From the NCBI RefSeq assembly GCF_000013705.1, contig NC_007947.1, positions 124,001 through 188,000 of the forward strand: a DNA stretch of 64,000 bases, in the 5' to 3' direction. The notes below the pieces were generated by a model. That model was not told the origin of the DNA. It worked only from the letters and a program-made list of their open reading frames with translations, and ran no database searches. This stretch comes from Methylobacillus flagellatus KT (GTDB lineage: Bacteria; Pseudomonadota; Gammaproteobacteria; Burkholderiales; Methylophilaceae). Position 1 is the stretch's first letter, and each line of letters begins with the position of its first letter. Made by a program: the position numbers and the translations under genes. Positions 1 through 64,000 of this stretch are shown here, piece by piece.

Positions 1-120
1 CGCAATCGCAGGGCGGGTAGTGAAACCCGAGATGCCCACAATGCGGGCCTGTTCACCGAGCAGGTACAATACTTCGGTAGCTTCCGCCGTCAGGCAGGCG
101 ATGCGCCTCGGACCTTTCAT
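1..120 (-). CDS. BtuF-like corrinoid/metal-binding protein, N-terminal fragment
   Basis: Only the first 40 residues are inside the window; the gene runs off the left edge. The visible part (RRIACLTAEATEVLYLLGE followed by RIVGISGF) matches the opening strand-helix of periplasmic helical-backbone receptors such as BtuF and FhuD-type cobalamin or siderophore binding proteins. There is no signal peptide: the core fold begins about five residues after the ATG. The ATG overlaps the bluB stop in an ATGA junction, so it is probably translationally coupled to bluB and belongs to the cobalamin cluster. Family assignment is by pattern from a short fragment, and the substrate is an inference from context. 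Confidence 0.6.
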   Translation of the reverse strand, partial: MKGPRRIACLTAEATEVLYLLGEQARIVGISGFTTRPAIA

Positions 121-773
121 TCGCTGTCTGTCCAGGCGTTTTCCATCATCAGTTCCGACAAGGGGCGCTCCTTGGCCCAGCCTTCCTCCACCAGCATCGG
201 GGTTTTATAGAACTCGTCAACATGGCCCAGGCAGAGAATGGCGATAGGCTTGGCGCCTTCGGGCATATTGAGTAGCTTGGCTAGCTTGACAGGGTCGAAG
301 ATGGACACCCAGCCCATGCCCAATCCTTCTGCGCGTGCTGCCAGCCAGAGGTTCTGGATGGCGCAGGCAACCGAAGCGAGGTCCATCTCGGGCAAGGTGC
401 GGCGGCCGAAGATATAGCGCTCGCGGTGGTCGCACAAGCCGGCCACCAATAGCTCGCTGCACTGCATGATGCCTTCTACTTTCAGGCGCAGGAATTCGGA
501 TTCCCGTTCACCCAGCGCATGGGCAGTCTGCATGCGCTCTTCCTGCACCAGGTCGTAGATGGCTTGGCGTATTGGATCGCTGGTGATGCGGATGAAGCGC
601 CATGGCTGCATTAAGCCGACGCTAGGCGCATGATGCGCAGCATCCAGCAGCTTGTGCAGGATTTCCGGCTCTATGGTGCCGGGCTTGAAGTGCCGCATAT
701 CGCGGCGCTGGTGGATGGCACGGTAGACCCCCGCGATCTCGGGCTCGGTAAAGGCGAATTCGTTGCTGGGCAT
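117..773 (-). CDS. bluB: 5,6-dimethylbenzimidazole synthase BluB
   Basis: This is a 218-residue flavin-destructase of the nitroreductase fold. BluB converts reduced FMN and oxygen to 5,6-dimethylbenzimidazole, the lower ligand of cobalamin. Typical family features are visible: RRDMRHF near residue 24, the APSVGLMQPWRF segment near residue 50 and the GLGMGWVSIF segment in the C-terminal half. The length fits the family. The start at 773 gives the expected N-terminus without a signal sequence, so the protein is cytoplasmic. It lies 69 bp downstream of the DUF2149 gene and overlaps the BtuF-like gene by 4 bp, consistent with a B12-related operon tail. No other lower-ligand genes are visible here. 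Confidence 0.93.
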   Translation of the reverse strand: MPSNEFAFTEPEIAGVYRAIHQRRDMRHFKPGTIEPEILHKLLDAAHHAPSVGLMQPWRFIRITSDPIRQAIYDLVQEERMQTAHALGERESEFLRLKVEGIMQCSELLVAGLCDHRERYIFGRRTLPEMDLASVACAIQNLWLAARAEGLGMGWVSIFDPVKLAKLLNMPEGAKPIAILCLGHVDEFYKTPMLVEEGWAKERPLSELMMENAWTDSE

Positions 774-842
774 TGCGTAATTGGAGCGAAGTTGGATATT
801 AAACAGCCAGTATAAAGCGATTCATCAATTGGTGTAGGTCTC

Positions 843-1154
843 TCAAGGTTGGATTGTCGGATTCTCGATCAATACCAGTTTGCCGGTCTTGGGATCGCGG
901 TAGACTTGCCCGACCGCCTGGTAGCCGCTGCCGACATTGCTGCCGGTGGTTTCCGGCGCTTCGATTTCCTTGCCTTGCTCGATCTCCTTGGGCTGGACCA
1001 GCATGGCCTGTCCGCCAGCGCTCAAGGCGGCGAGCAGGCCGCAGGCGAACACCAGCATGACGTCTACCAGATTGACCAGGCTGGCGCGCGGGTCTTCGTC
1101 GTCGTGGTCGAAGCGGCTCCTGAGGCGTAGTTTGCTTATGTTGGCCTTGCTCAT
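843..1154 (-). CDS. DUF2149 protein (ExbD/TolR-like partner)
   Basis: A 103-residue protein with a charged N-terminus (RSRFDHDDEDPRASLVNLVD), one hydrophobic segment at about residues 30-46 and a soluble C-terminal tail. This is the pattern of DUF2149, a family I recall as usually lying next to CobN-like and MotA/TolQ/ExbB-like genes. The single N-terminal membrane span with an Asp (NLVDVMLVFACGLL) recalls ExbD/TolR, where an Asp in the span carries protons. That functional parallel is inference. Its start overlaps the TolQ-like stop by 4 bp (ATGA), indicating coupled translation and probable complex formation. Confidence 0.8.
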   Translation of the reverse strand: MSKANISKLRLRSRFDHDDEDPRASLVNLVDVMLVFACGLLAALSAGGQAMLVQPKEIEQGKEIEAPETTGSNVGSGYQAVGQVYRDPKTGKLVLIENPTIQP

Positions 1155-1588
1155 GGTTGGGCTTCCAATACTTCCAGCACATCTTCGTACCAGCGGCGGC
1201 GCAGCTTGCCGATCACCAAGCCGATGATGCCCGCGATCAGGCCCAGCACGGTGGCATCGAAGGCGGTGGTGACCGCTTGCGCTAATTGTGCCGGATCGCC
1301 TTGGCCGAGAGCGGCCAGGCCAGGCCCTAGCGGGATGATGGTCGCCATCAGGCCGAGCATGGGTGGGATGCGGCCGAGCAGGTCGGCGCGTTCCAGTCGG
1401 TGGCGGGCCAGTTTCACTACCGCATCGGCATTGCCCGAGTCACGCATGGCCCGGAGGCCGAACAGGCGCTCGCCCATGGCCAGCCCGGCTTCCAGCACGG
1501 CGATGATCACGCTGAGCGCCAAGATGGCGATGACCGGCTTCAATAGCCAGGTGATCGCATGGTGTAGGGTGTCGAGTTCAAATGACAT
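1151..1588 (-). CDS. MotA/TolQ/ExbB-type proton channel protein
   Basis: A 145-residue inner-membrane protein starting at MSFELDTLHH. An N-terminal hydrophobic span (about residues 15-35) is followed by a basic cytoplasmic stretch and then two closely spaced C-terminal spans (around GLMATIIPLGPGLAALGQG and TVLGLIAGIIGLVIG). The GLMATIIPLGPGL/A segment and the later FDATVLGLIAG segment are the hallmark of the MotA/TolQ/ExbB domain. It is shorter than ExbB or TolQ. I chose this start because longer in-frame versions read backwards into cobN. It lies 25 bp after the CobN-like gene and is coupled to DUF2149, so it probably energises the CobN-like protein or an outer-membrane receptor with proton motive force (inference). 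Confidence 0.85.
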   Translation of the reverse strand: MSFELDTLHHAITWLLKPVIAILALSVIIAVLEAGLAMGERLFGLRAMRDSGNADAVVKLARHRLERADLLGRIPPMLGLMATIIPLGPGLAALGQGDPAQLAQAVTTAFDATVLGLIAGIIGLVIGKLRRRWYEDVLEVLEAQP

Positions 1589-1613
1589 GATGATGCTCCG
1601 TCCTGTGTATGGA

Positions 1614-4600
1614 TTACAACTTTGGCTTGCGCGTGCCGAACCAGAGCCCGGCGGCGAATACCGGTAGCAATGCCAGCCACCAATACCAGTATTCCTGCAC
1701 AGATTTGATGGCGACCTCGAAGGCGCGCTGTGTAGGTGCGGGCTTGGCAGGCTCAGGTTCAGGCTGCGTAACAGGTTTGTCTTGCGGCTGTTGCGTCGGC
1801 GCGGCTTCTTGCGGCGCAGGTGCGGTCTGTCCTGCCTCGATGGCAGTCTGCTCCGCAACCGCGGCTCCGGCATCCACATAGCCAGGCGTTGCGTCGCCGC
1901 GCGCCTTGGCCAGGGTTTGCTGCAATGCGGCGGCAGTGCCGCCGTCGAGATATTGGCCCAGCCAGTGCCACATCGGGTGATTGGGCGAGGTGTGCCCACT
2001 ACCGGGCAGGCCGTTCTTGTTGACCAGCCTGGCCAGGTCACTGCCTAGTTGGCGTAAAGTCTGTTCATCTGCTTGCCAGAAGCCTTTTTCCGCCGCCACC
2101 ATCATGATGGCGAGCATATGTGCTTTCACATGGGCATTGTGTTTTTCTTCCAGAAACGGCTTGAGTCCCAGCTTGAGGCTGTCGTCCATGTAGACTTTCT
2201 TCACTTCGTCCCAGGCCCAGTCCTTGATGATGTCGGGTCGCGTGACCTGCCAGCCCCAGAGATTTTCCATGAATTCCTGCCCCATGGTGCGCGCGCCCGC
2301 ATAGCCATGCTGCATGAGCGGGCGTATCCAGGCCGGGTTGAGGTAGCGCCCGCGCAACTCCATCAACAGGGCGGTTTCCAGCGGGTCGTCGCTGAGGTTA
2401 TCCGGGTCGGTATGGTTGAGAATGCGCGCGGTGGGGCGCTTGCCGGTCACGGTTTCGGTCGCGAGCGACAGGCCGCCGAGATAGTCGAAGGCGTCGTTGT
2501 TGTCCATCAGGCCGTAGAGGTTGGAGGCGCGGCCGTGATAGGTATTGGCGATGCTGGTGAGCGCGGTCTTGAAGATATCCTGTGCGGGCTGGCCCTGGGC
2601 ATCCAGTCCATAGGCATGGCCCATGCGCGTGAGATAGGCCTGGCCGAGCTCACTGCGGTCCTTCCAGGTGCCCGAACGCTCGGTGAGGCGGTTGACGCCG
2701 GTGCCGTAAGCGCCCGGCGCGTCGCCGAAGATGCGCCAGGCGGCTTCACGGCCTGCCTGCGGCAATGCCATGCCTTGTTGTTGATGCGCCTGGGTGCGGC
2801 GTATCCACTGCAGGGCGACGCCGTTGCCCGAAAGCGGCTCGTCGCCTTCCGTCAAACCAGCACCCAATGGCGACAACGCTGCTTCCAATGCAGGTTGCAG
2901 GGCGGGATATTGCGCCCGTATGGTTGTGGCCGAGGCGGCCAGCGCGAGGCGGCCGCCGGTATCGATCCACTGCATGAGGTTGGGGTAGAGGTCGCGGAAC
3001 AGTCCCGAAGTAGTGACGATGACATCATGACGTGCAATCCCCGGCTTGAGCTGCATGCGCTGCACGATACCGCGCGCGTTCCATTCCGGCTCTATGCCCA
3101 TCAGGCTGAGGATGAAGCTCACCATCACGCCCTCGTCGCGCACGGCATCCGATGCCCAGAGGATCACGCCTTCGCTGTCCTGCACGCTGTCGCGTTCGCG
3201 CACCTTGGCAGCCATATTGGCGCCGATCTGGAAGCCGAGACGGGTCGGCAGCACGTCGCCGTCCAGTGCATGGAAGTTGCGCCCGGTAGGCAAGGCGTCG
3301 GGCGAGCGCAAGGGATCGTTTCCCTTGCCGGGTGGCACGAAGCCGCCTTCGAGCGCATGCAGCAGGCTCTGCATTTCCAGGCGCGGCGAGGCCGCCAGCT
3401 TGTCGCGGGTTTCCGCGCTGACGCCTTGCTCATGGCCGCGCGCCATGGATTCCAGCATCAATGCCAGCGATTCCTCGGGCCAATCCTTGCCGAAGATATG
3501 CAGGCCATGCGGCATAAATTTCTCCTGCAGTTTGGTCAAGTAGTGGCCGATTTCATGCGCGAGCAGGTCGTCGTCAGTCTGCTCGTAGCCAATGCCGCGC
3601 ACTTCCAGCACGTCGGCCATGCTGGCTTCCAGCTCAGCGCGCAGCTGCAGCGCTTCCACCAGGCGGCGCATTTCGTGCGCGGCCTCCACTTTCAAGGTCT
3701 CGGAGCTGGAAGACTCATAGCTTTCCACCACCTGGCGCAGTTCCAGCAATCGGTCGTAGAGCGGCGTCGAGGTCAGCGGCGGCGTAAGGTGGTCCACCAT
3801 CACGGCCAGGCCGCGACGCTTGGATTGCGTGCCTTCACCCACGCCGTCGACGATATAGGGATAGATGCCGGGCAGGTCGCCCGCAATCAGGCGTGAGTAA
3901 TCGCTTGCTGCCAGGCCGACCGCCTTGCCGGGCAAAAATTCATAGGTGGAATGGCGGCCGATATGTACCAGCGCATCCGCCTTGAACACGCTGCGCAGCC
4001 AGTGGTAATAGCCCAGGTATTGGTGCGGCGGCGGGATGGTGGTGTTGGCGTGCAGCAGCTCCTCGTCCACTTCCCAGCCGCGTGGCGGCTGCGGCCCGAT
4101 GAATATATTGCCGAACTGCACTCCGGGAATCAGGATCTGGCGGTCATGCACCATGACCTTGCCCGGCGCGGGCCCCCAGCCGCGCATGCCCTCGATGCCC
4201 AGCGCGGCGAGGCGGGTTTTCTGCAAGGCCAGGGCGTTGCAGTCGGTGTGTTTTTCCAGGCACTGCAAATAGCCGTGGTTGAGCGCCTCAAGCTGCTTGA
4301 GCGCATTGTTGCGCTGCGGATGGTCCGCGCCTTCAAGCAGGTGGCGCAGCTCGTGCATGGCCTTGTCGAGGCGGTTGCGCGCGATGTCGGTCTCCCTGGC
4401 GCGTTGCGCCGCCACCAGGTCGGCATGCAGTTTGCCAAGCGGGCCTTCCACCATCTCCCCACGCACTTGCGCAGGCAGGGTGCTGAACCAGTTGAGGTAG
4501 GCGACACTATCGAGCTTGTTGACTTGCCGGCTCATCTCGGCCAATGCGGCCTGGTCTTCCGGCAGATTGACGCCGCGATCCTGCATCAGGTCGAGCAGCG

Positions 4601-5939
4601 CTTCCGGCGACGCGGGCAATTCGCCGGTATTGTAGCCCGCCCGCTTCAATGCATGCAGCATCTCGAACAATGAGGCGGGCACGTCCAGGTTGTCCGCGCC
4701 GATGTTCTGTCGGCCAGGCGGATGGTTGTAGTAGATCAGCGCGACTTTCTTTTCGGCATTCGGCTTGCTGCGCAGCTGTTGCCAATTGAGGCTGCGCCTG
4801 ACCAGCGATTGCACTTCGGCAGGCAGGATCTGCGGCAATTTCAGTTCGACACCAGTGAGCTTGTCTAGGGAGGCAGGCCCGGCGGCGGCCACGACCAGCG
4901 GCTGCGAGCTGCCCTGGATTTCCGGCATGGCGACGCGATATTGCACCGAGTTGGCCGGCAGGCCGTCTTCCGACAGCTGCCAGGCATTGGCGCCGCGGTC
5001 TGTCAGGCGGATAGCCTTGCACACCGGCACGTCGAGCTGCCCCAGCAGTTCGGTCACGGCCTCGCGACCCTCGGCGGCGCCGACGACAAAGTCCTGCAGG
5101 ACAACCAGCCCGCTGGGAATGGCAGGCGCGAGCATGTTGCGGAGATTGGCGATGGCGTCGCGCGACGCGGCTCCCCAGCGCGTCATGATGCCGATGCAGG
5201 ACTGGCCCTGGGCTTCGCTAGCGGCACAAATGGCATCGATTGGCTGCGGGTCACTGGTGCTGAGGTCTAGCACCACCAGCATGGGCTTGCCGGCACCAGC
5301 GACCCTGGGCTGGCTGACCTCCCGCCCATCCTGGCGCAGGTGTACCAGCGGTTGCGGAGTGATGTCGGGCAACTGCTTCGACGGATGCAGCAGGTAGCGC
5401 ATGAAGGCGACGAGGTTGTCCCCCCCTGCCTGCCAAAGGTTGTGCAGGCCCAGCCATTGCCGCGCGGCAGCGTGTTGCTGCGCAAGGTTGGCGACTTTTT
5501 CAGAAAGCTGGTTCTGCGTCAGGGTCAGGCTCTTGGCATGTGAAAAGCTGCTGACGGCTTCCCCTTGCCAGCGGCTTTGCAGCGAGAGTGCGCTTTCCCC
5601 ATTGAAGGCGATGAAGGTATGCGGCTGCCTGGCGCCAATCTGTTGCAACTGGAATTGCAATTGCTGCGAGGCTTCGCCGTAGGCTGCCACGGCGAATACC
5701 GCGTCGGCACTGCGCAGCCAACCCTGCAGCGTTTGGCTGTCCGCCGCTAGTAGCTGGGAGTGCGTGCGCAGGATGATGCGATCCTGTGTGCCGGATTGCT
5801 GCTGCAGCGCATGCTGTGCAGCCATGGCTGCGGCGGGAGCGGTGCGGTCGGATACGACGCCGAACAGCGTGGCTGCCTGGACAGGACCCTGCGAGATGAT
5901 AAGTGCAATGCCGAGCAGGGTGGAAAACAAGCGCCTCAT
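1614..5939 (-). CDS. cobN: CobN-like protein, exported and membrane-anchored
   Basis: At 1441 residues this is a member of the CobN/ChlH/BchH family, whose classical members are the large subunit of cytoplasmic ATP-dependent cobalt or magnesium chelatases. The central hallmark is present: HIGRHSTYEFLPGKAVGL, followed by IAGDLPGIYPYIVDGVGEGT and RRGLAVMVDHLTPP. Two features are atypical. The N-terminus is a clear signal peptide (MRRLFSTLLGIALIISQGPVQAA), and the C-terminus has a Pro/Gln-rich linker, one membrane span (WLALLPVFAAGLWFG) and a basic tail. The usual HGTxEW motif reads HSTYEF here. No cobS or cobT is visible. The start overlaps the cbiA stop (ATGA), and a TolQ-like gene and DUF2149 follow. 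I infer an envelope-located corrinoid-handling or uptake role rather than standard chelation. Confidence 0.85.
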   Translation of the reverse strand: MRRLFSTLLGIALIISQGPVQAATLFGVVSDRTAPAAAMAAQHALQQQSGTQDRIILRTHSQLLAADSQTLQGWLRSADAVFAVAAYGEASQQLQFQLQQIGARQPHTFIAFNGESALSLQSRWQGEAVSSFSHAKSLTLTQNQLSEKVANLAQQHAAARQWLGLHNLWQAGGDNLVAFMRYLLHPSKQLPDITPQPLVHLRQDGREVSQPRVAGAGKPMLVVLDLSTSDPQPIDAICAASEAQGQSCIGIMTRWGAASRDAIANLRNMLAPAIPSGLVVLQDFVVGAAEGREAVTELLGQLDVPVCKAIRLTDRGANAWQLSEDGLPANSVQYRVAMPEIQGSSQPLVVAAAGPASLDKLTGVELKLPQILPAEVQSLVRRSLNWQQLRSKPNAEKKVALIYYNHPPGRQNIGADNLDVPASLFEMLHALKRAGYNTGELPASPEALLDLMQDRGVNLPEDQAALAEMSRQVNKLDSVAYLNWFSTLPAQVRGEMVEGPLGKLHADLVAAQRARETDIARNRLDKAMHELRHLLEGADHPQRNNALKQLEALNHGYLQCLEKHTDCNALALQKTRLAALGIEGMRGWGPAPGKVMVHDRQILIPGVQFGNIFIGPQPPRGWEVDEELLHANTTIPPPHQYLGYYHWLRSVFKADALVHIGRHSTYEFLPGKAVGLAASDYSRLIAGDLPGIYPYIVDGVGEGTQSKRRGLAVMVDHLTPPLTSTPLYDRLLELRQVVESYESSSSETLKVEAAHEMRRLVEALQLRAELEASMADVLEVRGIGYEQTDDDLLAHEIGHYLTKLQEKFMPHGLHIFGKDWPEESLALMLESMARGHEQGVSAETRDKLAASPRLEMQSLLHALEGGFVPPGKGNDPLRSPDALPTGRNFHALDGDVLPTRLGFQIGANMAAKVRERDSVQDSEGVILWASDAVRDEGVMVSFILSLMGIEPEWNARGIVQRMQLKPGIARHDVIVTTSGLFRDLYPNLMQWIDTGGRLALAASATTIRAQYPALQPALEAALSPLGAGLTEGDEPLSGNGVALQWIRRTQAHQQQGMALPQAGREAAWRIFGDAPGAYGTGVNRLTERSGTWKDRSELGQAYLTRMGHAYGLDAQGQPAQDIFKTALTSIANTYHGRASNLYGLMDNNDAFDYLGGLSLATETVTGKRPTARILNHTDPDNLSDDPLETALLMELRGRYLNPAWIRPLMQHGYAGARTMGQEFMENLWGWQVTRPDIIKDWAWDEVKKVYMDDSLKLGLKPFLEEKHNAHVKAHMLAIMMVAAEKGFWQADEQTLRQLGSDLARLVNKNGLPGSGHTSPNHPMWHWLGQYLDGGTAAALQQTLAKARGDATPGYVDAGAAVAEQTAIEAGQTAPAPQEAAPTQQPQDKPVTQPEPEPAKPAPTQRAFEVAIKSVQEYWYWWLALLPVFAAGLWFGTRKPKL

Positions 5940-7213
5940 GGGTTGAACAGCCGGGCAATCGCCGAAGGATTGGATGGGAAATAAAAATGCAGGTAGCTTG
6001 CCGTGAGGCTGCCGTGGCGGTATATGGCCTCGCCTGGCTTGCCGCGCTGGGTGCTTGCCTGTACGTATACCGGCAGCGCAGTTTCAAGGCGGGAGTAGTG
6101 GAAGGTATGCGCATGTAGCCTGCCTTCCGGCAATTGGGCAAATTGCACGCCCAGTCCCTGAAACCGCGACTGCATGGTGCAACTGCCGGGCAGCAGGCCA
6201 ATGCCCGGCTGCTGGTTGATGCTCTCCGCCAGCGCCATCATGCCGCCACATTCGGCCAGAATGGGTAGACCTTGCTGCCAAGCCTGGCGCAAAGCGGTGC
6301 GCATGGCGTGGTTGCGGCCCAGCGCTGAGAGGTGCAACTCGGGATAACCGCCCGGCAGCCAGATGGCGTCTATGCCCATTGGCAAGGCCTCGTCATGTAG
6401 CGGCGAGAAGAACATGGTTTGCGCGCCCAGCGCATGCAGGCAATCGAGGTTGGCGGGATAGATGAAGCAAAAGGCTTCGTCGCGCGCGATGGCGATGGTC
6501 TTGCCCGCGAGCAATCGCTTCACATCTTTCGCAGAGGGTGGAGGCGCGAAAACGGTTTCAGGCGGCAAGGGCAACGCGCCTGATTCCGTCAGCAACGTCG
6601 CAGCCTGCGCGATGCGTTGCTCCAGGCCGTCGATTTCATCGGCGCGGAACAGGCCCAGGTGACGTTCCGGCAGCGCAAGCGCTTCCTGTTTCTGCAACGC
6701 GCCCAGCCAGGGAATATCCGGCGGCAGGCTGTCGCGCAGCAAAACGCCATGCCCGGCGCTGCCGGTACGGTTGGCGATCACGCCTGCGGGGATGAGTCCA
6801 GGCCGGTGGGCAAACAACCCGGCAGCCAATGCGCCGAAAGTCTGCGCCATGCCGCTCGCGTCGATAGTGAGCGCAACGGGGAGTTGGAACCGTGCCGCAA
6901 TGTCCGCACTGCTGGGGCTGCCGTCATACAGGCCCATCACGCCTTCTACCAGGATGACGTCAGACTTCTGCGCAGCCTGGTGTAGCCGGGCGGCAATGTC
7001 ATCAGCGCCGCACATGGCAAGGTCGAGGTTGTAAACCGGCCTGCCTGTCGCGGTTTGCAGGATCATCGGATCGAGAAAATCCGGGCCGCATTTAAACGCT
7101 TGAACGATCAGTCCCTGGTTGCGCCATGCGCGTGCCAGCGCAGCAGATACCAGAGTTTTTCCCTGATTGGAGGCTGGCGCGGACAGCAGCAATGCCGGGC
7201 AACTGGTTGTCAC
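5936..7213 (-). CDS. cbiA: cobyrinate a,c-diamide synthase (CbiA/CobB)
   Basis: Glutamine-dependent ATP amidotransferase that amidates the a and c carboxylates of (hydrogeno)cobyrinate. The N-terminal dethiobiotin-synthase-like domain has the P-loop-type segment SAPASNQGKT, then FKCGPDFLDP and VEGVMGLYDG. The C-terminal class I amidotransferase-like domain has LPGGYPELH and the nucleophile loop ILAECGGMMAL (Cys). I prefer the GTG at 7213, 4 bp after the cobO stop and behind a purine-rich GGAGTGG, which gives 425 residues. An ATG at 7264 inside cobO would add 17 unconserved residues. The cytoplasmic gene sits mid-operon between cobO and the CobN-like gene. Confidence 0.93.
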   Translation of the reverse strand: MTTSCPALLLSAPASNQGKTLVSAALARAWRNQGLIVQAFKCGPDFLDPMILQTATGRPVYNLDLAMCGADDIAARLHQAAQKSDVILVEGVMGLYDGSPSSADIAARFQLPVALTIDASGMAQTFGALAAGLFAHRPGLIPAGVIANRTGSAGHGVLLRDSLPPDIPWLGALQKQEALALPERHLGLFRADEIDGLEQRIAQAATLLTESGALPLPPETVFAPPPSAKDVKRLLAGKTIAIARDEAFCFIYPANLDCLHALGAQTMFFSPLHDEALPMGIDAIWLPGGYPELHLSALGRNHAMRTALRQAWQQGLPILAECGGMMALAESINQQPGIGLLPGSCTMQSRFQGLGVQFAQLPEGRLHAHTFHYSRLETALPVYVQASTQRGKPGEAIYRHGSLTASYLHFYFPSNPSAIARLFNP

Positions 7214-7217
7214 GAGC

Positions 7218-7832
7218 CTACCACTCCACCCCTGGCATCGCCTGCACACCGTGCTTGAAGGCATGTTTGACCATGGTCATGTCGGTGACGGTGTCGGCCT
7301 GCTCGACCAGCTCGGGCTGGGCGGCGCGGCCGGTGACGACGACATGCTGCATGGCGGGACGGGCGGCAATGTCGGCCAGCACTTGCTGCAGGTCGAGATA
7401 ATGGTATTTGAGGACGATGTTGAGCTCGTCGAGAATGACGACACCTACGCTTTCATCCCTGAGCGCGGCTTGCGCAGCCTGCCAGCCTTGTTGGGCAGCG
7501 GCGATGTCACGCTCGCGGTTCTGGGTTTCCCAGGTGAAGCCTTCGCCCATCACATGCCAGCTGACATTGGGCTGGTGGCGGAAGAAGGCTTCCTCGCCGG
7601 TGTCGGAACGGCCCTTGACGAACTGCACCACCACGGCTTTCATGCCGTGGCCGAGGGCGCGGGCGAGGAGGCCAAAAGCGGCAGTGGATTTGCCTTTGCC
7701 GTTGCCGGTATTCACCAGGAACAGGCCTCGCTCAATGCGCGCAGCCTCTATCTTGGCATCAACAACTGATTTTTTGCGCGCCATCCGGTCTGAATGGCGC
7801 TGGTTAAGGTCTGGTTTTTCCTGATCGGTCAT
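7218..7832 (-). CDS. cobO: cob(I)yrinic acid a,c-diamide adenosyltransferase (CobA/CobO/BtuR type)
   Basis: A 204-residue cytoplasmic enzyme that transfers the adenosyl group of ATP to Co(I) corrinoids, making the coenzyme form. The P-loop variant GNGKGKSTAAFG is at about residue 43, and VVVQFVKG, GFTWETQ and VILDELN follow in the order typical of the CobA/BtuR family. Length matches the family. It overlaps btuM upstream by 4 bp (ATGA) and is followed closely by cbiA, so it is co-transcribed behind the B12 riboswitch. Confidence 0.95.
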   Translation of the reverse strand: MTDQEKPDLNQRHSDRMARKKSVVDAKIEAARIERGLFLVNTGNGKGKSTAAFGLLARALGHGMKAVVVQFVKGRSDTGEEAFFRHQPNVSWHVMGEGFTWETQNRERDIAAAQQGWQAAQAALRDESVGVVILDELNIVLKYHYLDLQQVLADIAARPAMQHVVVTGRAAQPELVEQADTVTDMTMVKHAFKHGVQAMPGVEW

Positions 7833-8398
7833 GCGGTTCGTTTGCTATCAGCGTAAAGCGCCTTCACCACAATGTGGATGATGGCAGCAGTCGCCACGTA
7901 GAACGCCAGCGTACCCAAATATGATGGGTAATACTTGGCGATGCGTGGCAGGAACTCGGCCAGCGTCGGGTCGACATAGCGGCCAGAGAAGAAATAGAAA
8001 CCGCCGCTGGAGAACAGGTGGCAGACAAAACTGCTGCCCACCACTGTAGCCGCCAGCAGGGCGATGCGGCTGAAGGCGAACTGGTAGTGCTTGGCGAACC
8101 AGCGGCCGCCGAGCCAGAGGCTGCCATAGGCAGGCAGCAGGAAGCCGTAGGCGGGCGAGGTGCAGAAGCCGTCGACGCCGCCCCAGGTCACGGCGGCGAA
8201 ATCAAGTGCCGCGGCCAGGCCGAGCAGGGCGGGAAACACCCAGGCTGGGCGCAAGTAGACGCCGGCCAGGAAGAACACCGCCCAGGATGCGCTGGGCAGG
8301 TGGTTTACCGCGGCGAAATGGTGGCCGCGTGTCAGGACGAGCAGCGCAGTCAGCAGCAGGCCGATCATGATCTGGTGATTCTTGTTGAGTGTCAGCAT
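7829..8398 (-). CDS. btuM: BtuM-type vitamin B12 uptake membrane protein
   Basis: A 189-residue integral membrane protein with about six hydrophobic segments, lying directly between btuB and cobO. It looks like BtuM, a solitary ECF-type S-component shown in Thiobacillus denitrificans to bind cobalamin base-off with a cysteine as axial cobalt ligand (Cys80 as I recall). Here a single Cys lies at residue 79 in GGVDGFCTSPAYG, at essentially the same position. The segment SWAVFFLAGVYLRPAW is also S-component-like. The family call comes from length, topology, context and this Cys. No ECF energising module is visible in the window. Confidence 0.8.
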   Translation of the reverse strand: MLTLNKNHQIMIGLLLTALLVLTRGHHFAAVNHLPSASWAVFFLAGVYLRPAWVFPALLGLAAALDFAAVTWGGVDGFCTSPAYGFLLPAYGSLWLGGRWFAKHYQFAFSRIALLAATVVGSSFVCHLFSSGGFYFFSGRYVDPTLAEFLPRIAKYYPSYLGTLAFYVATAAIIHIVVKALYADSKRTA

Positions 8399-8490
8399 GT
8401 TATGTTCCTTGGTTGGGCCGGTTGGTCAAATAGGGTTGAATTTTAACCGAAATTCCCGGCCTGTTTCGTTTTATCCACGCCTGACCGCGC

Positions 8491-10365
8491 CTAGAATGCC
8501 GGCGCATAGCGCAATGAGACAAACAAGTTGGCCCCCAGGGTGCTAAAGCCTTGCGCGAGTTCATAGTGCCTGTCGAACAGGTTGTTGACGCGGGCATTGA
8601 GCGTCCAGTCCGGATTGATGCGGTAGTTGGCATACACGTTGACCAGGGTGTAACCACTCATGCGGGAAGATGGCGTATTGTTGATATTGTCGTAGCGATA
8701 GGAGGATGCTTCCAGTTCGCTGCCCAGCTCGAAGGACTGCCATGTCCGGCTGACACCGAAGTTGGCATGCGCTTTCGCGCGGCGCGGCAGTAGGTTGCCC
8801 GAGGTGGTGTCGCCGCGATCTTCTGGACGCTGGAGGTCGGCACTTCCATATAGCCGCCAATCCGTGAAGTTGCCCTTGTAGCTGAGGGTCAGGCCCCTGA
8901 GCACGGCTTCATTGATATTGGTCGGCATCAAACGGTTGACGCCATTCACCAGACTGCGGCTGTTGGCGATCAGGTTATCCACTTCGTTGTGGTAGTAAAT
9001 GGCACCGATCTGGTGGGTGCCGTTGTCGTATTGCAGGCTGATTTCCTTGTTACGGGATTCTTCCGGCCTGAGTTCGGCATTGCCGATATAGTTGAAGGCA
9101 GGGTTCAGTGGACTGTATAACTGGTTGAAGGTCGGGATGGCGAAAGCCGTGCCAAACGCTGCGCCTGCCCTTAGTTGGGGCGTGATGTGGTAGCCGTAGT
9201 TGATTGAGCCGGTGGTCTTGTCGCCGAACTGCGTACTGTCATCATTGCGCAAGTTCATCTGCAAGCCATGTCTGTCGAACTGTTTTTGCCAACCTGCCAT
9301 CCATGAGCGGATGTTGCGCCTGTCTTCTGCCAGGTCAGCATTGCTTTCCACTTTCTGCTTGCGGTATTCCAGGCCGGCATTGAATACGCCCAGGTCAGTC
9401 GTCACCGTGTTCTGCCACAGGTATTGATCCTGCGTGGTCTTGATGGTGTCGCGGCTGGTGGCCGTGGCGGACTTCGAGTACGAGGCCAGGTCATCCATGC
9501 TTCTGGCGATGCTCAGCGTGCTGGTCCAGTTGTCGGTAAAACGGTTTTTACTGTGTACCGTGTAGCTCGACAGGGTCTGTTCGCCATAATATTCATTGGC
9601 CCTGACCGCACCATCATGAAAATTCTTGTTATCACTGATGAAGGCATTGAAGCCAAGCTCATGGTGTTCGCTGAGGTGCTGGGTGATACGGGCATTCAGG
9701 TTCTGGTTGCGGTATCCATCGTGGTCGGGGTTGTAGTTCCTGTGATGCCTGTTATATGCGCTGACACCATGCGTATGAGTAGCGCCCGCCTGCAGACTGA
9801 AGCTGGTATCACTAATTCTGCCGCTGACGCCAATATCGCCGATGGCAGTGCCATAAGTGCCAAGCCCTGCTGAAGCCTGCAGCCGGGGCTGGCCCTTGCC
9901 GGATTTAGTGAAAATCTGGATGACGCCGCCAATCGCATCTGCACCGTACATGCTGCTTGCCGGGCCGCGCAGGATCTCGATATGGTCGATCTGGTTCAGG
10001 GAGATATTCTGGATTGCGGTAGTGCCGGAAGTTGCAGAGCTGACGCGAATACCATCGATGAGTACCAGGGTATGTGTCGAATTGGCGCCACGTATAAAAA
10101 TATCGGTACTTTTGCCCAAGCCGCCGTTATGCATGATTTCAATACCAGGTTCGCGGCCCAACAGCTCAAGCACGGAAGACTGGCCTGCGCGCTGGATCTG
10201 CTCCTGGGAGATGACGGAAACATCCCCTAGTACTTCGCTGCTTTTCTGTTCACTGCGCGAGGCAGTGACAATCGTGTCTTCAAGCCGCATGCCATCAGCA
10301 CTGGCGATTAATGGGAAAGAATGAATTGAGGCAAGGGCGGCAATGCCCAGAGAAAAACGCAACAT
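8491..10365 (-). CDS. btuB: TonB-dependent cobalamin receptor BtuB
   Basis: A 624-residue outer-membrane receptor. Residues 1-23 are a signal peptide, and the TonB box follows (EDTIVTASR). The plug domain contains LLGREPGIEI, IFIRGANSTHTLVLIDGIR and EILRGPASSMYGADAIGGV. A beta-barrel follows and ends in an aromatic-containing terminus (FVSLRYAPAF). The length matches BtuB. The start is supported by GGAG 10 bp upstream. Its mRNA leader carries the B12 riboswitch at 10480-10690, so uptake is repressed when cobalamin is plentiful. It heads the run btuB, btuM, cobO, cbiA, cobN-like. Confidence 0.94.
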   Translation of the reverse strand: MLRFSLGIAALASIHSFPLIASADGMRLEDTIVTASRSEQKSSEVLGDVSVISQEQIQRAGQSSVLELLGREPGIEIMHNGGLGKSTDIFIRGANSTHTLVLIDGIRVSSATSGTTAIQNISLNQIDHIEILRGPASSMYGADAIGGVIQIFTKSGKGQPRLQASAGLGTYGTAIGDIGVSGRISDTSFSLQAGATHTHGVSAYNRHHRNYNPDHDGYRNQNLNARITQHLSEHHELGFNAFISDNKNFHDGAVRANEYYGEQTLSSYTVHSKNRFTDNWTSTLSIARSMDDLASYSKSATATSRDTIKTTQDQYLWQNTVTTDLGVFNAGLEYRKQKVESNADLAEDRRNIRSWMAGWQKQFDRHGLQMNLRNDDSTQFGDKTTGSINYGYHITPQLRAGAAFGTAFAIPTFNQLYSPLNPAFNYIGNAELRPEESRNKEISLQYDNGTHQIGAIYYHNEVDNLIANSRSLVNGVNRLMPTNINEAVLRGLTLSYKGNFTDWRLYGSADLQRPEDRGDTTSGNLLPRRAKAHANFGVSRTWQSFELGSELEASSYRYDNINNTPSSRMSGYTLVNVYANYRINPDWTLNARVNNLFDRHYELAQGFSTLGANLFVSLRYAPAF

Positions 10366-10479
10366 TAGTTAATGACTCCAAAGAGCCCCTGCGTCCCCGC
10401 AAGAGCTGGTGCATGAATGGAGTGTGCGGGAAAATGGCTTGAGCCGGATGGTCATCGGACCGCCGCATCCCCGCAGCAC

Positions 10480-10690
10480 TTCCTTGATCGTTTTCAGGCC
10501 GGTCTCCGGGCTTGCAAGATTTAAGAATATGCCGCCTTCCCATGAAGGTCTTTCACAGTGGCATGTTGGCATATCGGCTTGCTTACCGTTGCGGGGGCAG
10601 CACAGGCATTGTGGATCGCATTGGATCTCACGCACCTGTTTCCCAGTTTCACCCTTGCGCCATGAACAGGCCAAGGACACCTCAAAACTT
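10480..10690 (-). ncRNA. cobalamin (B12) riboswitch upstream of btuB
   Basis: Read on the minus strand, the leader has the conserved elements in order: GGTGTCC at 10675-10681, AAGGGTGAAACTGGGAA-type sequence at about 10640-10657, the core CTGTGCTGCCCCCGCAACGG at 10586-10605, GCCACTGTG at 10554-10562, GGGAAGGCG, and the B12 box AAGCCCGGAGACCGGCCTG at 10495-10513. This is a textbook AdoCbl-type riboswitch. Downstream, a short hairpin with arms CTTGCG and CGCAGG near 10388-10403 lies just before the btuB Shine-Dalgarno, suggesting control at translation initiation, but I did not fold it. It should control the whole downstream operon. Confidence 0.96.
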
Positions 10691-10697
10691 GGTCGCT

Positions 10698-10703
10698 ATT
10701 ATA
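10698..10703 (-). promoter_or_regulatory. -10 element of the btuB operon promoter
   Basis: On the minus strand a perfect TATAAT ends about 7-8 bp before the expected 5' end of the B12 riboswitch. The -35 is not a good match (a TTCACC-like hexamer at about 19 bp spacing is the best candidate). The placement relative to the riboswitch makes this the likely start of the cobalamin operon. Confidence 0.55.
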
Positions 10704-10816
10704 ATTGATCTGTACTTTATACGGTGAAATAAGTTATTGATATAACATATTGTAATCATGCTATAAATTCCCGACTCCAGTTGACCATGGGCTGATTTTG
10801 CAATTATAGTGGCGCC

Positions 10817-11017
10817 ATGAATGCCGATTTGATCATGTTGGAAGAAAAGCTCACGCAGCTGATATCTTTATGCCAATTGTTGCGGGCTGAAAATCTTGAG
10901 CTTCGTCAAGAGCTTGTACGCTGCCAGGATGACAGCAAGCAGTTGAAGGAAAACATGGAGCTTGCGAGCCAGAGGCTGCAAGCCTTGATCGAACGTCTTC
11001 CGGAGGGAACCGTATGA
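10817..11017 (+). CDS. small coiled-coil protein (TIGR02449-type, ZapB-like)
   Basis: A 66-residue protein, almost entirely a predicted coiled coil: LEEKLTQLISLCQLLRAEN and LELRQELVRCQDDSKQL show regular leucine heptads. Proteins of this size directly upstream of zapA are annotated as TIGR02449 and resemble ZapB-type division proteins. The ATG of zapA overlaps its end by 4 bp (ATGA), so the two are translated together. A role alongside ZapA at the Z-ring is inferred from that coupling, not shown by the sequence. Confidence 0.75.
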   Translation: MNADLIMLEEKLTQLISLCQLLRAENLELRQELVRCQDDSKQLKENMELASQRLQALIERLPEGTV

Positions 11018-11334
11018 GCAGCGTGCGTGGCGTCGATGTCAGCATCATGGGGCGCGAGCTGACGATCGCGTGTACTGACGATGAGCGCGAGGCCTTGTTG
11101 CGCTCGGTCGATTATCTCGATAAGAAAATGCGCGAAATCCGCGATACCGGCAAGGTGGTCGGTGCCGAGAAGATTGCCATCATGGCGGCGCTCAATATCA
11201 CGCATGAGTTATTGACTACTGATGCCGGTGGTTTTGACATTGGTGATTTCAAGCGTAGAATCACTTTAATGCAGGAACAGATTGATGCTGTCGTTGGCGA
11301 TGATCAGAACCCGTTATTCGATCGCGTTGATTGA
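11014..11334 (+). CDS. zapA: cell division protein ZapA
   Basis: A 106-residue ZapA-family protein that promotes FtsZ protofilament bundling at mid-cell. The N-terminal globular part (VDVSIMGRELTIACTDDERE, then LRSVDYLDKKMREIR) is followed by the dimerising helix with KVVGAEKIAIMAALNITHE, the family signature. It is coupled to the small coiled-coil gene upstream, and the 6S RNA gene follows about 60 bp downstream, a gene order conserved in many proteobacteria. Confidence 0.92.
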   Translation: MSSVRGVDVSIMGRELTIACTDDEREALLRSVDYLDKKMREIRDTGKVVGAEKIAIMAALNITHELLTTDAGGFDIGDFKRRITLMQEQIDAVVGDDQNPLFDRVD

Positions 11335-11395
11335 TGTCAGACAGCGCAGCTGTCACAAGTTTTCAGGGGCCGGGCGATCCCGGCTTCTTCCCTTT

Positions 11396-11573
11396 GTTCC
11401 CTGCGGTGCTGTTCGGGCCATAGATTCCTTGAACCATAAATTTGGCTTTGGTTTCGGTCTGTTAAGTAACAGTGTGCGCGCCCCGATGCGGGTGTACCTA
11501 ACGTAGCTTTAGGTCGTTACCACTTGAACCGTACAGGTTCAGGATGCCGGTCCGGATGGCATTTGCGGGGAAC
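11396..11573 (+). ncRNA. ssrS: 6S RNA (ssrS)
   Basis: The 178-nt segment has the 6S architecture. A closing stem pairs GTTCCCTGCGGTGCTGTTCG (11396 on) with CCGGATGGCATTTGCGGGGA (11553-11572) through mostly Watson-Crick and G-T pairs. An inner pairing of CCTTGAACC with GGTTCAGG-type sequence and the ACCACTTGAACC-GTACAGGTTCAGGATGCC block match the 3' half of proteobacterial 6S RNAs. The position directly after zapA is the classical locus. 6S RNA mimics an open promoter and sequesters sigma-70 RNA polymerase in stationary phase. Ends are set from the outer stem and may differ by several nucleotides. Confidence 0.88.
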
Positions 11574-11612
11574 TCCCATTCAGTTGTTGGGCCTCATGAG
11601 CAGCGCTCATGC

Positions 11613-11972
11613 CTATCTCAAGGCATGGTACTCGAGGTCTGCAAGGCTGACGATATCCAGAGCACGTTCGTGGGTGGATTCCAGTACCACGGGCGGAGCG
11701 TAGCCCGCTTCGGCGGCTTCGTGCCATCGGGATGCGCAAAGGCACCAGCGGTCGCCTGGGGCCAGCCCAGGGAATCCGTATTCCGGTCGTGGTGTGCTGA
11801 GATCGTTGCCCCTGGAGAGCGAGAACGCGAGGAATTCCTCGGTCATCATAGCGCACACGGTATGACTGCCAACATCTTCTGGCCCGGTTTCACAGCTGCC
11901 GCTGCGGGTGAAGCCGGTGACGGGGTCTGTGCTGCAGGGTAGTAATCTAGTGCCGAGGACATTGCGGACCAT
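11613..11972 (-). CDS. DUF2237 family protein
   Basis: A 119-residue protein of unknown function starting at MVRNVLGTRLLPCS. It has the DUF2237 pattern: CSTDPVTGFTRSGSCETG, then DVGSHTVCAMMTEEFLAFS, then GLAPGDRWCLCASRWHEA and VVLESTHERALDIVSL. Four Cys residues in conserved-looking positions suggest structural or metal roles, but no activity is known to me. I chose the start at 11972 because the longer in-frame version would overlap the divergent EVE-domain gene. It is convergent with the 6S RNA gene. Confidence 0.82.
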   Translation of the reverse strand: MVRNVLGTRLLPCSTDPVTGFTRSGSCETGPEDVGSHTVCAMMTEEFLAFSLSRGNDLSTPRPEYGFPGLAPGDRWCLCASRWHEAAEAGYAPPVVLESTHERALDIVSLADLEYHALR

Positions 11973-12041
11973 GCTGAGGACTCTGAATATTTGAATGCGA
12001 CTCGGGTTATGATACGGAATCTGTGTTGATTTGAGAATTTC

Positions 12042-12500
12042 ATGCGTTATTGGTTGATGAAATCCGAGCCTTCCGATGTGTCGATTGATGACCTGGCTTC
12101 CTTTCCCAATCAAACTGTGGATTGGTATGGTGTGCGCAATTACCAGGCGCGCAACTTCATGCGCGACCAGATGAAAGTGGGTGATGGCGTGCTGTTTTAT
12201 CATTCAAATTGTGCTGAGCCAGGCATCGTAGGGATTGCCGAAGTCAGCAAACAGGCTTACCCAGATCGCTTCCAGTTTATCGAGGGTCATAAATATTATG
12301 ACCCTAAGGCGACGCCTGAGAATCCGCGCTGGTTTAATGTGGATGTCAAACTCGTGAGGAAAACTCGCCTGTTGAGCCTGAAAGAGCTGCGCGCAACGCC
12401 AGAGCTACAGAACCTGCGCATCCTGCAGCGCGGCAACCGGCTCTCGATTACGCCGGTGGACCCCAGGGATTGGGAGTTCATCATGAAACTGCTTGCCTGA
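12042..12500 (+). CDS. EVE domain-containing protein
   Basis: A 152-residue protein that is essentially one EVE domain, a PUA-like fold thought to bind modified bases in DNA or RNA (compare thymocyte nuclear protein 1). It starts MRYWLMKSEPSDVSIDDL and contains WYGVRNYQARNFMRDQMKVG, VLFYHSNCAEPGIVGIAEV and NPRWFNVDVKL, the conserved family segments with the ligand-pocket aromatics. It diverges from DUF2237 and precedes fur. The ligand is unknown. Confidence 0.9.
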   Translation: MRYWLMKSEPSDVSIDDLASFPNQTVDWYGVRNYQARNFMRDQMKVGDGVLFYHSNCAEPGIVGIAEVSKQAYPDRFQFIEGHKYYDPKATPENPRWFNVDVKLVRKTRLLSLKELRATPELQNLRILQRGNRLSITPVDPRDWEFIMKLLA

Positions 12501-12570
12501 TGCTTGGCATCACCCCAATGCATGATATGCTATTGCGGCGTCAGGATTCAATTGATTAAGGAGATGAGTA

Positions 12571-13014
12571 GTGGGGACGAAGAAAGAAGACGGATTGGTG
12601 GATCCGCATCAGGATTTGAGGAATAGTGGCCTGAAAATCACGTTGCCACGTCTCAAGGTGTTGGATATCTTTCGTAACAGCGAGCAGCGCCATCTGGCGG
12701 CGGAAGATGTCTATCGAATCCTGATCACCGAGCATTCCGAGTTCGGCCTGGCGACGGTGTACCGTGTACTGGCGCAGTTCGAGCAGACCGGGCTGTTGAA
12801 GAAAAGCCAGTTGGGCAACAACAAGGCCGTCTATGAGCTGAATGACGGTGAAGAACATCATGGTCACCTTGTAAGTACCAGCACTGGCGAGGTGCGTGAA
12901 TTCTACGACCTCGGCATTGAAGAACGTCTCAAGGTGATTGTGCGCGAGCTGGGCTACGAGCTCACCGATTATGACATTACCGCGTATGGTGTTCCCTTGG
13001 CTGAGAAAGCCTGA
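12571..13014 (+). CDS. fur: Fur-family regulator lacking the structural zinc cysteines
   Basis: A 147-residue winged-helix repressor starting at GTG, 7 bp after AAGGAG. The DNA-binding domain is typical: GLKITLPRLKVLDIF, RHLAAEDVYRILI, and the recognition helix FGLATVYRVLAQFEQTGLL. The dimerisation domain keeps the sensor-type His residues of HHxH (written HHGHL), but the usual CxxC zinc site reads STSTG, no other Cys is present, and the late His is replaced in ELTDYDITAYG. The protein is therefore a Fur or a close paralogue with an altered structural metal site. It is normally an Fe(II)-dependent repressor of iron uptake. A strong terminator follows. Confidence 0.88.
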   Translation: MGTKKEDGLVDPHQDLRNSGLKITLPRLKVLDIFRNSEQRHLAAEDVYRILITEHSEFGLATVYRVLAQFEQTGLLKKSQLGNNKAVYELNDGEEHHGHLVSTSTGEVREFYDLGIEERLKVIVRELGYELTDYDITAYGVPLAEKA

Positions 13015-13030
13015 TACAGCGCTACGAGCA

Positions 13031-13066
13031 ACAAAAAGCCCGCCAACCTGGCGGGCTTTTTGTTGG
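13031..13066 (+). terminator. bidirectional terminator between fur and ilvA
   Basis: A perfect hairpin with arms AAAAAGCCCGCCA and TGGCGGGCTTTTT and a 3-nt loop lies between the convergent fur and ilvA genes. The A-run on one side and the T-run on the other make it an intrinsic terminator in both directions. Confidence 0.93.
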
Positions 13067-13075
13067 GTGCGGGAT

Positions 13076-14587
13076 TTAGCCGAGGAATAGCTTATAAGCC
13101 GGGTTGTTGCTTTCGTCCCAGTACGGATAGCCCAGATTCTGCAGGAAATCGGTAAACTCCTGCTCTTCCCCAGGCGGTACCTGCATGCCGACCAGGACCC
13201 TGCCGAAATCCGCACCATGGTTACGATAATGAAACAGGCTGATGTTCCAGTCATGCCGCATATTGTCGAGAAAATTCATCAATGCACCGGGTTTTTCCGG
13301 GAATTCGAAGCGGTAGACCTGCTCGTGCTTTGCCTGCGGCGCATGGCCGCCAACCAGGTGGCGCAGGTGCAGCTTTGCTACTTCATTCTCACTCAGGTCC
13401 AACGCCGGCAGTCCGTGCTCCTGCAGCCGGGTGACTAGCTTGCCGGATTCACTGGGGTCCTGGATGGCGATCCCGACGTAGATATGTGCGGCCGTGGCGT
13501 CAGCATAGCGGTAATTGAACTCGGTAATGTTGCGGTGGCCGATCAGCCGGCAGAACTTCTTGAATGAGCCCGGGGTTTCCGGGATGGTCACGGCCAGCAC
13601 AGCTTCGCGCTTTTCGCCAATTTCTGCGCGCTCGGCGACAAAGCGCAGGCGGTCGAAGCTCATGTTGGCGCCCGAGGCGACCGCTATCAGGGTTTTGCCT
13701 TGCAGATTGTGCTGCTGGGCATAGGCCTTGAGTCCAGCCAGGGAGAGCGCGCCCGTCGGCTCGAGGATGGCGCGCGTATCCTCGAAGACATCCTTGATAG
13801 CTGCGCAGATGGCGTCGTTGTCGACCAGGATCATCTCGTCGACGTATTGTTGGCACAGGCGGAAAGTCTCTTCTCCGACCAATTTGACGGCCTTGCCGTC
13901 TGCAAACAGGCCGACCTGGTCCAAGGTGACGCGCGCGCCCTGTTGCAGCGAAACCGTCATCGCGTTGGCATCATTGACCTCGACACCGATGACCTTGATC
14001 TCCGGACGTACTGCCTTGATGTAGGCGGCCACGCCCGCGATCAAGCCGCCGCCGCCGACAGGGCAGAAAATTGCCTCGATTGGGCCGGGGTTGTCCTGCA
14101 GTATTTCCATTGCCACGGTGCCTTGTCCCGCGATCACGTCGGGATCGTCGAACGGATGAACAAAGGTAAGTTGCTGCTCTTCCATGAGCTTCATGGCGTG
14201 GTTATAGGAGTCCGTGTAGGACTCTCCAGCCAACACTACCTCAGCGCCGCGGTGACGTACCGCATCCACCTTGATGTCAGGGGTGGTGACGGGCATGACG
14301 ATGACTGCGCGACAGCCTGCGTTCTTGGCGGCCAGGGCTACACCCTGTGCATGATTGCCGGCGGATGCGGTAATGACCCCGCGCGACAGTGCCTCGGCGG
14401 AAAGCTGCGCCATCTTGTTGTAAGCACCGCGAAGCTTGAATGAAAATACAGGCTGCATATCCTCGCGTTTGAGCAGCACCTGGTTGTGAATGCGTCGGGA
14501 AAGGTTGGGAAGCAGGTCCAGCGGGGTCTTGCTTGCCACGTCGTAGACGCGGGCGGATTTGATTTTCTGCAGGTAGTCGATTTTCAT
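13076..14587 (-). CDS. ilvA: biosynthetic threonine ammonia-lyase (IlvA)
   Basis: A 503-residue PLP enzyme converting threonine to 2-oxobutanoate, the first committed step to isoleucine. The N-terminal catalytic domain carries the PLP lysine in FSFKLRGAYNKM (about residue 50), ASAGNHAQGVALAA and the phosphate loop PVGGGGLIAGVA. Two ACT-like regulatory domains occupy the C-terminal third (TIPETPGSFKKFCRLIG and FEFPEKPGALMNFLDNM), as expected for the isoleucine-inhibited, biosynthetic form. Length matches the family. The gene ends just after the shared terminator. Confidence 0.96.
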   Translation of the reverse strand: MKIDYLQKIKSARVYDVASKTPLDLLPNLSRRIHNQVLLKREDMQPVFSFKLRGAYNKMAQLSAEALSRGVITASAGNHAQGVALAAKNAGCRAVIVMPVTTPDIKVDAVRHRGAEVVLAGESYTDSYNHAMKLMEEQQLTFVHPFDDPDVIAGQGTVAMEILQDNPGPIEAIFCPVGGGGLIAGVAAYIKAVRPEIKVIGVEVNDANAMTVSLQQGARVTLDQVGLFADGKAVKLVGEETFRLCQQYVDEMILVDNDAICAAIKDVFEDTRAILEPTGALSLAGLKAYAQQHNLQGKTLIAVASGANMSFDRLRFVAERAEIGEKREAVLAVTIPETPGSFKKFCRLIGHRNITEFNYRYADATAAHIYVGIAIQDPSESGKLVTRLQEHGLPALDLSENEVAKLHLRHLVGGHAPQAKHEQVYRFEFPEKPGALMNFLDNMRHDWNISLFHYRNHGADFGRVLVGMQVPPGEEQEFTDFLQNLGYPYWDESNNPAYKLFLG

Positions 14588-14760
14588 TGGGGGACGCTGT
14601 CCAAGGCTGCACGGGATAGTACGGCAGTGTATGATTGAGGGGTCTGATTCACAAAGAATCTGAATTATAAAGAAAACACGGGGTCTGCAAAATGTCGCGC
14701 TGGCTCATACAGCGTTTGCAATGCCCTGATTTGGTCAAAAATAAGCAAAAGGTTGAATAA

Positions 14761-15420
14761 ATGGCTACACAAGACGAATTGAAGCAACAGGTCGCCAAGG
14801 CGGCCATTGAGTATGTAAAGGGCGGCATCATCGGTGTGGGAACGGGCTCCACAGCCAATTTCTTCATTGATGAGCTTGCCAAGGTCAAAGATCGCATCGA
14901 TGGTGCTGTCGCCAGTTCCGAAGCAACGGCGCAACGCCTACGCGGCCATGGTATCAAAGTATTCGACCTCAATGATGTTGACGGCATGGAAATCTATGTG
15001 GATGGTGCAGATGAGATCACCGAGAAGCTGCATATGCTCAAGGGCGGCGGCGGAGCATTGACCCGTGAAAAGATCGTAGCGGCCTGTGCCAAGGATTTCA
15101 TCTGCATCTGCGACCAGACCAAGCTGGTGCCGGTGCTTGGTAAGTTCCCGCTGCCCGTAGAGGTCATTCCGATGGCACGCGAATATGTTGCGCGCGAGTT
15201 GGTCAAATTGGGCGGCCAGCCCAAGTTGCGTGACTTCACCACTGACAACGGTAACGTGATCCTGGATGTGCACGGCCTGACCATTACGGATCCGGTGGCG
15301 CTCGAGTCCAGGATCAATGAAATCGTCGGCGTGGTGACCAACGGCCTGTTCGCTTCCCGTCCAGCCAATGTCCTGCTGCTGGCAACCGCCGACGGTGTCA
15401 AGACATTGACGGCCAGGTAG
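14761..15420 (+). CDS. rpiA: ribose-5-phosphate isomerase A
   Basis: A 219-residue enzyme interconverting ribose-5-phosphate and ribulose-5-phosphate. Family motifs are all present: [16 protein letters not shown], the catalytic [21 protein letters not shown] with the catalytic Lys, and [10 protein letters not shown]. In a ribulose monophosphate-pathway methylotroph this step feeds regeneration of the formaldehyde acceptor (pathway inference from organism type). The gene has its own leader region after the divergent ilvA. Confidence 0.96.
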
Positions 15421-15487
15421 GCGATGCGCACCATCTCAACATGAAATTGTCATAATCGGCAATTAGACTACAACGTTGACTTAAAAC

Positions 15488-15517
15488 ACTGGCCGGAAGT
15501 AGCGCAGTCTGGCCAGT
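15488..15517 (+). terminator. hairpin between rpiA and phoU (weak terminator candidate)
   Basis: Perfect 7-bp arms ACTGGCC and GGCCAGT flank a 16-nt loop, followed by TTTGG only. It could be a weak terminator for rpiA or a structured leader of phoU, as it ends about 10 bp before the phoU Shine-Dalgarno. Confidence 0.4.
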
Positions 15518-15541
15518 TTGGACCACGGAAGGGATCGCGTG

Positions 15542-16249
15542 ATGCAATTTGAACATACCTACAAGCAATACGATGCCGAGCTGGAATCAGTCCGTGCAAA
15601 AGTGCTCGAAATGGGTGGTTTGGTCGAGCAGCAAATCGTCAATGCGCTGGAAGCCCTGGTGACGGTCAACCTGACGTTGGCAGACAAGGTGATCGCGAAC
15701 GACCATAAGGTGAATGCGCTCGAAGTGCAGGTGGACGAGGACTGCAGCCATATCATTGCACGTCGCCAGCCTGCCGCGGGCGACCTGCGCATGATCATGA
15801 TGGTGGTCAAAACCATTACAGATCTGGAGCGGATCGGCGACGAGGCGACCAAGATCGCTCGCGTGGCACAGAAGGTTTCCGAGTCAGGCCGTCTGTATAC
15901 GCCGCGTTTCAATGAGATCAAGACCATGGTCGGCCATGTGCGCGAAATGCTGCGCACCTCGCTGGATGCTTTTGCTCGCCTGGACGTGACCAAGACTGTC
16001 GATGTGGCGCGTCAGGACGAGCAAGTGGACGAGCAGTTCCGTGCTGCCATGCGCCAGCTGATCACTTTCATGCTGGAGGATCCACGCACCATTTCCATGT
16101 CACTGGAAGTCCTGTTCGTTGCCAAGGCCATCGAGCGCATCGGTGACCACGCCAAGAATATTGCCGAATACGTCATCTACATGGTAAAAGGTAAGGACGT
16201 ACGCCACACCACGGTTCAGGAGATGGAGCGCGAAGCCCAGGAGCCCTGA
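15542..16249 (+). CDS. phoU: phosphate signalling protein PhoU
   Basis: I prefer the ATG at 15542 (MQFEHTYKQYDAEL), preceded by GGAAGGGA, giving 235 residues; the longer TTG start adds unconserved residues. PhoU has two three-helix PhoU domains with metal-binding E/DxxxD motifs; here IGDEATKIARVAQ in the first repeat and IGDHAKNIAEYVIYMVKG in the second fit. PhoU links the Pst transporter to the PhoR kinase and controls polyphosphate levels. No pst or phoBR genes are in the window, but the polyphosphate genes ppx and ppk1 follow, making a phosphate-storage cluster. Confidence 0.94.
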   Translation: MQFEHTYKQYDAELESVRAKVLEMGGLVEQQIVNALEALVTVNLTLADKVIANDHKVNALEVQVDEDCSHIIARRQPAAGDLRMIMMVVKTITDLERIGDEATKIARVAQKVSESGRLYTPRFNEIKTMVGHVREMLRTSLDAFARLDVTKTVDVARQDEQVDEQFRAAMRQLITFMLEDPRTISMSLEVLFVAKAIERIGDHAKNIAEYVIYMVKGKDVRHTTVQEMEREAQEP

Positions 16250-16303
16250 CGTCAACTGCCGCGGTGGCGGCACGCGGTTTACCGTTTTACTAGAAGGTCG
16301 AAC

Positions 16304-17803
16304 TTGCCTAACAAAAAATCGGATTTTCCTGAGATCGCGGCAGTCGATCTGGGGTCCAATAGCTTCCGTCTGCAACTCGCAAGAGTTGCAGACGGTCACC
16401 TCATTTTTCATGACTCCCTCCGCGAAGCCGTGCGTCTAGGCGCCGGTCTGGATAACAATAACAACCTCAGCGCGGATGCGCAGCAACGTGCGATCGATTG
16501 CCTGAAGCGGTTTGGAGAACGATTGCGTGGCTTGCCTCCGCAAGCCGTGCGTGCAGTGGCCACCAACACTTTCCGTGTGGCACGCAATGCGCCCAACCTG
16601 ATGGAGGAAGCACAGGCTGCGCTCGGCTTCCCGATCGAAATCATTGCCGGACGTGAAGAGGCGCGCATGATTTTTGTCGGCGTCAGTCACAGCCTGCCGC
16701 CCGCCATGCATAAACGTCTGGTGATCGATATTGGCGGCGGTTCGACCGAATTCATCATCGGGCGTGGTATTGAGCCGATGGAAATGGAAAGCCTGTACAT
16801 GGGCTGCGTCAGCTACAGCCTGCGCTATTTTCCCGATGGCAAGCTCACCGAGAACGCATTCGAGCGTGCGCGGATTGCTGCTGCCGCCGAAATCCAGAGT
16901 ATACGCAAGCATTTCGTTGCCGAAGGTTGGGATGAGGCGGTCGGGTCATCGGGCACCGCCAAGGCTCTGGGCGAGATCATTCGCCTGAGCGGATTGGGCG
17001 AAGGAGAGATCACCAGGGAAGGACTGGCATTTCTGCACGAACAATTGCTCAAGGCCAAGGAGATCAAGAGAATTGACTTACCGGGCCTGAGCGCTGACCG
17101 GGCGGCGGTATTGCCGGGCGGGTTGGCCATCATGATGGCCGCATTCGATGCTCTCAAGATCGAGCGCATGACGACGGCGAACAGCGCGTTGCGCGAAGGC
17201 GTACTGTATGAGCTGCTAGGCCGCTTGCATGACCAAGATACCCGCGAAGTCACGGTTTCAAGCTTCATGCGGCGTTATCATGTCGAGCCTGACCAGGCTG
17301 CGCGTGTGCGGGAGATGGCATTGCGCCTGCTGGCACAGTGCGCCGATCAGTTGCAGCAATGGGATGAGGAAACGGCTGCACAATACCTGACTTGGGCGGC
17401 GCACCTGCATGAGATCGGGGTCTCCATCGCCCATGCGGGTTATCACAAGCATTCCGCCTATATCGTCGAGAATGCCGATATGCCGGGCTTTTCCAATATG
17501 GAGCAGGAAACGTTGGGCCTGCTGGTCAAGGCGCACCGCCGCTCGCTCGCCAAGCTCGAAGCCAATCTGATCGGCCATCATGATCGTTTGCTGCTGATCC
17601 TGATTCTGCGCCTGGCCGTACTATTCCACCGCAATCGCCAGCCTGACCACTATCCTGAGCCAGCGCTGTCTATTCTGAAGTCTGGCTACCGGCTCAATAT
17701 TACTTCCACATGGCTGAAGGATAATCCGTTGACGGAGGCGGAGTTGCTGAATGAGGTGGCCTATTGGAAGGAGATCGGCCTGAGTCTGGAGCTGGTTTCC
17801 TGA
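16304..17803 (+). CDS. ppx: exopolyphosphatase (Ppx/GppA family)
   Basis: A 499-residue enzyme releasing phosphate from polyphosphate ends (or hydrolysing pppGpp). The ASKHA-fold motifs are visible: AAVDLGSNSFRLQLARV near the N-terminus, VRAVATNTFRVARN, AGREEARMIFVGV and the phosphate loop VIDIGGGSTEFIIG. The C-terminal third is the HD-like helical region (HLHEIGVSIAHAGYHKHSAYI). The start is TTG at 16304, with an AAGG-type site upstream and no better in-frame ATG. It is convergent with ppk1 and shares its terminator. Confidence 0.94.
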   Translation: MPNKKSDFPEIAAVDLGSNSFRLQLARVADGHLIFHDSLREAVRLGAGLDNNNNLSADAQQRAIDCLKRFGERLRGLPPQAVRAVATNTFRVARNAPNLMEEAQAALGFPIEIIAGREEARMIFVGVSHSLPPAMHKRLVIDIGGGSTEFIIGRGIEPMEMESLYMGCVSYSLRYFPDGKLTENAFERARIAAAAEIQSIRKHFVAEGWDEAVGSSGTAKALGEIIRLSGLGEGEITREGLAFLHEQLLKAKEIKRIDLPGLSADRAAVLPGGLAIMMAAFDALKIERMTTANSALREGVLYELLGRLHDQDTREVTVSSFMRRYHVEPDQAARVREMALRLLAQCADQLQQWDEETAAQYLTWAAHLHEIGVSIAHAGYHKHSAYIVENADMPGFSNMEQETLGLLVKAHRRSLAKLEANLIGHHDRLLLILILRLAVLFHRNRQPDHYPEPALSILKSGYRLNITSTWLKDNPLTEAELLNEVAYWKEIGLSLELVS

Positions 17804-17840
17804 GAGGCGAAACTTTCATCAAGCGCTAGTTAAAGAAAGG

Positions 17841-17865
17841 AAAAAGGCCGGAATTCCGGCCTTTT
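17841..17865 (+). terminator. bidirectional terminator between ppx and ppk1
   Basis: A near-perfect palindrome with arms AAAAAGGCCGGAA and TTCCGGCCTTTT lies between the convergent ppx and ppk1 genes. A and T tracts on both sides fit an intrinsic terminator working in both directions. Confidence 0.9.
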
Positions 17866-17889
17866 CGGTATCTGGTCCAGAGGCCTGGC

Positions 17890-19971
17890 TCAGCTCTCGG
17901 GCAATATTTCCTGTCCATGCTCCGCCATCAGGAATTGCTGTGCTGCAAAACTGGCCCGGCGGCTGGCCTTGCGTTCGTAATGGCCATCGGACTGCATTTC
18001 CCAGGCGTTGCTGTTATCCTTGAGATAGGGTTCCAGGCCTTCCTTGAACACGCGCTTCTTTACCTTGGCATCCAGTAGCGGGAAGCAAACTTCGATGCGG
18101 CGGAAGAAATTGCGATACATCCAGTCTGCGCTCGACAGGTAAATGTGTTCTGCGCCGTCGTCATAAAAATAGAAGATGCGCGTGTGCTCGAGAAATCGTC
18201 CCACGATGGAACGCACCCGGATATTCTCCGATATGCCCGGAATGCCTGGGCGGAGGGCGCAGACGCCGCGCACGATGAGGTCGATTTGCACGCCGGCGCA
18301 GGAGGCATCGTACAAGGCTCGGATCACGTCGGGATCGAGTAGGGCATTCATCTTGGCAATGATGCGGGCCTTCTTGCCCGACCTGGCAATTTCCGCTTCA
18401 TTCTGGATTGCCTTGACCGTGCGCTGGTGCAAGGTGAACGGCGACTGCCAGAGATGGCGCAGCTTGCTAGCCTTGCCCAGGCCCGTCAGCTGGGCGAAGA
18501 CGTCATTCACATCCTCGCTGATTTCTTCCTGGCAGGTGAGCAGGCCGAAGTCGGTATACAGGCGCGCGGTACGCTGGTGGTAGTTGCCGGTGGCAATATG
18601 CACATAACGCCGCAGCTTGTCTTCATCGCGCCGCACCACCATGGCCATCTTGGCATGGGTCTTGTGCCCCACCACGCCATACACGACGTGAGCGCCGGCA
18701 TTTTCCAGCTTGGCTGCCCAGTTGATATTGGCTTCTTCATCAAAGCGTGCCAACAGCTCCACCACCACGGTGACTTCCTTGCCGCGCTGTGCGGCGTCAA
18801 TCAGGGATGTCATCAGTGTGGAGTCTGCGCTGGTGCGGTAGAACGTCTGCTTGATGGCCAACACTTGCGGATCCTCCGCAGCCTGCTTGATGAATTCTAC
18901 TACCGGATTGAACGACTGGAATGGATGATGCAGCAGGATATCCTGCTTGCGGATGGCCTTGAAGATGTCCTGGTCCTTATCCAGCTCCCGTGGCAGGCTG
19001 GGCGTGTAATGCGGATACTTCAGGTCCGGGCGGTCCACGCTGTCCGGGATCTGCATCAGCCGAACGAGGTTGACCAGACCATTGACCTGGTAGAGGTCGT
19101 CCTGGCCCAGGCCAAATTGACCCAGTAAAAAGGCGGACATTTCCGCCGGGCAGCTGTCGGCTACTTCCAGGCGTACGGCATCGCCGTATTGACGGTGAGT
19201 CAGCTCACCTTGCAGGGCGAGGCGCAAGTCCTTGGTCTCTTCATCATCCAAGGTCAACTCGCTATCGCGCGTGACGCGGAACTGGTAGCAACCTTTTACC
19301 GTCATGCCGGAGAACAGTTCGTTAACATGCGCGTGCAGGATGGATGACAGGAATACGAAACCATGGTCGCAGCCGGCAATGTCGCGCGGCAGGCGGATGA
19401 CGCGCGGCAGCGCGCGCGGCGCCTGCACGATGGCGACGCCCGAATTGCGCCCGAAGGCGTCCTTGCCTTCCAGCTCGACGGCAAAGTTCAGGCTTTTGTT
19501 CAGTACGCGAGGGAACGGGTGTGCTGGATCCAGCCCGATCGGGGTGAGAATGGGCATCAACTCGCGGAAGAAGTAAGTAGCAATCCACTCGCGCTGGACC
19601 TCGTTCCAGTCACCGCGGCGGATAAAGCGGATTTCCTGGGCTGCCAGCTGTGGGAGTACGATTTCATTGAGGATCTTGTACTGGTGATCCACCATTTCAT
19701 GCGCCAGCTTGCTGATCTTGGCGAGCGCCTGCTTGGGCAGCATGCCGTCGGCGCCTACATGCGGCGAGTTGTATTTGATCTGGTTCTTGAGGCCTGCTAC
19801 GCGCACCTCGAAGAACTCATCCATATTGCTGCTGAAAATGCAGAGGAACTTGAGGCGTTCAAGCAGGGGTACGCGTTCGTCCTCAGCTTGGGCCAATACG
19901 CGACGGTTGAAGGCGAGAATGCCTAGCTCGCGATTGATGAAATACTCGGGAGTCAATTTGACGGGCAACAT
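17890..19971 (-). CDS. ppk1: polyphosphate kinase 1
   Basis: A 693-residue PPK1 that reversibly transfers the gamma phosphate of ATP to polyphosphate. Domains in order: N-domain (YFINRELGILAFNRRVL and FLCIFSSNMDEFFEVRV), head domain, then two phospholipase-D-like catalytic domains. The autophosphorylated His lies in VVGHKTHAKMAMVV, and RYVHIATGNYH follows. Length matches the family. It is head-on with ppx, the opposing activity. Confidence 0.96.
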   Translation of the reverse strand: MLPVKLTPEYFINRELGILAFNRRVLAQAEDERVPLLERLKFLCIFSSNMDEFFEVRVAGLKNQIKYNSPHVGADGMLPKQALAKISKLAHEMVDHQYKILNEIVLPQLAAQEIRFIRRGDWNEVQREWIATYFFRELMPILTPIGLDPAHPFPRVLNKSLNFAVELEGKDAFGRNSGVAIVQAPRALPRVIRLPRDIAGCDHGFVFLSSILHAHVNELFSGMTVKGCYQFRVTRDSELTLDDEETKDLRLALQGELTHRQYGDAVRLEVADSCPAEMSAFLLGQFGLGQDDLYQVNGLVNLVRLMQIPDSVDRPDLKYPHYTPSLPRELDKDQDIFKAIRKQDILLHHPFQSFNPVVEFIKQAAEDPQVLAIKQTFYRTSADSTLMTSLIDAAQRGKEVTVVVELLARFDEEANINWAAKLENAGAHVVYGVVGHKTHAKMAMVVRRDEDKLRRYVHIATGNYHQRTARLYTDFGLLTCQEEISEDVNDVFAQLTGLGKASKLRHLWQSPFTLHQRTVKAIQNEAEIARSGKKARIIAKMNALLDPDVIRALYDASCAGVQIDLIVRGVCALRPGIPGISENIRVRSIVGRFLEHTRIFYFYDDGAEHIYLSSADWMYRNFFRRIEVCFPLLDAKVKKRVFKEGLEPYLKDNSNAWEMQSDGHYERKASRRASFAAQQFLMAEHGQEILPES

Positions 19972-20022
19972 GATAAAACCTTCACTGTATGCCCGCGATA
20001 TGACAGTTTCATGAAAAATGGT

Positions 20023-20295
20023 TCAACTATTGGGCGGAACATAGCCTGACGCAGTGTCTGCACCGTCGCCGAAGAAGTAGGCTTCGGTCTGTTGCGCGAG
20101 GTATTTGCGTGCTTGTGGATCTGCCAGGCTAAGGCGGTTTTCATTGACCAGCATGGTCTGCTGCTTGAGCCAGCCAGCCCAGGCTTCCTTGGAAACATGC
20201 TCGTAGATGCGCTTGCCGAGCTCGCCGGGGTAAGGGGGAAAGTCCAGGCCTTCAGCATTGCGGCCCAGTTTAACGCAGAAAACAGTACGTGCCAT
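20023..20295 (-). CDS. yggX: Fe(II)-trafficking / oxidative damage protection protein YggX
   Basis: A 90-residue protein starting [19 protein letters not shown] with the conserved N-terminal Cys (Cys7), then [20 protein letters not shown] and the [14 protein letters not shown] block. YggX protects Fe-S clusters and helps iron trafficking. I chose the ATG at 20295; the longer frame adds 19 unconserved residues. It is co-oriented with ppk1 and with the upstream TonB receptor gene. Confidence 0.94.
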
Positions 20296-20385
20296 GATGT
20301 CGATCTTTGGGTGAAGTGAATCAAGACCGACATCATAGCGCAAGCTGTCCACGGCGGCGATACCGCCGCAGCCTGCCGACTGTCG

Positions 20386-22470
20386 CTAGAAATCTCCGCG
20401 CAGGCCGACGAGCACCGAGCGGCCGCCCATGGGTGCGATATCCTTGAGCATGGAGGTGTGGTCGCGTATGGTCTGGTCCAGCAGGTTATACGCCTTGGCA
20501 AACGCTTCCAGCTGGAAATGCTGCGAGGTCGGCAGCTTGTAGGTCACGGTGGCATTGACCAAGGTGTAGCCATCCGTGACAAGCTCGTTTTCATCGGTGC
20601 GGTCTTGTTTGAAGGCGCGCAGGATATCCAGCCGGGAGCCGAATCGGTTGAAGCGGTAATCCAGCCCGAAGCCCAGCTTCAATGGCGAGATGCGTGGCAG
20701 CGGATCGCCAGTGTCGCGGTTGGTGGCACGCACATAATCGCCACGCAGATTCAGGTCCAGCGATCCGGTCTTGTCGTAGATGCGGAATTTGCCTTCGGCC
20801 TCAATGCCTCTGAATGTCGCCTTCGCGCCGGTAAACCTGGCTTCGGTAATCACGGAGTCGGCTTGCCCTGGAATGCCATCCTCGTTCACCAGCTCGCCGC
20901 TGTTGAATAGCCCAATGAAGTTGTTAAACCGGGTGTAATAGGCGCCAATCTGGAAGGCGTGGTGGTGCCGCTTCCAGCGCAATTGGGCGTCGATGCCGTT
21001 TGAGCGTTCCTTATCGAGATCGCTGGAGCCGACTTCATACTGACCGGTGGCGACATGCTCGCCGTCAGCGTATAGCTCGAAATAGCTGGGCGCGCGTTCG
21101 TTGTGCGACAGGTTGGCGGTGACGGACCATTGCTCGTCCAGCTTGAATAGCGCGCCGCCTGCAAAGCTGTATGGCGTGAAGGATTTGGACTGGCTGGGGC
21201 CGAACTCGTCCCCGCCCCTGGAGTCGATCTTGGCGTGTTCCACACGTCCGCCAAAAGTGAGCTTGAGCGCGTCCAGCGGCAGTTCTTCATACAGGTATAC
21301 CGCACGCGTATTGGTGCGATTGGACGGCACGAAGGCTTCTTCCCCCATCGCCTGGAACCGGGAGTTGTGGAACTGTATGCCGACCACGCCATTGAGTGGG
21401 CCGATATTGCCATGGGTGGCTTCGATCGAGCCCTCCACGCCGCGGTTCTTGAAGGTGGTACCCACTTCACCATCCTCTAGTTCCTGGTGCTTGTAATCGG
21501 TATAAGCCATGCGCACCTTGACCTTGCTGATCATCCTGCCCAGGTCGCGTAGTTCGGAGGCAAAGTCCCAGCGGTCGCTCTTCATGTCAATGAGGACATC
21601 TGGGTCAGCGACGGTGCCATATTTGTTGTTGAAGGTGGAATAGGACATGCCGACATAGCCGTTTTCCAGCGCTATCGAGGCTCCAATTGCGCCGCCATCG
21701 GCATCTGAGCCGCTATTCACGAGGCGGCCCTTGCGTTCCCGCGCCTCTCCGCTCTGCTCGCTCTTGCGGCGGGACATGGCATAGCCTGGGATGTCGAGGT
21801 CATCGGTCTTGCGCTTGTAGGCGTCGGCATGCACGGTCAGCACGCCATTGCCAGCATCGACGACGACTGCACCGTTCTTCTGGTTTTCCGCACCGCCAAA
21901 CCGCACTTCGCTGCGGCCAGTGACACCGTTGATCGCTTCTTTTGGAATGCGATGATCAATCGCGTTCACCACGCCGCCCACTGCGCTGCCGCCGTAAAGC
22001 AGGGCGGCAGGGCCACGCACCACATCGATCTGCTCGATCACCAACGGATCCAGCGGCACTGCGTGATCAAAGCTCAGGCTGGAGGCATCCAGGATGCCGA
22101 CGCCGTTCTGCATCATGCGTACGCGTTCCCCATCCAGCCCGCGGATGATGGGGCGCGAGGCGTTAGGGCCGAAATAAGTGGAGGAAACGCCGGGAATGGA
22201 TTTCAGGGTTTCACCTAACGTGCTTTCGCGTTGCAGCGAAAGCTCACGCCCGCTTAGGGTGGATACCGGCACGACCATATCGTCGGAGCTGACGCCCAGC
22301 GGATTCGCAGTGACAGAGACAGTGGGCAGGTTGATTTCCCCCGCTGCCTGTACGTGCATGGAAGTCAGGGTGCTGCTGAAGGCCATGGTGATCGCCGTCA
22401 GGATGTGCTTTGGCGTAACTGGTGCGGGCGGCGTGAGGGTATGGGTGACTTTCTTCCCGGTGATGTGCAT
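20386..22470 (-). CDS. TonB-dependent receptor (ZnuD-like, probable metal uptake)
   Basis: A 694-residue outer-membrane receptor. An N-terminal export region ends near MHVQAAG, the TonB box is likely LPTVSVTANP, and the plug contains TLGETLKSIPGVSSTYFGP, RPIIRGLDGERVRMMQNG and VVRGPAALLYGGSAVGGVV. The strand-rich remainder is the barrel, ending in VLVGLRGDF. This plug sequence is typical of ZnuD-type receptors for zinc and of related copper receptors; the metal cannot be decided here. It follows a small exported CxxC protein on the same strand, a pairing that also suggests metal. Confidence 0.85.
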   Translation of the reverse strand: MHITGKKVTHTLTPPAPVTPKHILTAITMAFSSTLTSMHVQAAGEINLPTVSVTANPLGVSSDDMVVPVSTLSGRELSLQRESTLGETLKSIPGVSSTYFGPNASRPIIRGLDGERVRMMQNGVGILDASSLSFDHAVPLDPLVIEQIDVVRGPAALLYGGSAVGGVVNAIDHRIPKEAINGVTGRSEVRFGGAENQKNGAVVVDAGNGVLTVHADAYKRKTDDLDIPGYAMSRRKSEQSGEARERKGRLVNSGSDADGGAIGASIALENGYVGMSYSTFNNKYGTVADPDVLIDMKSDRWDFASELRDLGRMISKVKVRMAYTDYKHQELEDGEVGTTFKNRGVEGSIEATHGNIGPLNGVVGIQFHNSRFQAMGEEAFVPSNRTNTRAVYLYEELPLDALKLTFGGRVEHAKIDSRGGDEFGPSQSKSFTPYSFAGGALFKLDEQWSVTANLSHNERAPSYFELYADGEHVATGQYEVGSSDLDKERSNGIDAQLRWKRHHHAFQIGAYYTRFNNFIGLFNSGELVNEDGIPGQADSVITEARFTGAKATFRGIEAEGKFRIYDKTGSLDLNLRGDYVRATNRDTGDPLPRISPLKLGFGLDYRFNRFGSRLDILRAFKQDRTDENELVTDGYTLVNATVTYKLPTSQHFQLEAFAKAYNLLDQTIRDHTSMLKDIAPMGGRSVLVGLRGDF

Positions 22471-22587
22471 CTTGTAAGTCTCGCATCTAAATCTATGAAT
22501 AGGTCATGCCAAAGCATGACCATGACTTTCCCGAATGGGGAAAGCGCAATGGCAGGCATATCCCGTAATGAATCTAAAGTGAAGAAA

Positions 22588-22923
22588 TTAGGAGGGTATG
22601 CCTTGATCAGACTGGATGGAGAGGGTGGGCGGTGCGCGCGAGCTATAGGCCATCGTGCGCTCACTGCGGCATTCAATAGCGGCTGGGCCAATGCAGCCCG
22701 TATGACTGAAGACGGGGAGGAACGCGGGGGGTGTTGCGGGAATGTAGCTTTCCAGGCTGCCTAGCCCCAGGCATTGTTCGCAGACATTGCCCTGCGACGA
22801 TTGATCCTTGGCATGGCTGAGCAGCTGGTCGTGCAGATGCCAGATATCGTGCGCGGCTATGCTTTGCTGGCTGAGCAGCAGCAATAACGAAAGTACATAA
22901 CCGAGCAGGATTTTGCGCAACAT
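22588..22923 (-). CDS. small exported CxxC protein (DUF2946-like), unknown function
   Basis: A 111-residue protein starting MLRKILLGYVLSLLLLLSQQ, with a signal peptide cleaved near SIAAHD. The mature part is rich in His (HDIWHLHDQLLSH), carries VCEQCLGLGSLESYIP and ends with an AYSSRAPPTLS motif. Similar small proteins (DUF2946-like) sit before TonB-dependent metal receptors and may bind metal in the periplasm. That is inference from the CxxC, the His residues and the neighbour. An upstream TTG at 22944 is a possible alternative start; neither has a good Shine-Dalgarno. Confidence 0.65.
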   Translation of the reverse strand: MLRKILLGYVLSLLLLLSQQSIAAHDIWHLHDQLLSHAKDQSSQGNVCEQCLGLGSLESYIPATPPAFLPVFSHTGCIGPAAIECRSERTMAYSSRAPPTLSIQSDQGIPS

Positions 22924-23167
22924 GGTTGCGATTCTAGCAGTCAATGATGAAAAAAAGAAAGGTCCCGCATCATGTACGGTTTAACCAGGTTGATGTCGGC
23001 AATGGCGTGCGGGGCGGCGATGAGATCGGCAATATCCCGGCCTCCAACGTGCCAGAGCGCTTCCGCGAATTGTGTATATGCATCGTCAGTGGCATGCATT
23101 TCAGGCCAGAGTGGAGCTCAGCATGGCCGTTCTCCATGGTGAGCCAGGCTTTAACCTAGCGTTGAGG

Positions 23168-24253
23168 CTACTGCGGTAGGGAAAAAGGCGTAGGGTCGGT
23201 CCAGGGTGTCTCGCCGCACACCAAGGCTGCAGCCAGGCTGGCGCTCGCAGGCCCCATGGTCAATCCATAGCGGAAGTGCCCGGTATTGAGATATAGGTTC
23301 TCGATGCCTGGGTGTGGGCTGATGATGGGCAGGTTTTCAGGAGTTCCTGGTCTTAAGCCGCTCCAGTGCTTGAGGATGGGAAGGTCTGCTAGTTCCGGCA
23401 TCAGGGCTGCTGCCTTGGCGCGGATTGCATCCCGGACGGTATCCGTCACGGAGGGGTCGAAACCGACATCCTCAAGGGTGCTGCCAGCCAGCAGGTATCC
23501 GTCTCGGCGCGGCACCAGGTAGAAATCCTCGCGGAAGATCACGGCGCGAGGATTGTGCTCAGGCTTGTAGAGCAGGATCTGCCCGCGCATGGGCTTGATC
23601 TGCAGCTTGCTGGCCACCTCTTTGAGCAGCTCGAAGCTCCAGGCGCCGGAAGTGACGATAAAGCGGTCAGCTTCCAGTAGTTCGCCAGACGTAGTGGCCC
23701 ATGCGGTAAGCCTGGATGTGCCGGGGGAAAGCGGCATGAGCTCGGTGCGTTCCAGTAAGCGTACATGGTGGTTTTCCAGCCATGTACGCAGGGCATGCAT
23801 CAGGCAGGGAGGGCGCACCTGTTTGACGTCGGGCAGCCAGAGCGCATCTTGTCCATTGGGTGATTGCACCCCGAAGCCTGCGGCCTTAGTGTCTTCCGCC
23901 TTGACCTGGTAGCGGGCACACCACGTCAGCGCGGCTTCGCGATCGAATGGTGGCAACAGCAGAAAGCCGGAATCGAGCATTTGCGGATCTATGCCGGTTT
24001 CCTTGAACAAGCGTGCACAGATGTCCGGATATAGGGATGCGCCATAATGCGTGAGTGTATTGACATGGTCTGAATACATCCACGGCAGCAATGGAAACAT
24101 GATGCCAGTGCCCGCCCACGAGGACTCTCCCGAGGTCTGGCTGGCGATGTTGTTGCGCTCGACAATGGTGACCCTGCAGCCACGAGAAACCAGCTCCATG
24201 GCGGTGAGGCAGCCGACGATGCCGCCGCCCGCAATCAATACATGCTGGCTCAT
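23168..24253 (-). CDS. thiO: glycine oxidase ThiO-type FAD-dependent oxidoreductase
   Basis: A 361-residue DAO-family flavoenzyme. ThiO oxidises glycine to the dehydroglycine needed for the thiazole ring of thiamine. The N-terminal FAD-binding motif is HVLIAGGGIVGCLTAMEL, followed by VTIVERNNIASQTSGESSW. The C-terminal part has AGSTLEDVGFDPSVTD, HWSGLRPGTPENLPIIS and the family-typical NTGHFRYGLTMGPASA. I chose MSQHVLIAGGG at 24253. No other thiamine gene is adjacent, so the substrate within the D-amino-acid oxidase superfamily is inferred from the ThiO-like C-terminus. Confidence 0.86.
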   Translation of the reverse strand: MSQHVLIAGGGIVGCLTAMELVSRGCRVTIVERNNIASQTSGESSWAGTGIMFPLLPWMYSDHVNTLTHYGASLYPDICARLFKETGIDPQMLDSGFLLLPPFDREAALTWCARYQVKAEDTKAAGFGVQSPNGQDALWLPDVKQVRPPCLMHALRTWLENHHVRLLERTELMPLSPGTSRLTAWATTSGELLEADRFIVTSGAWSFELLKEVASKLQIKPMRGQILLYKPEHNPRAVIFREDFYLVPRRDGYLLAGSTLEDVGFDPSVTDTVRDAIRAKAAALMPELADLPILKHWSGLRPGTPENLPIISPHPGIENLYLNTGHFRYGLTMGPASASLAAALVCGETPWTDPTPFSLPQ

Positions 24254-24381
24254 GAGGCGTGGTTCCGGGGCTGTGTAATGTGAAGATGGCAGGAATGGAA
24301 TAGAGTAATCACGCAAAAATTATGCCGACTTTACCGGCATATCCTTTATTCAGGGAACATTCCCTTTTATACTTGGCACAT

Positions 24382-25380
24382 ATGGGAATTTCCAAGTTAA
24401 AGCCGAGCAATAGCGCCACTACGCTACTGCAACTTGCGCGCGAAGTGTTGGCCATCGAGGCGAGAGAAGTGCAGGCATTGGCCGGGCGCCTCGATCAGAG
24501 CTTCGTGAACGCAGTCGAGCTCATTTTACAATGCCGGGGCCGAGTTGTCGTGACCGGTATTGGCAAATCGGGTCATATCGGCAACAAGATTGCCGCTACA
24601 TTGGCCAGCACCGGGACACCGGCATTTTTCATGCATCCCGCCGAGGCGAGCCACGGCGACCTGGGCATGATCACACGGGATGACGTGGTGATTGCGCTAT
24701 CCAATTCGGGAGAGGCGGACGAACTGCTGGCACTGTTGCCGCCATTGAAGCGTATTGGGACGCCTATCATCAGTATTTCAGGCAACCGCCATTCGACCTT
24801 GTCCAAGGCGGCGGATATTTTTCTCGACGCCCATGTGTCACAGGAGGCGTGTCCCCTGGGACTTGCGCCCACCGCAAGCACGACTGCGGCGCTGGCGCTG
24901 GGAGATGCGTTGGCCGTTACCCTGCTGGATCAGCGCGGGTTCTCGCGCGAGGATTTTGCCCTGGCTCATCCTGGCGGATCCATTGGCCGGCGGCTGTTGC
25001 TGCATGTACAGGACGTCATGCGTAGTGGGGACGATATTCCTGCCGTGTCGGTCAGCAGCAGCCTTAAGGATGGCTTGCTGGAGATGTCGCGCAAGGGCTT
25101 GGGCATGACTGCGGTGCTGGATGCCGCAGACAAGCCTGTGGGCATATTCACGGATGGCGACTTGCGCCGGGCGTTCGAGGCAGGCATCGACATCAACGGG
25201 ACCCGCATGGCCGATGTCATGCATGCGCACCCCCGCAGCATTTTGCCCGGGCAGCTGGCCGTCGATGCCTTGGCCTTGATGGAGCAATATTCTATAAGCA
25301 GTCTGCTGGTCGTCGACCAGCAGGGTAATCTGGTCGGCGCACTCAATATGCACGACTTACTCATGGCAAAGGTGGTTTAG
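24382..25380 (+). CDS. kdsD: arabinose-5-phosphate isomerase KdsD
   Basis: A 332-residue isomerase making arabinose-5-phosphate from ribulose-5-phosphate for Kdo and LPS core synthesis. The SIS domain (VVVTGIGKSGHIGNKIAATL, FMHPAEASHGDLGMI, IALSNSGEADELL) is followed by two CBS domains (from about residue 205: VQDVMRSGDDIPAVS and MADVMHAHPRSILPG). I chose the ATG at 24382 (MGISKLKPSN); an upstream ATG at 24322 would add 20 residues. It opens the LPS and rpoN cluster, with kdsC starting 3 bp later. Confidence 0.94.
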   Translation: MGISKLKPSNSATTLLQLAREVLAIEAREVQALAGRLDQSFVNAVELILQCRGRVVVTGIGKSGHIGNKIAATLASTGTPAFFMHPAEASHGDLGMITRDDVVIALSNSGEADELLALLPPLKRIGTPIISISGNRHSTLSKAADIFLDAHVSQEACPLGLAPTASTTAALALGDALAVTLLDQRGFSREDFALAHPGGSIGRRLLLHVQDVMRSGDDIPAVSVSSSLKDGLLEMSRKGLGMTAVLDAADKPVGIFTDGDLRRAFEAGIDINGTRMADVMHAHPRSILPGQLAVDALALMEQYSISSLLVVDQQGNLVGALNMHDLLMAKVV

Positions 25381-25383
25381 AAG

Positions 25384-25908
25384 TTGATTTCCTTAGAAGA
25401 GCGCGCAAGGCGCATCAAGATGGCAGTATTTGACGTGGATGGCGTTTTGACCAATGGCGGGCTGATGCTGGGGGATGACGGCCTGGAATACAAGATTTTC
25501 CATTCCCAGGATGGTTTGGGAATGAAGATGCTCAAGAATACTGGCATCCGCATGGCCTATATCACAGGCCGCAAGTCCAATGTGGTGGTGAAACGTGCCG
25601 AGAATACAGGTGTACAGATCATCTATCAGGGTATAGACGATAAGCTAGAGGCATTCACCGACTTGCTGGAGAAGCAGGGCGTGTCAGCCGAGGACTGTCT
25701 GTTTATGGGGGATGATGTGATCGACATTCCTCCCATGCGCCGTGCCGGGCTCGCGGTGACCGTGCCGCATGCCATGCCGCTGGTCAAGGAGTATGCTCAT
25801 TACACCACCGAGCGCCAGGCCGGGTTGGGTGCTGTGCGCGAAGTCTGTGAGCTGCTCATGCGGGCGCAAGGCACCTTCGACGCGCAAATGGCGCCATATT
25901 TGAAGTAA
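25384..25908 (+). CDS. kdsC: Kdo-8-phosphate phosphatase KdsC
   Basis: A 174-residue HAD phosphatase removing phosphate from Kdo-8-P. Motif I is FDVDGVLTNGG, motif II ITGRKSNVVVKRAENTG and the metal-binding loop CLFMGDDVIDIPPM; no cap domain, as usual for KdsC. The start is a TTG 3 bp after the kdsD stop, behind AAAGGTGG. It lies between kdsD and lptC in the standard order. Confidence 0.94.
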   Translation: MISLEERARRIKMAVFDVDGVLTNGGLMLGDDGLEYKIFHSQDGLGMKMLKNTGIRMAYITGRKSNVVVKRAENTGVQIIYQGIDDKLEAFTDLLEKQGVSAEDCLFMGDDVIDIPPMRRAGLAVTVPHAMPLVKEYAHYTTERQAGLGAVREVCELLMRAQGTFDAQMAPYLK

Positions 25909-25917
25909 ATGCGATAA

Positions 25918-26607
25918 ATGCAAGGGCGCACCAATACCATCCTGTTTCCACTTGCCGTACTCGGCCTGATGGCCTTGATTACATTATGGATAGACCGCAC
26001 GGTGCAGCCTCCGGAGCCGCGCATCGACGGGGCAACCCGCCACGACCCGGACTATATCCTGAATAACTTCGTCACGACGAAGACGGATGCGACGGGGTCG
26101 ATCAGCCATATCCTCAAGGCATCTGAGATGCGGCATTACCCGGATGACGATACTACCGAGCTGGAAAACCCGCATTTCACCCAGTTTGGGGTGGGCAGGC
26201 CTGCGACGACGATAGAAGGTAAGCGCGGCTATGTCTCCAGTGACGGGGCGGTCGTGGAATTCCGCGACAATGTGCGCGTGGTGCGGCCGGCATTCGGGGA
26301 TCGCCCGGAAATGACGCTGACAACGGAATATCTGCGGGTGGAACCGGATCGCGAGGTTGCGTCGACCGATCAGCCTGTCGTGATTACCCAGGGCCCTAAG
26401 AGCGTGGTGCGCGCAGTCGGGATGGTGTATGACAAGAAAAACCAGACCATACAGCTTAATAAGCGGGTGCGTAGCCATTATGAGCGCCCTCCCGCCAAGC
26501 GGGCCAGCAGCAAGCCAAGGGCATCTGCCAAACCTGTGGCTTCCAGAACCAGCAAGCAAACATCCGGTAATAGTAAAAATGCCAAGCAGCCAACCAAGAC
26601 CCAGTAG
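25918..26607 (+). CDS. lptC: LPS export protein LptC
   Basis: A 229-residue bitopic inner-membrane protein of the Lpt bridge. One N-terminal membrane span (ILFPLAVLGLMALITLWI) precedes the periplasmic beta-jellyroll, with DYILNNFVTTKTDATGSISH and PVVITQGPKSVVRAVGM. The C-terminal tail, about 45 residues of Lys, Ala and Ser, is longer than in enterics. It accepts LPS from LptBFG and passes it to LptA. The genes before (kdsC) and after (lptA) confirm the call. Confidence 0.92.
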   Translation: MQGRTNTILFPLAVLGLMALITLWIDRTVQPPEPRIDGATRHDPDYILNNFVTTKTDATGSISHILKASEMRHYPDDDTTELENPHFTQFGVGRPATTIEGKRGYVSSDGAVVEFRDNVRVVRPAFGDRPEMTLTTEYLRVEPDREVASTDQPVVITQGPKSVVRAVGMVYDKKNQTIQLNKRVRSHYERPPAKRASSKPRASAKPVASRTSKQTSGNSKNAKQPTKTQ

Positions 26608-26632
26608 AACGATATTTTTCAGCGGAGAATCT

Positions 26633-27163
26633 ATGCGCCACCCGCCTTATTCATTAGTGCTTGCCATACTGGCTGGCATGCTGTCAGTTTCCGCCTTCGC
26701 GGAAAAGGCCGACCGGGACAAGCCGATTGAGTTGGAGGCCGATGCCGTGCAGGTCAACGATGCCAAGAAGACCAGTACCTACACCGGTAATGTGATCCTG
26801 ACCCAGGGGACCCTGGTCATCCGCGGCGACAAGCTGATCGTGCGCGAGGACAAGGAAGGCTTCCAGCACAGCACATCTTATGGCAATCCGACGACGTTCA
26901 GGCAGAAGCGCGACGGCAAGAACGAATACATGGAGGGTGGCGGCCAGCGGATAGAGTATGATGGACGCATGGACAAGGTGCAGTTGTTTACCAATGCCTG
27001 GGTCAAGCGCGGCGATGATATCGTGCATGGGGATTACATCATGTATGACGCCAACGCCGAATATGCGGAAGTCATCAGCGGCGGATCACAAGCGACAACT
27101 CCGACTGGCCGTGTGCGCGCCATTATTCAGCCGAGGAAGAAACCAGAGGCGGAGGCTCCCTGA
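26633..27163 (+). CDS. lptA: LPS transport periplasmic protein LptA
   Basis: A 176-residue periplasmic protein with a signal peptide ending near VSAFAEKADR. The OstA/LptA beta-jellyroll shows DKPIELEADAVQVNDAKKTS, TYTGNVILTQGTLVIRGDKL and DIVHGDYIMYDANAEYAEV. It polymerises to bridge LptC and LptD. The ATG at 26633 has GGAG upstream; the longer frame starts inside lptC and is not used. Confidence 0.94.
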   Translation: MRHPPYSLVLAILAGMLSVSAFAEKADRDKPIELEADAVQVNDAKKTSTYTGNVILTQGTLVIRGDKLIVREDKEGFQHSTSYGNPTTFRQKRDGKNEYMEGGGQRIEYDGRMDKVQLFTNAWVKRGDDIVHGDYIMYDANAEYAEVISGGSQATTPTGRVRAIIQPRKKPEAEAP

Positions 27164-27246
27164 GCCGGACGGCTGTTTGCAGCCTTCTGCCTGTTTACCG
27201 GTCAAGGCGACCGCGCTTTATATTAGAGATGGTATCGACCGCATAA

Positions 27247-27969
27247 ATGAGTGAATTAATCGTAGAAAGCTTGCGCAAGCAATATAAATCGCGCACCGTC
27301 GTGCAGGATATTTCCCTGCAGCTCAACAGTGGCGAGGTGGTTGGACTGCTAGGACCGAATGGCGCGGGCAAGACAACCAGTTTCTACATGATGGTGGGAT
27401 TGGTGCCCCTGGATGGCGGACGCATACTGCTCAATGGCAAGGACCTGAGTCGGATGCCCATCCACCAGCGCGCGCGCATGGGGTTGGCCTACCTGCCCCA
27501 GGAGCCGTCCATTTTCCGCAAGATGACGGTGACGGAGAATATCCAGGCCATCCTCGAGTTGCAGGAAATGACCGCTGAGCAGCAGAATGAGCAGCTTGAA
27601 TCCTTGTTGCAGGAGCTCCATATCACCCATATACGCAACAGTATGGCAGTCAGCCTGTCCGGAGGCGAGCGCCGCCGGGTGGAAATCGCCCGCTGCCTGG
27701 CGACCAATCCCAGTTTTATACTGTTGGACGAGCCGTTTGCGGGGATTGACCCGATCGCGGTACTGGATATCCAGAAGATCGTACGTTTTCTGACCGAGCG
27801 CAACATCGGAGTTTTGATCACGGACCATAATGTGCGTGAGACATTGGGCATATGCGACCGCGCCTATATCGTGAACGAAGGCCGCGTATTCGCATCGGGG
27901 AAACCCAGTGAAATCATTCATAACGAGAGTGTAAGAGAAGTTTACCTGGGCAAGGATTTCCGCCTGTAG
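27247..27969 (+). CDS. lptB: LPS export ABC transporter ATPase LptB
   Basis: A 240-residue ABC ATPase. Walker A is [17 protein letters not shown], the signature [17 protein letters not shown], Walker [15 protein letters not shown] and the switch [12 protein letters not shown]. The C-terminal extension ([13 protein letters not shown]) is characteristic of LptB. It powers LPS extraction with LptFG, which are not in this window. It sits between lptA and rpoN, the standard proteobacterial order. Confidence 0.96.
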
Positions 27970-27988
27970 TCCATGCAGAATTAGAGAG

Positions 27989-29455
27989 ATGAAACAAAGT
28001 CTACAGCTAAAATTTTCCCAAAATCTCGCATTGACGCCGCAGCTGCAGCAGTCAATCAAATTGTTGCAGCTGTCCTCGCAGGAACTCAACCAGGAGCTGG
28101 AGTCACTGTTGCAGGCCAATCCCTTGCTGGAGCGTATAGACGGTCCAGACGGTGCTGCCGAGATATCCGAAAGCTACAGTCCTGCCCCGGATGCTGCGGT
28201 TTCTGCTCCTGCCAGCGAAGCGCCTGCGCCCGCGAGCGAGGAATTGCCACGCATTGACGAATTTGGCGGCGGGGATGATTACTATGAGTCTTTCCAAGGA
28301 GGTAGCCGCTGGGAAGAAGGCGGCGCTAATAGTGAAGACGATAACGACTTCAGCTTTCAGGAAGCGGCCAACCTCACTCTGCGTGAACACCTGCTGAGCC
28401 AGATCAAGCTGCTGCCTTTGTCGGAACGTGATCAGACCTTGGCGATGGTACTGGTAGATGCGATCAATGACGATGGGTATCTGGAACAGTCCCTGGAAGA
28501 GCTGGCCGAGCTTTTGCCGGAAGAGCTGGAGATCGATCCGCTCGAGCTTGAAACGGCACTCAAGCATATCCAGAATCTGGATCCGCCGGGGATTGGCGCC
28601 CGCAACCTGGCAGAATGCCTGACATTGCAACTGCGTGCCTTGCCGGCAGAAACACCTTTTGTGGAGTTGGCGATCAAGGTTGCCGAACAGCATCTGCCCC
28701 TGCTGGCAAGTCGTGATTACACGCGCTTGCGTAAACTGCTGCATTGCGATGATGATGTCCTGAAATCGGTGCAGCAACTGGTGACCCAGCTCAATCCGCG
28801 ACCAGGCGGCGAATTCAGCCACATTACTTCGGATCATTACATCCAGCATGAAATCGTGGTGAAGAAGATCAAGGGGATCTGGGTTGCCAGCCTGAATGAT
28901 GAGGTCGTACCCAAGCTGCGTATCAACCAGCTTTATGCCGGCATCCTGAAACGGAATCGTGACAGCTCCAGTCAATATCTCATGAGTCAGATGCAGGAGG
29001 CGAAATGGATGATCAAGAATATCCAGCAGCGCTTCTCCACTATCCTGCGTGTGTCGCAGGCAATCGTGGACCGGCAGCGTAATTTCTTCGAGCACGGCGA
29101 AGTGGCCATGCGCCCGTTGGTGCTTCGGGAGATTGCCGATGAGCTGGGCCTGCATGAATCGACCGTGTCGCGCGTGACCACAAGAAAGCACATGCTCACA
29201 CCGCGCGGTGTTTACGAGTTGAAGTATTTCTTCGGCAGCCATGTGGCGACAGAGTCGGGAGGAGCGTGCTCCGCCACGGCGATCCGTGCGTTGATCAAGC
29301 AGATGGTGAGCGAGGAAAACCCGAAGAAGCCGCTGTCCGACAATCAGATCACCGATATCCTGAGCAAGCAAGGGATTGTCGTGGCAAGAAGAACTATAGC
29401 GAAATACCGCGAGTCTCTACAGATACCCGCGGCCAACCAGCGCAAGTCGCTTTGA
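27989..29455 (+). CDS. rpoN: RNA polymerase sigma-54 factor RpoN
   Basis: A 488-residue sigma-54. Region I is the Gln/Leu-rich N-terminus (MKQSLQLKFSQNLALTPQLQ), region II is acidic (about residues 50-115, many Glu and Asp), and region III holds the core-binding and DNA-binding domains with HESTVSRVTTRKHMLTPRG. The RpoN box (VARRTIAKYRESLQIP) is close to the C-terminus. The factor needs an AAA+ activator; none is encoded in this window. It could use the sigma-54-like promoter at 47328-47346. Confidence 0.97.
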   Translation: MKQSLQLKFSQNLALTPQLQQSIKLLQLSSQELNQELESLLQANPLLERIDGPDGAAEISESYSPAPDAAVSAPASEAPAPASEELPRIDEFGGGDDYYESFQGGSRWEEGGANSEDDNDFSFQEAANLTLREHLLSQIKLLPLSERDQTLAMVLVDAINDDGYLEQSLEELAELLPEELEIDPLELETALKHIQNLDPPGIGARNLAECLTLQLRALPAETPFVELAIKVAEQHLPLLASRDYTRLRKLLHCDDDVLKSVQQLVTQLNPRPGGEFSHITSDHYIQHEIVVKKIKGIWVASLNDEVVPKLRINQLYAGILKRNRDSSSQYLMSQMQEAKWMIKNIQQRFSTILRVSQAIVDRQRNFFEHGEVAMRPLVLREIADELGLHESTVSRVTTRKHMLTPRGVYELKYFFGSHVATESGGACSATAIRALIKQMVSEENPKKPLSDNQITDILSKQGIVVARRTIAKYRESLQIPAANQRKSL

Positions 29456-29485
29456 TTTGCGCGTTTTTCAAGTAAGGAGAGTGTT

Positions 29486-29812
29486 ATGAATTTGCACCTG
29501 ACCGGACATCATCTAGAGGTTACTCCAGCGTTGCGCGAATATGTGCAGTCTAAACTGGCTCGACTCAGTAATCACTTTGATCATGTGATTGACCTCAAGG
29601 TCACCCTGAGTGTAGAAAAACTGGTGCAAAAGGCGGAAGCCACCCTGCATGTGCCTGGCAACGACCTGCATGCGGAATGTGGTGCAGAAAACATGTACAG
29701 CGCGATTGACTTGCTAGCTGACAAGCTGGACCGCCAAGTGTTGAAGCATAAGGAGAAGATCAGCAACCACAACCAAGCATCAGGTGGCCTCAAGCACCAA
29801 CCGGTTGAGTAA
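29486..29812 (+). CDS. hpf: ribosome hibernation promoting factor (short HPF)
   Basis: A 108-residue short-type HPF/RaiA protein: MNLHLTGHHLEVTPALREYV, then LKVTLSVEKLVQKAEATLHV, then MYSAIDLLADKLDRQVLKHK. It binds the 30S decoding region and stabilises inactive 100S dimers. GGAG precedes the start. It sits between rpoN and hprK as in other proteobacteria. The long-type C-terminal dimer domain is absent. Confidence 0.94.
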   Translation: MNLHLTGHHLEVTPALREYVQSKLARLSNHFDHVIDLKVTLSVEKLVQKAEATLHVPGNDLHAECGAENMYSAIDLLADKLDRQVLKHKEKISNHNQASGGLKHQPVE

Positions 29813-29825
29813 CCTTCGGTGAGAT

Positions 29826-29870
29826 GCTGCAAGCGCTATGCTACGAGCAAGGATTTGACGCGCTTGCAGC
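29826..29870 (+). terminator. long perfect hairpin between hpf and hprK (attenuator or processing site)
   Basis: Perfect 11-bp arms GCTGCAAGCGC (29826-29836) and GCGCTTGCAGC (29860-29870) enclose a 23-nt loop and are followed by AATTTCTTCT, a weak U-tract. It could partly terminate the rpoN-hpf transcript, or stabilise its 3' end, before hprK. Confidence 0.55.
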
Positions 29871-29911
29871 AATTTCTTCTGCATGTTCATCCCCCAAGGT
29901 ATTAAGCATAC

Positions 29912-30871
29912 ATGGCTGAAATCAGTGTGACCCAGCTTTACAAGGATATGCGCCGCAAGCTCAAGCTGAAATGGGTAGCAGGGTTGGCGGGTGGCGACAA
30001 TCCCCTGACAAGTGAAACCGTGACCAAGCCATCTCTGGCGCTGGTCGGTCACCTGAATTTCGTGCATCCCAACCGTGTACAGGTCTTGGGTTGCGCGGAA
30101 ATGGACTACCTGCGCAGCCTGAAGGCGCGCGAATTGTTCCAGGCGATCAAGAACCTGTTTTCCGCTGACCTGGCAGCCATCATCGTCGCTAATGGCGAAG
30201 AAGCCCCGAAAGAACTGGTGGCGGCTTCCGACGAGTTCGGCACGCCTTTGTTCACTTCACCTTTACGCAGTCCCGGCCTCATGGATGTGCTGAGCCATTA
30301 CCTTGCCCAAGCCGTGGCGATATCGGAAAGCTTGCATGGCGTGTTCATGGAAGTGCAGGGTTTCGGCCTCATGATCAAGGGCACCGCGGCCATTGGCAAG
30401 AGCGAGCTGGCACTGGAGCTGATTTCGCGAGGACACCGCTTGGTGGCGGATGATATCGTCGACTTCTATCGTATCGCGCCGGACAGGCTGGAAGGGCGTT
30501 GCCCGCCGTTGCTCCAAGACTTCCTCGAAGTGCGCGGATTGGGGGTGCTCAATATCCGCGCCTTGTTTGGCGACAATGCCGTCAAGCCGACCAAGCCGCT
30601 CGACCTGATCGTGCAACTGGAAATGGCGGATACCATGGTGCCGCTGGATCGGCTCAACATCAAATCGCAGCATGAGAAAATCCTGGATGTCAAAATCCCC
30701 AAGGTCGTGATCCCGGTCGCTGCCGGCCGTAATATCGCCGTCCTGGTCGAAGTGGCCGTGCGCAACCATATGCTCCTGTTGCGCGGCATCAACGGTACCA
30801 AGCAGTTCCTGCAGCGCCAGCATCGCGAGATGGCGCGCACTTCCCGGAAAACGAAACCACAGGCCGAATAG
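29912..30871 (+). CDS. hprK: HPr kinase/phosphorylase
   Basis: A 319-residue bifunctional enzyme that phosphorylates and dephosphorylates Ser46 of HPr. The N-terminal domain (about residues 1-130) is followed by the catalytic domain with the P-loop GTAAIGKSELALELISRGH (residues 157-175) and ADDIVDFYRIAPD. The signature LEVRGLGVLNIRALFG and a C-terminal AAGRNIAVLVEVAVRNH follow. The first Gly of the usual GxSGxGKS is retained but the SG pair reads AA. HPr with Ser46 is encoded downstream, so the regulatory pair is complete. Confidence 0.94.
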   Translation: MAEISVTQLYKDMRRKLKLKWVAGLAGGDNPLTSETVTKPSLALVGHLNFVHPNRVQVLGCAEMDYLRSLKARELFQAIKNLFSADLAAIIVANGEEAPKELVAASDEFGTPLFTSPLRSPGLMDVLSHYLAQAVAISESLHGVFMEVQGFGLMIKGTAAIGKSELALELISRGHRLVADDIVDFYRIAPDRLEGRCPPLLQDFLEVRGLGVLNIRALFGDNAVKPTKPLDLIVQLEMADTMVPLDRLNIKSQHEKILDVKIPKVVIPVAAGRNIAVLVEVAVRNHMLLLRGINGTKQFLQRQHREMARTSRKTKPQAE

Positions 30872-30874
30872 AGC

Positions 30875-31717
30875 ATGCAGCTTGTCATCGTGACCGGTCT
30901 TTCGGGTTCAGGCAAGAGCATCGTGCTCAAGATGCTGGAAGACAGTGGTTACTATTGCATCGACAACCTGCCTGCCACCCTGCTGCCTCAAGCTTCGGAA
31001 CATCTGAGCCAAGGCAATCACCAAAGAGTGGCAATCAGCATCGATACACGCAGTGCCTCGCTCGAGGCGCTGCCAGGCAACATCCGCAAGCTCAAGGATG
31101 AGGGCATCGAGGTACAGGTGCTTTTTCTCGAGGCCAATGTGGAGACACTGGTCAAGCGCTACAGCGAAACGCGCCGGCGCCATCCCTTGAGCAGTGACAC
31201 CAGCACTCTGGCGGAGAGCATCAGTCACGAACGCCACATGCTGGAGCCTCTGGTTGATCTGGGGCTGCGCATCGATACCAGCAGTCTCAGCGCCAATGCC
31301 TTGCGCAATTGGGTCAAGGAATTCGTGACGCAGAAAAACGGTGAACTCATCCTGCTCTTCTCCTCGTTTGGTTTCAAGCATGGGATTCCGCTGGATGCAG
31401 ATTATGTGTTTGACGTGCGCTGCCTGCCCAACCCCTACTATGATCCGGCGCTCCGGCCCCAGACCGGACAGGACAAGCCCGTGTGTGCGTTCCTGGAGGC
31501 ACATGACAGCGTACAGAACATGTATGACGATATCCGCGGTTTCATCGAGCGCTGGCTGCCCAACTTCATTGCCGACAACCGCAGCTACTTGACCGTGGCG
31601 ATCGGTTGCACCGGCGGCCAGCACCGCTCGGTCTATCTTGCAGAACGTCTTGCGGCACATTTCCGCCGCCAGGAATACCGCGTGCTGGTGCGGCATCGAT
31701 CACTGGAGACCAACTAG
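30875..31717 (+). CDS. rapZ: RNase adapter protein RapZ
   Basis: A 280-residue nucleotide-binding protein. The N-terminal P-loop is VTGLSGSGKSIVLKMLEDSG, followed by YYCIDNLPATLLPQ and RSASLEALPGN. The C-terminal domain has SFGFKHGIPLDADYVFDVRC, LPNPYYDP and IGCTGGQHRSVYLAERLA. In enterics RapZ delivers the GlmZ sRNA to RNase E to set glucosamine-6-P synthase levels; in betaproteobacteria the target is not established. It starts 3 bp after hprK. Confidence 0.95.
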   Translation: MQLVIVTGLSGSGKSIVLKMLEDSGYYCIDNLPATLLPQASEHLSQGNHQRVAISIDTRSASLEALPGNIRKLKDEGIEVQVLFLEANVETLVKRYSETRRRHPLSSDTSTLAESISHERHMLEPLVDLGLRIDTSSLSANALRNWVKEFVTQKNGELILLFSSFGFKHGIPLDADYVFDVRCLPNPYYDPALRPQTGQDKPVCAFLEAHDSVQNMYDDIRGFIERWLPNFIADNRSYLTVAIGCTGGQHRSVYLAERLAAHFRRQEYRVLVRHRSLETN

Positions 31718-31763
31718 GCCGCGTAGCCAGCCGCAGCGCAGCCGAGGATATGGAATACAACGC

Positions 31764-32174
31764 ATGATAGGTATACTCATCATTGCCCATGGCACCCTGG
31801 GCGAAAGCCTGATTCACTGTGCAAGCCACGTCATGGGCTCGCGACCGCCGTTGCTGAGGCAGCTCGGGGTTGGTACGCATGACGACCCGGGCGAATTACT
31901 GCCGCAGGCCCAGCAAATGATCAGGGAACTGGACGAGGGGCAGGGAGTGCTGATACTTTCAGATATCTACGGCGCCACACCCTGCAACCTGGTGACAAGG
32001 CTGCTGATTCCCGGCCATGTCGAAGGCGTGGCCGGGGTCAACCTGCCTATGCTGGTGCGGGCGCTCACCTATCGGCAAGACAACGGCATCATGACCCTGG
32101 TCGAGAAGTCCATCAGCGGCGGACGCGAAGGCGTGGTGCATTTTTCCAAGGACGCATGTAAGCATCATGATTAA
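31764..32174 (+). CDS. PTS EIIA component, mannose/fructose-type (ManX-like)
   Basis: A 136-residue EIIA of the mannose family, with the phosphorylatable His in ILIIAHGTLGESLIH (about residue 9) and the LILSDIYGATPCNLVTRLL segment. No EIIB or EIIC partner is encoded in the window, so it is probably a signalling EIIA of the regulatory PTS. I chose the ATG at 31764 (MIGILIIAHG); the upstream frame starts inside rapZ. It overlaps the HPr gene by 8 bp. Confidence 0.92.
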   Translation: MIGILIIAHGTLGESLIHCASHVMGSRPPLLRQLGVGTHDDPGELLPQAQQMIRELDEGQGVLILSDIYGATPCNLVTRLLIPGHVEGVAGVNLPMLVRALTYRQDNGIMTLVEKSISGGREGVVHFSKDACKHHD

Positions 32175-32436
32175 ACAAGAAATAGAAATCATCAATAAGC
32201 TGGGCCTGCATGCCCGCGCATCCACCAAGCTCACGCAGACTGCCAGCCAATATGCCTGCGAAATCTGGATCGAACGCAATGGCAGGCGCGTCAACGCCAA
32301 GAGCATCATGGGCGTGATGATGCTCGCGGCGAGCAAGGGCAGCAAGGTGACGCTCGAAACGAACGGCAGCGACGAACAGGCTGCCATGGATGCCCTGGTG
32401 AAGCTCATCAACGACCGTTTTGGCGAACCTGAATAA
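32167..32436 (+). CDS. ptsH: phosphocarrier protein HPr
   Basis: An 89-residue HPr with His15 in NKLGLHARASTKL (the EI/EIIA phosphorylation site) and Ser46 in RVNAKSIMGVMML (the HprK site), both at canonical positions. It carries phosphate from EI to EIIA and, with HprK nearby, can be switched off by Ser phosphorylation. It overlaps the EIIA gene and precedes ptsI by about 40 bp. Confidence 0.95.
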   Translation: MIKQEIEIINKLGLHARASTKLTQTASQYACEIWIERNGRRVNAKSIMGVMMLAASKGSKVTLETNGSDEQAAMDALVKLINDRFGEPE

Positions 32437-32479
32437 CGGTTTCGCCATGCCTTCCTTCCCCCCTCAGGAATAATCTTCC

Positions 32480-34219
32480 ATGGCGCAGAGCAGCAAGGTC
32501 AGTTTTTCCATGCACGGCGTCGGCGTGTCGGGTGGCATCGCCATCGGCAGCGCCCATCTCGTCGCCAATGCCCTGGTCGAAGTGGTGCATCACCAGATTC
32601 CCAGGAAAGCGGTCGCAGCCGAAATCATCCGCTTCGAGCAGGCATTGGCCCATGTCAGGCGCGACCTCGAGTCCGTGCGCGAGCAATTGCCGGCCAATGC
32701 GCCTGCAGAGCTGGCAGCCTTCATCAACACGCATCTGATGATATTGTCCGACAAGCATTTGTCGGAAGCGCCCAAGGCCATCATCGAACAGGAGCTGTGC
32801 AATGCCGAATGGGCATTGAAGCAGCAGATGCATGAGCTGGTGGCGCAGTTCGAACTGATTGAGGATGAATATCTGCGCGAGCGCAAGCAGGATGTGGTGC
32901 AAGTGGTGGAGCGCATCATCAAGGCCCTGCTTGGCCACCCCAGCGCGGCCGTACGTCCGGAGGAAAGCGCGCAGATACTCGTGGCATACGATGTGTCGCC
33001 GGCCGATGCCATCCAGTTCAAGCATCACCAGTTTGCGGCTTTCATCACGGACGTGGGCGGCGCGACCTCGCATACTGCCATCCTGGCCCGCAGCCTGGGC
33101 ATTCCCTCCATTGTGGCGCTGCACCGTGCGCGTGACCTGATCCGCGACGGCGAACTCATCATCGTCGATGGCAACCACGGCATCGTCATTGTCAACCCGG
33201 ACAAGGATACCCTTGCCGAATATCGCCTGCGCCAGGAGGCGTGGGAGCTCGAGCAACAGAAGCTCAAGCGCCTCAAGCTGACCAAGGCAGTAACCCTGGA
33301 CGGGGTTGAGGTCGAGCTGCATGCCAACATTGAAGTGCCTTCCGACGTTGCCAAGGCCAAGGCGGTGGGGGCTACCGGCATTGGCCTCTACCGCACTGAA
33401 TTCCTGTTCATGAACCGGCGCGAGATGCCGGATGAGGAGGAACAATTCGCCGCCTATCGCACAGTGGCGGAGATGATGAAAGGGATGCCGGTGACCATCC
33501 GCACCCTTGATCTGGGCGCTGACAAGCAGATGAACCCGGATGCCGCACGCAGCTGCACCAATCCCGCGCTGGGCCTGCGTGCTATCCGTCTGTGCTTATC
33601 CGAGCCGCAGATTTTCCTGACCCAGTTGCGTGCCATCCTGCGCGCCTCGCATTACGGCAAGATCAAGATTCTGATTCCCATGTTGTCGTCGTTATTGGAA
33701 TTGAGGCAGACGGTCAGCTTGCTGGAGCGTGCCAAGGACAGCCTGCGCGAGCAAAACATCCCGTTCGACGACGGGATCATGCTGGGCGGCATGATCGAGA
33801 TTCCTGCCGCGGCCATCAATGCCGAGGCATTCGCGCGCGAACTGGATTTCCTTTCCATCGGCACTAATGACCTGATTCAGTATTCATTGGCGATCGACCG
33901 GACGGACGATGCGGTGTCGCATCTCTACAAACCTTCCCATCCTGCCGTGCTCAAACTGATCGAAATCACGATCAAGGCTGGCAACAAGCTGGGCAAGCCG
34001 GTGTCGGTGTGCGGCGAAATGGCGGGCGAGCTTCATTTCACGCGGCTGCTGCTCGGCCTGGGACTGCGCCAGTTTTCCATGCATCCATCGCACTTGCTGA
34101 CCATCAAGCGCCAGGTGCTGCAGACTGAATTGCAGTCCATCGTCGCCATGGCCCGTAAAGTCATGAACACTTACGATATCGACAAGATCGAACCTTTGCT
34201 GGAAAAACTCAATCAGTAG
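32480..34219 (+). CDS. ptsI: PTS enzyme I
   Basis: A 579-residue phosphoenolpyruvate-protein phosphotransferase. The N-terminal HPr-binding and phosphohistidine region contains DVGGATSHTAILARSLGIPS with the active His at residue 198. The C-terminal PEP-binding barrel has GIGLYRTEFLFMNR, RTLDLGADKQ, GMIEIPAAAINAEAFA and VSVCGEMAGE with the active Cys. It heads the relay EI, HPr, EIIA. No sugar permease is nearby, consistent with a purely regulatory PTS. Confidence 0.96.
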   Translation: MAQSSKVSFSMHGVGVSGGIAIGSAHLVANALVEVVHHQIPRKAVAAEIIRFEQALAHVRRDLESVREQLPANAPAELAAFINTHLMILSDKHLSEAPKAIIEQELCNAEWALKQQMHELVAQFELIEDEYLRERKQDVVQVVERIIKALLGHPSAAVRPEESAQILVAYDVSPADAIQFKHHQFAAFITDVGGATSHTAILARSLGIPSIVALHRARDLIRDGELIIVDGNHGIVIVNPDKDTLAEYRLRQEAWELEQQKLKRLKLTKAVTLDGVEVELHANIEVPSDVAKAKAVGATGIGLYRTEFLFMNRREMPDEEEQFAAYRTVAEMMKGMPVTIRTLDLGADKQMNPDAARSCTNPALGLRAIRLCLSEPQIFLTQLRAILRASHYGKIKILIPMLSSLLELRQTVSLLERAKDSLREQNIPFDDGIMLGGMIEIPAAAINAEAFARELDFLSIGTNDLIQYSLAIDRTDDAVSHLYKPSHPAVLKLIEITIKAGNKLGKPVSVCGEMAGELHFTRLLLGLGLRQFSMHPSHLLTIKRQVLQTELQSIVAMARKVMNTYDIDKIEPLLEKLNQ

Positions 34220-34265
34220 TGTATCCATCATTGTTCCGGTCATTCATTTCCGAGGGGATTACACC

Positions 34266-34607
34266 ATGAGTAACCTGATTCCGGTACCCAGTGCGGACGA
34301 AAAGAACATCGCTGTGGTCACTCATTTGGCGGGCACGGTCTTCAGCGTGTTTCCCGCACTTTTCGTCTGGCTGCTGAAGAAGGACAGCAGTCCATTCATC
34401 GCCGAGCAGGCCCGCGAGGCGCTGAATTTCCAGATCACCCTCTTGATAGGGTACGCCATCAGCTCCATATTGATGGTGATACTTGTCGGCTTCCTGCTGG
34501 CTGGCATTCTCTGGATTGCCAACCTCATCCTCTGCGTCCTGGCTGCCATTGCCGCTAGCCAGGGGCAGGAATACCGCTACCCTTTTACATTGCGTTTGAT
34601 TAGTTAA
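34266..34607 (+). CDS. DUF4870 (Tic20-like) membrane protein
   Basis: A 113-residue inner-membrane protein with about three hydrophobic segments: LAGTVFSVFPALFVWLL, then LNFQITLLIGYAISSILMVI, then the segment around IANLILCVLAAI. The FIAEQAREALNFQIT motif followed by the hydrophobic hairpin and the YRYPFTLRLI ending is typical of DUF4870. Function is unknown. A GGGG-containing site precedes the start, and prlC follows 9 bp later. Confidence 0.85.
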   Translation: MSNLIPVPSADEKNIAVVTHLAGTVFSVFPALFVWLLKKDSSPFIAEQAREALNFQITLLIGYAISSILMVILVGFLLAGILWIANLILCVLAAIAASQGQEYRYPFTLRLIS

Positions 34608-34616
34608 GGATTCCAC

Positions 34617-36656
34617 GTGAGCATTGCCAACAACCCATTGCTGGATTTTTCCGGCTTGCCCCAGTTCGACCAAATCAAGGCTGAACATGTCACCCCTGCG
34701 GTGGACCACTTGCTGGAAAAGGGCAAGGCCCTGATAGAAACCCTGGTCACAGACCCTGCGCCGCCCACTTGGGAAAACTTCGTGCGTCCGCTGGAGGATT
34801 TCGAGGAGCAGATCTCGCGCGCCTGGTCGCAAGTCGGCCATCTCAATGCCGTGGTCAACAGCCCGGAGTTGCGCGAGGCCTACAATCAAAACCTGCCCAA
34901 GCTCACTGCATTCTATGCAGACCTCTCACAGGACGAGCGCCTGTATGCCAAGTTCCGCGCCATCAAGGCCAGCGCTGCCTATGAACAGCTCAACACTGCC
35001 CAGCGCAAGATCGTCGATAACGAATTGCGTGATTTCCGCCTCGGCGGCGCCGAGTTGCCGGCAGACAAGAAGGCCCGCTTCAAGGCGATCCAGGAAGAGC
35101 TTTCCACCCTGGCCGCCAAGTTCGAGGAAAACCTGCTCGACACTACCAACGACTATGCCTTGTTCATCGAGGACGAAGCCCAGCTGCAAGGCATCCCCCA
35201 AGATGCCTTGCAGGCTGCGGCTGAAGCCGCCAAGGCCGATGGGAAGACCGGCTGGAAGTTCACCCTGCACTTCCCCTCCTATATGCCGGTGTTGCAATAT
35301 GCCGACAATCGCGAACTGCGTGAAACCCTCTACCGCGCCTATGCCACCCGCGCTTCCGAGTTCGGCAAACCGGAATGGGACAACACCGAGATCATCCGCG
35401 ATATCCTCACTCTGCGCCACGAAGCTGCCTTGCTGCTGGGCTATCGCAACTATGCCGAAGTCTCGCTTGCCACCAAGATGGCAGAAACCCCGGCCCAGGT
35501 GGAAGAGTTCCTCAACAACCTCGCTGAGCGCGCCAAGCCTTTCGCCGAGCGCGACATGCAGGAGCTCAGCCAATATGCCGCTGACAAGCTGGGTCTGCCT
35601 GAGCTGCAGGCATGGGATATCGCCTATGCCTCCGAGAAACTGCGCGAGGAAAAGTACGCGTTCTCCGATCAGGAGGTGAAGCAATACTTTCCCGAGCAAC
35701 AAGTGCTGCAGGGCCTGTTCAAGGTCACCGAGACCATCTTTGGCCTGCAGGTGCGCAAGAAGGAAGCACCAGTCTGGCACAAGGACGTCAGTTTCTACGA
35801 AATCACTACCCCGGCAGGGGAGCCAGTGGGCCAGTTTTACCTCGACCTCTACGCGCGCAACAACAAGCGCGGTGGCGCCTGGATGGACGAAGCCATCACC
35901 CGCCGCAGGAAGAACCACGGCGTCGAAATTCCCGTGGCTTACCTTACCTGCAATTTCTCCGCGCCGGTCGGCGGCAAGCCCGCCCTGTTCACGCATGACG
36001 AAGTCATCACCATGTTTCACGAGTTCGGCCATGGCCTGCACCACATGCTGACCCGCGTCGAGGATTATGGTGTATCCGGCATCAAGGGCGTGGAGTGGGA
36101 TGCTGTGGAACTGCCCAGCCAGTTCATGGAAAACTTCTGCTGGGAATGGGACGTGCTGCGTCACATGACCAGGCACGTCGATACCGGCGAGCATTTACCC
36201 AAGGCACTGTTCGACAAGATGGTCGCTGCCAAGAATTTTCAGGCCGGCATGCAGACCGTACGCCAGATCGAGTTCTCCCTGTTCGACATGCGTCTGCATT
36301 CCGACTTCAGCGAATACGACACCACCACAGCACTTGAGCTCATCGAAGCCATCCGCGACGAAGTCGCCGTGGTGCGTCCGCCCAAGTGGAACCGCTTCCC
36401 CAACAATTTCTCGCACATCTTCGCAGGTGGTTATGCGGCCGGCTATTACAGTTACAAATGGGCGGAAGTGCTCTCCGCAGATGCCTACAGCATGTTCGAG
36501 GAAAACGGCGTGCTTTCCGCGGAAACCGGCAAGCGCTTCTGGAACGAAATCCTCGCCCAGGGCGGCTCGCGCCCCGCGCTGGAATCGTTCATCGCGTTCC
36601 GGGGCAGGGCGCCGAGCATTGATGCCTTGCTACGGCATAACGGGATGACGGCTTGA
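34617..36656 (+). CDS. prlC: oligopeptidase A (M3 family metallopeptidase)
   Basis: A 679-residue cytoplasmic zinc endopeptidase degrading oligopeptides, including cleaved signal peptides. The catalytic motif HEFGHGLHHML lies at about residue 469, with the downstream Glu in VEWDAVELPSQFMENFCWEW. The N-terminal DFSGLPQFDQIKAEHVTPAV is characteristic of PrlC/OpdA. The start is GTG with AAGGA upstream. Length matches the family. Confidence 0.96.
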   Translation: MSIANNPLLDFSGLPQFDQIKAEHVTPAVDHLLEKGKALIETLVTDPAPPTWENFVRPLEDFEEQISRAWSQVGHLNAVVNSPELREAYNQNLPKLTAFYADLSQDERLYAKFRAIKASAAYEQLNTAQRKIVDNELRDFRLGGAELPADKKARFKAIQEELSTLAAKFEENLLDTTNDYALFIEDEAQLQGIPQDALQAAAEAAKADGKTGWKFTLHFPSYMPVLQYADNRELRETLYRAYATRASEFGKPEWDNTEIIRDILTLRHEAALLLGYRNYAEVSLATKMAETPAQVEEFLNNLAERAKPFAERDMQELSQYAADKLGLPELQAWDIAYASEKLREEKYAFSDQEVKQYFPEQQVLQGLFKVTETIFGLQVRKKEAPVWHKDVSFYEITTPAGEPVGQFYLDLYARNNKRGGAWMDEAITRRRKNHGVEIPVAYLTCNFSAPVGGKPALFTHDEVITMFHEFGHGLHHMLTRVEDYGVSGIKGVEWDAVELPSQFMENFCWEWDVLRHMTRHVDTGEHLPKALFDKMVAAKNFQAGMQTVRQIEFSLFDMRLHSDFSEYDTTTALELIEAIRDEVAVVRPPKWNRFPNNFSHIFAGGYAAGYYSYKWAEVLSADAYSMFEENGVLSAETGKRFWNEILAQGGSRPALESFIAFRGRAPSIDALLRHNGMTA

Positions 36657-36807
36657 ACACGATACAGGCATGATGGTCGTGTCCTGCTTTTATAGTGGCA
36701 TGCAGGAGGTGCGGCATAACCGGTTAGAACCATGATGATGCTCTTCCAGCATGCAGAGAAGGCTGGTTTTGCTGACGAGTCACTTTCGCTACAGATAATT
36801 ATTGGCC

Positions 36808-36847
36808 AATGTTGTCCTGACCATCTATGCCATGTCAGGACAACATT
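36808..36847. repeat. perfect 14-bp inverted repeat after prlC
   Basis: Arms AATGTTGTCCTGAC (36808-36821) and GTCAGGACAACATT (36834-36847) are exact reverse complements around a 12-nt loop. It lies in the 214-bp gap between the convergent prlC and PEP-CTERM genes and may be a terminator without a U-tract, for both directions, or a protein-binding or REP-like element. Confidence 0.6.
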
Positions 36848-36870
36848 ACTGGGGTGGCCATGAGGGTGTA

Positions 36871-37515
36871 TCAGGACTTTCTAATCCTCATCAACCCTAA
36901 CAATCCCAGACCGGCCATCAGCATCGCCAGTGAGCCCGGCTCAGGAACGGCCGTGACGGTATAGCTGATATTGTCAATGCCAACATTGTAGGCGCTGTTG
37001 TACCACTCGATGGTGATATTGCTGCCGATGCCTGCTGCACCGAAAGCCGAGAAAGTGCTGGCGAGGTTACCAGTGCCGATAATGCCCTCGAAGGCATATG
37101 TGTCTATGCCATTGGATACTGTTAAATGCGTATAACGTGCACTGGATGGATATGCGCCGAGATCCAAGCTATCGAGATTGATGAAATAGCCATCCGTTGC
37201 AGCCAGGATGATACGCCCTCGGGAGTTGCTGTCGTTTCCACCGGCCCACAGGATATTTTCTAGTTGGTTGTAACTGGTGCTCCAGAATTGCAGACTGGTG
37301 TTGTCGGTGTTGGCATTGAGATAACTGACGTCCACTTCGGCCGTATCACCGTAATTCTGGTTGATATATGAGTAATTGCTGCAGGGCGAGAACGCACCAG
37401 AGCCGTCGATGTTGGCGCTACATATGTTGCTTTCTGAAAAATCCAGGGTGCCGGCCATGGCCCCGCCAGATAGTTGCAAACCCAAGAGTAAGCCGAGCAG
37501 TGCGGCTGCTTTCAT
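36871..37515 (-). CDS. PEP-CTERM sorting domain protein
   Basis: A 214-residue secreted protein with a signal peptide (MKAAALLGLLLGLQLSGGAMA), a Ser/Asn/Tyr-rich body and the C-terminal tripartite sorting tag: VPEPGSLAMLMAGLGLLGLM followed by RIRKS. PEP-CTERM proteins are processed by EpsH-type exosortases and go to the outer envelope or exopolysaccharide matrix. No exosortase gene is in the window. The body is not recognisable. The Asn- and Tyr-rich composition differs from neighbouring genes. Confidence 0.9.
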   Translation of the reverse strand: MKAAALLGLLLGLQLSGGAMAGTLDFSESNICSANIDGSGAFSPCSNYSYINQNYGDTAEVDVSYLNANTDNTSLQFWSTSYNQLENILWAGGNDSNSRGRIILAATDGYFINLDSLDLGAYPSSARYTHLTVSNGIDTYAFEGIIGTGNLASTFSAFGAAGIGSNITIEWYNSAYNVGIDNISYTVTAVPEPGSLAMLMAGLGLLGLMRIRKS

Positions 37516-37557
37516 TTTTATCCCCTTTAATGTGAAATTGAATGCGTTGCACTCGAT

Positions 37558-37614
37558 GTGAGTGTACGCTCACTTCTTGATTGAATTGTAAAAGGATATA
37601 TTGAAATAGAGCAA
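37558..37614 (-). promoter_or_regulatory. promoter and palindromic operator of the PEP-CTERM gene
   Basis: On the minus strand TTGCTC and TACAAT are spaced by 18 bp (37609-37614 and 37585-37590), a reasonable sigma-70 promoter. About 12 bp downstream is the near-perfect palindrome GTGAGCGTACACTCAC (37558-37573), placed over the likely start site, so a repressor could bind there. It is 42 bp before the start codon. Confidence 0.5.
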
Positions 37615-37619
37615 GTGAT

Positions 37620-38135
37620 GGACATAGTCCATTCGGGCTAGGTGGAATGATGCCACCCTGGAGTATTGAGTTTGATGATATATGATCATCAAATTGATTA
37701 TTTCCAGCTTTTTTGTATGCCGTAATTGCAGTTGCAGGGCTTTGTACCGAGCAACTCAGTGCGTGCCTGGCCGACAACACCAGCGGCAAGGTTGAGCTTT
37801 AGAAAGATGCATCTGGCGGGACGATCGGCATGTGCCATTTCCCTCAGAGAACGGTCATGTAAGAGTGGCCGTACGATGTGTGGTATTTGAATAATCCCTG
37901 TTCGATTTATTTCCTTCTCAACGCCAGTGGGGAGCATTGTCGCTGCTTCCTGGTACCCAGCCGTTTTCCTCTCATCACACGCTGTGTAGGCGTTGTCTCC
38001 AGGTTGTGTTTCGTGCTCTGCCTGCGCTTCACAGCCATTGATCCAATGGATGGCTGACGCAATATCCTTGCAAATAACGTGGGCTTTTCAGCGAGTTTCT
38101 CGAGTTTTTGTGCACAAACCGTACATTTGAACGGT
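37620..38135. repeat. series of short inverted repeats in the intergenic region before the amide operon
   Basis: The roughly 690-bp gap between the PEP-CTERM gene and the binding-protein gene holds no convincing gene. It contains several palindromes: GGACATAGTCC (37620-37630), GGTGG-N7-CCACC (37641-37657), TTTGATGA-N7-TCATCAAA (37671-37693), TTTGTGCACAAA (38107-38118) and ACCGT-N8-ACGGT (38118-38135). The last two lie 70-100 bp before the operon start and are good candidates for regulator binding sites. Confidence 0.45.
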
Positions 38136-38204
38136 GTTTTTCTGATTTTCCGCTCGCTAGACTTTGACTCATCTTAATTTCAAGTCACGAGCGGAGAAAT
38201 CAGT

Positions 38205-39503
38205 ATGGACACGAATTTTGAGCGTAGGCGAATCATGCAGATGCTTGCAGCGGCTTCTGCCGCAGCGGCAGTACCCATCGGGACAATTGCGGCCGCAGCG
38301 GATGGTGCGGCGCCGAAGAAACCTACTGGCAAGCCCATTGTGCTGGGTCTGACAATTTCGACTACTGCGGCGGCAGGGGTGGCTGATCATGCTGACCACA
38401 TGAATGGCTCGTTGCTTGCGCAGGAGGAGATCAATGCCAATGGCGGCATCCTTGGCCGGCCATTGGAGCTGAGGCCAGTCGATGTCGATTTGCTCTCTGC
38501 GGAAAGCTGCCAGGCTTCTATCCGCAAACTGGTTGACCTGAAGGTACATGCGATCAGTTCGCCTTTCCTGTTTGTGCCGATCCCCGCCATGGATGCCTCG
38601 GCCAACTACAAGTGTCCGTACGTCAATGGCAATACCCAGCGTGCAGCTACCGACATGGTCGCCAAGCATCCCGAGAAGTACAACCATATTTTCCAGATGG
38701 ACCCGTCAGAGGTGTTCTATGGCGAGACCTTCCCGGTGTTTCTCGAGAGCCTGGCGGACAGTGGCAACTGGAAGCCCAAGAACAACAAGGTGCATATCGT
38801 TCAGGAACAGATTGCCTACTGCCAGACGATTTCACGCGCCTGCCAGGAGGCGCTCAAGAAGAGCCGTTTCGAGCTGGCCAAGGTGACCGATATCCAGTAC
38901 CCGGTACAGGATTGGGGCAGCGTGATCCGTGACATCAAGAAAACGGGCGCAGGGACGGTGATGATGGACCATTGGGTGGCTGCCGAGTATGCGGCCTTCT
39001 GCAAGCAGTTCCGGGCCAACCCGCTCAAGGGGACATTGATCTATCTGCAGTACGGTCCGTCGCAACCTGAGTTTCTGGAACTCACCGGCAAGGCAGCAGA
39101 AGGCTTTGTCTGGAGCACGATGCTGGGCGTGTATGCCGACAAGAAAGGGCAGGCTTTCCGCGATAAGTACCAGAAGCGGTTCCCGGGAAAGACGATGGGG
39201 CTGTGCTACACCGGCGGCGGTTATGACATCGCCTACATGATGGCGCAGGCATGGAATGCCGTAGGCAATCCCGATGACTTCAAGGCCGTGAACGATTACA
39301 TCCGCAAGACTGCATTCCGTGGCGTATGCGGCTGGTCGTACATGAACAATCCCCGGCAGGAGGCGCGTCATTTCCCACTCGGGACGGACAGCATCGAGAG
39401 CGGCATGAGCCAGCTTTACTTCCAGATCCAGGATGGCAAGAACAAGATCATTTACCCGCCACAACTCAAAGAGGCAGATTTCCGGCTAACGCCTTGGATG
39501 TAA
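38205..39503 (+). CDS. amide/urea-type ABC transporter substrate-binding protein (FmdD/UrtA-like)
   Basis: A 432-residue periplasmic binding protein of the Leu/Ile/Val/urea/amide class. The N-terminus has a twin-arginine-like segment (ERRRIMQMLAAAS) then a cleavable region, so Tat export is possible. The body shows KPIVLGLTISTTAAAGVADH, EEINANGGILGRPLELRPVD and KAAEGFVWSTMLGVY. The closest described systems are FmdD of Methylophilus (short amides and urea) and UrtA. GGAG precedes the start. The transporter and DMFase genes downstream make a short amide or DMF the likely ligand (inference). Confidence 0.85.
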   Translation: MDTNFERRRIMQMLAAASAAAAVPIGTIAAAADGAAPKKPTGKPIVLGLTISTTAAAGVADHADHMNGSLLAQEEINANGGILGRPLELRPVDVDLLSAESCQASIRKLVDLKVHAISSPFLFVPIPAMDASANYKCPYVNGNTQRAATDMVAKHPEKYNHIFQMDPSEVFYGETFPVFLESLADSGNWKPKNNKVHIVQEQIAYCQTISRACQEALKKSRFELAKVTDIQYPVQDWGSVIRDIKKTGAGTVMMDHWVAAEYAAFCKQFRANPLKGTLIYLQYGPSQPEFLELTGKAAEGFVWSTMLGVYADKKGQAFRDKYQKRFPGKTMGLCYTGGGYDIAYMMAQAWNAVGNPDDFKAVNDYIRKTAFRGVCGWSYMNNPRQEARHFPLGTDSIESGMSQLYFQIQDGKNKIIYPPQLKEADFRLTPWM

Positions 39504-39538
39504 CCAGGCTTTTACAGACGATTTGATGGGTGTGGGTG

Positions 39539-40255
39539 ATGACAGCTTTATTTGAAGGCAGGGATATCAAGCTAGAGCTTGGCGGCAGGGAGATCCTGAA
39601 AGGTATTTCTCTCTCGGTGGAAAAGGGTGAGGTGATGGGCATCATCGGCCCCAACGGGGCGGGCAAGACCAGCCTGTTCGAGGTGTTGAGTGGCCGCATA
39701 TTCCCCAAGAGCGGGCAGGTGACGTTCAAGGGGCAGGATGTGACTTCCCTGCCGCTCTTCAAGCGGGCGCGCCTTGGTATCGGGCGTACTTACCAGACGC
39801 CGCTGGTGCCGGACGAACTCAAGGTAGGGGAGGTACTCAAGGCAGCACGCCAGGCCTACCTGCCTTATCTCACCAGCCATGATGCCGAATGGGGGCTGGA
39901 TCTGGTGAATCTGCATGTGGATTTTGACCAGTATGCCCGCGAGTTGGAAACGCTGAACCGCCGCAAGTTATTGCTGGCGTGCCTGCTGATGCGGCGTCCG
40001 CCCTTGCTGTTGCTTGATGAGCCGGCAGCAGGCTTGATCAACTCCGAGGTCGATGAGCTGGATCACCTGATGCGCAAGCTTTCAAAGGAAATGGGCGTGT
40101 CCATCATCATTGTGGAGCACCGCATGGAGCTGCTGGAGATGATTGCGGACCGCGTCATGGTCATGGATGCAGGGGAGCAGATTGCCGAGGGGACGCTGGC
40201 CAGTGTCCTCGCCAACCCGCAGGTCCATGCCGCCTATTTCGAGAATGTCGAGTAA
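39539..40255 (+). CDS. ABC transporter ATPase, LivG/UrtD-type (amide uptake)
   Basis: A 238-residue ATPase. Walker A is [17 protein letters not shown] and Walker B LLLLDEPAAGLINSEVDEL. The signature region (ELETLNRRKLLLACLLMRRP) lacks the usual LSGGQ and reads LNRRK, a notable deviation. The following NSEVDELDHLM and SIIIVEHRMELLEMI are LivG-like. The start at 39539 is 35 bp after the binding-protein stop. It works with the second ATPase and the two permeases that follow. Confidence 0.87.
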   Translation: MTALFEGRDIKLELGGREILKGISLSVEKGEVMGIIGPNGAGKTSLFEVLSGRIFPKSGQVTFKGQDVTSLPLFKRARLGIGRTYQTPLVPDELKVGEVLKAARQAYLPYLTSHDAEWGLDLVNLHVDFDQYARELETLNRRKLLLACLLMRRPPLLLLDEPAAGLINSEVDELDHLMRKLSKEMGVSIIIVEHRMELLEMIADRVMVMDAGEQIAEGTLASVLANPQVHAAYFENVE

Positions 40256-40302
40256 CCACATGAGGAAGAAGATGAACAAGGACATTCAATGGGAGGTAGG
40301 CC

Positions 40303-41028
40303 GTGAGTGAGCGAAAGGAAATTCTCAACATTCAGGGCCTTTCCGCAGGATGGGGGCCGATGCGGGTGATTCATGACCTGGATCTGGTGGTGTATGCCGG
40401 TGAGCGCATTGGCATCGTGGGGTTGAACGGTCATGGCAAGTCCACCCTGTTTTCCGCCATTGCCGGCATGACGGACTGGCAACGTGGTTCCATCAAGCTC
40501 AATGGCAAGGAAGTGGGCGGCACGCGCAGCCAAGGGCCCGGACGCTACACGCATCTGGTGGTGAGGCAGGGATTGGCGCTCATGCCGCAGGGCGATGAGA
40601 TATTTACCGGCCTGACCGTGGAAGAGCATCTGGATAGCGGCGCCTTCACGCCGGCGGCATGGCGCGATCGCAAGGCGCGCAAGGAAAAGATACTGGAGAT
40701 CTTCCCGCCACTGCGGAAGTTGATGAGTACGCCGGTCGGGCGTCTGTCAGGCGGCGAGCGGCGCATGGTGTCTCTCGGACGCGGTTTGATGTCGGATGCC
40801 TCTCTCTTGCTGGTGGATGAGCCCTCGCTGGGGCTGGCTCCCAAGATCGGCAAGGGGGTGATGAAGGCCCTGATGGAAATCGAGCTGGGCAATTCCGCCA
40901 TGATCATTGCAGAGCAAAACATGGCTTTGCTCGAAGGGCAGGTCGACAGGGTGATCGGCATGCATGTGGGGAAACTGAAAGGCGAGGCATCCACTTCGCT
41001 TGCCCATGAAATGAAGAGGGAGATATAG
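40303..41028 (+). CDS. ABC transporter ATPase, LivF/UrtE-type (amide uptake)
   Basis: A 241-residue ATPase. The Walker A motif is GIVGLNGHGKSTLFSAI (the usual NGAGKT reads NGHGKS), the signature VGRLSGGERRMVSLGRGL and Walker B LLLVDEPSLGLAPKI; EQNMALLEGQVDRVIGM is LivF-typical. The GTG start is preceded by GGGAGG. A 16-codon mini-ORF at 40260-40310 ends over its start and could couple translation. The permease gene follows 4 bp later. Confidence 0.87.
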   Translation: MSERKEILNIQGLSAGWGPMRVIHDLDLVVYAGERIGIVGLNGHGKSTLFSAIAGMTDWQRGSIKLNGKEVGGTRSQGPGRYTHLVVRQGLALMPQGDEIFTGLTVEEHLDSGAFTPAAWRDRKARKEKILEIFPPLRKLMSTPVGRLSGGERRMVSLGRGLMSDASLLLVDEPSLGLAPKIGKGVMKALMEIELGNSAMIIAEQNMALLEGQVDRVIGMHVGKLKGEASTSLAHEMKREI

Positions 41029-41032
41029 GGCC

Positions 41033-41920
41033 ATGGACATTGATATCGGTTTTGTTGCCATCACGGCGGTTACGCTGGCCTGTATATACGGCACCCTGGC
41101 TATCGGGGTGTCGATCACATGGTCCAGCCTGGGCCTGATTAATATGAGTTACGGATTTACTTTCGCGACAGCAGGTTACGGCGCCTGGCTCGTCAGTGAG
41201 TATATTTCCTCGTTGGGCCCGGTCGTGATCCTTGGCGGCATCCTGACCGGCGCGCTGGTCGGGGTGCTGGTATGCGCGGTGGCCTTCATCCCTATCCACG
41301 ACAAGCCTAATTTTACGGTACGCGGGTTGATTGCATCGCTGGCGTTGAGCCTGATCGGCACCCAGGCCCTGCTGTATTTCTTCGGGCCGCAATCGAAAAC
41401 GCTGCCGCCCCTGTTTGGCGACTGGGAACTTGAGCTGGGCGAAGTGGTGCTCACTGCCGACAAGGGCGGCGCCATCCTGACCTCCATCCTGATGCTTACC
41501 CTGGCCTTATGGTGGTTGCGCTCCAGTCGCCGCGGGCTGGAAATCCGCGCCATGATGATGAACCCGCATGCAGCCTCGCTGGTAGGCATAGGCGTCAGGC
41601 GTACTGGATTCTATGTCATGGCCCTGACCGGCGGGCTGGCTGGCCTTGCATCCGTCCTGCTGTCGCAAACTTACTTCGTCAGCCCGTTTTCCGGCGTCAC
41701 CCCGCTGATCAAGGGCTTGAGCGTGGCTTTGTGCGGCGGGTTGGGCAGCGTCGGCGGCGCCATGATTGCTGCGGTCATGATCGGCGTCAATGAGGCGCTG
41801 ACGGCCGATATCCTCGGTGGCCAATACATCCTGATCACCCAGTTCCTGCTGATCATACTGGTGCTGATCATCCGTCCGCGCGGTATCGCCGGCATTCTCG
41901 ATAAACAACGCGAGGCGTAA
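41033..41920 (+). CDS. ABC transporter permease, LivH/UrtB-type (amide uptake)
   Basis: A 295-residue inner-membrane permease with about eight spans. Family features include GLINMSYGFTFATAGYGAWL near the N-terminus, LEIRAMMMNPHAASLVGIG, GGLAGLASVLLSQTYFVSP and LSVALCGGLGSVGGAMIAAV near the end. It resembles FmdE/UrtB. It pairs with the following LivM-type permease, whose gene begins 2 bp after this stop. Confidence 0.88.
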   Translation: MDIDIGFVAITAVTLACIYGTLAIGVSITWSSLGLINMSYGFTFATAGYGAWLVSEYISSLGPVVILGGILTGALVGVLVCAVAFIPIHDKPNFTVRGLIASLALSLIGTQALLYFFGPQSKTLPPLFGDWELELGEVVLTADKGGAILTSILMLTLALWWLRSSRRGLEIRAMMMNPHAASLVGIGVRRTGFYVMALTGGLAGLASVLLSQTYFVSPFSGVTPLIKGLSVALCGGLGSVGGAMIAAVMIGVNEALTADILGGQYILITQFLLIILVLIIRPRGIAGILDKQREA

Positions 41921-41922
41921 TC

Positions 41923-43560
41923 ATGGCAAATCTCTGGAAAAATCCCGTCGCCAATTGGAGCATCAAGGGAGAGGCGGACAATGTGCCGACCATTCCATGG
42001 ACCTCTCCTCTCAAGCCTTGGATTGAGACAACCAAGGCGAAGCAGAAACTATACAAGGTAGGGCGCCTGCGCTACTACTACAAATTCCCCGGACATGGCG
42101 CCAGGACCTGGCACCGCTGGCGTTATCCCTTTACCCGCAGGCGTATCCTGAACATCCGAGGTGAGTACAACGCCAAGAGCCTGCGCCGGGAAAAAACCAT
42201 TCTCGACCGCCGCCCGGTCTACTGGATGCTGAGTTTCATCGCCATGGTGATTGCACCCCTGCTCATGCCCGGCGGGCTCGAAAGTACCCTGCTCAATGCG
42301 GGGGCCGTGTTCTTCATCTACGCTGCCATCAACCTATGCTGGACGCTGGTGATCGGCACTGCAGGGATTTTCTCCCTGGCATCGATGGCCATTGTCGGCG
42401 CCGGAGCCTACGGGGCTGCCTACCTCTCCCTGACTTACGGCCTGCCGTGGTGGTCGCTGCCCATGGTGGGGTCGGTGATCGGCCTGGTGTTCGGGATATT
42501 GATCGCATTGCCGGCAACGCGGCTGGAAGGCTTCTATTACGCGCTGCTCACCTTGGGCCTGGTGGAACTGTGCCGTGTGTACGTGATCCAGTCGCGTACC
42601 TTCGGCTCAGCCACTGGCGGCGTCTATGGCGCAGACAGCTACCTGCCTGACGGCATCAGTGAGATCAGCGGCCTCACCATCAGTTACTACGTCTGTTTTG
42701 CCGTCATGCTTGCGGTGCTTTTCATGTTCCGCTTCATCCAGGGCAAGCGCCTGGGACGGATTCTGCGCATGGCGCCCGAAAAGCGCGAGGCCTTTGCCGA
42801 GGCCACAGGCGTGAACTTCCGCTGGGCGCGCATTCAGGTCTTCATCATTACCTCGGTGGTCCTGGGGGCGCTGGGCGGGGTGTATGCCAGCCACTTCCAC
42901 GGTGCATCTCCTTCGCTGTTTTCCATGGATTCCGTTCTGCTTGGCCTAGCCATGCTGGTGATCGGGGGGATCGGACGCTCGGAAGGCGCGGTCTTCGGCA
43001 CCCTGGTCGTCGTGATGATCGACAAGGTCTTCATCGATTGGGGCCCGCTGCGATTGATCCTGATCGGCGTGATCATGCTGTCGGTGGTGTTGTTCCTGAA
43101 GGGCGGGGTCTTCGGGATCAAGCAGCAGTTTCGCGCCTGGCGCAACAAGAAGAAAAGTGAAAACCGTTCAACTCGTGCAGAAAAAGGTGGGGAAATGTTA
43201 CCTGAAGAAGCTACAGAAACACATGACAAAGACCAGATATTCCTGCGTCGCTTCGACAAGATGCAACGTGATTACCTGAAGACCCTGGTATCCGAAGAAG
43301 TCATCGAGGAACACAGGCGCAGCCCGCTTGGGCAGCACAGCGAGGCATTGGAGCGCCTGCTGAATTACTTCCGCCGGCAGCCGCAAAGCGACAAGTATGC
43401 CCTCGAAGCCATCGAGCCCTTCAAGTCCTACCGCATCATTGCGATGTCTGGACAGCGAGGGGTACCGCCCCGCGTCGTGGAAGACAAAATCTATAAATCA
43501 GAATCAGAGGCCTTGCATGCCGTGTTCGTGCGCCGTGTACAGGACTTAATGGAGAGTTAG
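41923..43560 (+). CDS. LivM/UrtC-type permease fused to a DMFase small-subunit-like domain
   Basis: A 545-residue protein in three parts. Residues 1-98 are a basic, aromatic, non-membrane extension (KQKLYKVGRLRYYYKFPGHG). Residues 99-400 are a LivM/UrtC/FmdF permease (NAGAVFFIYAAINLCWTLVI, LALPATRLEGFYYALLTLGL-type segments, GGVYASHFHGASPSLFSMDS). Residues 425-545 match, as far as I recall it, the N,N-dimethylformamidase small subunit: EEVIEEHRRSPLG, LLNYFRRQPQ, KSYRIIAMSG and EALHAVFVRRVQDLM. LivM permeases normally end at about the cytoplasmic tail, and the small subunit is normally a separate gene of about 132 residues. The DMFase large-subunit gene lies 1.3 kb downstream. An internal start at 43195 may also make the domain alone. 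Confidence 0.82.
   Translation: MANLWKNPVANWSIKGEADNVPTIPWTSPLKPWIETTKAKQKLYKVGRLRYYYKFPGHGARTWHRWRYPFTRRRILNIRGEYNAKSLRREKTILDRRPVYWMLSFIAMVIAPLLMPGGLESTLLNAGAVFFIYAAINLCWTLVIGTAGIFSLASMAIVGAGAYGAAYLSLTYGLPWWSLPMVGSVIGLVFGILIALPATRLEGFYYALLTLGLVELCRVYVIQSRTFGSATGGVYGADSYLPDGISEISGLTISYYVCFAVMLAVLFMFRFIQGKRLGRILRMAPEKREAFAEATGVNFRWARIQVFIITSVVLGALGGVYASHFHGASPSLFSMDSVLLGLAMLVIGGIGRSEGAVFGTLVVVMIDKVFIDWGPLRLILIGVIMLSVVLFLKGGVFGIKQQFRAWRNKKKSENRSTRAEKGGEMLPEEATETHDKDQIFLRRFDKMQRDYLKTLVSEEVIEEHRRSPLGQHSEALERLLNYFRRQPQSDKYALEAIEPFKSYRIIAMSGQRGVPPRVVEDKIYKSESEALHAVFVRRVQDLMES
43195..43560 (+). CDS. dmfA1: probable nested start: DMFase small subunit (121 residues)
   Basis: Within the permease reading frame the ATG at 43195 (Met425) follows AAAAAGGTGGGGA, a good Shine-Dalgarno with 5-7 bp spacing. 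Translation from it gives 121 residues (MLPEEATETHDKDQIFLRR onward), close to the known 132-residue small subunit. The shared pattern is EEH, NYFRxQP, SYRI, EAxHAVFxRR. Whether it is made separately, only as part of the fusion, or both, cannot be decided from sequence. The large subunit is thought to need this helical partner for a stable enzyme. Confidence 0.65.
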   Translation: MLPEEATETHDKDQIFLRRFDKMQRDYLKTLVSEEVIEEHRRSPLGQHSEALERLLNYFRRQPQSDKYALEAIEPFKSYRIIAMSGQRGVPPRVVEDKIYKSESEALHAVFVRRVQDLMES

Positions 43561-43613
43561 TGCCTAAAACAAAATCTGCAAATCAACCACGTTAATTTTT
43601 GAAGGATTTTGTG

Positions 43614-44762
43614 ATGAAGAACAGGCTTGGAAGTAATATCTTACCCTCCGTGATGTTGGCCTGCAGTATGGGCTTCGCCTCGACTGCGCAAGCAGGCGGC
43701 ACCATCAATTTTGGTGAGGATAAGTGGATATCACTGGGTTTTGGTATCCGGACCACGTTCACCAGTACGGAAGATGCCGCCCCCAATGCGAGCTCCAGAA
43801 GCAAGGATTTCGAGCTGGATATCGCCCGGATCTACCTTTCTGGCTCGTTGAACCAATATATCAAGGGAACGGTGACGCTGGACAAGATAGGAGACGATGA
43901 CTTCAGGGTCATCGATGCCTATGGACAACTGGAGTTCATGCCCGAGTTCAATATCTGGGTTGGCCTGCTGCTGCCGCCTTCCGATCGCGTCAATATGAAT
44001 GGGCATTTTTTCATGAACGGCTGGAGTTTCCCCGGCGTTGTGTCGCAATACCAGAACAAGCAGACCGGGCGAGACAATGGCATATTGTTCTGGGGGAAAG
44101 TGCTGGACAAGCGGTTGGTGTATTCCGCCGGCATCTATGAAGGCAACCAGGCATCCAGCTTTGCGGGCAACAATATTCTGGACCCTAACCGCAGCGACAA
44201 CCTCATGTACGCGGGGCGCCTGCAGTATGACTTCTGGGAGGCCAACCTGGACCCAGGTTTCTACACCAGCAGCGCCTATTTCGGCAAGGATGTGCTGTCC
44301 CTGGGCTTTTCGGGCCGCTATCAGAAAGATGCTGTCGGCAGCGTAATTGCCCGCGATGATTACCTAGGCTATAACGTCGATTTCCTGCTGGAAAAAGTGT
44401 TACCCGGCGGCGTGCTGGACATCGAGGCAGCGGCTTACCGCTATGACTTTGACAATGATGCCGTGCTGGCAGGCATGGATATCAATGGCGTCAGCCGCGT
44501 CCAGGCGGGCAAGGCCTACCTCGGAGTTCTGTCCTGGATGTTTCCGCAGACGGTTGGGTGGGGAAGGTTCCAGCCTTATACCCGCTACCAGAAGTTCGCG
44601 GCCGATGGCAATGCCAGCCTGGATGTCAGGGAATACGACATTGGGCTGAATTACATCATCGACGGCCACAATGCCCGCATCAGCGGTGTTTACACCAAGA
44701 ACAAGACGGAAAACCAGGATAGCTACGACAAGTTCGTCGTTGGTCTCCAGCTGCAGTTCTAA
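43614..44762 (+). CDS. outer-membrane porin (amide/DMF operon)
   Basis: A 382-residue porin-like protein. A signal peptide (LPSVMLACSMGFASTAQAG) is followed by a beta-strand-rich body with alternating aromatic residues (YQNKQTGRDNGILFWGK, LDPGFYTSSAYFGKD) and a C-terminal aromatic (VVGLQLQF, last residue Phe). I chose the ATG at 43614, 8 bp after GAAGGA; an upstream TTG adds five residues. It probably gives amides or DMF a route through the outer membrane; this is inferred from its position between the permease and DMFase genes. Confidence 0.82.
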   Translation: MKNRLGSNILPSVMLACSMGFASTAQAGGTINFGEDKWISLGFGIRTTFTSTEDAAPNASSRSKDFELDIARIYLSGSLNQYIKGTVTLDKIGDDDFRVIDAYGQLEFMPEFNIWVGLLLPPSDRVNMNGHFFMNGWSFPGVVSQYQNKQTGRDNGILFWGKVLDKRLVYSAGIYEGNQASSFAGNNILDPNRSDNLMYAGRLQYDFWEANLDPGFYTSSAYFGKDVLSLGFSGRYQKDAVGSVIARDDYLGYNVDFLLEKVLPGGVLDIEAAAYRYDFDNDAVLAGMDINGVSRVQAGKAYLGVLSWMFPQTVGWGRFQPYTRYQKFAADGNASLDVREYDIGLNYIIDGHNARISGVYTKNKTENQDSYDKFVVGLQLQF

Positions 44763-44845
44763 CTGCTCAGCCTGGGACCATCGATGATGGTTCCAGGCTG
44801 CAGGGTTAGCGGTTCTAAAACGCTTTCTTCAGTCAGGAAATATGT

Positions 44846-47179
44846 ATGTCTCAAATCAAGATATTTGGCTATACCGACAAAATCTCCGTTAAGCCTGGTG
44901 ATGAGATCGGATTCCATGTGAGTGTCGATGGCACGAAAAAAGTCACTGCGCAACTGGTGAGGCTGATTCATGGGGATGCCTACCCGGACGGCCCTGGCTT
45001 CATCGAGCAGGAAGTGCCTTGTCCCGTCAATGGTGAGTGGGATGTGCAAAAGCAGTTCACCCAGGTCGGCTCGTTTCTCAGGGTGGCGGATCCGGGCAAC
45101 AAGCTGGCGCATGACGGCAGCTTCACCCTGTATGCCTATATCTGGCCCACGTTGCCCACCATCGGCCTGAGGCAGGCGCTGCTGGGGCGCTGGGATTGCT
45201 ATCACAACCAGGGCTATTGCCTGGGCATCAACAAGCAGGGGGTGCTCGAGTTCTGGCTAGGTGATGGCAAGGAAGTGGATTATGTGGCAGCGGAAGTGCC
45301 GCTCATTGCCAAGATGTGGTATTTCGTGGCGGTCAGCTATGACGCCTCGACCGGTAAGGCCACCCTGTACCAGGAAAGCGTGGCTAACCGCTACAACAGC
45401 CTGCTTGGCAAGGTCGTGCCGATGGATTATCGCTCGCATGTGATGGAAGTCATGCGTTTCAGGGCAAGGAATATTCCAGAGGTTCCTTTTCTTATAGCAG
45501 GTTCCCAGGATTGGCATGAGCTCCGCGGACATTTTGTCAACCAGACCTACTGCGGGAAAATAGACCGGCCCGGTATGTATGGCAGGGCGCTATCGCGCGC
45601 CGAGCTTGATGAACTCAAGTCGGGCAAACCACCTTCAACAGAAGGTCTGCTCGCACACTGGGACACCACGGCAGGCTACACCGACAACGGGATAGGGGAC
45701 ACCGTCGTGGATGTGTCGGGCAATGGCCTGCATGCACATGGATACAACCGCCCAGTCCGCGGACAGACCGGCTGGAACTGGAGTGGTCGCAATGACAGCT
45801 TCCGTCTCGCGCCGCAGGAATACGGTGGTGTCGAGTTCCATGCCGACGCCATGATTGACTGCAACTGGAAGCAGACCAAGACGATGCGCATCCCGGAAGA
45901 TCTGCGCAGCGGTGTCTATGCCATCCGATTGCGTGCGGACAACAGCAAGCAGAACACCCAGGGCCTGGATGAGGAGTATGTCGTCTTTTTCGTGAGGGCG
46001 AAGCAGCCGAAAAGCACCTTGGCGCTGCTGATTCCCACCGGCAGTTACCTGGCCTACGCCAATGAACACTTGAGTTTTGATGCGCAGATCGTCCAGCCCA
46101 TGAGTGGCCGGCCTCCCATCATCTCGGCAGTTGATGTCGAGATGTACCAGAATCCCGAGTTCGGTTTTTCGACGTACGACAGTTACATGGATGGTGCAGG
46201 GGTATGCTTCAGCTCCTATCATCGTCCCATCATCAATATGCGGCCCAAATTCCGCATGTCCGGGTTCGGGTCCACCTGGCAATTCCCTGCCGACCTGTCG
46301 ATTGTCGGCTGGCTTGAGCATATGCAGTATGACTATGAAGTCATCACCGAAGAGGATGTGCATCGCGAAGGACTCTCTGCCATGGCGCCCTATCGATGCA
46401 TCATATCGGGTACCCACCCTGAATATATTTCGGAGCGCATTCTGGATGCCCACGAGGATTTCATCGAGCAAGGGGGCCGCTTCATTTATATGGGAGGTAA
46501 CGGCTATTACTGGAATGTGGCCTATCGTGACGATGAGCCGTGGGTCATGGAGGTCAGGAAGCTGGATTCGGGCATGCGCGCATGGGCCGCCAGGCCGGGC
46601 GAGCATTACCTGCAGACCACAGGACAGAAGAGTGGCATCTGGAAAAACCTGGGGCGTCCGCCACAGAAATTATTGGGCGTCGGCTTTATCGGCGAAGGCT
46701 TCGAGAGTGGCCGGCCGTTCCGCCGTATGCCGGATAGCTATCACCGCACCGTGTCCTGGATCACGGAAGGCATAGAAGGCGAAATCCTCGGAGACTTCGG
46801 GCTGGCCCATGGGGGGGCAGCAGGGGTGGAAGTCGACCGTTACGACCTGAGCCTTGGCACGCCGCCGCATGCCAAGATCATTGCATCGTCTGGCGGTCAT
46901 ACCGACAATTATGTCTTGTCCACGGAAGAGCTGCTGTATGCCTACCCTGGCACTGGCGGTACGCAGGATTACAGGGTCAGGGCGGACATCGTCTATTTCA
47001 CCGCTCCCAATCATGGCGGCGTCTTCTCGACCGGCTCGATTGCCTTTGGTCAGGCACTGCCCGCATACAATTTCGACAACAATATTTCCAAGCTGCTCTC
47101 CAATGTAGTCAACGCCTTCATCAAGCCAGGCGCGCTTCCTGGCGGGTTGTGGATTTCGCAAGAGAAGCAGTGGCGATGA
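44846..47179 (+). CDS. dmfA2: N,N-dimethylformamidase large (catalytic) subunit
   Basis: A 777-residue protein matching the DMFase beta subunit, which hydrolyses N,N-dimethylformamide to dimethylamine and formate with a mononuclear iron held by two Tyr and one Glu. Candidates for the ligands here are Tyr404 (TGSYLAYANE), Tyr444 (GFSTYDSYMD) and Glu526 (ISGTHPEYIS). The neighbouring His524 and Glu662 (GVEVDRYD) match the positions I recall as catalytic in the Paracoccus enzyme, shifted by about 5. A lamin-G-like region lies at residues 100-250. AGGAA precedes the start. The only small-subunit candidate is the domain fused to the upstream permease. Confidence 0.9.
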   Translation: MSQIKIFGYTDKISVKPGDEIGFHVSVDGTKKVTAQLVRLIHGDAYPDGPGFIEQEVPCPVNGEWDVQKQFTQVGSFLRVADPGNKLAHDGSFTLYAYIWPTLPTIGLRQALLGRWDCYHNQGYCLGINKQGVLEFWLGDGKEVDYVAAEVPLIAKMWYFVAVSYDASTGKATLYQESVANRYNSLLGKVVPMDYRSHVMEVMRFRARNIPEVPFLIAGSQDWHELRGHFVNQTYCGKIDRPGMYGRALSRAELDELKSGKPPSTEGLLAHWDTTAGYTDNGIGDTVVDVSGNGLHAHGYNRPVRGQTGWNWSGRNDSFRLAPQEYGGVEFHADAMIDCNWKQTKTMRIPEDLRSGVYAIRLRADNSKQNTQGLDEEYVVFFVRAKQPKSTLALLIPTGSYLAYANEHLSFDAQIVQPMSGRPPIISAVDVEMYQNPEFGFSTYDSYMDGAGVCFSSYHRPIINMRPKFRMSGFGSTWQFPADLSIVGWLEHMQYDYEVITEEDVHREGLSAMAPYRCIISGTHPEYISERILDAHEDFIEQGGRFIYMGGNGYYWNVAYRDDEPWVMEVRKLDSGMRAWAARPGEHYLQTTGQKSGIWKNLGRPPQKLLGVGFIGEGFESGRPFRRMPDSYHRTVSWITEGIEGEILGDFGLAHGGAAGVEVDRYDLSLGTPPHAKIIASSGGHTDNYVLSTEELLYAYPGTGGTQDYRVRADIVYFTAPNHGGVFSTGSIAFGQALPAYNFDNNISKLLSNVVNAFIKPGALPGGLWISQEKQWR

Positions 47180-47232
47180 TCATGGCTGACATGGCATGAA
47201 TTGACCTCCTTAACTTCCCGGCTCCTCCCTTT

Positions 47233-47269
47233 CGCCAGCTATCGCACACCGCATGGCTGGCGCTTTTTC
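47233..47269 (+). terminator. terminator after dmfA2
   Basis: Arms CGCCAGC (47233-47239) and GCTGGCG (47256-47262) enclose a 16-nt loop and are followed by CTTTTTC. It lies about 55 bp after the dmfA2 stop and would end the amide operon before the regulator gene. Confidence 0.7.
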
Positions 47270-47327
47270 ACGTTCATATATTCCAGCTTCGTATTTTCTA
47301 CGCATATCTAATTGATTTGAATTGATT

Positions 47328-47346
47328 TTGGCATCTTTATTGCTTA
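47328..47346 (+). promoter_or_regulatory. sigma-54-type promoter upstream of the LuxR-family gene
   Basis: TTGGCATCTTTATTGCTT has the invariant GG-N10-GC spacing and near-consensus -24 (TGGCA) and -12 (TTGC) elements. It would start transcription near 47355, giving a 5' leader of about 190 nt before the ATG at 47547. No enhancer-binding-protein site was identified. Confidence 0.65.
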
Positions 47347-47546
47347 TTTGTACATGAAAGTACCCGGCAGCGGATCAATCGCCTGAAAGACGTTGCATAG
47401 GATAAGTAATCCGTTGTTTATATTAGTGTTTTTGTAAATTTTCGTGCAGGGTGGCTGACAGGGGAGTGCCCATGACCCAAGATTGGGCAGGCCTGCCCAA
47501 TTCGGTGACATCACGACTGCCTGGAAATTGCAAGGGGAGCCAAGTC

Positions 47547-48617
47547 ATGACCAGTACTGTCGAGGCATTCAGCAACGTATTGCTTAAACTGCATGATATT
47601 GCCGAATATGCGCCTATTGATCGATATCAGGAACTTGCATTGGATACAGTGCAGGAAATCCTGCCTTTTGATACCGCGTGGTGGGGGATCATGTCTCCCA
47701 ATGAGATCAGTTTCAGCTTGCACGGCTCGCATCTGCATAACTTGCCGAACTCCTTTGTGCCGATGTGGGAAGAGCTCAAATACGATGATGCGTTGGCAAA
47801 GGCGGTGGAAGTCAAACCGGCGCAGACGGTGTATTTTGACCAGCCTGCATTTGACGATGCGCCCGGGCTGGCGACCCTGATGGGCGAACATGCCGTGAAG
47901 CAGGCTTTCTGCACTTCCCACTATCTGCCTTCTGAAAATGCTTTTGTCTTTCTGTCTCTTTATCGCGAGCAAGGGTCGCCGCGCTTCACTGTCAGGGAAG
48001 GCTTGCTCAACAAATTCCTCATGCCGCATTTGTGCGCACTATGGGAAAGCAACAGGATGCGCTACAGCGAGCAATACAAGGACAGATTGCAAGACGAATC
48101 CATCTACCTTGCCATTGTCGACCGGCAGTTCCAGATATTTGACGCCGATAACACCTTCTTCGATATCTTGCGGCAGGAGTGGCCGAAGCTGAACAGCCTG
48201 ACCCTGCCTCAGGCGATGATTGCCCAAATGAGCCGTGAGACGAGGATTGCTGAAATCAAGTTCTCCAAGATCATTGCGCGTTATGAGTTCATTGGCGATT
48301 TCTGTATCCTGGCCATCCGGCAAAGGCAGCGGATCGATTTGCTGACCAAGCGAGAGTTGATGGTGGCCCAAGCCTTTTCCACCGGAGCCAGTTATAAGGA
48401 TATCGCCAAGTCAGCCAACCTTTCACCCACCACCATACGCTACTACCTGCGGGTGATTTACGATAAGCTCAATGTCAACAACAAGGCCGAAATGGCGACC
48501 GTGCTCAGAAACACCTCCCTTTCTGAGTCGCAAAAAACCTGGATGCAGTCTTACCGCGTCATACAACGCGTGAGTGGGCGCGCCAGTGGCCCGATATTCA
48601 GCCTACCAGGCAAATGA
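47547..48617 (+). CDS. LuxR-family transcriptional regulator of the DMF island
   Basis: A 356-residue protein starting MTSTVEAFSNVLL at 47547, preceded by AAGGGGAG; an upstream GTG at 47451 would add 32 unconserved residues. The N-terminal 270 residues have no recognised sensor domain. The C-terminus is a LuxR/FixJ HTH: LTKRELMVAQAFSTGASYKD, IAKSANLSPTTIRYYLRVIY, DKLNVNNKAEMATVL. A LuxR-type activator called DmfR controls dmfA genes in Methylobacterium, as I recall, so this is a plausible functional equivalent. It has its own sigma-54-like promoter. Confidence 0.82.
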   Translation: MTSTVEAFSNVLLKLHDIAEYAPIDRYQELALDTVQEILPFDTAWWGIMSPNEISFSLHGSHLHNLPNSFVPMWEELKYDDALAKAVEVKPAQTVYFDQPAFDDAPGLATLMGEHAVKQAFCTSHYLPSENAFVFLSLYREQGSPRFTVREGLLNKFLMPHLCALWESNRMRYSEQYKDRLQDESIYLAIVDRQFQIFDADNTFFDILRQEWPKLNSLTLPQAMIAQMSRETRIAEIKFSKIIARYEFIGDFCILAIRQRQRIDLLTKRELMVAQAFSTGASYKDIAKSANLSPTTIRYYLRVIYDKLNVNNKAEMATVLRNTSLSESQKTWMQSYRVIQRVSGRASGPIFSLPGK

Positions 48618-48701
48618 TCTGCGACGTGCAGCCGGAATGGTGGCAATCGCCACAAGATGTGCGTAAGCTTGCGTCCTTCTTTCACTCACTCCAGGCATGT
48701 C

Positions 48702-49238
48702 ATGGCGCTCAAATCCACCGTATTCAAGGTCACCCTGCAGGTGGCGGATATGGATCGGCATTATTATCAAGACCATGCGTTGACCTTGGCGCGCCATCCG
48801 TCCGAAACGGATGAACGCATGATGGTGCGCTTGCTTGCGTTCGCATTGCAGGCGCATGAGCTGCTGGCATTCGGCCAGGGCATGACGGAAGACGAGGAGG
48901 CGGATCTCTGGCGCAAGGACCTCACAGGCAAGATCGAACAATGGATCGATGTGGGGCTGCCGGATGAAAAACTGGTCCGCAAGGCCTGTGGACGGGCGGA
49001 TGAAGTGTTGGTCTATGCCTATGGCGGCCGTACGGCGGAGATGTGGTTCGAGCAGAACCGCAATGCGTTTGCGCGGCTCAGGAATCTGGGCGTGTTCAAC
49101 CTGCCGCAGGCGCAGACCAAGGCTTTGGCAGCGCTGGCACAGCGCACGATGACCCTGCAATGCACGATCCAGGACGGCCAGACCTGGTTGAGCGACGGCG
49201 CGCGCAGCGTCGAGGTGTCATGCGACAGGGTGAAGTGA
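48702..49238 (+). CDS. yaeQ: YaeQ family protein
   Basis: A 178-residue protein beginning MALKSTVFKVTLQVADMDRH, then YYQDHALTLARHPSETDERM, with RKDLTGKIEQWIDVGLPDEK further on. This is YaeQ, a PD-(D/E)XK-like fold protein of uncertain role. The ATG at 48702 fits the family N-terminus; an upstream in-frame start adds 15 residues from the regulator's tail region. It is not related to DMFase. Confidence 0.92.
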   Translation: MALKSTVFKVTLQVADMDRHYYQDHALTLARHPSETDERMMVRLLAFALQAHELLAFGQGMTEDEEADLWRKDLTGKIEQWIDVGLPDEKLVRKACGRADEVLVYAYGGRTAEMWFEQNRNAFARLRNLGVFNLPQAQTKALAALAQRTMTLQCTIQDGQTWLSDGARSVEVSCDRVK

Positions 49239-49299
49239 CCCGCAGGGGTGGCAGCCGCTTTTACAACATGGCAATCCGCAGGATGACGGATCAGTTGAC

Positions 49300-49791
49300 T
49301 CAAACCTTGGCAAAGCTGCCTTGTTCCGCATCGCCTAATAATTTCAGCAAATCCGTCCCTTTCAGCGCCAGGGCATAACCCAGTACGCCGCTGCCGATCA
49401 CTACGGTTTCATAATCCTTCACGCTGTTGTCCACCAACACCTTGAGTCCTTCTGGCAGGGCGACCGGCGGCACGGCGCCGACCACGTAGCCTGTCGCCTC
49501 GGGCACTTCGTCATATTCCGCCATGCGCAGTTTGCGCTCGTTGAGGTGGTTGCGCAGGATCGCCCAGTCGGCACGACCGCCGCCAGCCACGGCAAGCAGG
49601 ATGAACTGGTCCGAACCGGTGCGGAACAGCACGCTGCGCACTACCGATTTAGGGTCCAGTCCCTGGCTTTCCAAAAGCTCTTCCAGGTTGCGAACCGGTT
49701 TCTTGTCCTCACTCAACGGGATTTCAATGACGGTGAACGGGATGGAGTGGGCGTTCAGGAGGTCGGTGACGGGAGAGGCGAGTGAAGTCAT
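49300..49791 (-). CDS. YbaK/EbsC-type aminoacyl-tRNA deacylase
   Basis: A 163-residue protein of the YbaK/prolyl-tRNA editing (INS-like) superfamily, which removes misacylated amino acids from tRNA. Supporting segments are SVVRSVLFRTGSDQFILLAV, LRMAEYDEVPEATGYVVGAV, PPVALPEGLKVLVDNSV and TVVIGSGVLGYALALKG. Which misacylated tRNA is the substrate is not clear from sequence. It is convergent with yaeQ. Confidence 0.87.
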   Translation of the reverse strand: MTSLASPVTDLLNAHSIPFTVIEIPLSEDKKPVRNLEELLESQGLDPKSVVRSVLFRTGSDQFILLAVAGGGRADWAILRNHLNERKLRMAEYDEVPEATGYVVGAVPPVALPEGLKVLVDNSVKDYETVVIGSGVLGYALALKGTDLLKLLGDAEQGSFAKV

Positions 49792-49954
49792 GATGATCCT
49801 TAATCTTGTATTTGATGGTAGGAATTTACCCTATTTTTGCGGGACGTTGGCGCCATGCGGTCTAGTGAGGAATGGCGAATGGGGTATGATGGGATGTGTT
49901 GCCACATTATTGATGGCATACATACCCTTCGCCTGATCCCAGAATAATCCTGTC

Positions 49955-50920
49955 ATGCGCGCTTATATAGGTTCTTTTTTCATCGCTATCTGCCTGATGC
50001 TGTGCATGAGCGGCCGCGCATATTCGGCATTGGAGGAATCCATCGTCCAATTGCAAACCGCCAACGGCGTGCTTGAAGGGACATTGCTGGTGCCTGAGGC
50101 GAGTCGAGGCATGCCCGTGGTCCTTCTGGTGGCAGGGTCTGGCCCGACGGACAGGAACGGCAACCAGCCCGGCCTGCATCACAATGCCTTATTGCAGCTA
50201 TCCGGTGCGTTGGCCCAGTATGGGATTGCGAGCTTGCGCTACGACAAGCGCGGCGTGGGCCAGAGCATGGGTGCGGCGCCCAGGGAAGAGGATTTGCGTT
50301 TCGAGCAATATGCCGCCGACGTGCGGGACTGGGTGAAATGGCTTGCGCGGGACAAGCGCTTCGGCAAGATCACCGTGATCGGCCACAGTGAGGGCTCGCT
50401 GCTCGGCATGCTGGCTGCGCGGCAGGCGAAGGTGGCGAATTTTATTTCCATTGCCGGGCCAGGCAGGCCCGCCGACCAATTGTTGCAAATGCAACTGGCT
50501 TCTCAGCCTGCCGAGATACAGGCCATGGCATTGCCTGTGCTCGAGAGGTTGAAGCAGGGCAAGACGGTCAGTCCGGTGAACCCTGCCCTGCAGGCATTGT
50601 TCCGGCCGAGCGTGCAGCCGTACCTGATTTCGTGGTTCAAATATGACCCAGCTAAAGAAATTGCCAAATTAAAGATGCCGATATTGATCGTGCAGGGGAC
50701 CGCGGACATCCAGGTGGGTGAAGAGGATGCCAGGCTGCTGGGCTTTGCCAATCAGGATGCTGCCGTGGTGCTGATTGATGGCATGAACCATATTCTCAAG
50801 CAATCGGTACCGGACCGGGCGCAGAACTGGAATACCTATACGCAACCCGAGCTGCCTGTGATGCCGGAGTTGACTGCAGTGCTGGCGAGGTTCATCCGCC
50901 AGGACGGCAAACTGGATTAG
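49955..50920 (+). CDS. exported alpha/beta hydrolase
   Basis: A 321-residue hydrolase with a signal peptide (MRAYIGSFFIAICLMLCMSG). The oxyanion segment is VVLLVAGSGPTDRNGNQP, the nucleophile elbow GHSEGSLLGML with Ser145, a likely acid is Asp in QGTADIQVGEEDA and the likely base is His in DGMNHILKQ. It resembles esterases and dienelactone-type hydrolases; the substrate is unknown. It is followed 22 bp later by a methyltransferase pseudogene. Confidence 0.88.
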   Translation: MRAYIGSFFIAICLMLCMSGRAYSALEESIVQLQTANGVLEGTLLVPEASRGMPVVLLVAGSGPTDRNGNQPGLHHNALLQLSGALAQYGIASLRYDKRGVGQSMGAAPREEDLRFEQYAADVRDWVKWLARDKRFGKITVIGHSEGSLLGMLAARQAKVANFISIAGPGRPADQLLQMQLASQPAEIQAMALPVLERLKQGKTVSPVNPALQALFRPSVQPYLISWFKYDPAKEIAKLKMPILIVQGTADIQVGEEDARLLGFANQDAAVVLIDGMNHILKQSVPDRAQNWNTYTQPELPVMPELTAVLARFIRQDGKLD

Positions 50921-50942
50921 CAATAACGCTGGAGCAATTACC

Positions 50943-51532
50943 ATGTGGGACGAACGATACGGCACCGAGGATTATGCTTACGGCAAGGCCGCGAATACTT
51001 TTCTTGCGGAGCATTTCCGCGCCATTCCCCAGGGCCGGGTCCTGAGCATTGCCGAAGGCGAGGGGCGCAATGCGGTATTTCTTGCCAGGCAAGGATACGC
51101 CGTGACTGCGGTAGACAGTTCCGCCATTGGGCTGGAAAAAGCCGGGAAGCTTGCCAGGGAGAATGGCGTCGAGATTGAATGCATCCATGCCGACCTCGCC
51201 AGTTTCGATTTCGGCGAGCAGCAATGGGACGGTATCGTCTCGATTTTCTGTCCTATGCCGTCGGCCTTGAAGGCCATTGTCTTTCCCAAGATCGTCAAGG
51301 GGCTGAAGCCCGGCGGGATTTCCTGCTGGAGGCCTACACGCCTGGGCAATTGGAATACGGCACCGGCGGCGGCAAGGACGCGGACGCCATGATGACCCAA
51401 GCCATACTGAGCCGCGAATTGCATGGATTCGTTTTCCATTGCCTGCAGGAAGTGGAGCGCGAAGTGGTGGAAGGCGCTTACCATATCGGGCTGGCCTCGG
51501 CGGTGCAGGCGATAGCCGCCAACCCAAACTAA
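50943..51532 (+). pseudogene. class I SAM-dependent methyltransferase, broken by a -1 frameshift
   Basis: The first 125 codons read a normal small methyltransferase: MWDERYGTEDYAYGKAANTF, then LSIAEGEGRNAVFLARQGY, with the SAM-binding loop GEGRN and a GLKPGGI segment. Near 51315-51318 the frame shifts by -1. The next frame continues the same family (DFLLEAYTPGQLEYGTGGG, then CLQEVEREVVEGAYHIGLAS) to a stop at 51532. Adding one G to GGCGGGATTT restores 196 residues. It could be a real mutation or a one-base sequencing error in a G-run; I see no programmed slippery site. Confidence 0.8.
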
Positions 51533-51640
51533 GTGTCAAGGAGCGAGTTGCCATGTTGAAAGTGATCGCGCAGGATTTTATCAAGCCGGAATTTATCGAC
51601 CTGTTAGCGCCGCTTTGTGCGGAGCGGACCGAGAAGACAT

Positions 51641-51782
51641 GGTAGGAGCCGAACGATAACATAGTAATGGCCTTAGATTTGTTGCTTTTTCTCCTGAAAA
51701 TCAAAATGCAATTTAAAATTCCATAGTTGGTGGAAATGTAGGTGTTAATTTTTAATTGATAAATCAATAAGTTGTTTTAAGT
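51641..51782 (+). promoter_or_regulatory. CRISPR leader with IHF-binding motif
   Basis: A 142-bp A+T-rich sequence directly before the first repeat. Between 51762 and 51774 AATCAATAAGTTG is a perfect match to the IHF consensus WATCAANNNNTTR, placed 8 bp before the repeat, as in type I-E leaders where IHF bends DNA for Cas1-Cas2 spacer integration. It has no gene of its own. Confidence 0.75.
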
Positions 51783-51933
51783 GTGTTCCCCGCACATGCG
51801 GGGATGAACCGGCATAGAGCTAATAAGAGTAACGGCAATGTAAGTGTTCCCCGCACATGCGGGGATGAACCGGCTCATTGGGACCAGAGCGGCTTTATGG
51901 CGTGGTGTTCCCCGCACATGCGGGGATGAACCG
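51783..51933 (+). CRISPR. three-repeat type I-E CRISPR array (two spacers)
   Basis: Three identical 29-bp repeats (GTGTTCCCCGCACATGCGGG then GATGAACCG) lie at 51783-51811, 51844-51872 and 51905-51933, separated by 32-nt spacers at 51812-51843 and 51873-51904. The palindromic CCCCGC-ACAT-GCGGGG core and the 29/32 geometry are characteristic of type I-E. No cas gene is in the window, so any activity would depend on Cas proteins encoded elsewhere. The array begins after the leader and ends exactly where the downstream half of the split monooxygenase gene resumes. Confidence 0.95.
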
Positions 51934-52154
51934 CCCACGAAAGGGCTTATATTGCGTACGACCTGTTTATTGACCAGAAAGACCCTGGGCATTTCATTTT
52001 TGTCGAGGAGTGGCCCGACCAGGCGGCGTTGGATATTCATTGCCAGACCAAGCATTTCCGGCGGCTGGTGCCGGCCATCAACCAGTACCGGCGGCAGGAA
52101 GGGATATTCCTGCTGATGGATGCGTTCTCAATGTAGCGCGGCTATAGCCATCCT

Positions 52155-53165
52155 ATGAGCCAGCGTTCCCTCCCGGACGAGAAATCCGGCCTGCATCCGC
52201 GCAATCGGCACCGCCAGCGCTACGATTTTGCGTTGCTGGTCGAAGCCCACCCACCCCTGGCAGCGTTTGTCAGGCTCAATCAATATGAGGATGCCAGCAT
52301 CGACTTCGCCGATGCGCAGGCCGTCAAAACCCTGAACCAGGCTTTGCTCAAGTGTTACTACGGCATCGCAGCATGGGACATCCCGCCGCAATTCCTCTGC
52401 CCGCCGATTCCCGGCCGGGCGGATTACGTGCATTGCCTGGCAGACCTGCTGGCCGCAGGCAATGACGGAAACATGCCATATGGCGGCAACGTCAGGGTGC
52501 TGGATATCGGGACCGGCGCCAACCTGGTGTATCCCATCATCGGGCAGAAGGAGTACGGCTGGCATTTCGTCGGCACCGATATCAACGTTGAGGCGCTGGA
52601 AAATGCGCAAGGGATCGTGGCTGCCAATCCCGGCCTTGCCGGTGCTATTGAATTGCGTTTGCAGCGCAATGTAGGGGCGGTGTTCTCCGGGGTGGTGCAA
52701 GAAAGCGAGCGTTTCGACCTGACCATGTGCAATCCACCGTTCCATGCATCCCAGGCGGCGGCGATGGCGGGCACAGAGCGCAAGTGGCATCACCTGGAGC
52801 GCAGCCGCGGCAAGCCTACGGGCAAGGGTGTGCGGCGCGTCAGATCAGGCCGCATGTCAGGAAATCGGCTCAATTTTGGCGGGCAGGCCGCCGAGCTCTA
52901 TTGCGAAGGCGGCGAAGAGGGATTCATCAGCCGCATGATCAAGGAAAGCGCGGCGGTGGGGGCGCAATGCCTCTGGTTTACCACGCTGGTATCCAAGGCG
53001 GCGACGTTGCCGGCGGTATACCGCAGCCTGAGGGCGGTGGATGCCTACAAGGTGAAGACCATCGACATGGCACAGGGGCAGAAGAAAAGCCGTTTCGTTG
53101 CCTGGACGTTCCACGACACAGCCGGTCAGCGCGCATGGCGTCGCCAGCATTGGCGGGATGTTTGA
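52155..53165 (+). CDS. rlmF: 23S rRNA (adenine1618-N6)-methyltransferase RlmF
   Basis: A 336-residue class I methyltransferase. The SAM loop is VRVLDIGTGANLVYPIIG at about residue 113, the catalytic motif MCNPPFHAS (NPPF, typical of N6-adenine enzymes) at about 195, and HPRNRHRQRYDFALLVEAHP at the N-terminus is a family signature. It methylates A1618 of 23S rRNA. It follows the split monooxygenase by 18 bp. Confidence 0.94.
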   Translation: MSQRSLPDEKSGLHPRNRHRQRYDFALLVEAHPPLAAFVRLNQYEDASIDFADAQAVKTLNQALLKCYYGIAAWDIPPQFLCPPIPGRADYVHCLADLLAAGNDGNMPYGGNVRVLDIGTGANLVYPIIGQKEYGWHFVGTDINVEALENAQGIVAANPGLAGAIELRLQRNVGAVFSGVVQESERFDLTMCNPPFHASQAAAMAGTERKWHHLERSRGKPTGKGVRRVRSGRMSGNRLNFGGQAAELYCEGGEEGFISRMIKESAAVGAQCLWFTTLVSKAATLPAVYRSLRAVDAYKVKTIDMAQGQKKSRFVAWTFHDTAGQRAWRRQHWRDV

Positions 53166-53213
53166 CAAACCTCCGCGAGCGCTCCTGGCCAGATGGCCTG
53201 TCGTAAACAGGCG

Positions 53214-54338
53214 CTAAGCCATGCGGCTGATGGTGTTGCGGAAGCGCGTCAGCGAGACGATGAACAGCACGGTGCCGATCAGCAACAGTGCCAGGAAAGA
53301 ACCCCAGACCACATCCAGCCCGGCGCCGCGGAACAAGATCGCCTGTCCCAGTTCCACGAAGTGGGTGGTCGGTGCCAGCAGCATGATGTTCTGCACGAAT
53401 TCCGGCATGCTTTCGCGCGGCGTGAGACCGCCGGACAGCATTTGCAACGGCAGCAGGGTCAGGATCAACAGCATGCCGAACTGCGGCATGTTGCGCGCCA
53501 GCGTCGCCATGAAGATGCCCATGGAGGTGGTGGCGAACAAATGCAGGGTGGCGCCCAGCAGGAACAGGCCGATCGAGCCCTGGATGGGCACTTTCAGCAA
53601 GCCTTCGACGACGAACACCAGGGAGCAGGTCGAGGCCACCAGCACCACCAGTGCCATGGACCAGACCTTGGCCAGCATGATTTCGGTCGGCGTGACCGGC
53701 ATCACCAACAAGTGTTCGATGGTGCCATGCTCGCGCTCGCGGATCAGCGCCGCGCCGGTAAGGATGATGGAGAGCATGGTGATGTTGTTGATGATTTCGT
53801 TCATGGCGCCAAACCATGACTGGATCAGGCTGGGGTTGAAGCGCATGCGCAACGCCAGCTCGACTGGGAGCTCGGTGGCGCTGCGATAGCGCTGTACGAA
53901 TTCGTTGACCTCGGTGAGCACGATTTCCTGGATATAACGGTTGCCGGAAAAGGCTTGCGACATGCGCGTGGCATCGACATTGAGCTGTAGCGCAGGCGAC
54001 TTGCCGGCCAGCACGTCGCGCTGGAAATCGGGTGGGATATGCAGGGCGAACGTGTACTCGCCCGCATCCATGCCCGGGTCGATCTGGCTTTGCGTGATCA
54101 GCGGCGGCGTGGAAAAGTGCGGCGGGTAGAACGCGGAGATGATGCGTGCGGACAAGGGTGAGGCATCCTCGTCGACAATGGCGATCGGGGCCTTGTGCAG
54201 GGTTTCCGGCACTGCGGTGGCCGAGCTGTAGATCATAAGCGTGAAGGTGTAGCCGATCAGCACCAGCATGACCGGGTCGCGGATCAGGCTCCAGAGCTCC
54301 TTGACGCCCAGCCGGTAGATGTTGGCTAGATGGCGCAT
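53214..54338 (-). CDS. ABC-2 type transporter permease (YhhJ/YbhR-like)
   Basis: A 374-residue inner-membrane permease. A first span (DPVMLVLIGYTFTLMIYSSA) is followed by a periplasmic domain of about 140 residues and five further spans, with NNITMLSIILTGAALIRERE, HGTIEHLLVMPVTPTEIM and MLSGGLTPRESMPEFVQNIM typical of the ABC-2 family. It pairs with the RbbA-type ATPase-permease encoded upstream (39 bp gap). The substrate is unknown. Confidence 0.9.
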   Translation of the reverse strand: MRHLANIYRLGVKELWSLIRDPVMLVLIGYTFTLMIYSSATAVPETLHKAPIAIVDEDASPLSARIISAFYPPHFSTPPLITQSQIDPGMDAGEYTFALHIPPDFQRDVLAGKSPALQLNVDATRMSQAFSGNRYIQEIVLTEVNEFVQRYRSATELPVELALRMRFNPSLIQSWFGAMNEIINNITMLSIILTGAALIREREHGTIEHLLVMPVTPTEIMLAKVWSMALVVLVASTCSLVFVVEGLLKVPIQGSIGLFLLGATLHLFATTSMGIFMATLARNMPQFGMLLILTLLPLQMLSGGLTPRESMPEFVQNIMLLAPTTHFVELGQAILFRGAGLDVVWGSFLALLLIGTVLFIVSLTRFRNTISRMA

Positions 54339-54377
54339 GGGGCATTGCTCTGGAATGGAATCAGGCGGTGCTGCATG

Positions 54378-57143
54378 TCATTTGTCCTGTTTCTTCAGTA
54401 GGAGCACTGTTGTCACCAGGACCACGGGAATGGCGGCCAACAACGGCCAGAATGAGGCTTGCAGGTCGGAGAAATCCAGCGCCTTGCTGAACACACCGCG
54501 GGTGATGATCAGCATATAAGTCGTCGGGTAGATCTCGCCGACGATGCGGCCTGCGCCTTCCAGCGACGAGACCGGGTTGAGCATGCCGGCGAACTGCACC
54601 GCCGGGACGATGGAAGCGATCATGGTGAAAAACAGCGCAGCAATCTGGCTGCGGGTGAAGGTGGAGGCGAGCAGGCCAATCCCAGTGGCGACGATGCTAT
54701 AGAGGAAGGCTGCCAGCGCCAGTGTGGCGAAGCTGCCCTTGACCGGCACGTCGAATACCGTCACGGCGAGCAATACCATCAGCAGGAAATTCAGCATGGC
54801 AAGTGCGACATAGGGCAATTGCTTGCCGAGCAGGAATTCGGTGCGGGTCACTGGCGTCACGTACAGGTTGATGATGGAACCCAGCTCCTTCTCGCGCACC
54901 ACGGACAGGGCGGACAGCATGGCAGGCAGCATGAGCAGCAGCAGAGGGATCACGGCCGGCACCATTGCCGGCAGGCTGCGCACATCTGGATTGTAGCGGT
55001 AGCGCGTCTCTATGGTGGCCGCGCTTGCGACCGTGACGCCCAGCCGCTCCTGCGCCTGTTGTTGCAGCCATTGCTGGTGGATACCTTGCACATAGCCCTG
55101 CACTGTCTCGGCGCGCTGCGGCATGGCGCCGTTCACCCAGGCGCCGATTTCGGCCCGGCTGCCGCGTTGCACGTCGCGGGCGAACCCCGGCGGTATTTCA
55201 ATGGCGAGTGACAGTTCGCCGCTGCGCATGCGCTGGTCCAGCTCCTGATAATCCCGGATCGGTGGCTGCTCGATGAAGTAGCGCGAGCCGGAGAGATTGA
55301 GCGCGTAATTCTGGCTCAGCGTGGTCTGGTCGCGGTCCAGCACGGCATAGGTCAGGTCCTCGACATCCATGCTGATGCCGAAGCCCATGACGAACATGAG
55401 CAGCATCGAGCCTGCCAGGGCGAGGCCGCCGCGTACCGGGTCGCGCTGTAGCTCCAGCATTTCGCGCCAAAGGTAGCTGAACATGCGATTGAAGCTGAAA
55501 AACCTAAGCTTGGCCTGATGGCTGCCTTGTGCAATATCCGGCGTTGAGGGAGTGGTTTGTTGGGTGTCATTGGTGCCGGTGTCAGTGCCGCCGCCGGCTT
55601 CCACCAGGTAGTCGATGAAAGCCTGCTCCAGCGTATCGGCATTGCGCTGCGCGACGATGTTCGCAGGCGTGTCACTAACCAGCACCTTGCCCGCATGCAT
55701 CAGCGACATACGGTCGCAGCGCTCGGCCTCGTTCATGAAATGGGTGGAGATGAAGATGGTGACCCGGTCACGGCGCGACAGCTCGATCAACAGGCGCCAG
55801 AAATTGTCGCGGGCGACCGGGTCGACGCCGGAGGTTGGTTCGTCGAGAATCAGCAGCTCGGGTTTGTGCACCATGGCGACGGCCAGCGACAGGCGCTGGC
55901 GGATGCCGAGCGGCAGGCCATCTGGCAGGCTGTCGAGCGCTTCCTCCAGGTCGAAGCGCTGCACCATTTCATTTACACGGGCGGGAATGTCTGCTTCCGG
56001 CACGTGGAACAGGCGGGCATGCAGCACCAGATTCTGCCGGACGGTCAGCTCGGTGTAGAGCGAAAACGCCTGCGACATGTAGCCGACGCGGCGGCGGGTG
56101 TCGATGTCCCTGGGGTCGATTTCGTGCCCGAACAGCCAGGCTTGCCCTTCGCTGGCGGGCAGCAGGCCGGTGAGCATTTTCATGGTGGTGGATTTGCCGC
56201 AGCCATTGGAGCCGAGAAAGCCGAAAATCTCGCCGCGGCGAATGCGGAAGCTGACGTGGTCGACGGCAACGAAATCGCCGAAACGCATGGTAAGGTCTTT
56301 GGCCTCGATGGCGATATCCGCGTTGCTGCCGTCGCCTTCTGGCAAGGGCGGAATCGTGACTTCCTCGTGGCCCTGTTTTTTTTCTTCCGGAAGCAGCGCG
56401 ATGAACGCGGTTTCGAGGGAGCTGGAGCCCGTGCGTTCAAGCAGTTCCTGTGGCGTTCCCGTCGCCAGTACCTGGCCTTCATCCATTGCCACGAGCCAGT
56501 CGAAGCGCTGCGCCTCATCCATATAGGCCGTGGCGACAATGACGCTCATGCTGTTTCTTTCCTGGCGGATGCGCTTGATCAGATCCCAGAACTGGGCACG
56601 CGCGAGCGGGTCGACGCCGGTGGTGGGCTCGTCGAGGATCAGCAGGTCGGGGTCGTGGATCAGCGCGCAGCACAGGCCCAGTTTCTGTTTCATGCCGCCG
56701 GACAGCTTGCCTGCCGGCCGGTCTAGGAATTTTTGCAGGCCGGTGCTGCGCGTGAGATCGTCGATGCGTCGTCTGCGTTCCTGCGCATCATGGCCGAACA
56801 GGCGGCCGAAGAACTGCAGGTTTTCCTCTACCGACAATGTCGGGTAGAGGTTCTTGCCCAGGCCTTGCGGCATATAGGCGATGCGCGGGCAGACATCGTC
56901 GCGGTGCTGCTTGCTGGACATATCGCCGCCCAGCGCCTCCACCTTGCCCGTCTGCACCGCCCTTGCACCTGCCACCAGCGACAGAAGGCTGGACTTGCCG
57001 ACACCGTCCGGGCCTATCATGCCCACCATGCAGCTGGCAGGGATATCGAGGCTGATACCGTCCAGTGCAATGGTCTTGCCGTAATGCAGGCTGACGTCCT
57101 GCAAGCGGACTGCGGACGCCACCTGCTGCCGGGTGTCGCTCAC
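54378..57143 (-). CDS. rbbA: RbbA-like fused ABC ATPase/permease (YhiH-type)
   Basis: A 921-residue protein with two ABC ATPase domains and a C-terminal ABC-2 permease domain. ATPase 1: [52 protein letters not shown]. ATPase 2: [50 protein letters not shown]. The permease part starts near residue 570. This is the YhiH/RbbA layout. It probably drives efflux through the HlyD adaptor and outer-membrane factor. It overlaps the HlyD gene by 4 bp (ATGA). Confidence 0.92.
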
Positions 57144-58210
57144 TCCGGTACTTTCACCGCGAGTTCAGCCGGCCATTCCGTCTGCTTGTCCACCTTGACC
57201 CAGGCTACGCCGGGCAGGCCGGTCTTGACCAGCTTCAGGTGCTTATGCAAGAGTCCGCGGTCTATCTGTGCCTTGACGCGGAACATCAACTTTTGCCGCT
57301 CGCTCTCGGTTTCCACTGTTTTGGGGGTGAATTGCGCGGTGCTGGCGACAAATGAAATCGTGGCGGGGATGACGTACTGCGGCGCGGCATCGAGGATGAT
57401 GCGCGCATCTTCGCCCATTGCCAGCCTGCCGGCGGCAGCTTGGGGCAGGAAGAAGGTCATGTACACATCAGAAAGATCTACCAGGTTGAGCACCTTGCCG
57501 CCGCCCGCGAGCACTTCACCAGGTTGCGCAATGCGGTACTGCACGCGTCCATCGCGGGGAGCAGTCAGCTGGCTGTCGGCAATGTCAGCCTCGATACGCG
57601 CAATGGTAGCTTCCGCGGCGGCAACAGTGGAGCGTGCGCCAATGACTTGTGCTTTGGCCGCATCGATTGCAGCCTGCGCTGCGGAGACTTGTGCCTTGGC
57701 GGCCTCGACGGCAGCCTGTGCACTGCGTACTCTTGCCCGATCGTCATCCAGCTCTTGGATCGATGAGGCGCCTTCTGCCGAGAGCGTTTCGGAACGTGCC
57801 AGCCGGCGTTGTGCAGCATCGAGCTCGCTCTCCCGCTGTGCCACCAGCGCTTGCGTTGCGCGCTTGTCGCTTTCACGCAAGGCGACCTGGGCCTGTGCGG
57901 CGACTGCGCTATTGAGGGCCTGCTGGTATTGCGCGCGTGCTTCATCACGCTGCGCATTGAGCACGTCTATCTGCATCCTGGCGAGCAATTGCCCTTTCTC
58001 GACGAAGTCGCCTTCATTGACCAGGATATCCTCGACTCGACCTGGCAGTTTGGTGGCAACATCGATCTCCACAGCCTCTATGCGCCCATTGCCGCTGGCG
58101 AGGCCTTTGGTATTGTCGTCGCCGTTCATGGCCTGCCAGGCATACAAACCGGCAGCAGCCAAGGCGGCGATAATCACGATGGGCACTATTTTCTTGACTC
58201 TTGGATTCAT
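57140..58210 (-). CDS. HlyD-family periplasmic adaptor (YhiI-like)
   Basis: A 356-residue adaptor with an N-terminal anchor ([20 protein letters not shown]), two lipoyl-like half motifs ([20 protein letters not shown] and [20 protein letters not shown]), and a long Ala/Gln/Arg-rich coiled-coil hairpin at about residues 95-200. It links the inner-membrane ABC transporter to the NodT-type outer-membrane factor, whose gene begins upstream 14 bp away. Confidence 0.92.
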
Positions 58211-58224
58211 GGGGCGTGATCCGT

Positions 58225-59706
58225 TCAGTTGGAGGGCTGTCGGGCAGCGGGAGTGGTTGAAGGTGGAGGAACGGTAATGGAGTGCGACCCTCCACCCAGG
58301 GCGGCATACAGGCTCACCTGACTTGAGAATAGCGCGCGCTGCATTTGCACCAGCTGCTGTTCAACTTCCAGCAGGCTGCGTTCCGCATCCAGCACTTCAA
58401 AGTACGAAGTAGCGCCATGGTCGTAGCGCAGCTTGGCGAGACGGGCGCGTTCCGCCTGGGCATCCAGCATCTCTTGCTGGCTGACCAGTTGCTGCCTGAT
58501 GCTGTGCTGTGCAGCCAGGGCGTCCGCCACTTCGCGGAATGCGGTTTGGATGGTTTGCTCGTAGCTGGTCACGGCCAGGTCGCGCCTGACGTTTGCTAAT
58601 TCCAGGTTGGAGCGGTTGCGCCAGCCGTCGAATATCGGCAGCGAAATGCTGGGGGCAAAGCTCCAGGCATGGCTGCCTGTATCGAACAATCCATCCAGCT
58701 CGCGGCTGGCGGTGCCGAGCGAGGTGGTCAGCGTGACGCGCGGGAAAAATGCGGCGCGCGCTGCGCCTATATTGGCATTGGCTGATTTCAGGATGTGTTC
58801 CGCGGCGATGATGTCCGGGCGCTGGGTCAGCACGTCAGATGGCAGTCCCGGCTTGAGCTGGTGCAGCATCTTCGTCTCGGAGAAGGCGTGGCTGGCCGGC
58901 GGCAGATCAACGGGCTTGCCCACCAGCAGGGTGAGGGCGTTGAGCTCAATGGCACGGGATTGCTGCAATTGGTAGCGCAGTGTCTGTGCCTGGGCAAGCA
59001 GCGCCTGCACCTGTTTCAGGTCCAGTTTGGAAGTGGAGCCTACATCGAACCGGCGCTGGAAAATCCGCACTGATTCCTGGCGGCTTTCTATGGTTTTCTC
59101 GGCAATCAGGATGCGCTGGTCCAGCTCGCGCAGGTTGAGGTAGCTGTTCGCCACCTGTGCCACCAGGGAAATGGCGGAAGCGCGCTGCGCAGACTCGGCG
59201 GCAAGGAAGGTTTCGAGCGCGGCATCTCTGAGGCTGCGGATACGGCCCCAGAAGTCCAGCTCCCAATTGGTGATGCCGAACCCGACGCGGTATTCGCTCA
59301 GGACCATGGGGCGCCCGATCAGGCTCATGTCTTCCGGCGTGCGCGAGCGTCCAAAGCTGCCTTGGGCGTTAAGGCCGGGAAACAGGTCGGCCCGTTGCAC
59401 GCCATACAACGCCCGTGCACCTTCCACTCGCTGGATCGCGCTGCGCAGGTCACGGTTATTGGCCAGGGCTTCTTGGATCAGGTCTTGCAGGGTGGTATCG
59501 GCGAAATAATCCTGCCAGGCCAGGCTTGGGGCGTCGGCGGTGCCTGTGCCGGCCTGGGGGAAATGTTCCGCCACCGGCGCGGCTGGCCGTTCATAGTCGG
59601 GGGCCATGGACTGGCAGCCTGCAAGTGCGAGGCATAAGGCTGCAATCGCGATCTGCCAGTGCTGATGCCTGCTCCGTGGAAACGGCAAAGGAGGGGGTGT
59701 TTTCAT
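58225..59706 (-). CDS. NodT-family outer-membrane efflux lipoprotein
   Basis: A 493-residue TolC-like factor with a lipobox (IAALCLALAGCQSMAPDYER, lipidated Cys31) and two OEP repeats: NNRDLRSAIQRVEGARALYG and, later, DGWRNRSNLELANVRRDLAV. Coiled-coil stretches occur in both halves. It forms the outer-membrane exit of the tripartite exporter encoded by the next three genes. It is first in the minus-strand operon, divergent from the TetR regulator. Confidence 0.92.
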   Translation of the reverse strand: MKTPPPLPFPRSRHQHWQIAIAALCLALAGCQSMAPDYERPAAPVAEHFPQAGTGTADAPSLAWQDYFADTTLQDLIQEALANNRDLRSAIQRVEGARALYGVQRADLFPGLNAQGSFGRSRTPEDMSLIGRPMVLSEYRVGFGITNWELDFWGRIRSLRDAALETFLAAESAQRASAISLVAQVANSYLNLRELDQRILIAEKTIESRQESVRIFQRRFDVGSTSKLDLKQVQALLAQAQTLRYQLQQSRAIELNALTLLVGKPVDLPPASHAFSETKMLHQLKPGLPSDVLTQRPDIIAAEHILKSANANIGAARAAFFPRVTLTTSLGTASRELDGLFDTGSHAWSFAPSISLPIFDGWRNRSNLELANVRRDLAVTSYEQTIQTAFREVADALAAQHSIRQQLVSQQEMLDAQAERARLAKLRYDHGATSYFEVLDAERSLLEVEQQLVQMQRALFSSQVSLYAALGGGSHSITVPPPSTTPAARQPSN

Positions 59707-59796
59707 TGTTGTCGTATCTCGCTAGCCCGGGCAAGAAAGCTTTTTGCCTACCCTGATACAAGTAATTTCTAAACTCAACAATGGTTACTTTACTCT

Positions 59797-59818
59797 AGTT
59801 TCAATTACAATTGAAACT
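59797..59818. promoter_or_regulatory. palindromic operator between exporter operon and TetR gene
   Basis: AGTTTCAATTACAATTGAAA plus CT forms 10-bp arms (AGTTTCAATT and AATTGAAACT) with a 2-bp centre, a perfect dyad in the divergent region. A TetR-type dimer could bind it and repress both directions. Confidence 0.7.
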
Positions 59819-59879
59819 GTTTTTGCCAGGAGGCATCGTGACTCCTGGCCATGGCGATCCACCATTAATCAGGCACAAC

Positions 59880-60539
59880 ATGAATGTTTCATCCCCATTA
59901 AGCCAGCCGCTCGCAGTCCGTGAAATCCGCTCTGACGGCCTGGCCACGCGCAAGCAGCTTTTGCAATCCGCGGGCGAGGTGTTCGCCGAGCGCGGCTATA
60001 GCGACACCACGAGCAAGGAAATCTGCGAGCGGGCGAATGCCACAGTGGGTTCGGTGAACTATCATTTCGGCAGCAAGGCGGGTTTGTATCATGCAATATT
60101 GGCTGAAGTGACGCAGTATCTCCTGCGTATGGACATGCTGGAAGCAATTGCGGCCAGTCAGCGCCCTGCCAAGGAAAAACTCGAAAAGATACTTGACCTG
60201 GTGCTGGTGGCACAGGCCTCGCAGGATTGGCAGATACGCCTGTTTTTCCGCGAGTTGACTTCACCGTCACCCGAATTCATCAACTACCTCAGGCTGGATA
60301 CGTCTCCCAAGACCGGCATCATCAAACAGATCCTCAGTGAGATCGTGGGGGCCCCGGCCGATTCCGCCATGGTCGACCATTGCCTGCTGAGCATATTTTC
60401 CTTGTGCTCATTCCCTTTTATGGCGGACCCGCGCGTGCTGGGACACTGCGTTTCACCCACCTCATGCGAGGTAGCGCCATTGCACCAGCATATCAAGCGC
60501 TTCATCCTGGCCGGGCTGGATGCGTTTGCGGTGCGGTAG
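59880..60539 (+). CDS. TetR-family regulator (CecR/DUF1956-type)
   Basis: A 219-residue repressor. The HTH region is TRKQLLQSAGEVFAERGYSD, TTSKEICERANATVGSVNYH and FGSKAGLYHAILAEV. The C-terminal region (FFRELTSPSPEFINYLRLD) resembles the CecR-type ligand domain. I chose the ATG at 59880 because the longer TTG start overlaps the palindrome. It is divergent from the exporter operon and probably represses it; the inducer is unknown. Confidence 0.88.
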   Translation: MNVSSPLSQPLAVREIRSDGLATRKQLLQSAGEVFAERGYSDTTSKEICERANATVGSVNYHFGSKAGLYHAILAEVTQYLLRMDMLEAIAASQRPAKEKLEKILDLVLVAQASQDWQIRLFFRELTSPSPEFINYLRLDTSPKTGIIKQILSEIVGAPADSAMVDHCLLSIFSLCSFPFMADPRVLGHCVSPTSCEVAPLHQHIKRFILAGLDAFAVR

Positions 60540-60556
60540 CGGGTTCTCACTTTCCC

Positions 60557-61549
60557 ATGCGCCGCTGCTTGCACTTTTTCAAACGCGTCCTACTCAGCAC
60601 AGCGTTTGTGTTGAGCGCTGGATGGGGCGCAATGGCCCTGTTGTACCAGTTTCCTTTCCCCGCATTGAAGGCGCTTGTGGTTGCGGGATGGTTAGGTGTT
60701 GCCGGGCTGAGCATATTCGTGGGGCGGCGGCATGGCGTCCTGCGCGGCAGCTTATTGTATATGGTGGCGCTGGCTGTGCTGCTGGGGTGGTGGATGAACC
60801 TCAAGCCCTCCAATACGCGCGAGTGGGCTGATGACGTCGCCGAGACCACGACCGCTGTCCGCCATGGCGACGTCGTCACGTTCAGCCATGTGCGCAATTT
60901 CGACTGGCGCAGCGAGACCGACTACACCTCGCGCTGGGAACAGCGCCAGTACGACCTTGGCCAGCTCCGCAGCGTGGATATGCTGCTTTCCTACTGGACC
61001 GTTCCGGCGATTGCCCATACCCTGGTGTCGTTCGGGTTCGCCGACGGCCGCCAGTTGGTGTTTTCGGTGGAAATCCGCAAGGAGCGCCATGAAGCCTTTT
61101 CCGAAATCGGTGGCTTCTTCAAGCAGTTCGAGACCAGCCTGATCGTGGCCGACGAGCGCGACATCGTGCGTGTGCGCACCAATATTCGCGGCGAGGATGT
61201 ATATCTCTACCGCATCAACATGCCGCAGGACGCCATGCGCGAGCTCTTCCTGGCCTATGCCGACGAGGCGAACCAGCTGGCGGCCAAGCCGCGTTTTTAC
61301 CATACGGTGACTGCCAACTGCACCACGGTGGTGTATGAAATGGTGCGCAAGATCATCCCGGGATTGCCCATGGACTACCGCTTGCTGCTGTCCGGCTACC
61401 TGCCTGAATACCTGTACGGTATCGGCGGCCTGGATAAGCGCTTTCCCCTGGAGGTGCTGCGTCAGCACGGAAGGATTACCGACAGGGCCAAGGCGGCAGA
61501 CCAGGACCCCGATTTCTCCCGTTTGATCCGCAGCAACATGCCGGATTGA
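60557..61549 (+). CDS. DUF4105 membrane protein
   Basis: A 330-residue protein with three N-terminal hydrophobic spans (VLLSTAFVLSAGWGAMALLY, ALKALVVAGWLGVAGLSIFV, LYMVALAVLLGWWM) followed by a periplasmic DUF4105 domain: RVRTNIRGEDVYLYRINMPQ, FYHTVTANCTTVVYEMVRKI and LLLSGYLPEYLYGIGGLDK. The YHTVTANCTTVV motif with its Cys suggests a cysteine-peptidase-like active site, as the family is often suggested to have. It starts 17 bp after the TetR gene. Confidence 0.85.
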   Translation: MRRCLHFFKRVLLSTAFVLSAGWGAMALLYQFPFPALKALVVAGWLGVAGLSIFVGRRHGVLRGSLLYMVALAVLLGWWMNLKPSNTREWADDVAETTTAVRHGDVVTFSHVRNFDWRSETDYTSRWEQRQYDLGQLRSVDMLLSYWTVPAIAHTLVSFGFADGRQLVFSVEIRKERHEAFSEIGGFFKQFETSLIVADERDIVRVRTNIRGEDVYLYRINMPQDAMRELFLAYADEANQLAAKPRFYHTVTANCTTVVYEMVRKIIPGLPMDYRLLLSGYLPEYLYGIGGLDKRFPLEVLRQHGRITDRAKAADQDPDFSRLIRSNMPD

Positions 61550-61680
61550 CGCTGTCATCGCTATCTACAATCTGCGCGCTGTGTTCATCAGGCGTTCAAG
61601 GAAGACACCGCCTAGATTGCAGGATAAATTGCCAGCAGTGATACACTCGCGAATTCACCAATTTCCTGACACATTGCTTT

Positions 61681-62448
61681 ATGAAACTCGCCACCTGGAA
61701 CGTCAATTCCCTCAATGTCCGCTTGCCGCAGGTACTTGACTGGATCGCTGTTGAAAAGCCGGATGTGCTCTGCCTGCAGGAAACCAAGCAGGAGGACAGC
61801 AAGTTTCCCTTTGATGCATTGAAGGAAGCTGGGTATAACGCCGTCCATAGCGGTCAGAAAACCTATAATGGCGTGGCAATTCTCAGTCCGCATGAAATCG
61901 AGGATGTCACCTACGGCATTCCCGGATTGAACGATGAACAGAAGCGACTGGTGGCAGCCACCATCAATGACATCAGGATAGTGTGTGCATACATTCCGAA
62001 CGGGCAGAGCCTGGACTCCGATAAATACCAGTATAAGCTGGGATGGTTGGAAGCCCTCACGGCTTATCTCAAGACCGAGCTCGCTGCCCATCCGAAACTG
62101 GCTTTGCTGGGAGATTACAACATTGCCCCGGAGGACCGTGATGTGCATGACCCGGTGGCATGGGCGGGGCAGGTGCTGGTGAGCGAGCCAGAGCGCGCGG
62201 CATTCCGTGCCATCATGGCATTGGGCCTGCATGACGGCTTCCGCCTGTTTGATCAGGAGCCGGACAGCTTCAGCTGGTGGGACTACCGCATGGCTGGTTT
62301 CCGCCGCAACCTGGGCTTGCGCATTGACCACATCCTGGTCAGCGAGGCATTGAAGAGCGAGTGCATGCGTTGCTGGATAGACAAAGGGCCGCGAAAGCTG
62401 GAACGGCCATCCGACCATACGCCGGTGGTGTTGCAGCTTGCATGCTGA
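61681..62448 (+). CDS. xth: exodeoxyribonuclease III
   Basis: A 255-residue AP endonuclease/exonuclease III that cleaves at abasic sites in base excision repair. Catalytic signatures: LATWNVNSLNVR, VLCLQETKQED (metal Glu), LLGDYNIAPEDRDVHDP (Asn/Asp), RIDHILVSEAL and SDHTPVVLQL (Asp-His). Length and start match the family. Confidence 0.95.
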   Translation: MKLATWNVNSLNVRLPQVLDWIAVEKPDVLCLQETKQEDSKFPFDALKEAGYNAVHSGQKTYNGVAILSPHEIEDVTYGIPGLNDEQKRLVAATINDIRIVCAYIPNGQSLDSDKYQYKLGWLEALTAYLKTELAAHPKLALLGDYNIAPEDRDVHDPVAWAGQVLVSEPERAAFRAIMALGLHDGFRLFDQEPDSFSWWDYRMAGFRRNLGLRIDHILVSEALKSECMRCWIDKGPRKLERPSDHTPVVLQLAC

Positions 62449-62596
62449 GACGGCCATTTCCACACTGGGCTGAAAAAGGGAATGTGCGATATTTGACTGT
62501 CCTAGTTTCAGTGAGCAAGCTGGGATGTGGTAAGTGGCGGGATAGCGAACGTCATTTACTGGATGAATAAAGATATGATGCATTGTTGAGGAAGAT

Positions 62597-63172
62597 ATGC
62601 GTTCTACAGATGAGCAAACTTTAGAAGCTATCCTGGCCCGGCGTTCTGCCTGGCCGTTGAGCGAACCGGCGCCTGCGCCGGCAGAGCTGGAGAGCATACT
62701 GCAGGCTGCCGCCGTTGCACCGGATCATGCTGGCTTGCGGCCCTGGCATTTCAAGGTAGTGCAAGGCGACGACCGGCAGGCGCTGCTGCACAGGGTATTG
62801 CAGCACCCGGACGCCCAGAACGAACAGGTACAGGTATTGCAAGGAAAGTACACTATGAAGTTGACCACGGCCCCTGTCGTAATCGTGCTGGCTGCGCGCA
62901 TCACGGTTCATCCCAAGGTGCCGGAGTTTGAGCAGTTGTTGGCGGCCGGGGCTGCCGTCATGAATATGCTCAACGCCGCCCACCTCCTGGGATATAGCGG
63001 CTTCTGGAGCAGCACGCCGGAGCCGTTGGCTGCCTTGTTGCACAACGTCATGGGGTTCGGCTCACAGGAACGTATCATTGGCTTGTTGAATGTAGGAATG
63101 CCTGCCAGTGCAGCCAGGACCGCCGTGGCCCGCCCATCCTGGCAGGAATATGCCCAGTTATGGCATGCCTGA
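62597..63172 (+). CDS. nitroreductase family protein (YdjA-like)
   Basis: A 191-residue FMN-dependent nitroreductase-fold protein with AILARRSAWPLSEPAPAPAE, ILQAAAVAPDHAGLRPWHFK and the C-terminal QERIIGLLNVGMPAS. The short, YdjA-like form suggests a minimal family member. The substrate is unknown. It differs from BluB at 117-773, which shares only the fold. GGA-type bases precede the ATG. Confidence 0.88.
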   Translation: MRSTDEQTLEAILARRSAWPLSEPAPAPAELESILQAAAVAPDHAGLRPWHFKVVQGDDRQALLHRVLQHPDAQNEQVQVLQGKYTMKLTTAPVVIVLAARITVHPKVPEFEQLLAAGAAVMNMLNAAHLLGYSGFWSSTPEPLAALLHNVMGFGSQERIIGLLNVGMPASAARTAVARPSWQEYAQLWHA

Positions 63173-63293
63173 TGGCTGCCAGGCGCTATCCTGTGCAAAA
63201 ACCGTCAGCTAACACAAGTCCATGACGCCATGATGTCAACGTGGTCAATGGGATAGCCGTTAAAAGCATCCTTGTGACAGAAAAGGCGTTAAG

Positions 63294-63701
63294 ATGAATA
63301 TCGCAAGTCATTATGAGGAGGTTGTGCCTGCAGCATTGTTCCGCAGACCGCAGAGTTTGTTTATTTATGTGAAGATTCCGATCAGGTCCCGTGCAAGGCC
63401 GGACCCCTTCCACCAGCGCGAGCACGAGCTTGCGCGGCTGCTGCAGGAAGCCGATGCAGGCACTGTGATAGGCTGGGGGCAGTCGTTTAGTGATGCTGGA
63501 CAGGACGGTTACCAGCGCGTGGTGTATCAGCGTGTCGATATTACGACGAGCGACATCGGCAAGGCGCGCCCCGTATTGCGTACAATGCTTGAAACGCTTG
63601 CAGTGCCTGCCGGTACCGAAGTGCACTACACCCATCAAGGACAGGCATTGATGGATATTTATACCCACGGTGGCTGGCGCCTGGATCAACCCTATACCTG
63701 A
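63294..63701 (+). CDS. conserved-looking hypothetical protein
   Basis: A 135-residue protein I do not recognise. It has no signal peptide or membrane span. A central segment reads AGTVIGWGQSFSDAGQDGYQ, and the end reads ALMDIYTHGGWRLDQ. Balanced codon usage and a defined start suggest a real gene, but the Shine-Dalgarno is weak. Confidence 0.55.
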   Translation: MNIASHYEEVVPAALFRRPQSLFIYVKIPIRSRARPDPFHQREHELARLLQEADAGTVIGWGQSFSDAGQDGYQRVVYQRVDITTSDIGKARPVLRTMLETLAVPAGTEVHYTHQGQALMDIYTHGGWRLDQPYT

Positions 63702-63834
63702 TACGCCTGGGTAGTCTTCACCCAGTCTGCTCAAGTTAATATTCCCGAAAGGCCGCGCTCGGTACGGCATGGTCTTTCCATTATCATGGCCGCTTCATCC
63801 TAATGACGACAGGGCACACCCTGTGAGGCCATGA

Positions 63835-64000
63835 ATGCATGATTATTTCCTGATCACCATCCATCTTGTCAGCGCCATCGTGGCCGGCGGCATCATTGGC
63901 CTGGAGCGCAGCTTCCATGGCCGTCCTGCCGGTTTCCGCACACATACGTTGGTTTGCCTGGCTTCGAGTCTGCTCATGTTGTTGACGCTGTATCAGTGGC
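63835..64000 (+). CDS. MgtC/SapB family membrane protein, N-terminal part
   Basis: Only the first 55 residues are inside the window. MHDYFLITIHLVSAIVAGGI, then IGLERSFHGRPAGFRTHTLV and the following hydrophobic segment match the MgtC/SapB/YhiD family start. The ATG at 63835 follows GAGG. A hairpin (ACAGGG at 63809-63814 pairing with CCCTGT at 63819-63824) lies just upstream and could affect translation. Confidence 0.85.
   Translation, partial: MHDYFLITIHLVSAIVAGGIIGLERSFHGRPAGFRTHTLVCLASSLLMLLTLYQW

Follow-up and report, generated by a model that had tools for sequence, protein, structure and literature searches.

An ABC-importer permease gene with a DMFase-type small subunit at its 3' end and a probable internal start for a free copy of that subunit

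The DMFase of Paracoccus (DmfA1/DmfA2; 6lvb) is the closest described relative of the enzyme considered here. According to those parts of its published description that were available, it is an α2β2 enzyme or a dimer of that, its large subunit is inactive alone, and the N-terminal helix of its small subunit lies between a pair of large subunits (PMC7686228). The small subunit of Paracoccus pAMI2 and Methylobacterium DM1, unlike that of the locus described below, has a gene of its own, situated between a LuxR gene and the large-subunit gene; in the stretches seen of these two, no transporter is annotated near the DMFase genes. Two other systems resemble the present one in how a C-terminal product is supplied. 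Cas11 is translated from an internal start in cas8 or cas10, a C-terminal small subunit thus coming from inside the gene of a larger subunit, and has a separate gene in other subtypes, as far as the available part of the source extends (PMC11899642). For SpaO of the type III secretion sorting platform, the accessible portion of the source describes a second translation start within the final third of the gene; the C-terminal domain made from it is a free protein that acts together with the long form (PMC13059759). The long product in the Cas11 case, in the same partial source, is a subunit of the same soluble complex, whereas here it is a membrane transporter, and SpaO belongs to a secretion platform without importer or hydrolase. 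A fusion of a DMFase small subunit to a permease was not found in the DMFase and fusion literature that we could consult, in which few subscription journals were covered; dmfA1/dmfA2 are treated in PMC4543880 and PMC11381386, and the available parts of these papers, like those of PMC10308929, contain no description of it.

The locus lies in a stretch of 64,000 nucleotides of Methylobacillus flagellatus KT, here called the window, whose own coordinates are used throughout. The genes concerned are as follows.

38205..39503, + strand: periplasmic substrate-binding protein of the importer (PF13458, family scan)
39530..40255, + strand: first importer ATPase (read by eye, P-loop GPNGAGKTS)
40303..41028, + strand: second importer ATPase (read by eye, P-loop GLNGHGKST)
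41033..41920, + strand: LivH/UrtB-type permease, presumed partner of the fused permease (family scans)
41923..43560, + strand: fused gene of 545 codons, in which a LivM/UrtC-type ABC permease is followed by a DMFase small-subunit domain at the C-terminus
43614..44762, + strand: porin-like gene, downstream of the fused gene and upstream of the large-subunit gene (NF040900, 70.2 bits, below the cut-off of 150)
44846..47179, + strand: DMFase-type large subunit (iron amidase), 777 codons (homology; active-site residues)
47451..48617, + strand: LuxR-type regulator adjoining the operon, possible regulator (GerE match)

Permeases of the LivM/UrtC type (PF02653) likewise stand in an operon with a binding protein, two ATPases and a LivH-type partner; unlike them, the fused protein has a 100-residue N-terminal extension and a C-terminal enzyme subunit. 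Its reading frame is uninterrupted over all 545 codons, and it scores above the PF02653 cut-off (87.8 bits against 26.8, E 8.4e-25) inside an importer operon, which identifies it as a LivM-type importer permease. The three NCBIfam models that match it do so with scores far below their cut-offs. Within the gene we distinguish the following parts.

41923..42222, + strand: N-terminal extension of the permease, 100 residues, K/R-rich (23 K+R, 6 D+E), conserved in a 49-row alignment
42295..43086, + strand: permease domain PF02653, residues 125-388 (family scan; weak BtuC-type fold matches)
43111..43194, + strand: linker, residues 397-424, conserved and K/R-rich, after the last predicted membrane helix
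43111..43227, + strand: 39 codons (397-435) base-identical to Methylobacillus arboreus, the longest such run (next longest 10)
43184..43192, + strand: Shine-Dalgarno-like (SD) sequence AAGGTGGGG 5' of the internal ATG (duplex energy -7.9 kcal/mol)
43195..43560, + strand: nested in-frame gene for a free small subunit, 121 codons, the predicted second product (ATG = codon 425)

The original prediction let the permease end at about residue 410. That boundary needs correction, in that the last predicted membrane helix stops at residue 396 and residues 397-424 form a linker, while the continuation of the frame beyond the permease stands. Linker residues are invariant across the 49 alignment rows, and the K/R-rich tail following the last predicted membrane helix suggests that the small-subunit domain is cytosolic. 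The AlphaFold model of the fused protein, built with 49 sequences, has a mean pLDDT of 70.3 and a pTM of 0.50, and the arrangement of the modelled parts is therefore not to be trusted; the ten-residue mean pLDDT is 74-89 from residue 441 onward and below 50 at residues 410-422. Ordinary LivM proteins are not known to have an N-terminal extension of this kind, and the strongly basic extension could be a second docking site.

The assignment of residues 425-545 to the DMFase small subunit, made at first from short sequence motifs, proved sound. These 121 residues match the Paracoccus small subunit 6lvb_B with an E value of 3.9e-13 over positions 11-118 of 121 and are 33% identical to pAMI2 DmfA1; in protein databases the domain is family PF26354. 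When the model was searched against the PDB, only three matches had E values of 0.001 or less, all of them DMFase small subunits, and the modelled domain superimposed on 6lvb_B with a TM score of 0.82 (by target length) and 30% identity in the structural alignment. BtuC-type permeases came next (2qi9_A, 1l7v_A; probability 0.99-1.00, E 0.009-0.09). The domain is thus a small subunit of the 6lvb_B family and fold, and the structural comparison that had been proposed as a check revealed a real similarity. The large subunit of the window is 42% identical to pAMI2 DmfA2 and conserves Y399, Y440, E521, H519 and N547 (Paracoccus numbering); all the iron ligands are present, Y399, Y440 and E521 being invariant columns in a four-row alignment, and this places it among the DMFase-type iron amidases. 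Its next solved relative after DMFase is 8huy, named an N-acetyl-(R)-beta-phenylalanine acylase, so other amides are possible as substrate. DMF itself crosses membranes easily, and for this reason also the natural substrate may be another amide.

It had further been claimed that no separate small-subunit gene exists around dmfA2, and this can be extended to the whole genome, a single contig of 2,971,517 bases, in which no convincing second small subunit was found; the next match had an E value of 0.21 and contained three internal stops. A search with a 38-row alignment at E 1e-10 returned the fused ORF as its single match, and a PF20254 search of the whole genome detected one large subunit. 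Neither of the two outcomes named beforehand as fatal to the prediction, a lack of similarity or a second small-subunit gene, was thus obtained. Only in the window and in the M. arboreus locus (L010), among the 94 loci counted below, is the large subunit so distant from the fused gene. The LuxR-type gene at 47451..48617 was considered as DmfR and rejected, as a BLAST comparison with the Paracoccus pAMI2 LuxR regulator gave no significant match. Elsewhere in the window we noted a small protein (36871-37515, - strand) with a C-terminal PEP-CTERM-like sorting signal, VPEPGSLAMLMAGLGLLGLMRIRKS, recognized by eye; genes for HPr kinase, a RapZ-like protein and a PEP-utilising enzyme (29912-34219), apparently a PTS-type regulatory cluster; and a row of ABC-2 exporter, HlyD-type and outer-membrane efflux genes (54378-59706, - strand).

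From the sequence comparisons that follow, we consider it likely that both products, the fused permease and the free subunit, are made and that both matter. The full ORF would give an ABC-importer permease with a DMFase-type small subunit at its cytosolic C-terminus, and initiation at codon 425 (43195), for which a separate SD is present, would give the same 121-residue small subunit in free form. The free subunit would complete a soluble iron amidase, and the tethered one would fill one small-subunit place in some complexes, by which the amidase would be held at the inner face of the importer.

An internal ATG with a good SD had been predicted at the domain border. Both elements are indeed there, but the SD is only fair. 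In duplex energy it surpasses the sites at the starts of the permease (-5.9 kcal/mol), porin (-5.9) and large-subunit (-4.3) genes and falls behind the one at the LivH-type gene start (-9.0), and it is no stronger than chance for the codons of its peptide (percentile 0.51). The mRNA around the internal start of the window is open (-7.7 against a mean of -16.8 kcal/mol, third of 96 places in openness). In the comparison with M. arboreus, 173 of the 545 codons differ silently; the 39-codon identity between the two exceeds the need of an initiation region and might conceal another RNA element. One explanation of the locus is that only the fusion is made and the tethered subunit does everything, M425 being just a conserved residue and the SD-like stretch a consequence of the KGGE peptide. 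Such a peptide alone yields an SD-like sequence (median expected energy -8.6), which the SD of the window does not surpass, and KGGE is retained even at loci without the internal start. In addition, no general silent-site constraint was detected over codons -7 to 3 in 24 disjoint pairs (57 against 61.1 expected). We nonetheless judge this explanation improbable in view of the start codons and codon choice of the related loci.

We read 110 loci, of which 97 were distinct and fused, 12 were duplicates and one (L071) had a broken frame. The 97 fused loci span the Alpha-, Beta- and Gammaproteobacteria, SAR11 included, and 94 have a large subunit in view downstream. Counts over 94 loci omit L024, L054 and the truncated copy L205, for none of which a large subunit is in view, and tests over 92 tips additionally omit the short rows L075 and L077. 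Loci are described as having no separate gene when none is in view within 7 kb downstream; for five of these 62 (L030, L038, L062, L079 and L086) less than 3.3 kb lies downstream, and a distant separate gene could be missed. L199 was placed in the separate-gene group for the 94-locus start and SD counts, the independent-pair test and the first 92-tip tests, and in the group without a separate gene for codon choice, mRNA folding, clusters, start rank and silent-rate pairs; it was left out of the two-large-subunit group in the dN/dS comparison. The tree-based test was repeated with L199 placed both ways for the start codon and in the group without a separate gene for the SD.

An in-frame ATG, GTG or TTG was present at residue 1 or 2 of the domain in all 62 loci without a separate small-subunit gene (ATG in 55), in contrast to 15 of the 32 loci with one (12 ATG), and all 17 loci that lack the internal start have a separate gene. 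Over the 92 tips, the start was present or absent in 62 and 0 loci without a separate gene and in 14 and 16 with one (Fisher p 4.6e-10). A purpose-written likelihood test of correlated evolution over the same tips, using the permease tree with a midpoint root, gave LR 19.15 (p 7e-4; p 6e-4 when repeated with a strong SD), on a tree with long branches and unresolved forks. In this test, starts were lost at a rate close to zero in lineages without a separate gene and at 2.3 in those that have one; the tree holds few independent events (4 changes of the separate-gene state and 8 of the start). The independent pairs that differ in both traits, too few for a sign test to separate the alternatives, went in the expected direction, except for one pair in a few of the 200 SD-test pairings. 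When the loci were clustered at 90% identity, the start was kept throughout in 38 of 38 clusters without a separate gene against 3 of 16 with one, and at 80% in 24 of 24 against 1 of 7; at 75% only two clusters have a separate gene, and just one of these retains the start in all its members; of the 19 without, one is mixed. Starts at residue 2 in loci without a separate gene all fall within one supported 13-row clade, in which the codon is GTG, TTG or ATG, and thus the codon varies and the start persists. The idea that the start had shifted in three lineages was rejected because all the shifted rows sit in that clade. The internal start is the best-placed in-frame start in 63 of 63 loci without and 25 of 31 with a separate gene, a measure that hardly separates the groups.

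The ribosome-binding site was also compared between the two groups. The median SD energy was -11.8 kcal/mol in loci without a separate gene and -7.5 in those with one (Mann-Whitney p 1e-6, 92 tips), with one group of loci without a separate gene reaching only about -7.4. Where no separate gene is in view, the Lys codon of the SD is AAA in 47 of 54 rows, against 11.1 expected from the codon usage of each gene (the count omits nine SAR11 rows carrying Arg at this position), and the Gly pair contains GGA/GGG in 63 of 63, against 29.4 expected. With a separate gene the numbers are 3 of 31 for AAA (6.0 expected) and 6 of 31 for GGA/GGG (17.2 expected). Per-sequence counts overstate independence, and we therefore give the counts per 80% cluster as well: AAA 17 of 22 (5.2 expected) and GGA/GGG 24 of 24 (11.7 expected) without a separate gene, and 1 of 7 for each with one (1.8 and 3.7 expected). 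Relative to the rest of the gene, the mRNA at the internal start is open where a separate gene is lacking (mean z +1.28, n=63) and more folded where one is present (mean z -0.69, n=31). The three SD codons changed silently 6 times in 72 in pairs lacking a separate gene and 5 times in 30 in pairs that have one; lower silent divergence at the start is seen just in these three codons and in the pair formed by the window and M. arboreus. Codon usage thus falls far short of explaining the choice of KGG codons, and does so only at loci with no separate gene in view; together with the start in 62 of 62 such loci, this argues against the fusion being the sole product. Start and ribosome-binding site appear to be kept by selection in the family as a whole, and not visibly in the SD energy of the window itself or in a lower silent rate over codons -7 to 3. 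The prediction had offered either a fusion or a nested gene producing both forms, and the start codons, SD codons and tree-based tests favor the production of both.

The opposite explanation is that the free subunit alone matters and the fused protein is a tolerated by-product. In its favor, the Paracoccus small subunit dmfA1 stands alone, and in L071 the frame is broken about 40 codons 5' of the internal ATG (a sequencing error is possible) with the free frame and the large subunit intact. However, 97 of the 98 distinct loci maintain one frame, in a sample ranked by similarity to the fused query; the linker residues are invariant in the 49 rows; and the fused domain, at loci that have both, is conserved more strongly than the separate gene. 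Where a separate gene accompanies a single large subunit, the median dN/dS was 0.138 for the fused domain, 0.146 for the permease and 0.410 for the separate gene, and in the group with two large subunits the values were 0.087, 0.055 and 0.239, respectively; in loci without a separate gene they were 0.255 for the fused domain and 0.300 for the permease. These are simple Nei-Gojobori estimates from which saturated pairs were dropped. The strong purifying selection on the fused domain despite the presence of a separate gene argues that the fused form has a job of its own, and we regard the by-product explanation as highly improbable.

The separate genes of the single-large-subunit group make up a clade of their own (support 84), distinct from those of the two-large-subunit group, in a small-subunit tree that has 113 columns and is weakly resolved; separate supply thus seems to have arisen at least twice. 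Two different large subunits with the separate small gene between them are seen in L042, L049, L051, L053, L055-L058, L063, L070, L077 and L200-L203, and four of these (L056, L057, L070 and L077) have ATC or CTG in place of the internal start codon, which looks like decay. L199 has a fused gene and a large subunit of the divergent type, followed by a second small subunit and a 115-residue match to a second large subunit, which looks like the remains of another operon. Ten SAR11 (Pelagibacteraceae) records (L050, L065, L066, L071, L072, L073 and L078-L081) carry AGGAGGAGAA 5' of the internal ATG and have a large subunit behind the fused gene, the frame of which is broken in L071; the substrate may be a natural marine amide.

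The fusion is not the rarity that the original prediction implied. With residues 400-545 as query, 584 database proteins of suitable length matched at E ≤ 0.001 among 837 candidates, and each of the best 120 of these contains PF26354 as well as PF02653; at residue 425, 117 of the 120 have Met, two Leu and one Ile (three rows were read by eye). The annotation of the fused relatives is 'branched-chain amino acid ABC transporter permease'. When one genome per species was scanned, at least 79 loci were obtained, ranked by similarity to the window and hence biased to fused ones; of the related genomes behind these loci 36 were searched, and in 7 of them nothing but the fused gene matched at E 1e-8. 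Fused or alone, the domain was found in 6 of 274 genomes of the class (a fused-length frame only in the window's own genome), 9 of 399 of the order, 20 of 397, 2 of 292 and 1 of 197 of three orders centred on relatives, 18 of 213 of one genus and 2 of 6 of one family, with E limits that differ among the class, order, genus and family scans. Another genome of the window's own genus had no match to the domain (38-row alignment, E 1e-10). By name, the fused gene occurs in rhizobia and methylotrophs, and also in SAR11 single cells. The fused protein was found at E ≤ 1e-40 in 26 of 72,556 plasmid records, all 26 typed conjugative; the patchy occurrence in genomes and the copies on conjugative plasmids suggest lateral movement. 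The copies in L068 (titled Oceanobacillus sp.) and L030 (a Klebsiella pneumoniae MAG) group with alpha- and gammaproteobacterial rows, and these names may be wrong or the contigs misbinned. An archaeal fusion was considered for a Halalkalicoccus plasmid protein named 'inner-membrane translocator' (L207, 6779-7321) and rejected, the protein being a stand-alone small subunit of 180 residues whose name was apparently carried over from fused relatives.

Given that both products are probably made, the role of the tethered copy was considered. An importer of this type contains one LivH-type and one LivM-type permease. Because there is one LivM-type permease per importer, a free supply of at least one small subunit per enzyme would be required; an importer that offers one tethered subunit to an enzyme needing at least two would explain why a free supply is kept, whether from the nested start or from a separate gene. 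The chances that the tether docks the amidase at the inner face of the importer seem to us evenly balanced. The original suggestion that DMF could be hydrolysed on its way in reaches further than the sequence comparisons do, with regard to docking, to channelling and to DMF as substrate. By analogy with the known enzyme, docking may be hindered by the N-terminal helix of the small subunit that lies between two large subunits. Alternatively, with both products made, the tethered domain could be a sensor that tunes transport to the free large subunit or to substrate; the genetic evidence for two products serves this reading equally and fits docking and gating alike, and we hold it possible, though unlikely. 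As a whole, we tentatively propose, at somewhat less than even confidence, that the importer permease is a covalent small subunit of the enzyme that cuts the imported substrate, in one membrane assembly, that the free subunit is also made, and that lineages with a separate gene, apparently of at least two origins, let the internal start decay and kept the tether.

To our knowledge, channelling from transporter to enzyme has often been proposed and has rarely been fixed in one polypeptide. Here the link between transporter and enzyme is covalent and occurs in many proteobacteria, masked by the permease annotation. Comparing lineages with and without a separate gene offers a natural experiment in the supply of a single subunit in tethered and free copies, and a genome that seemingly has no DMFase small subunit may hold one inside a permease gene.
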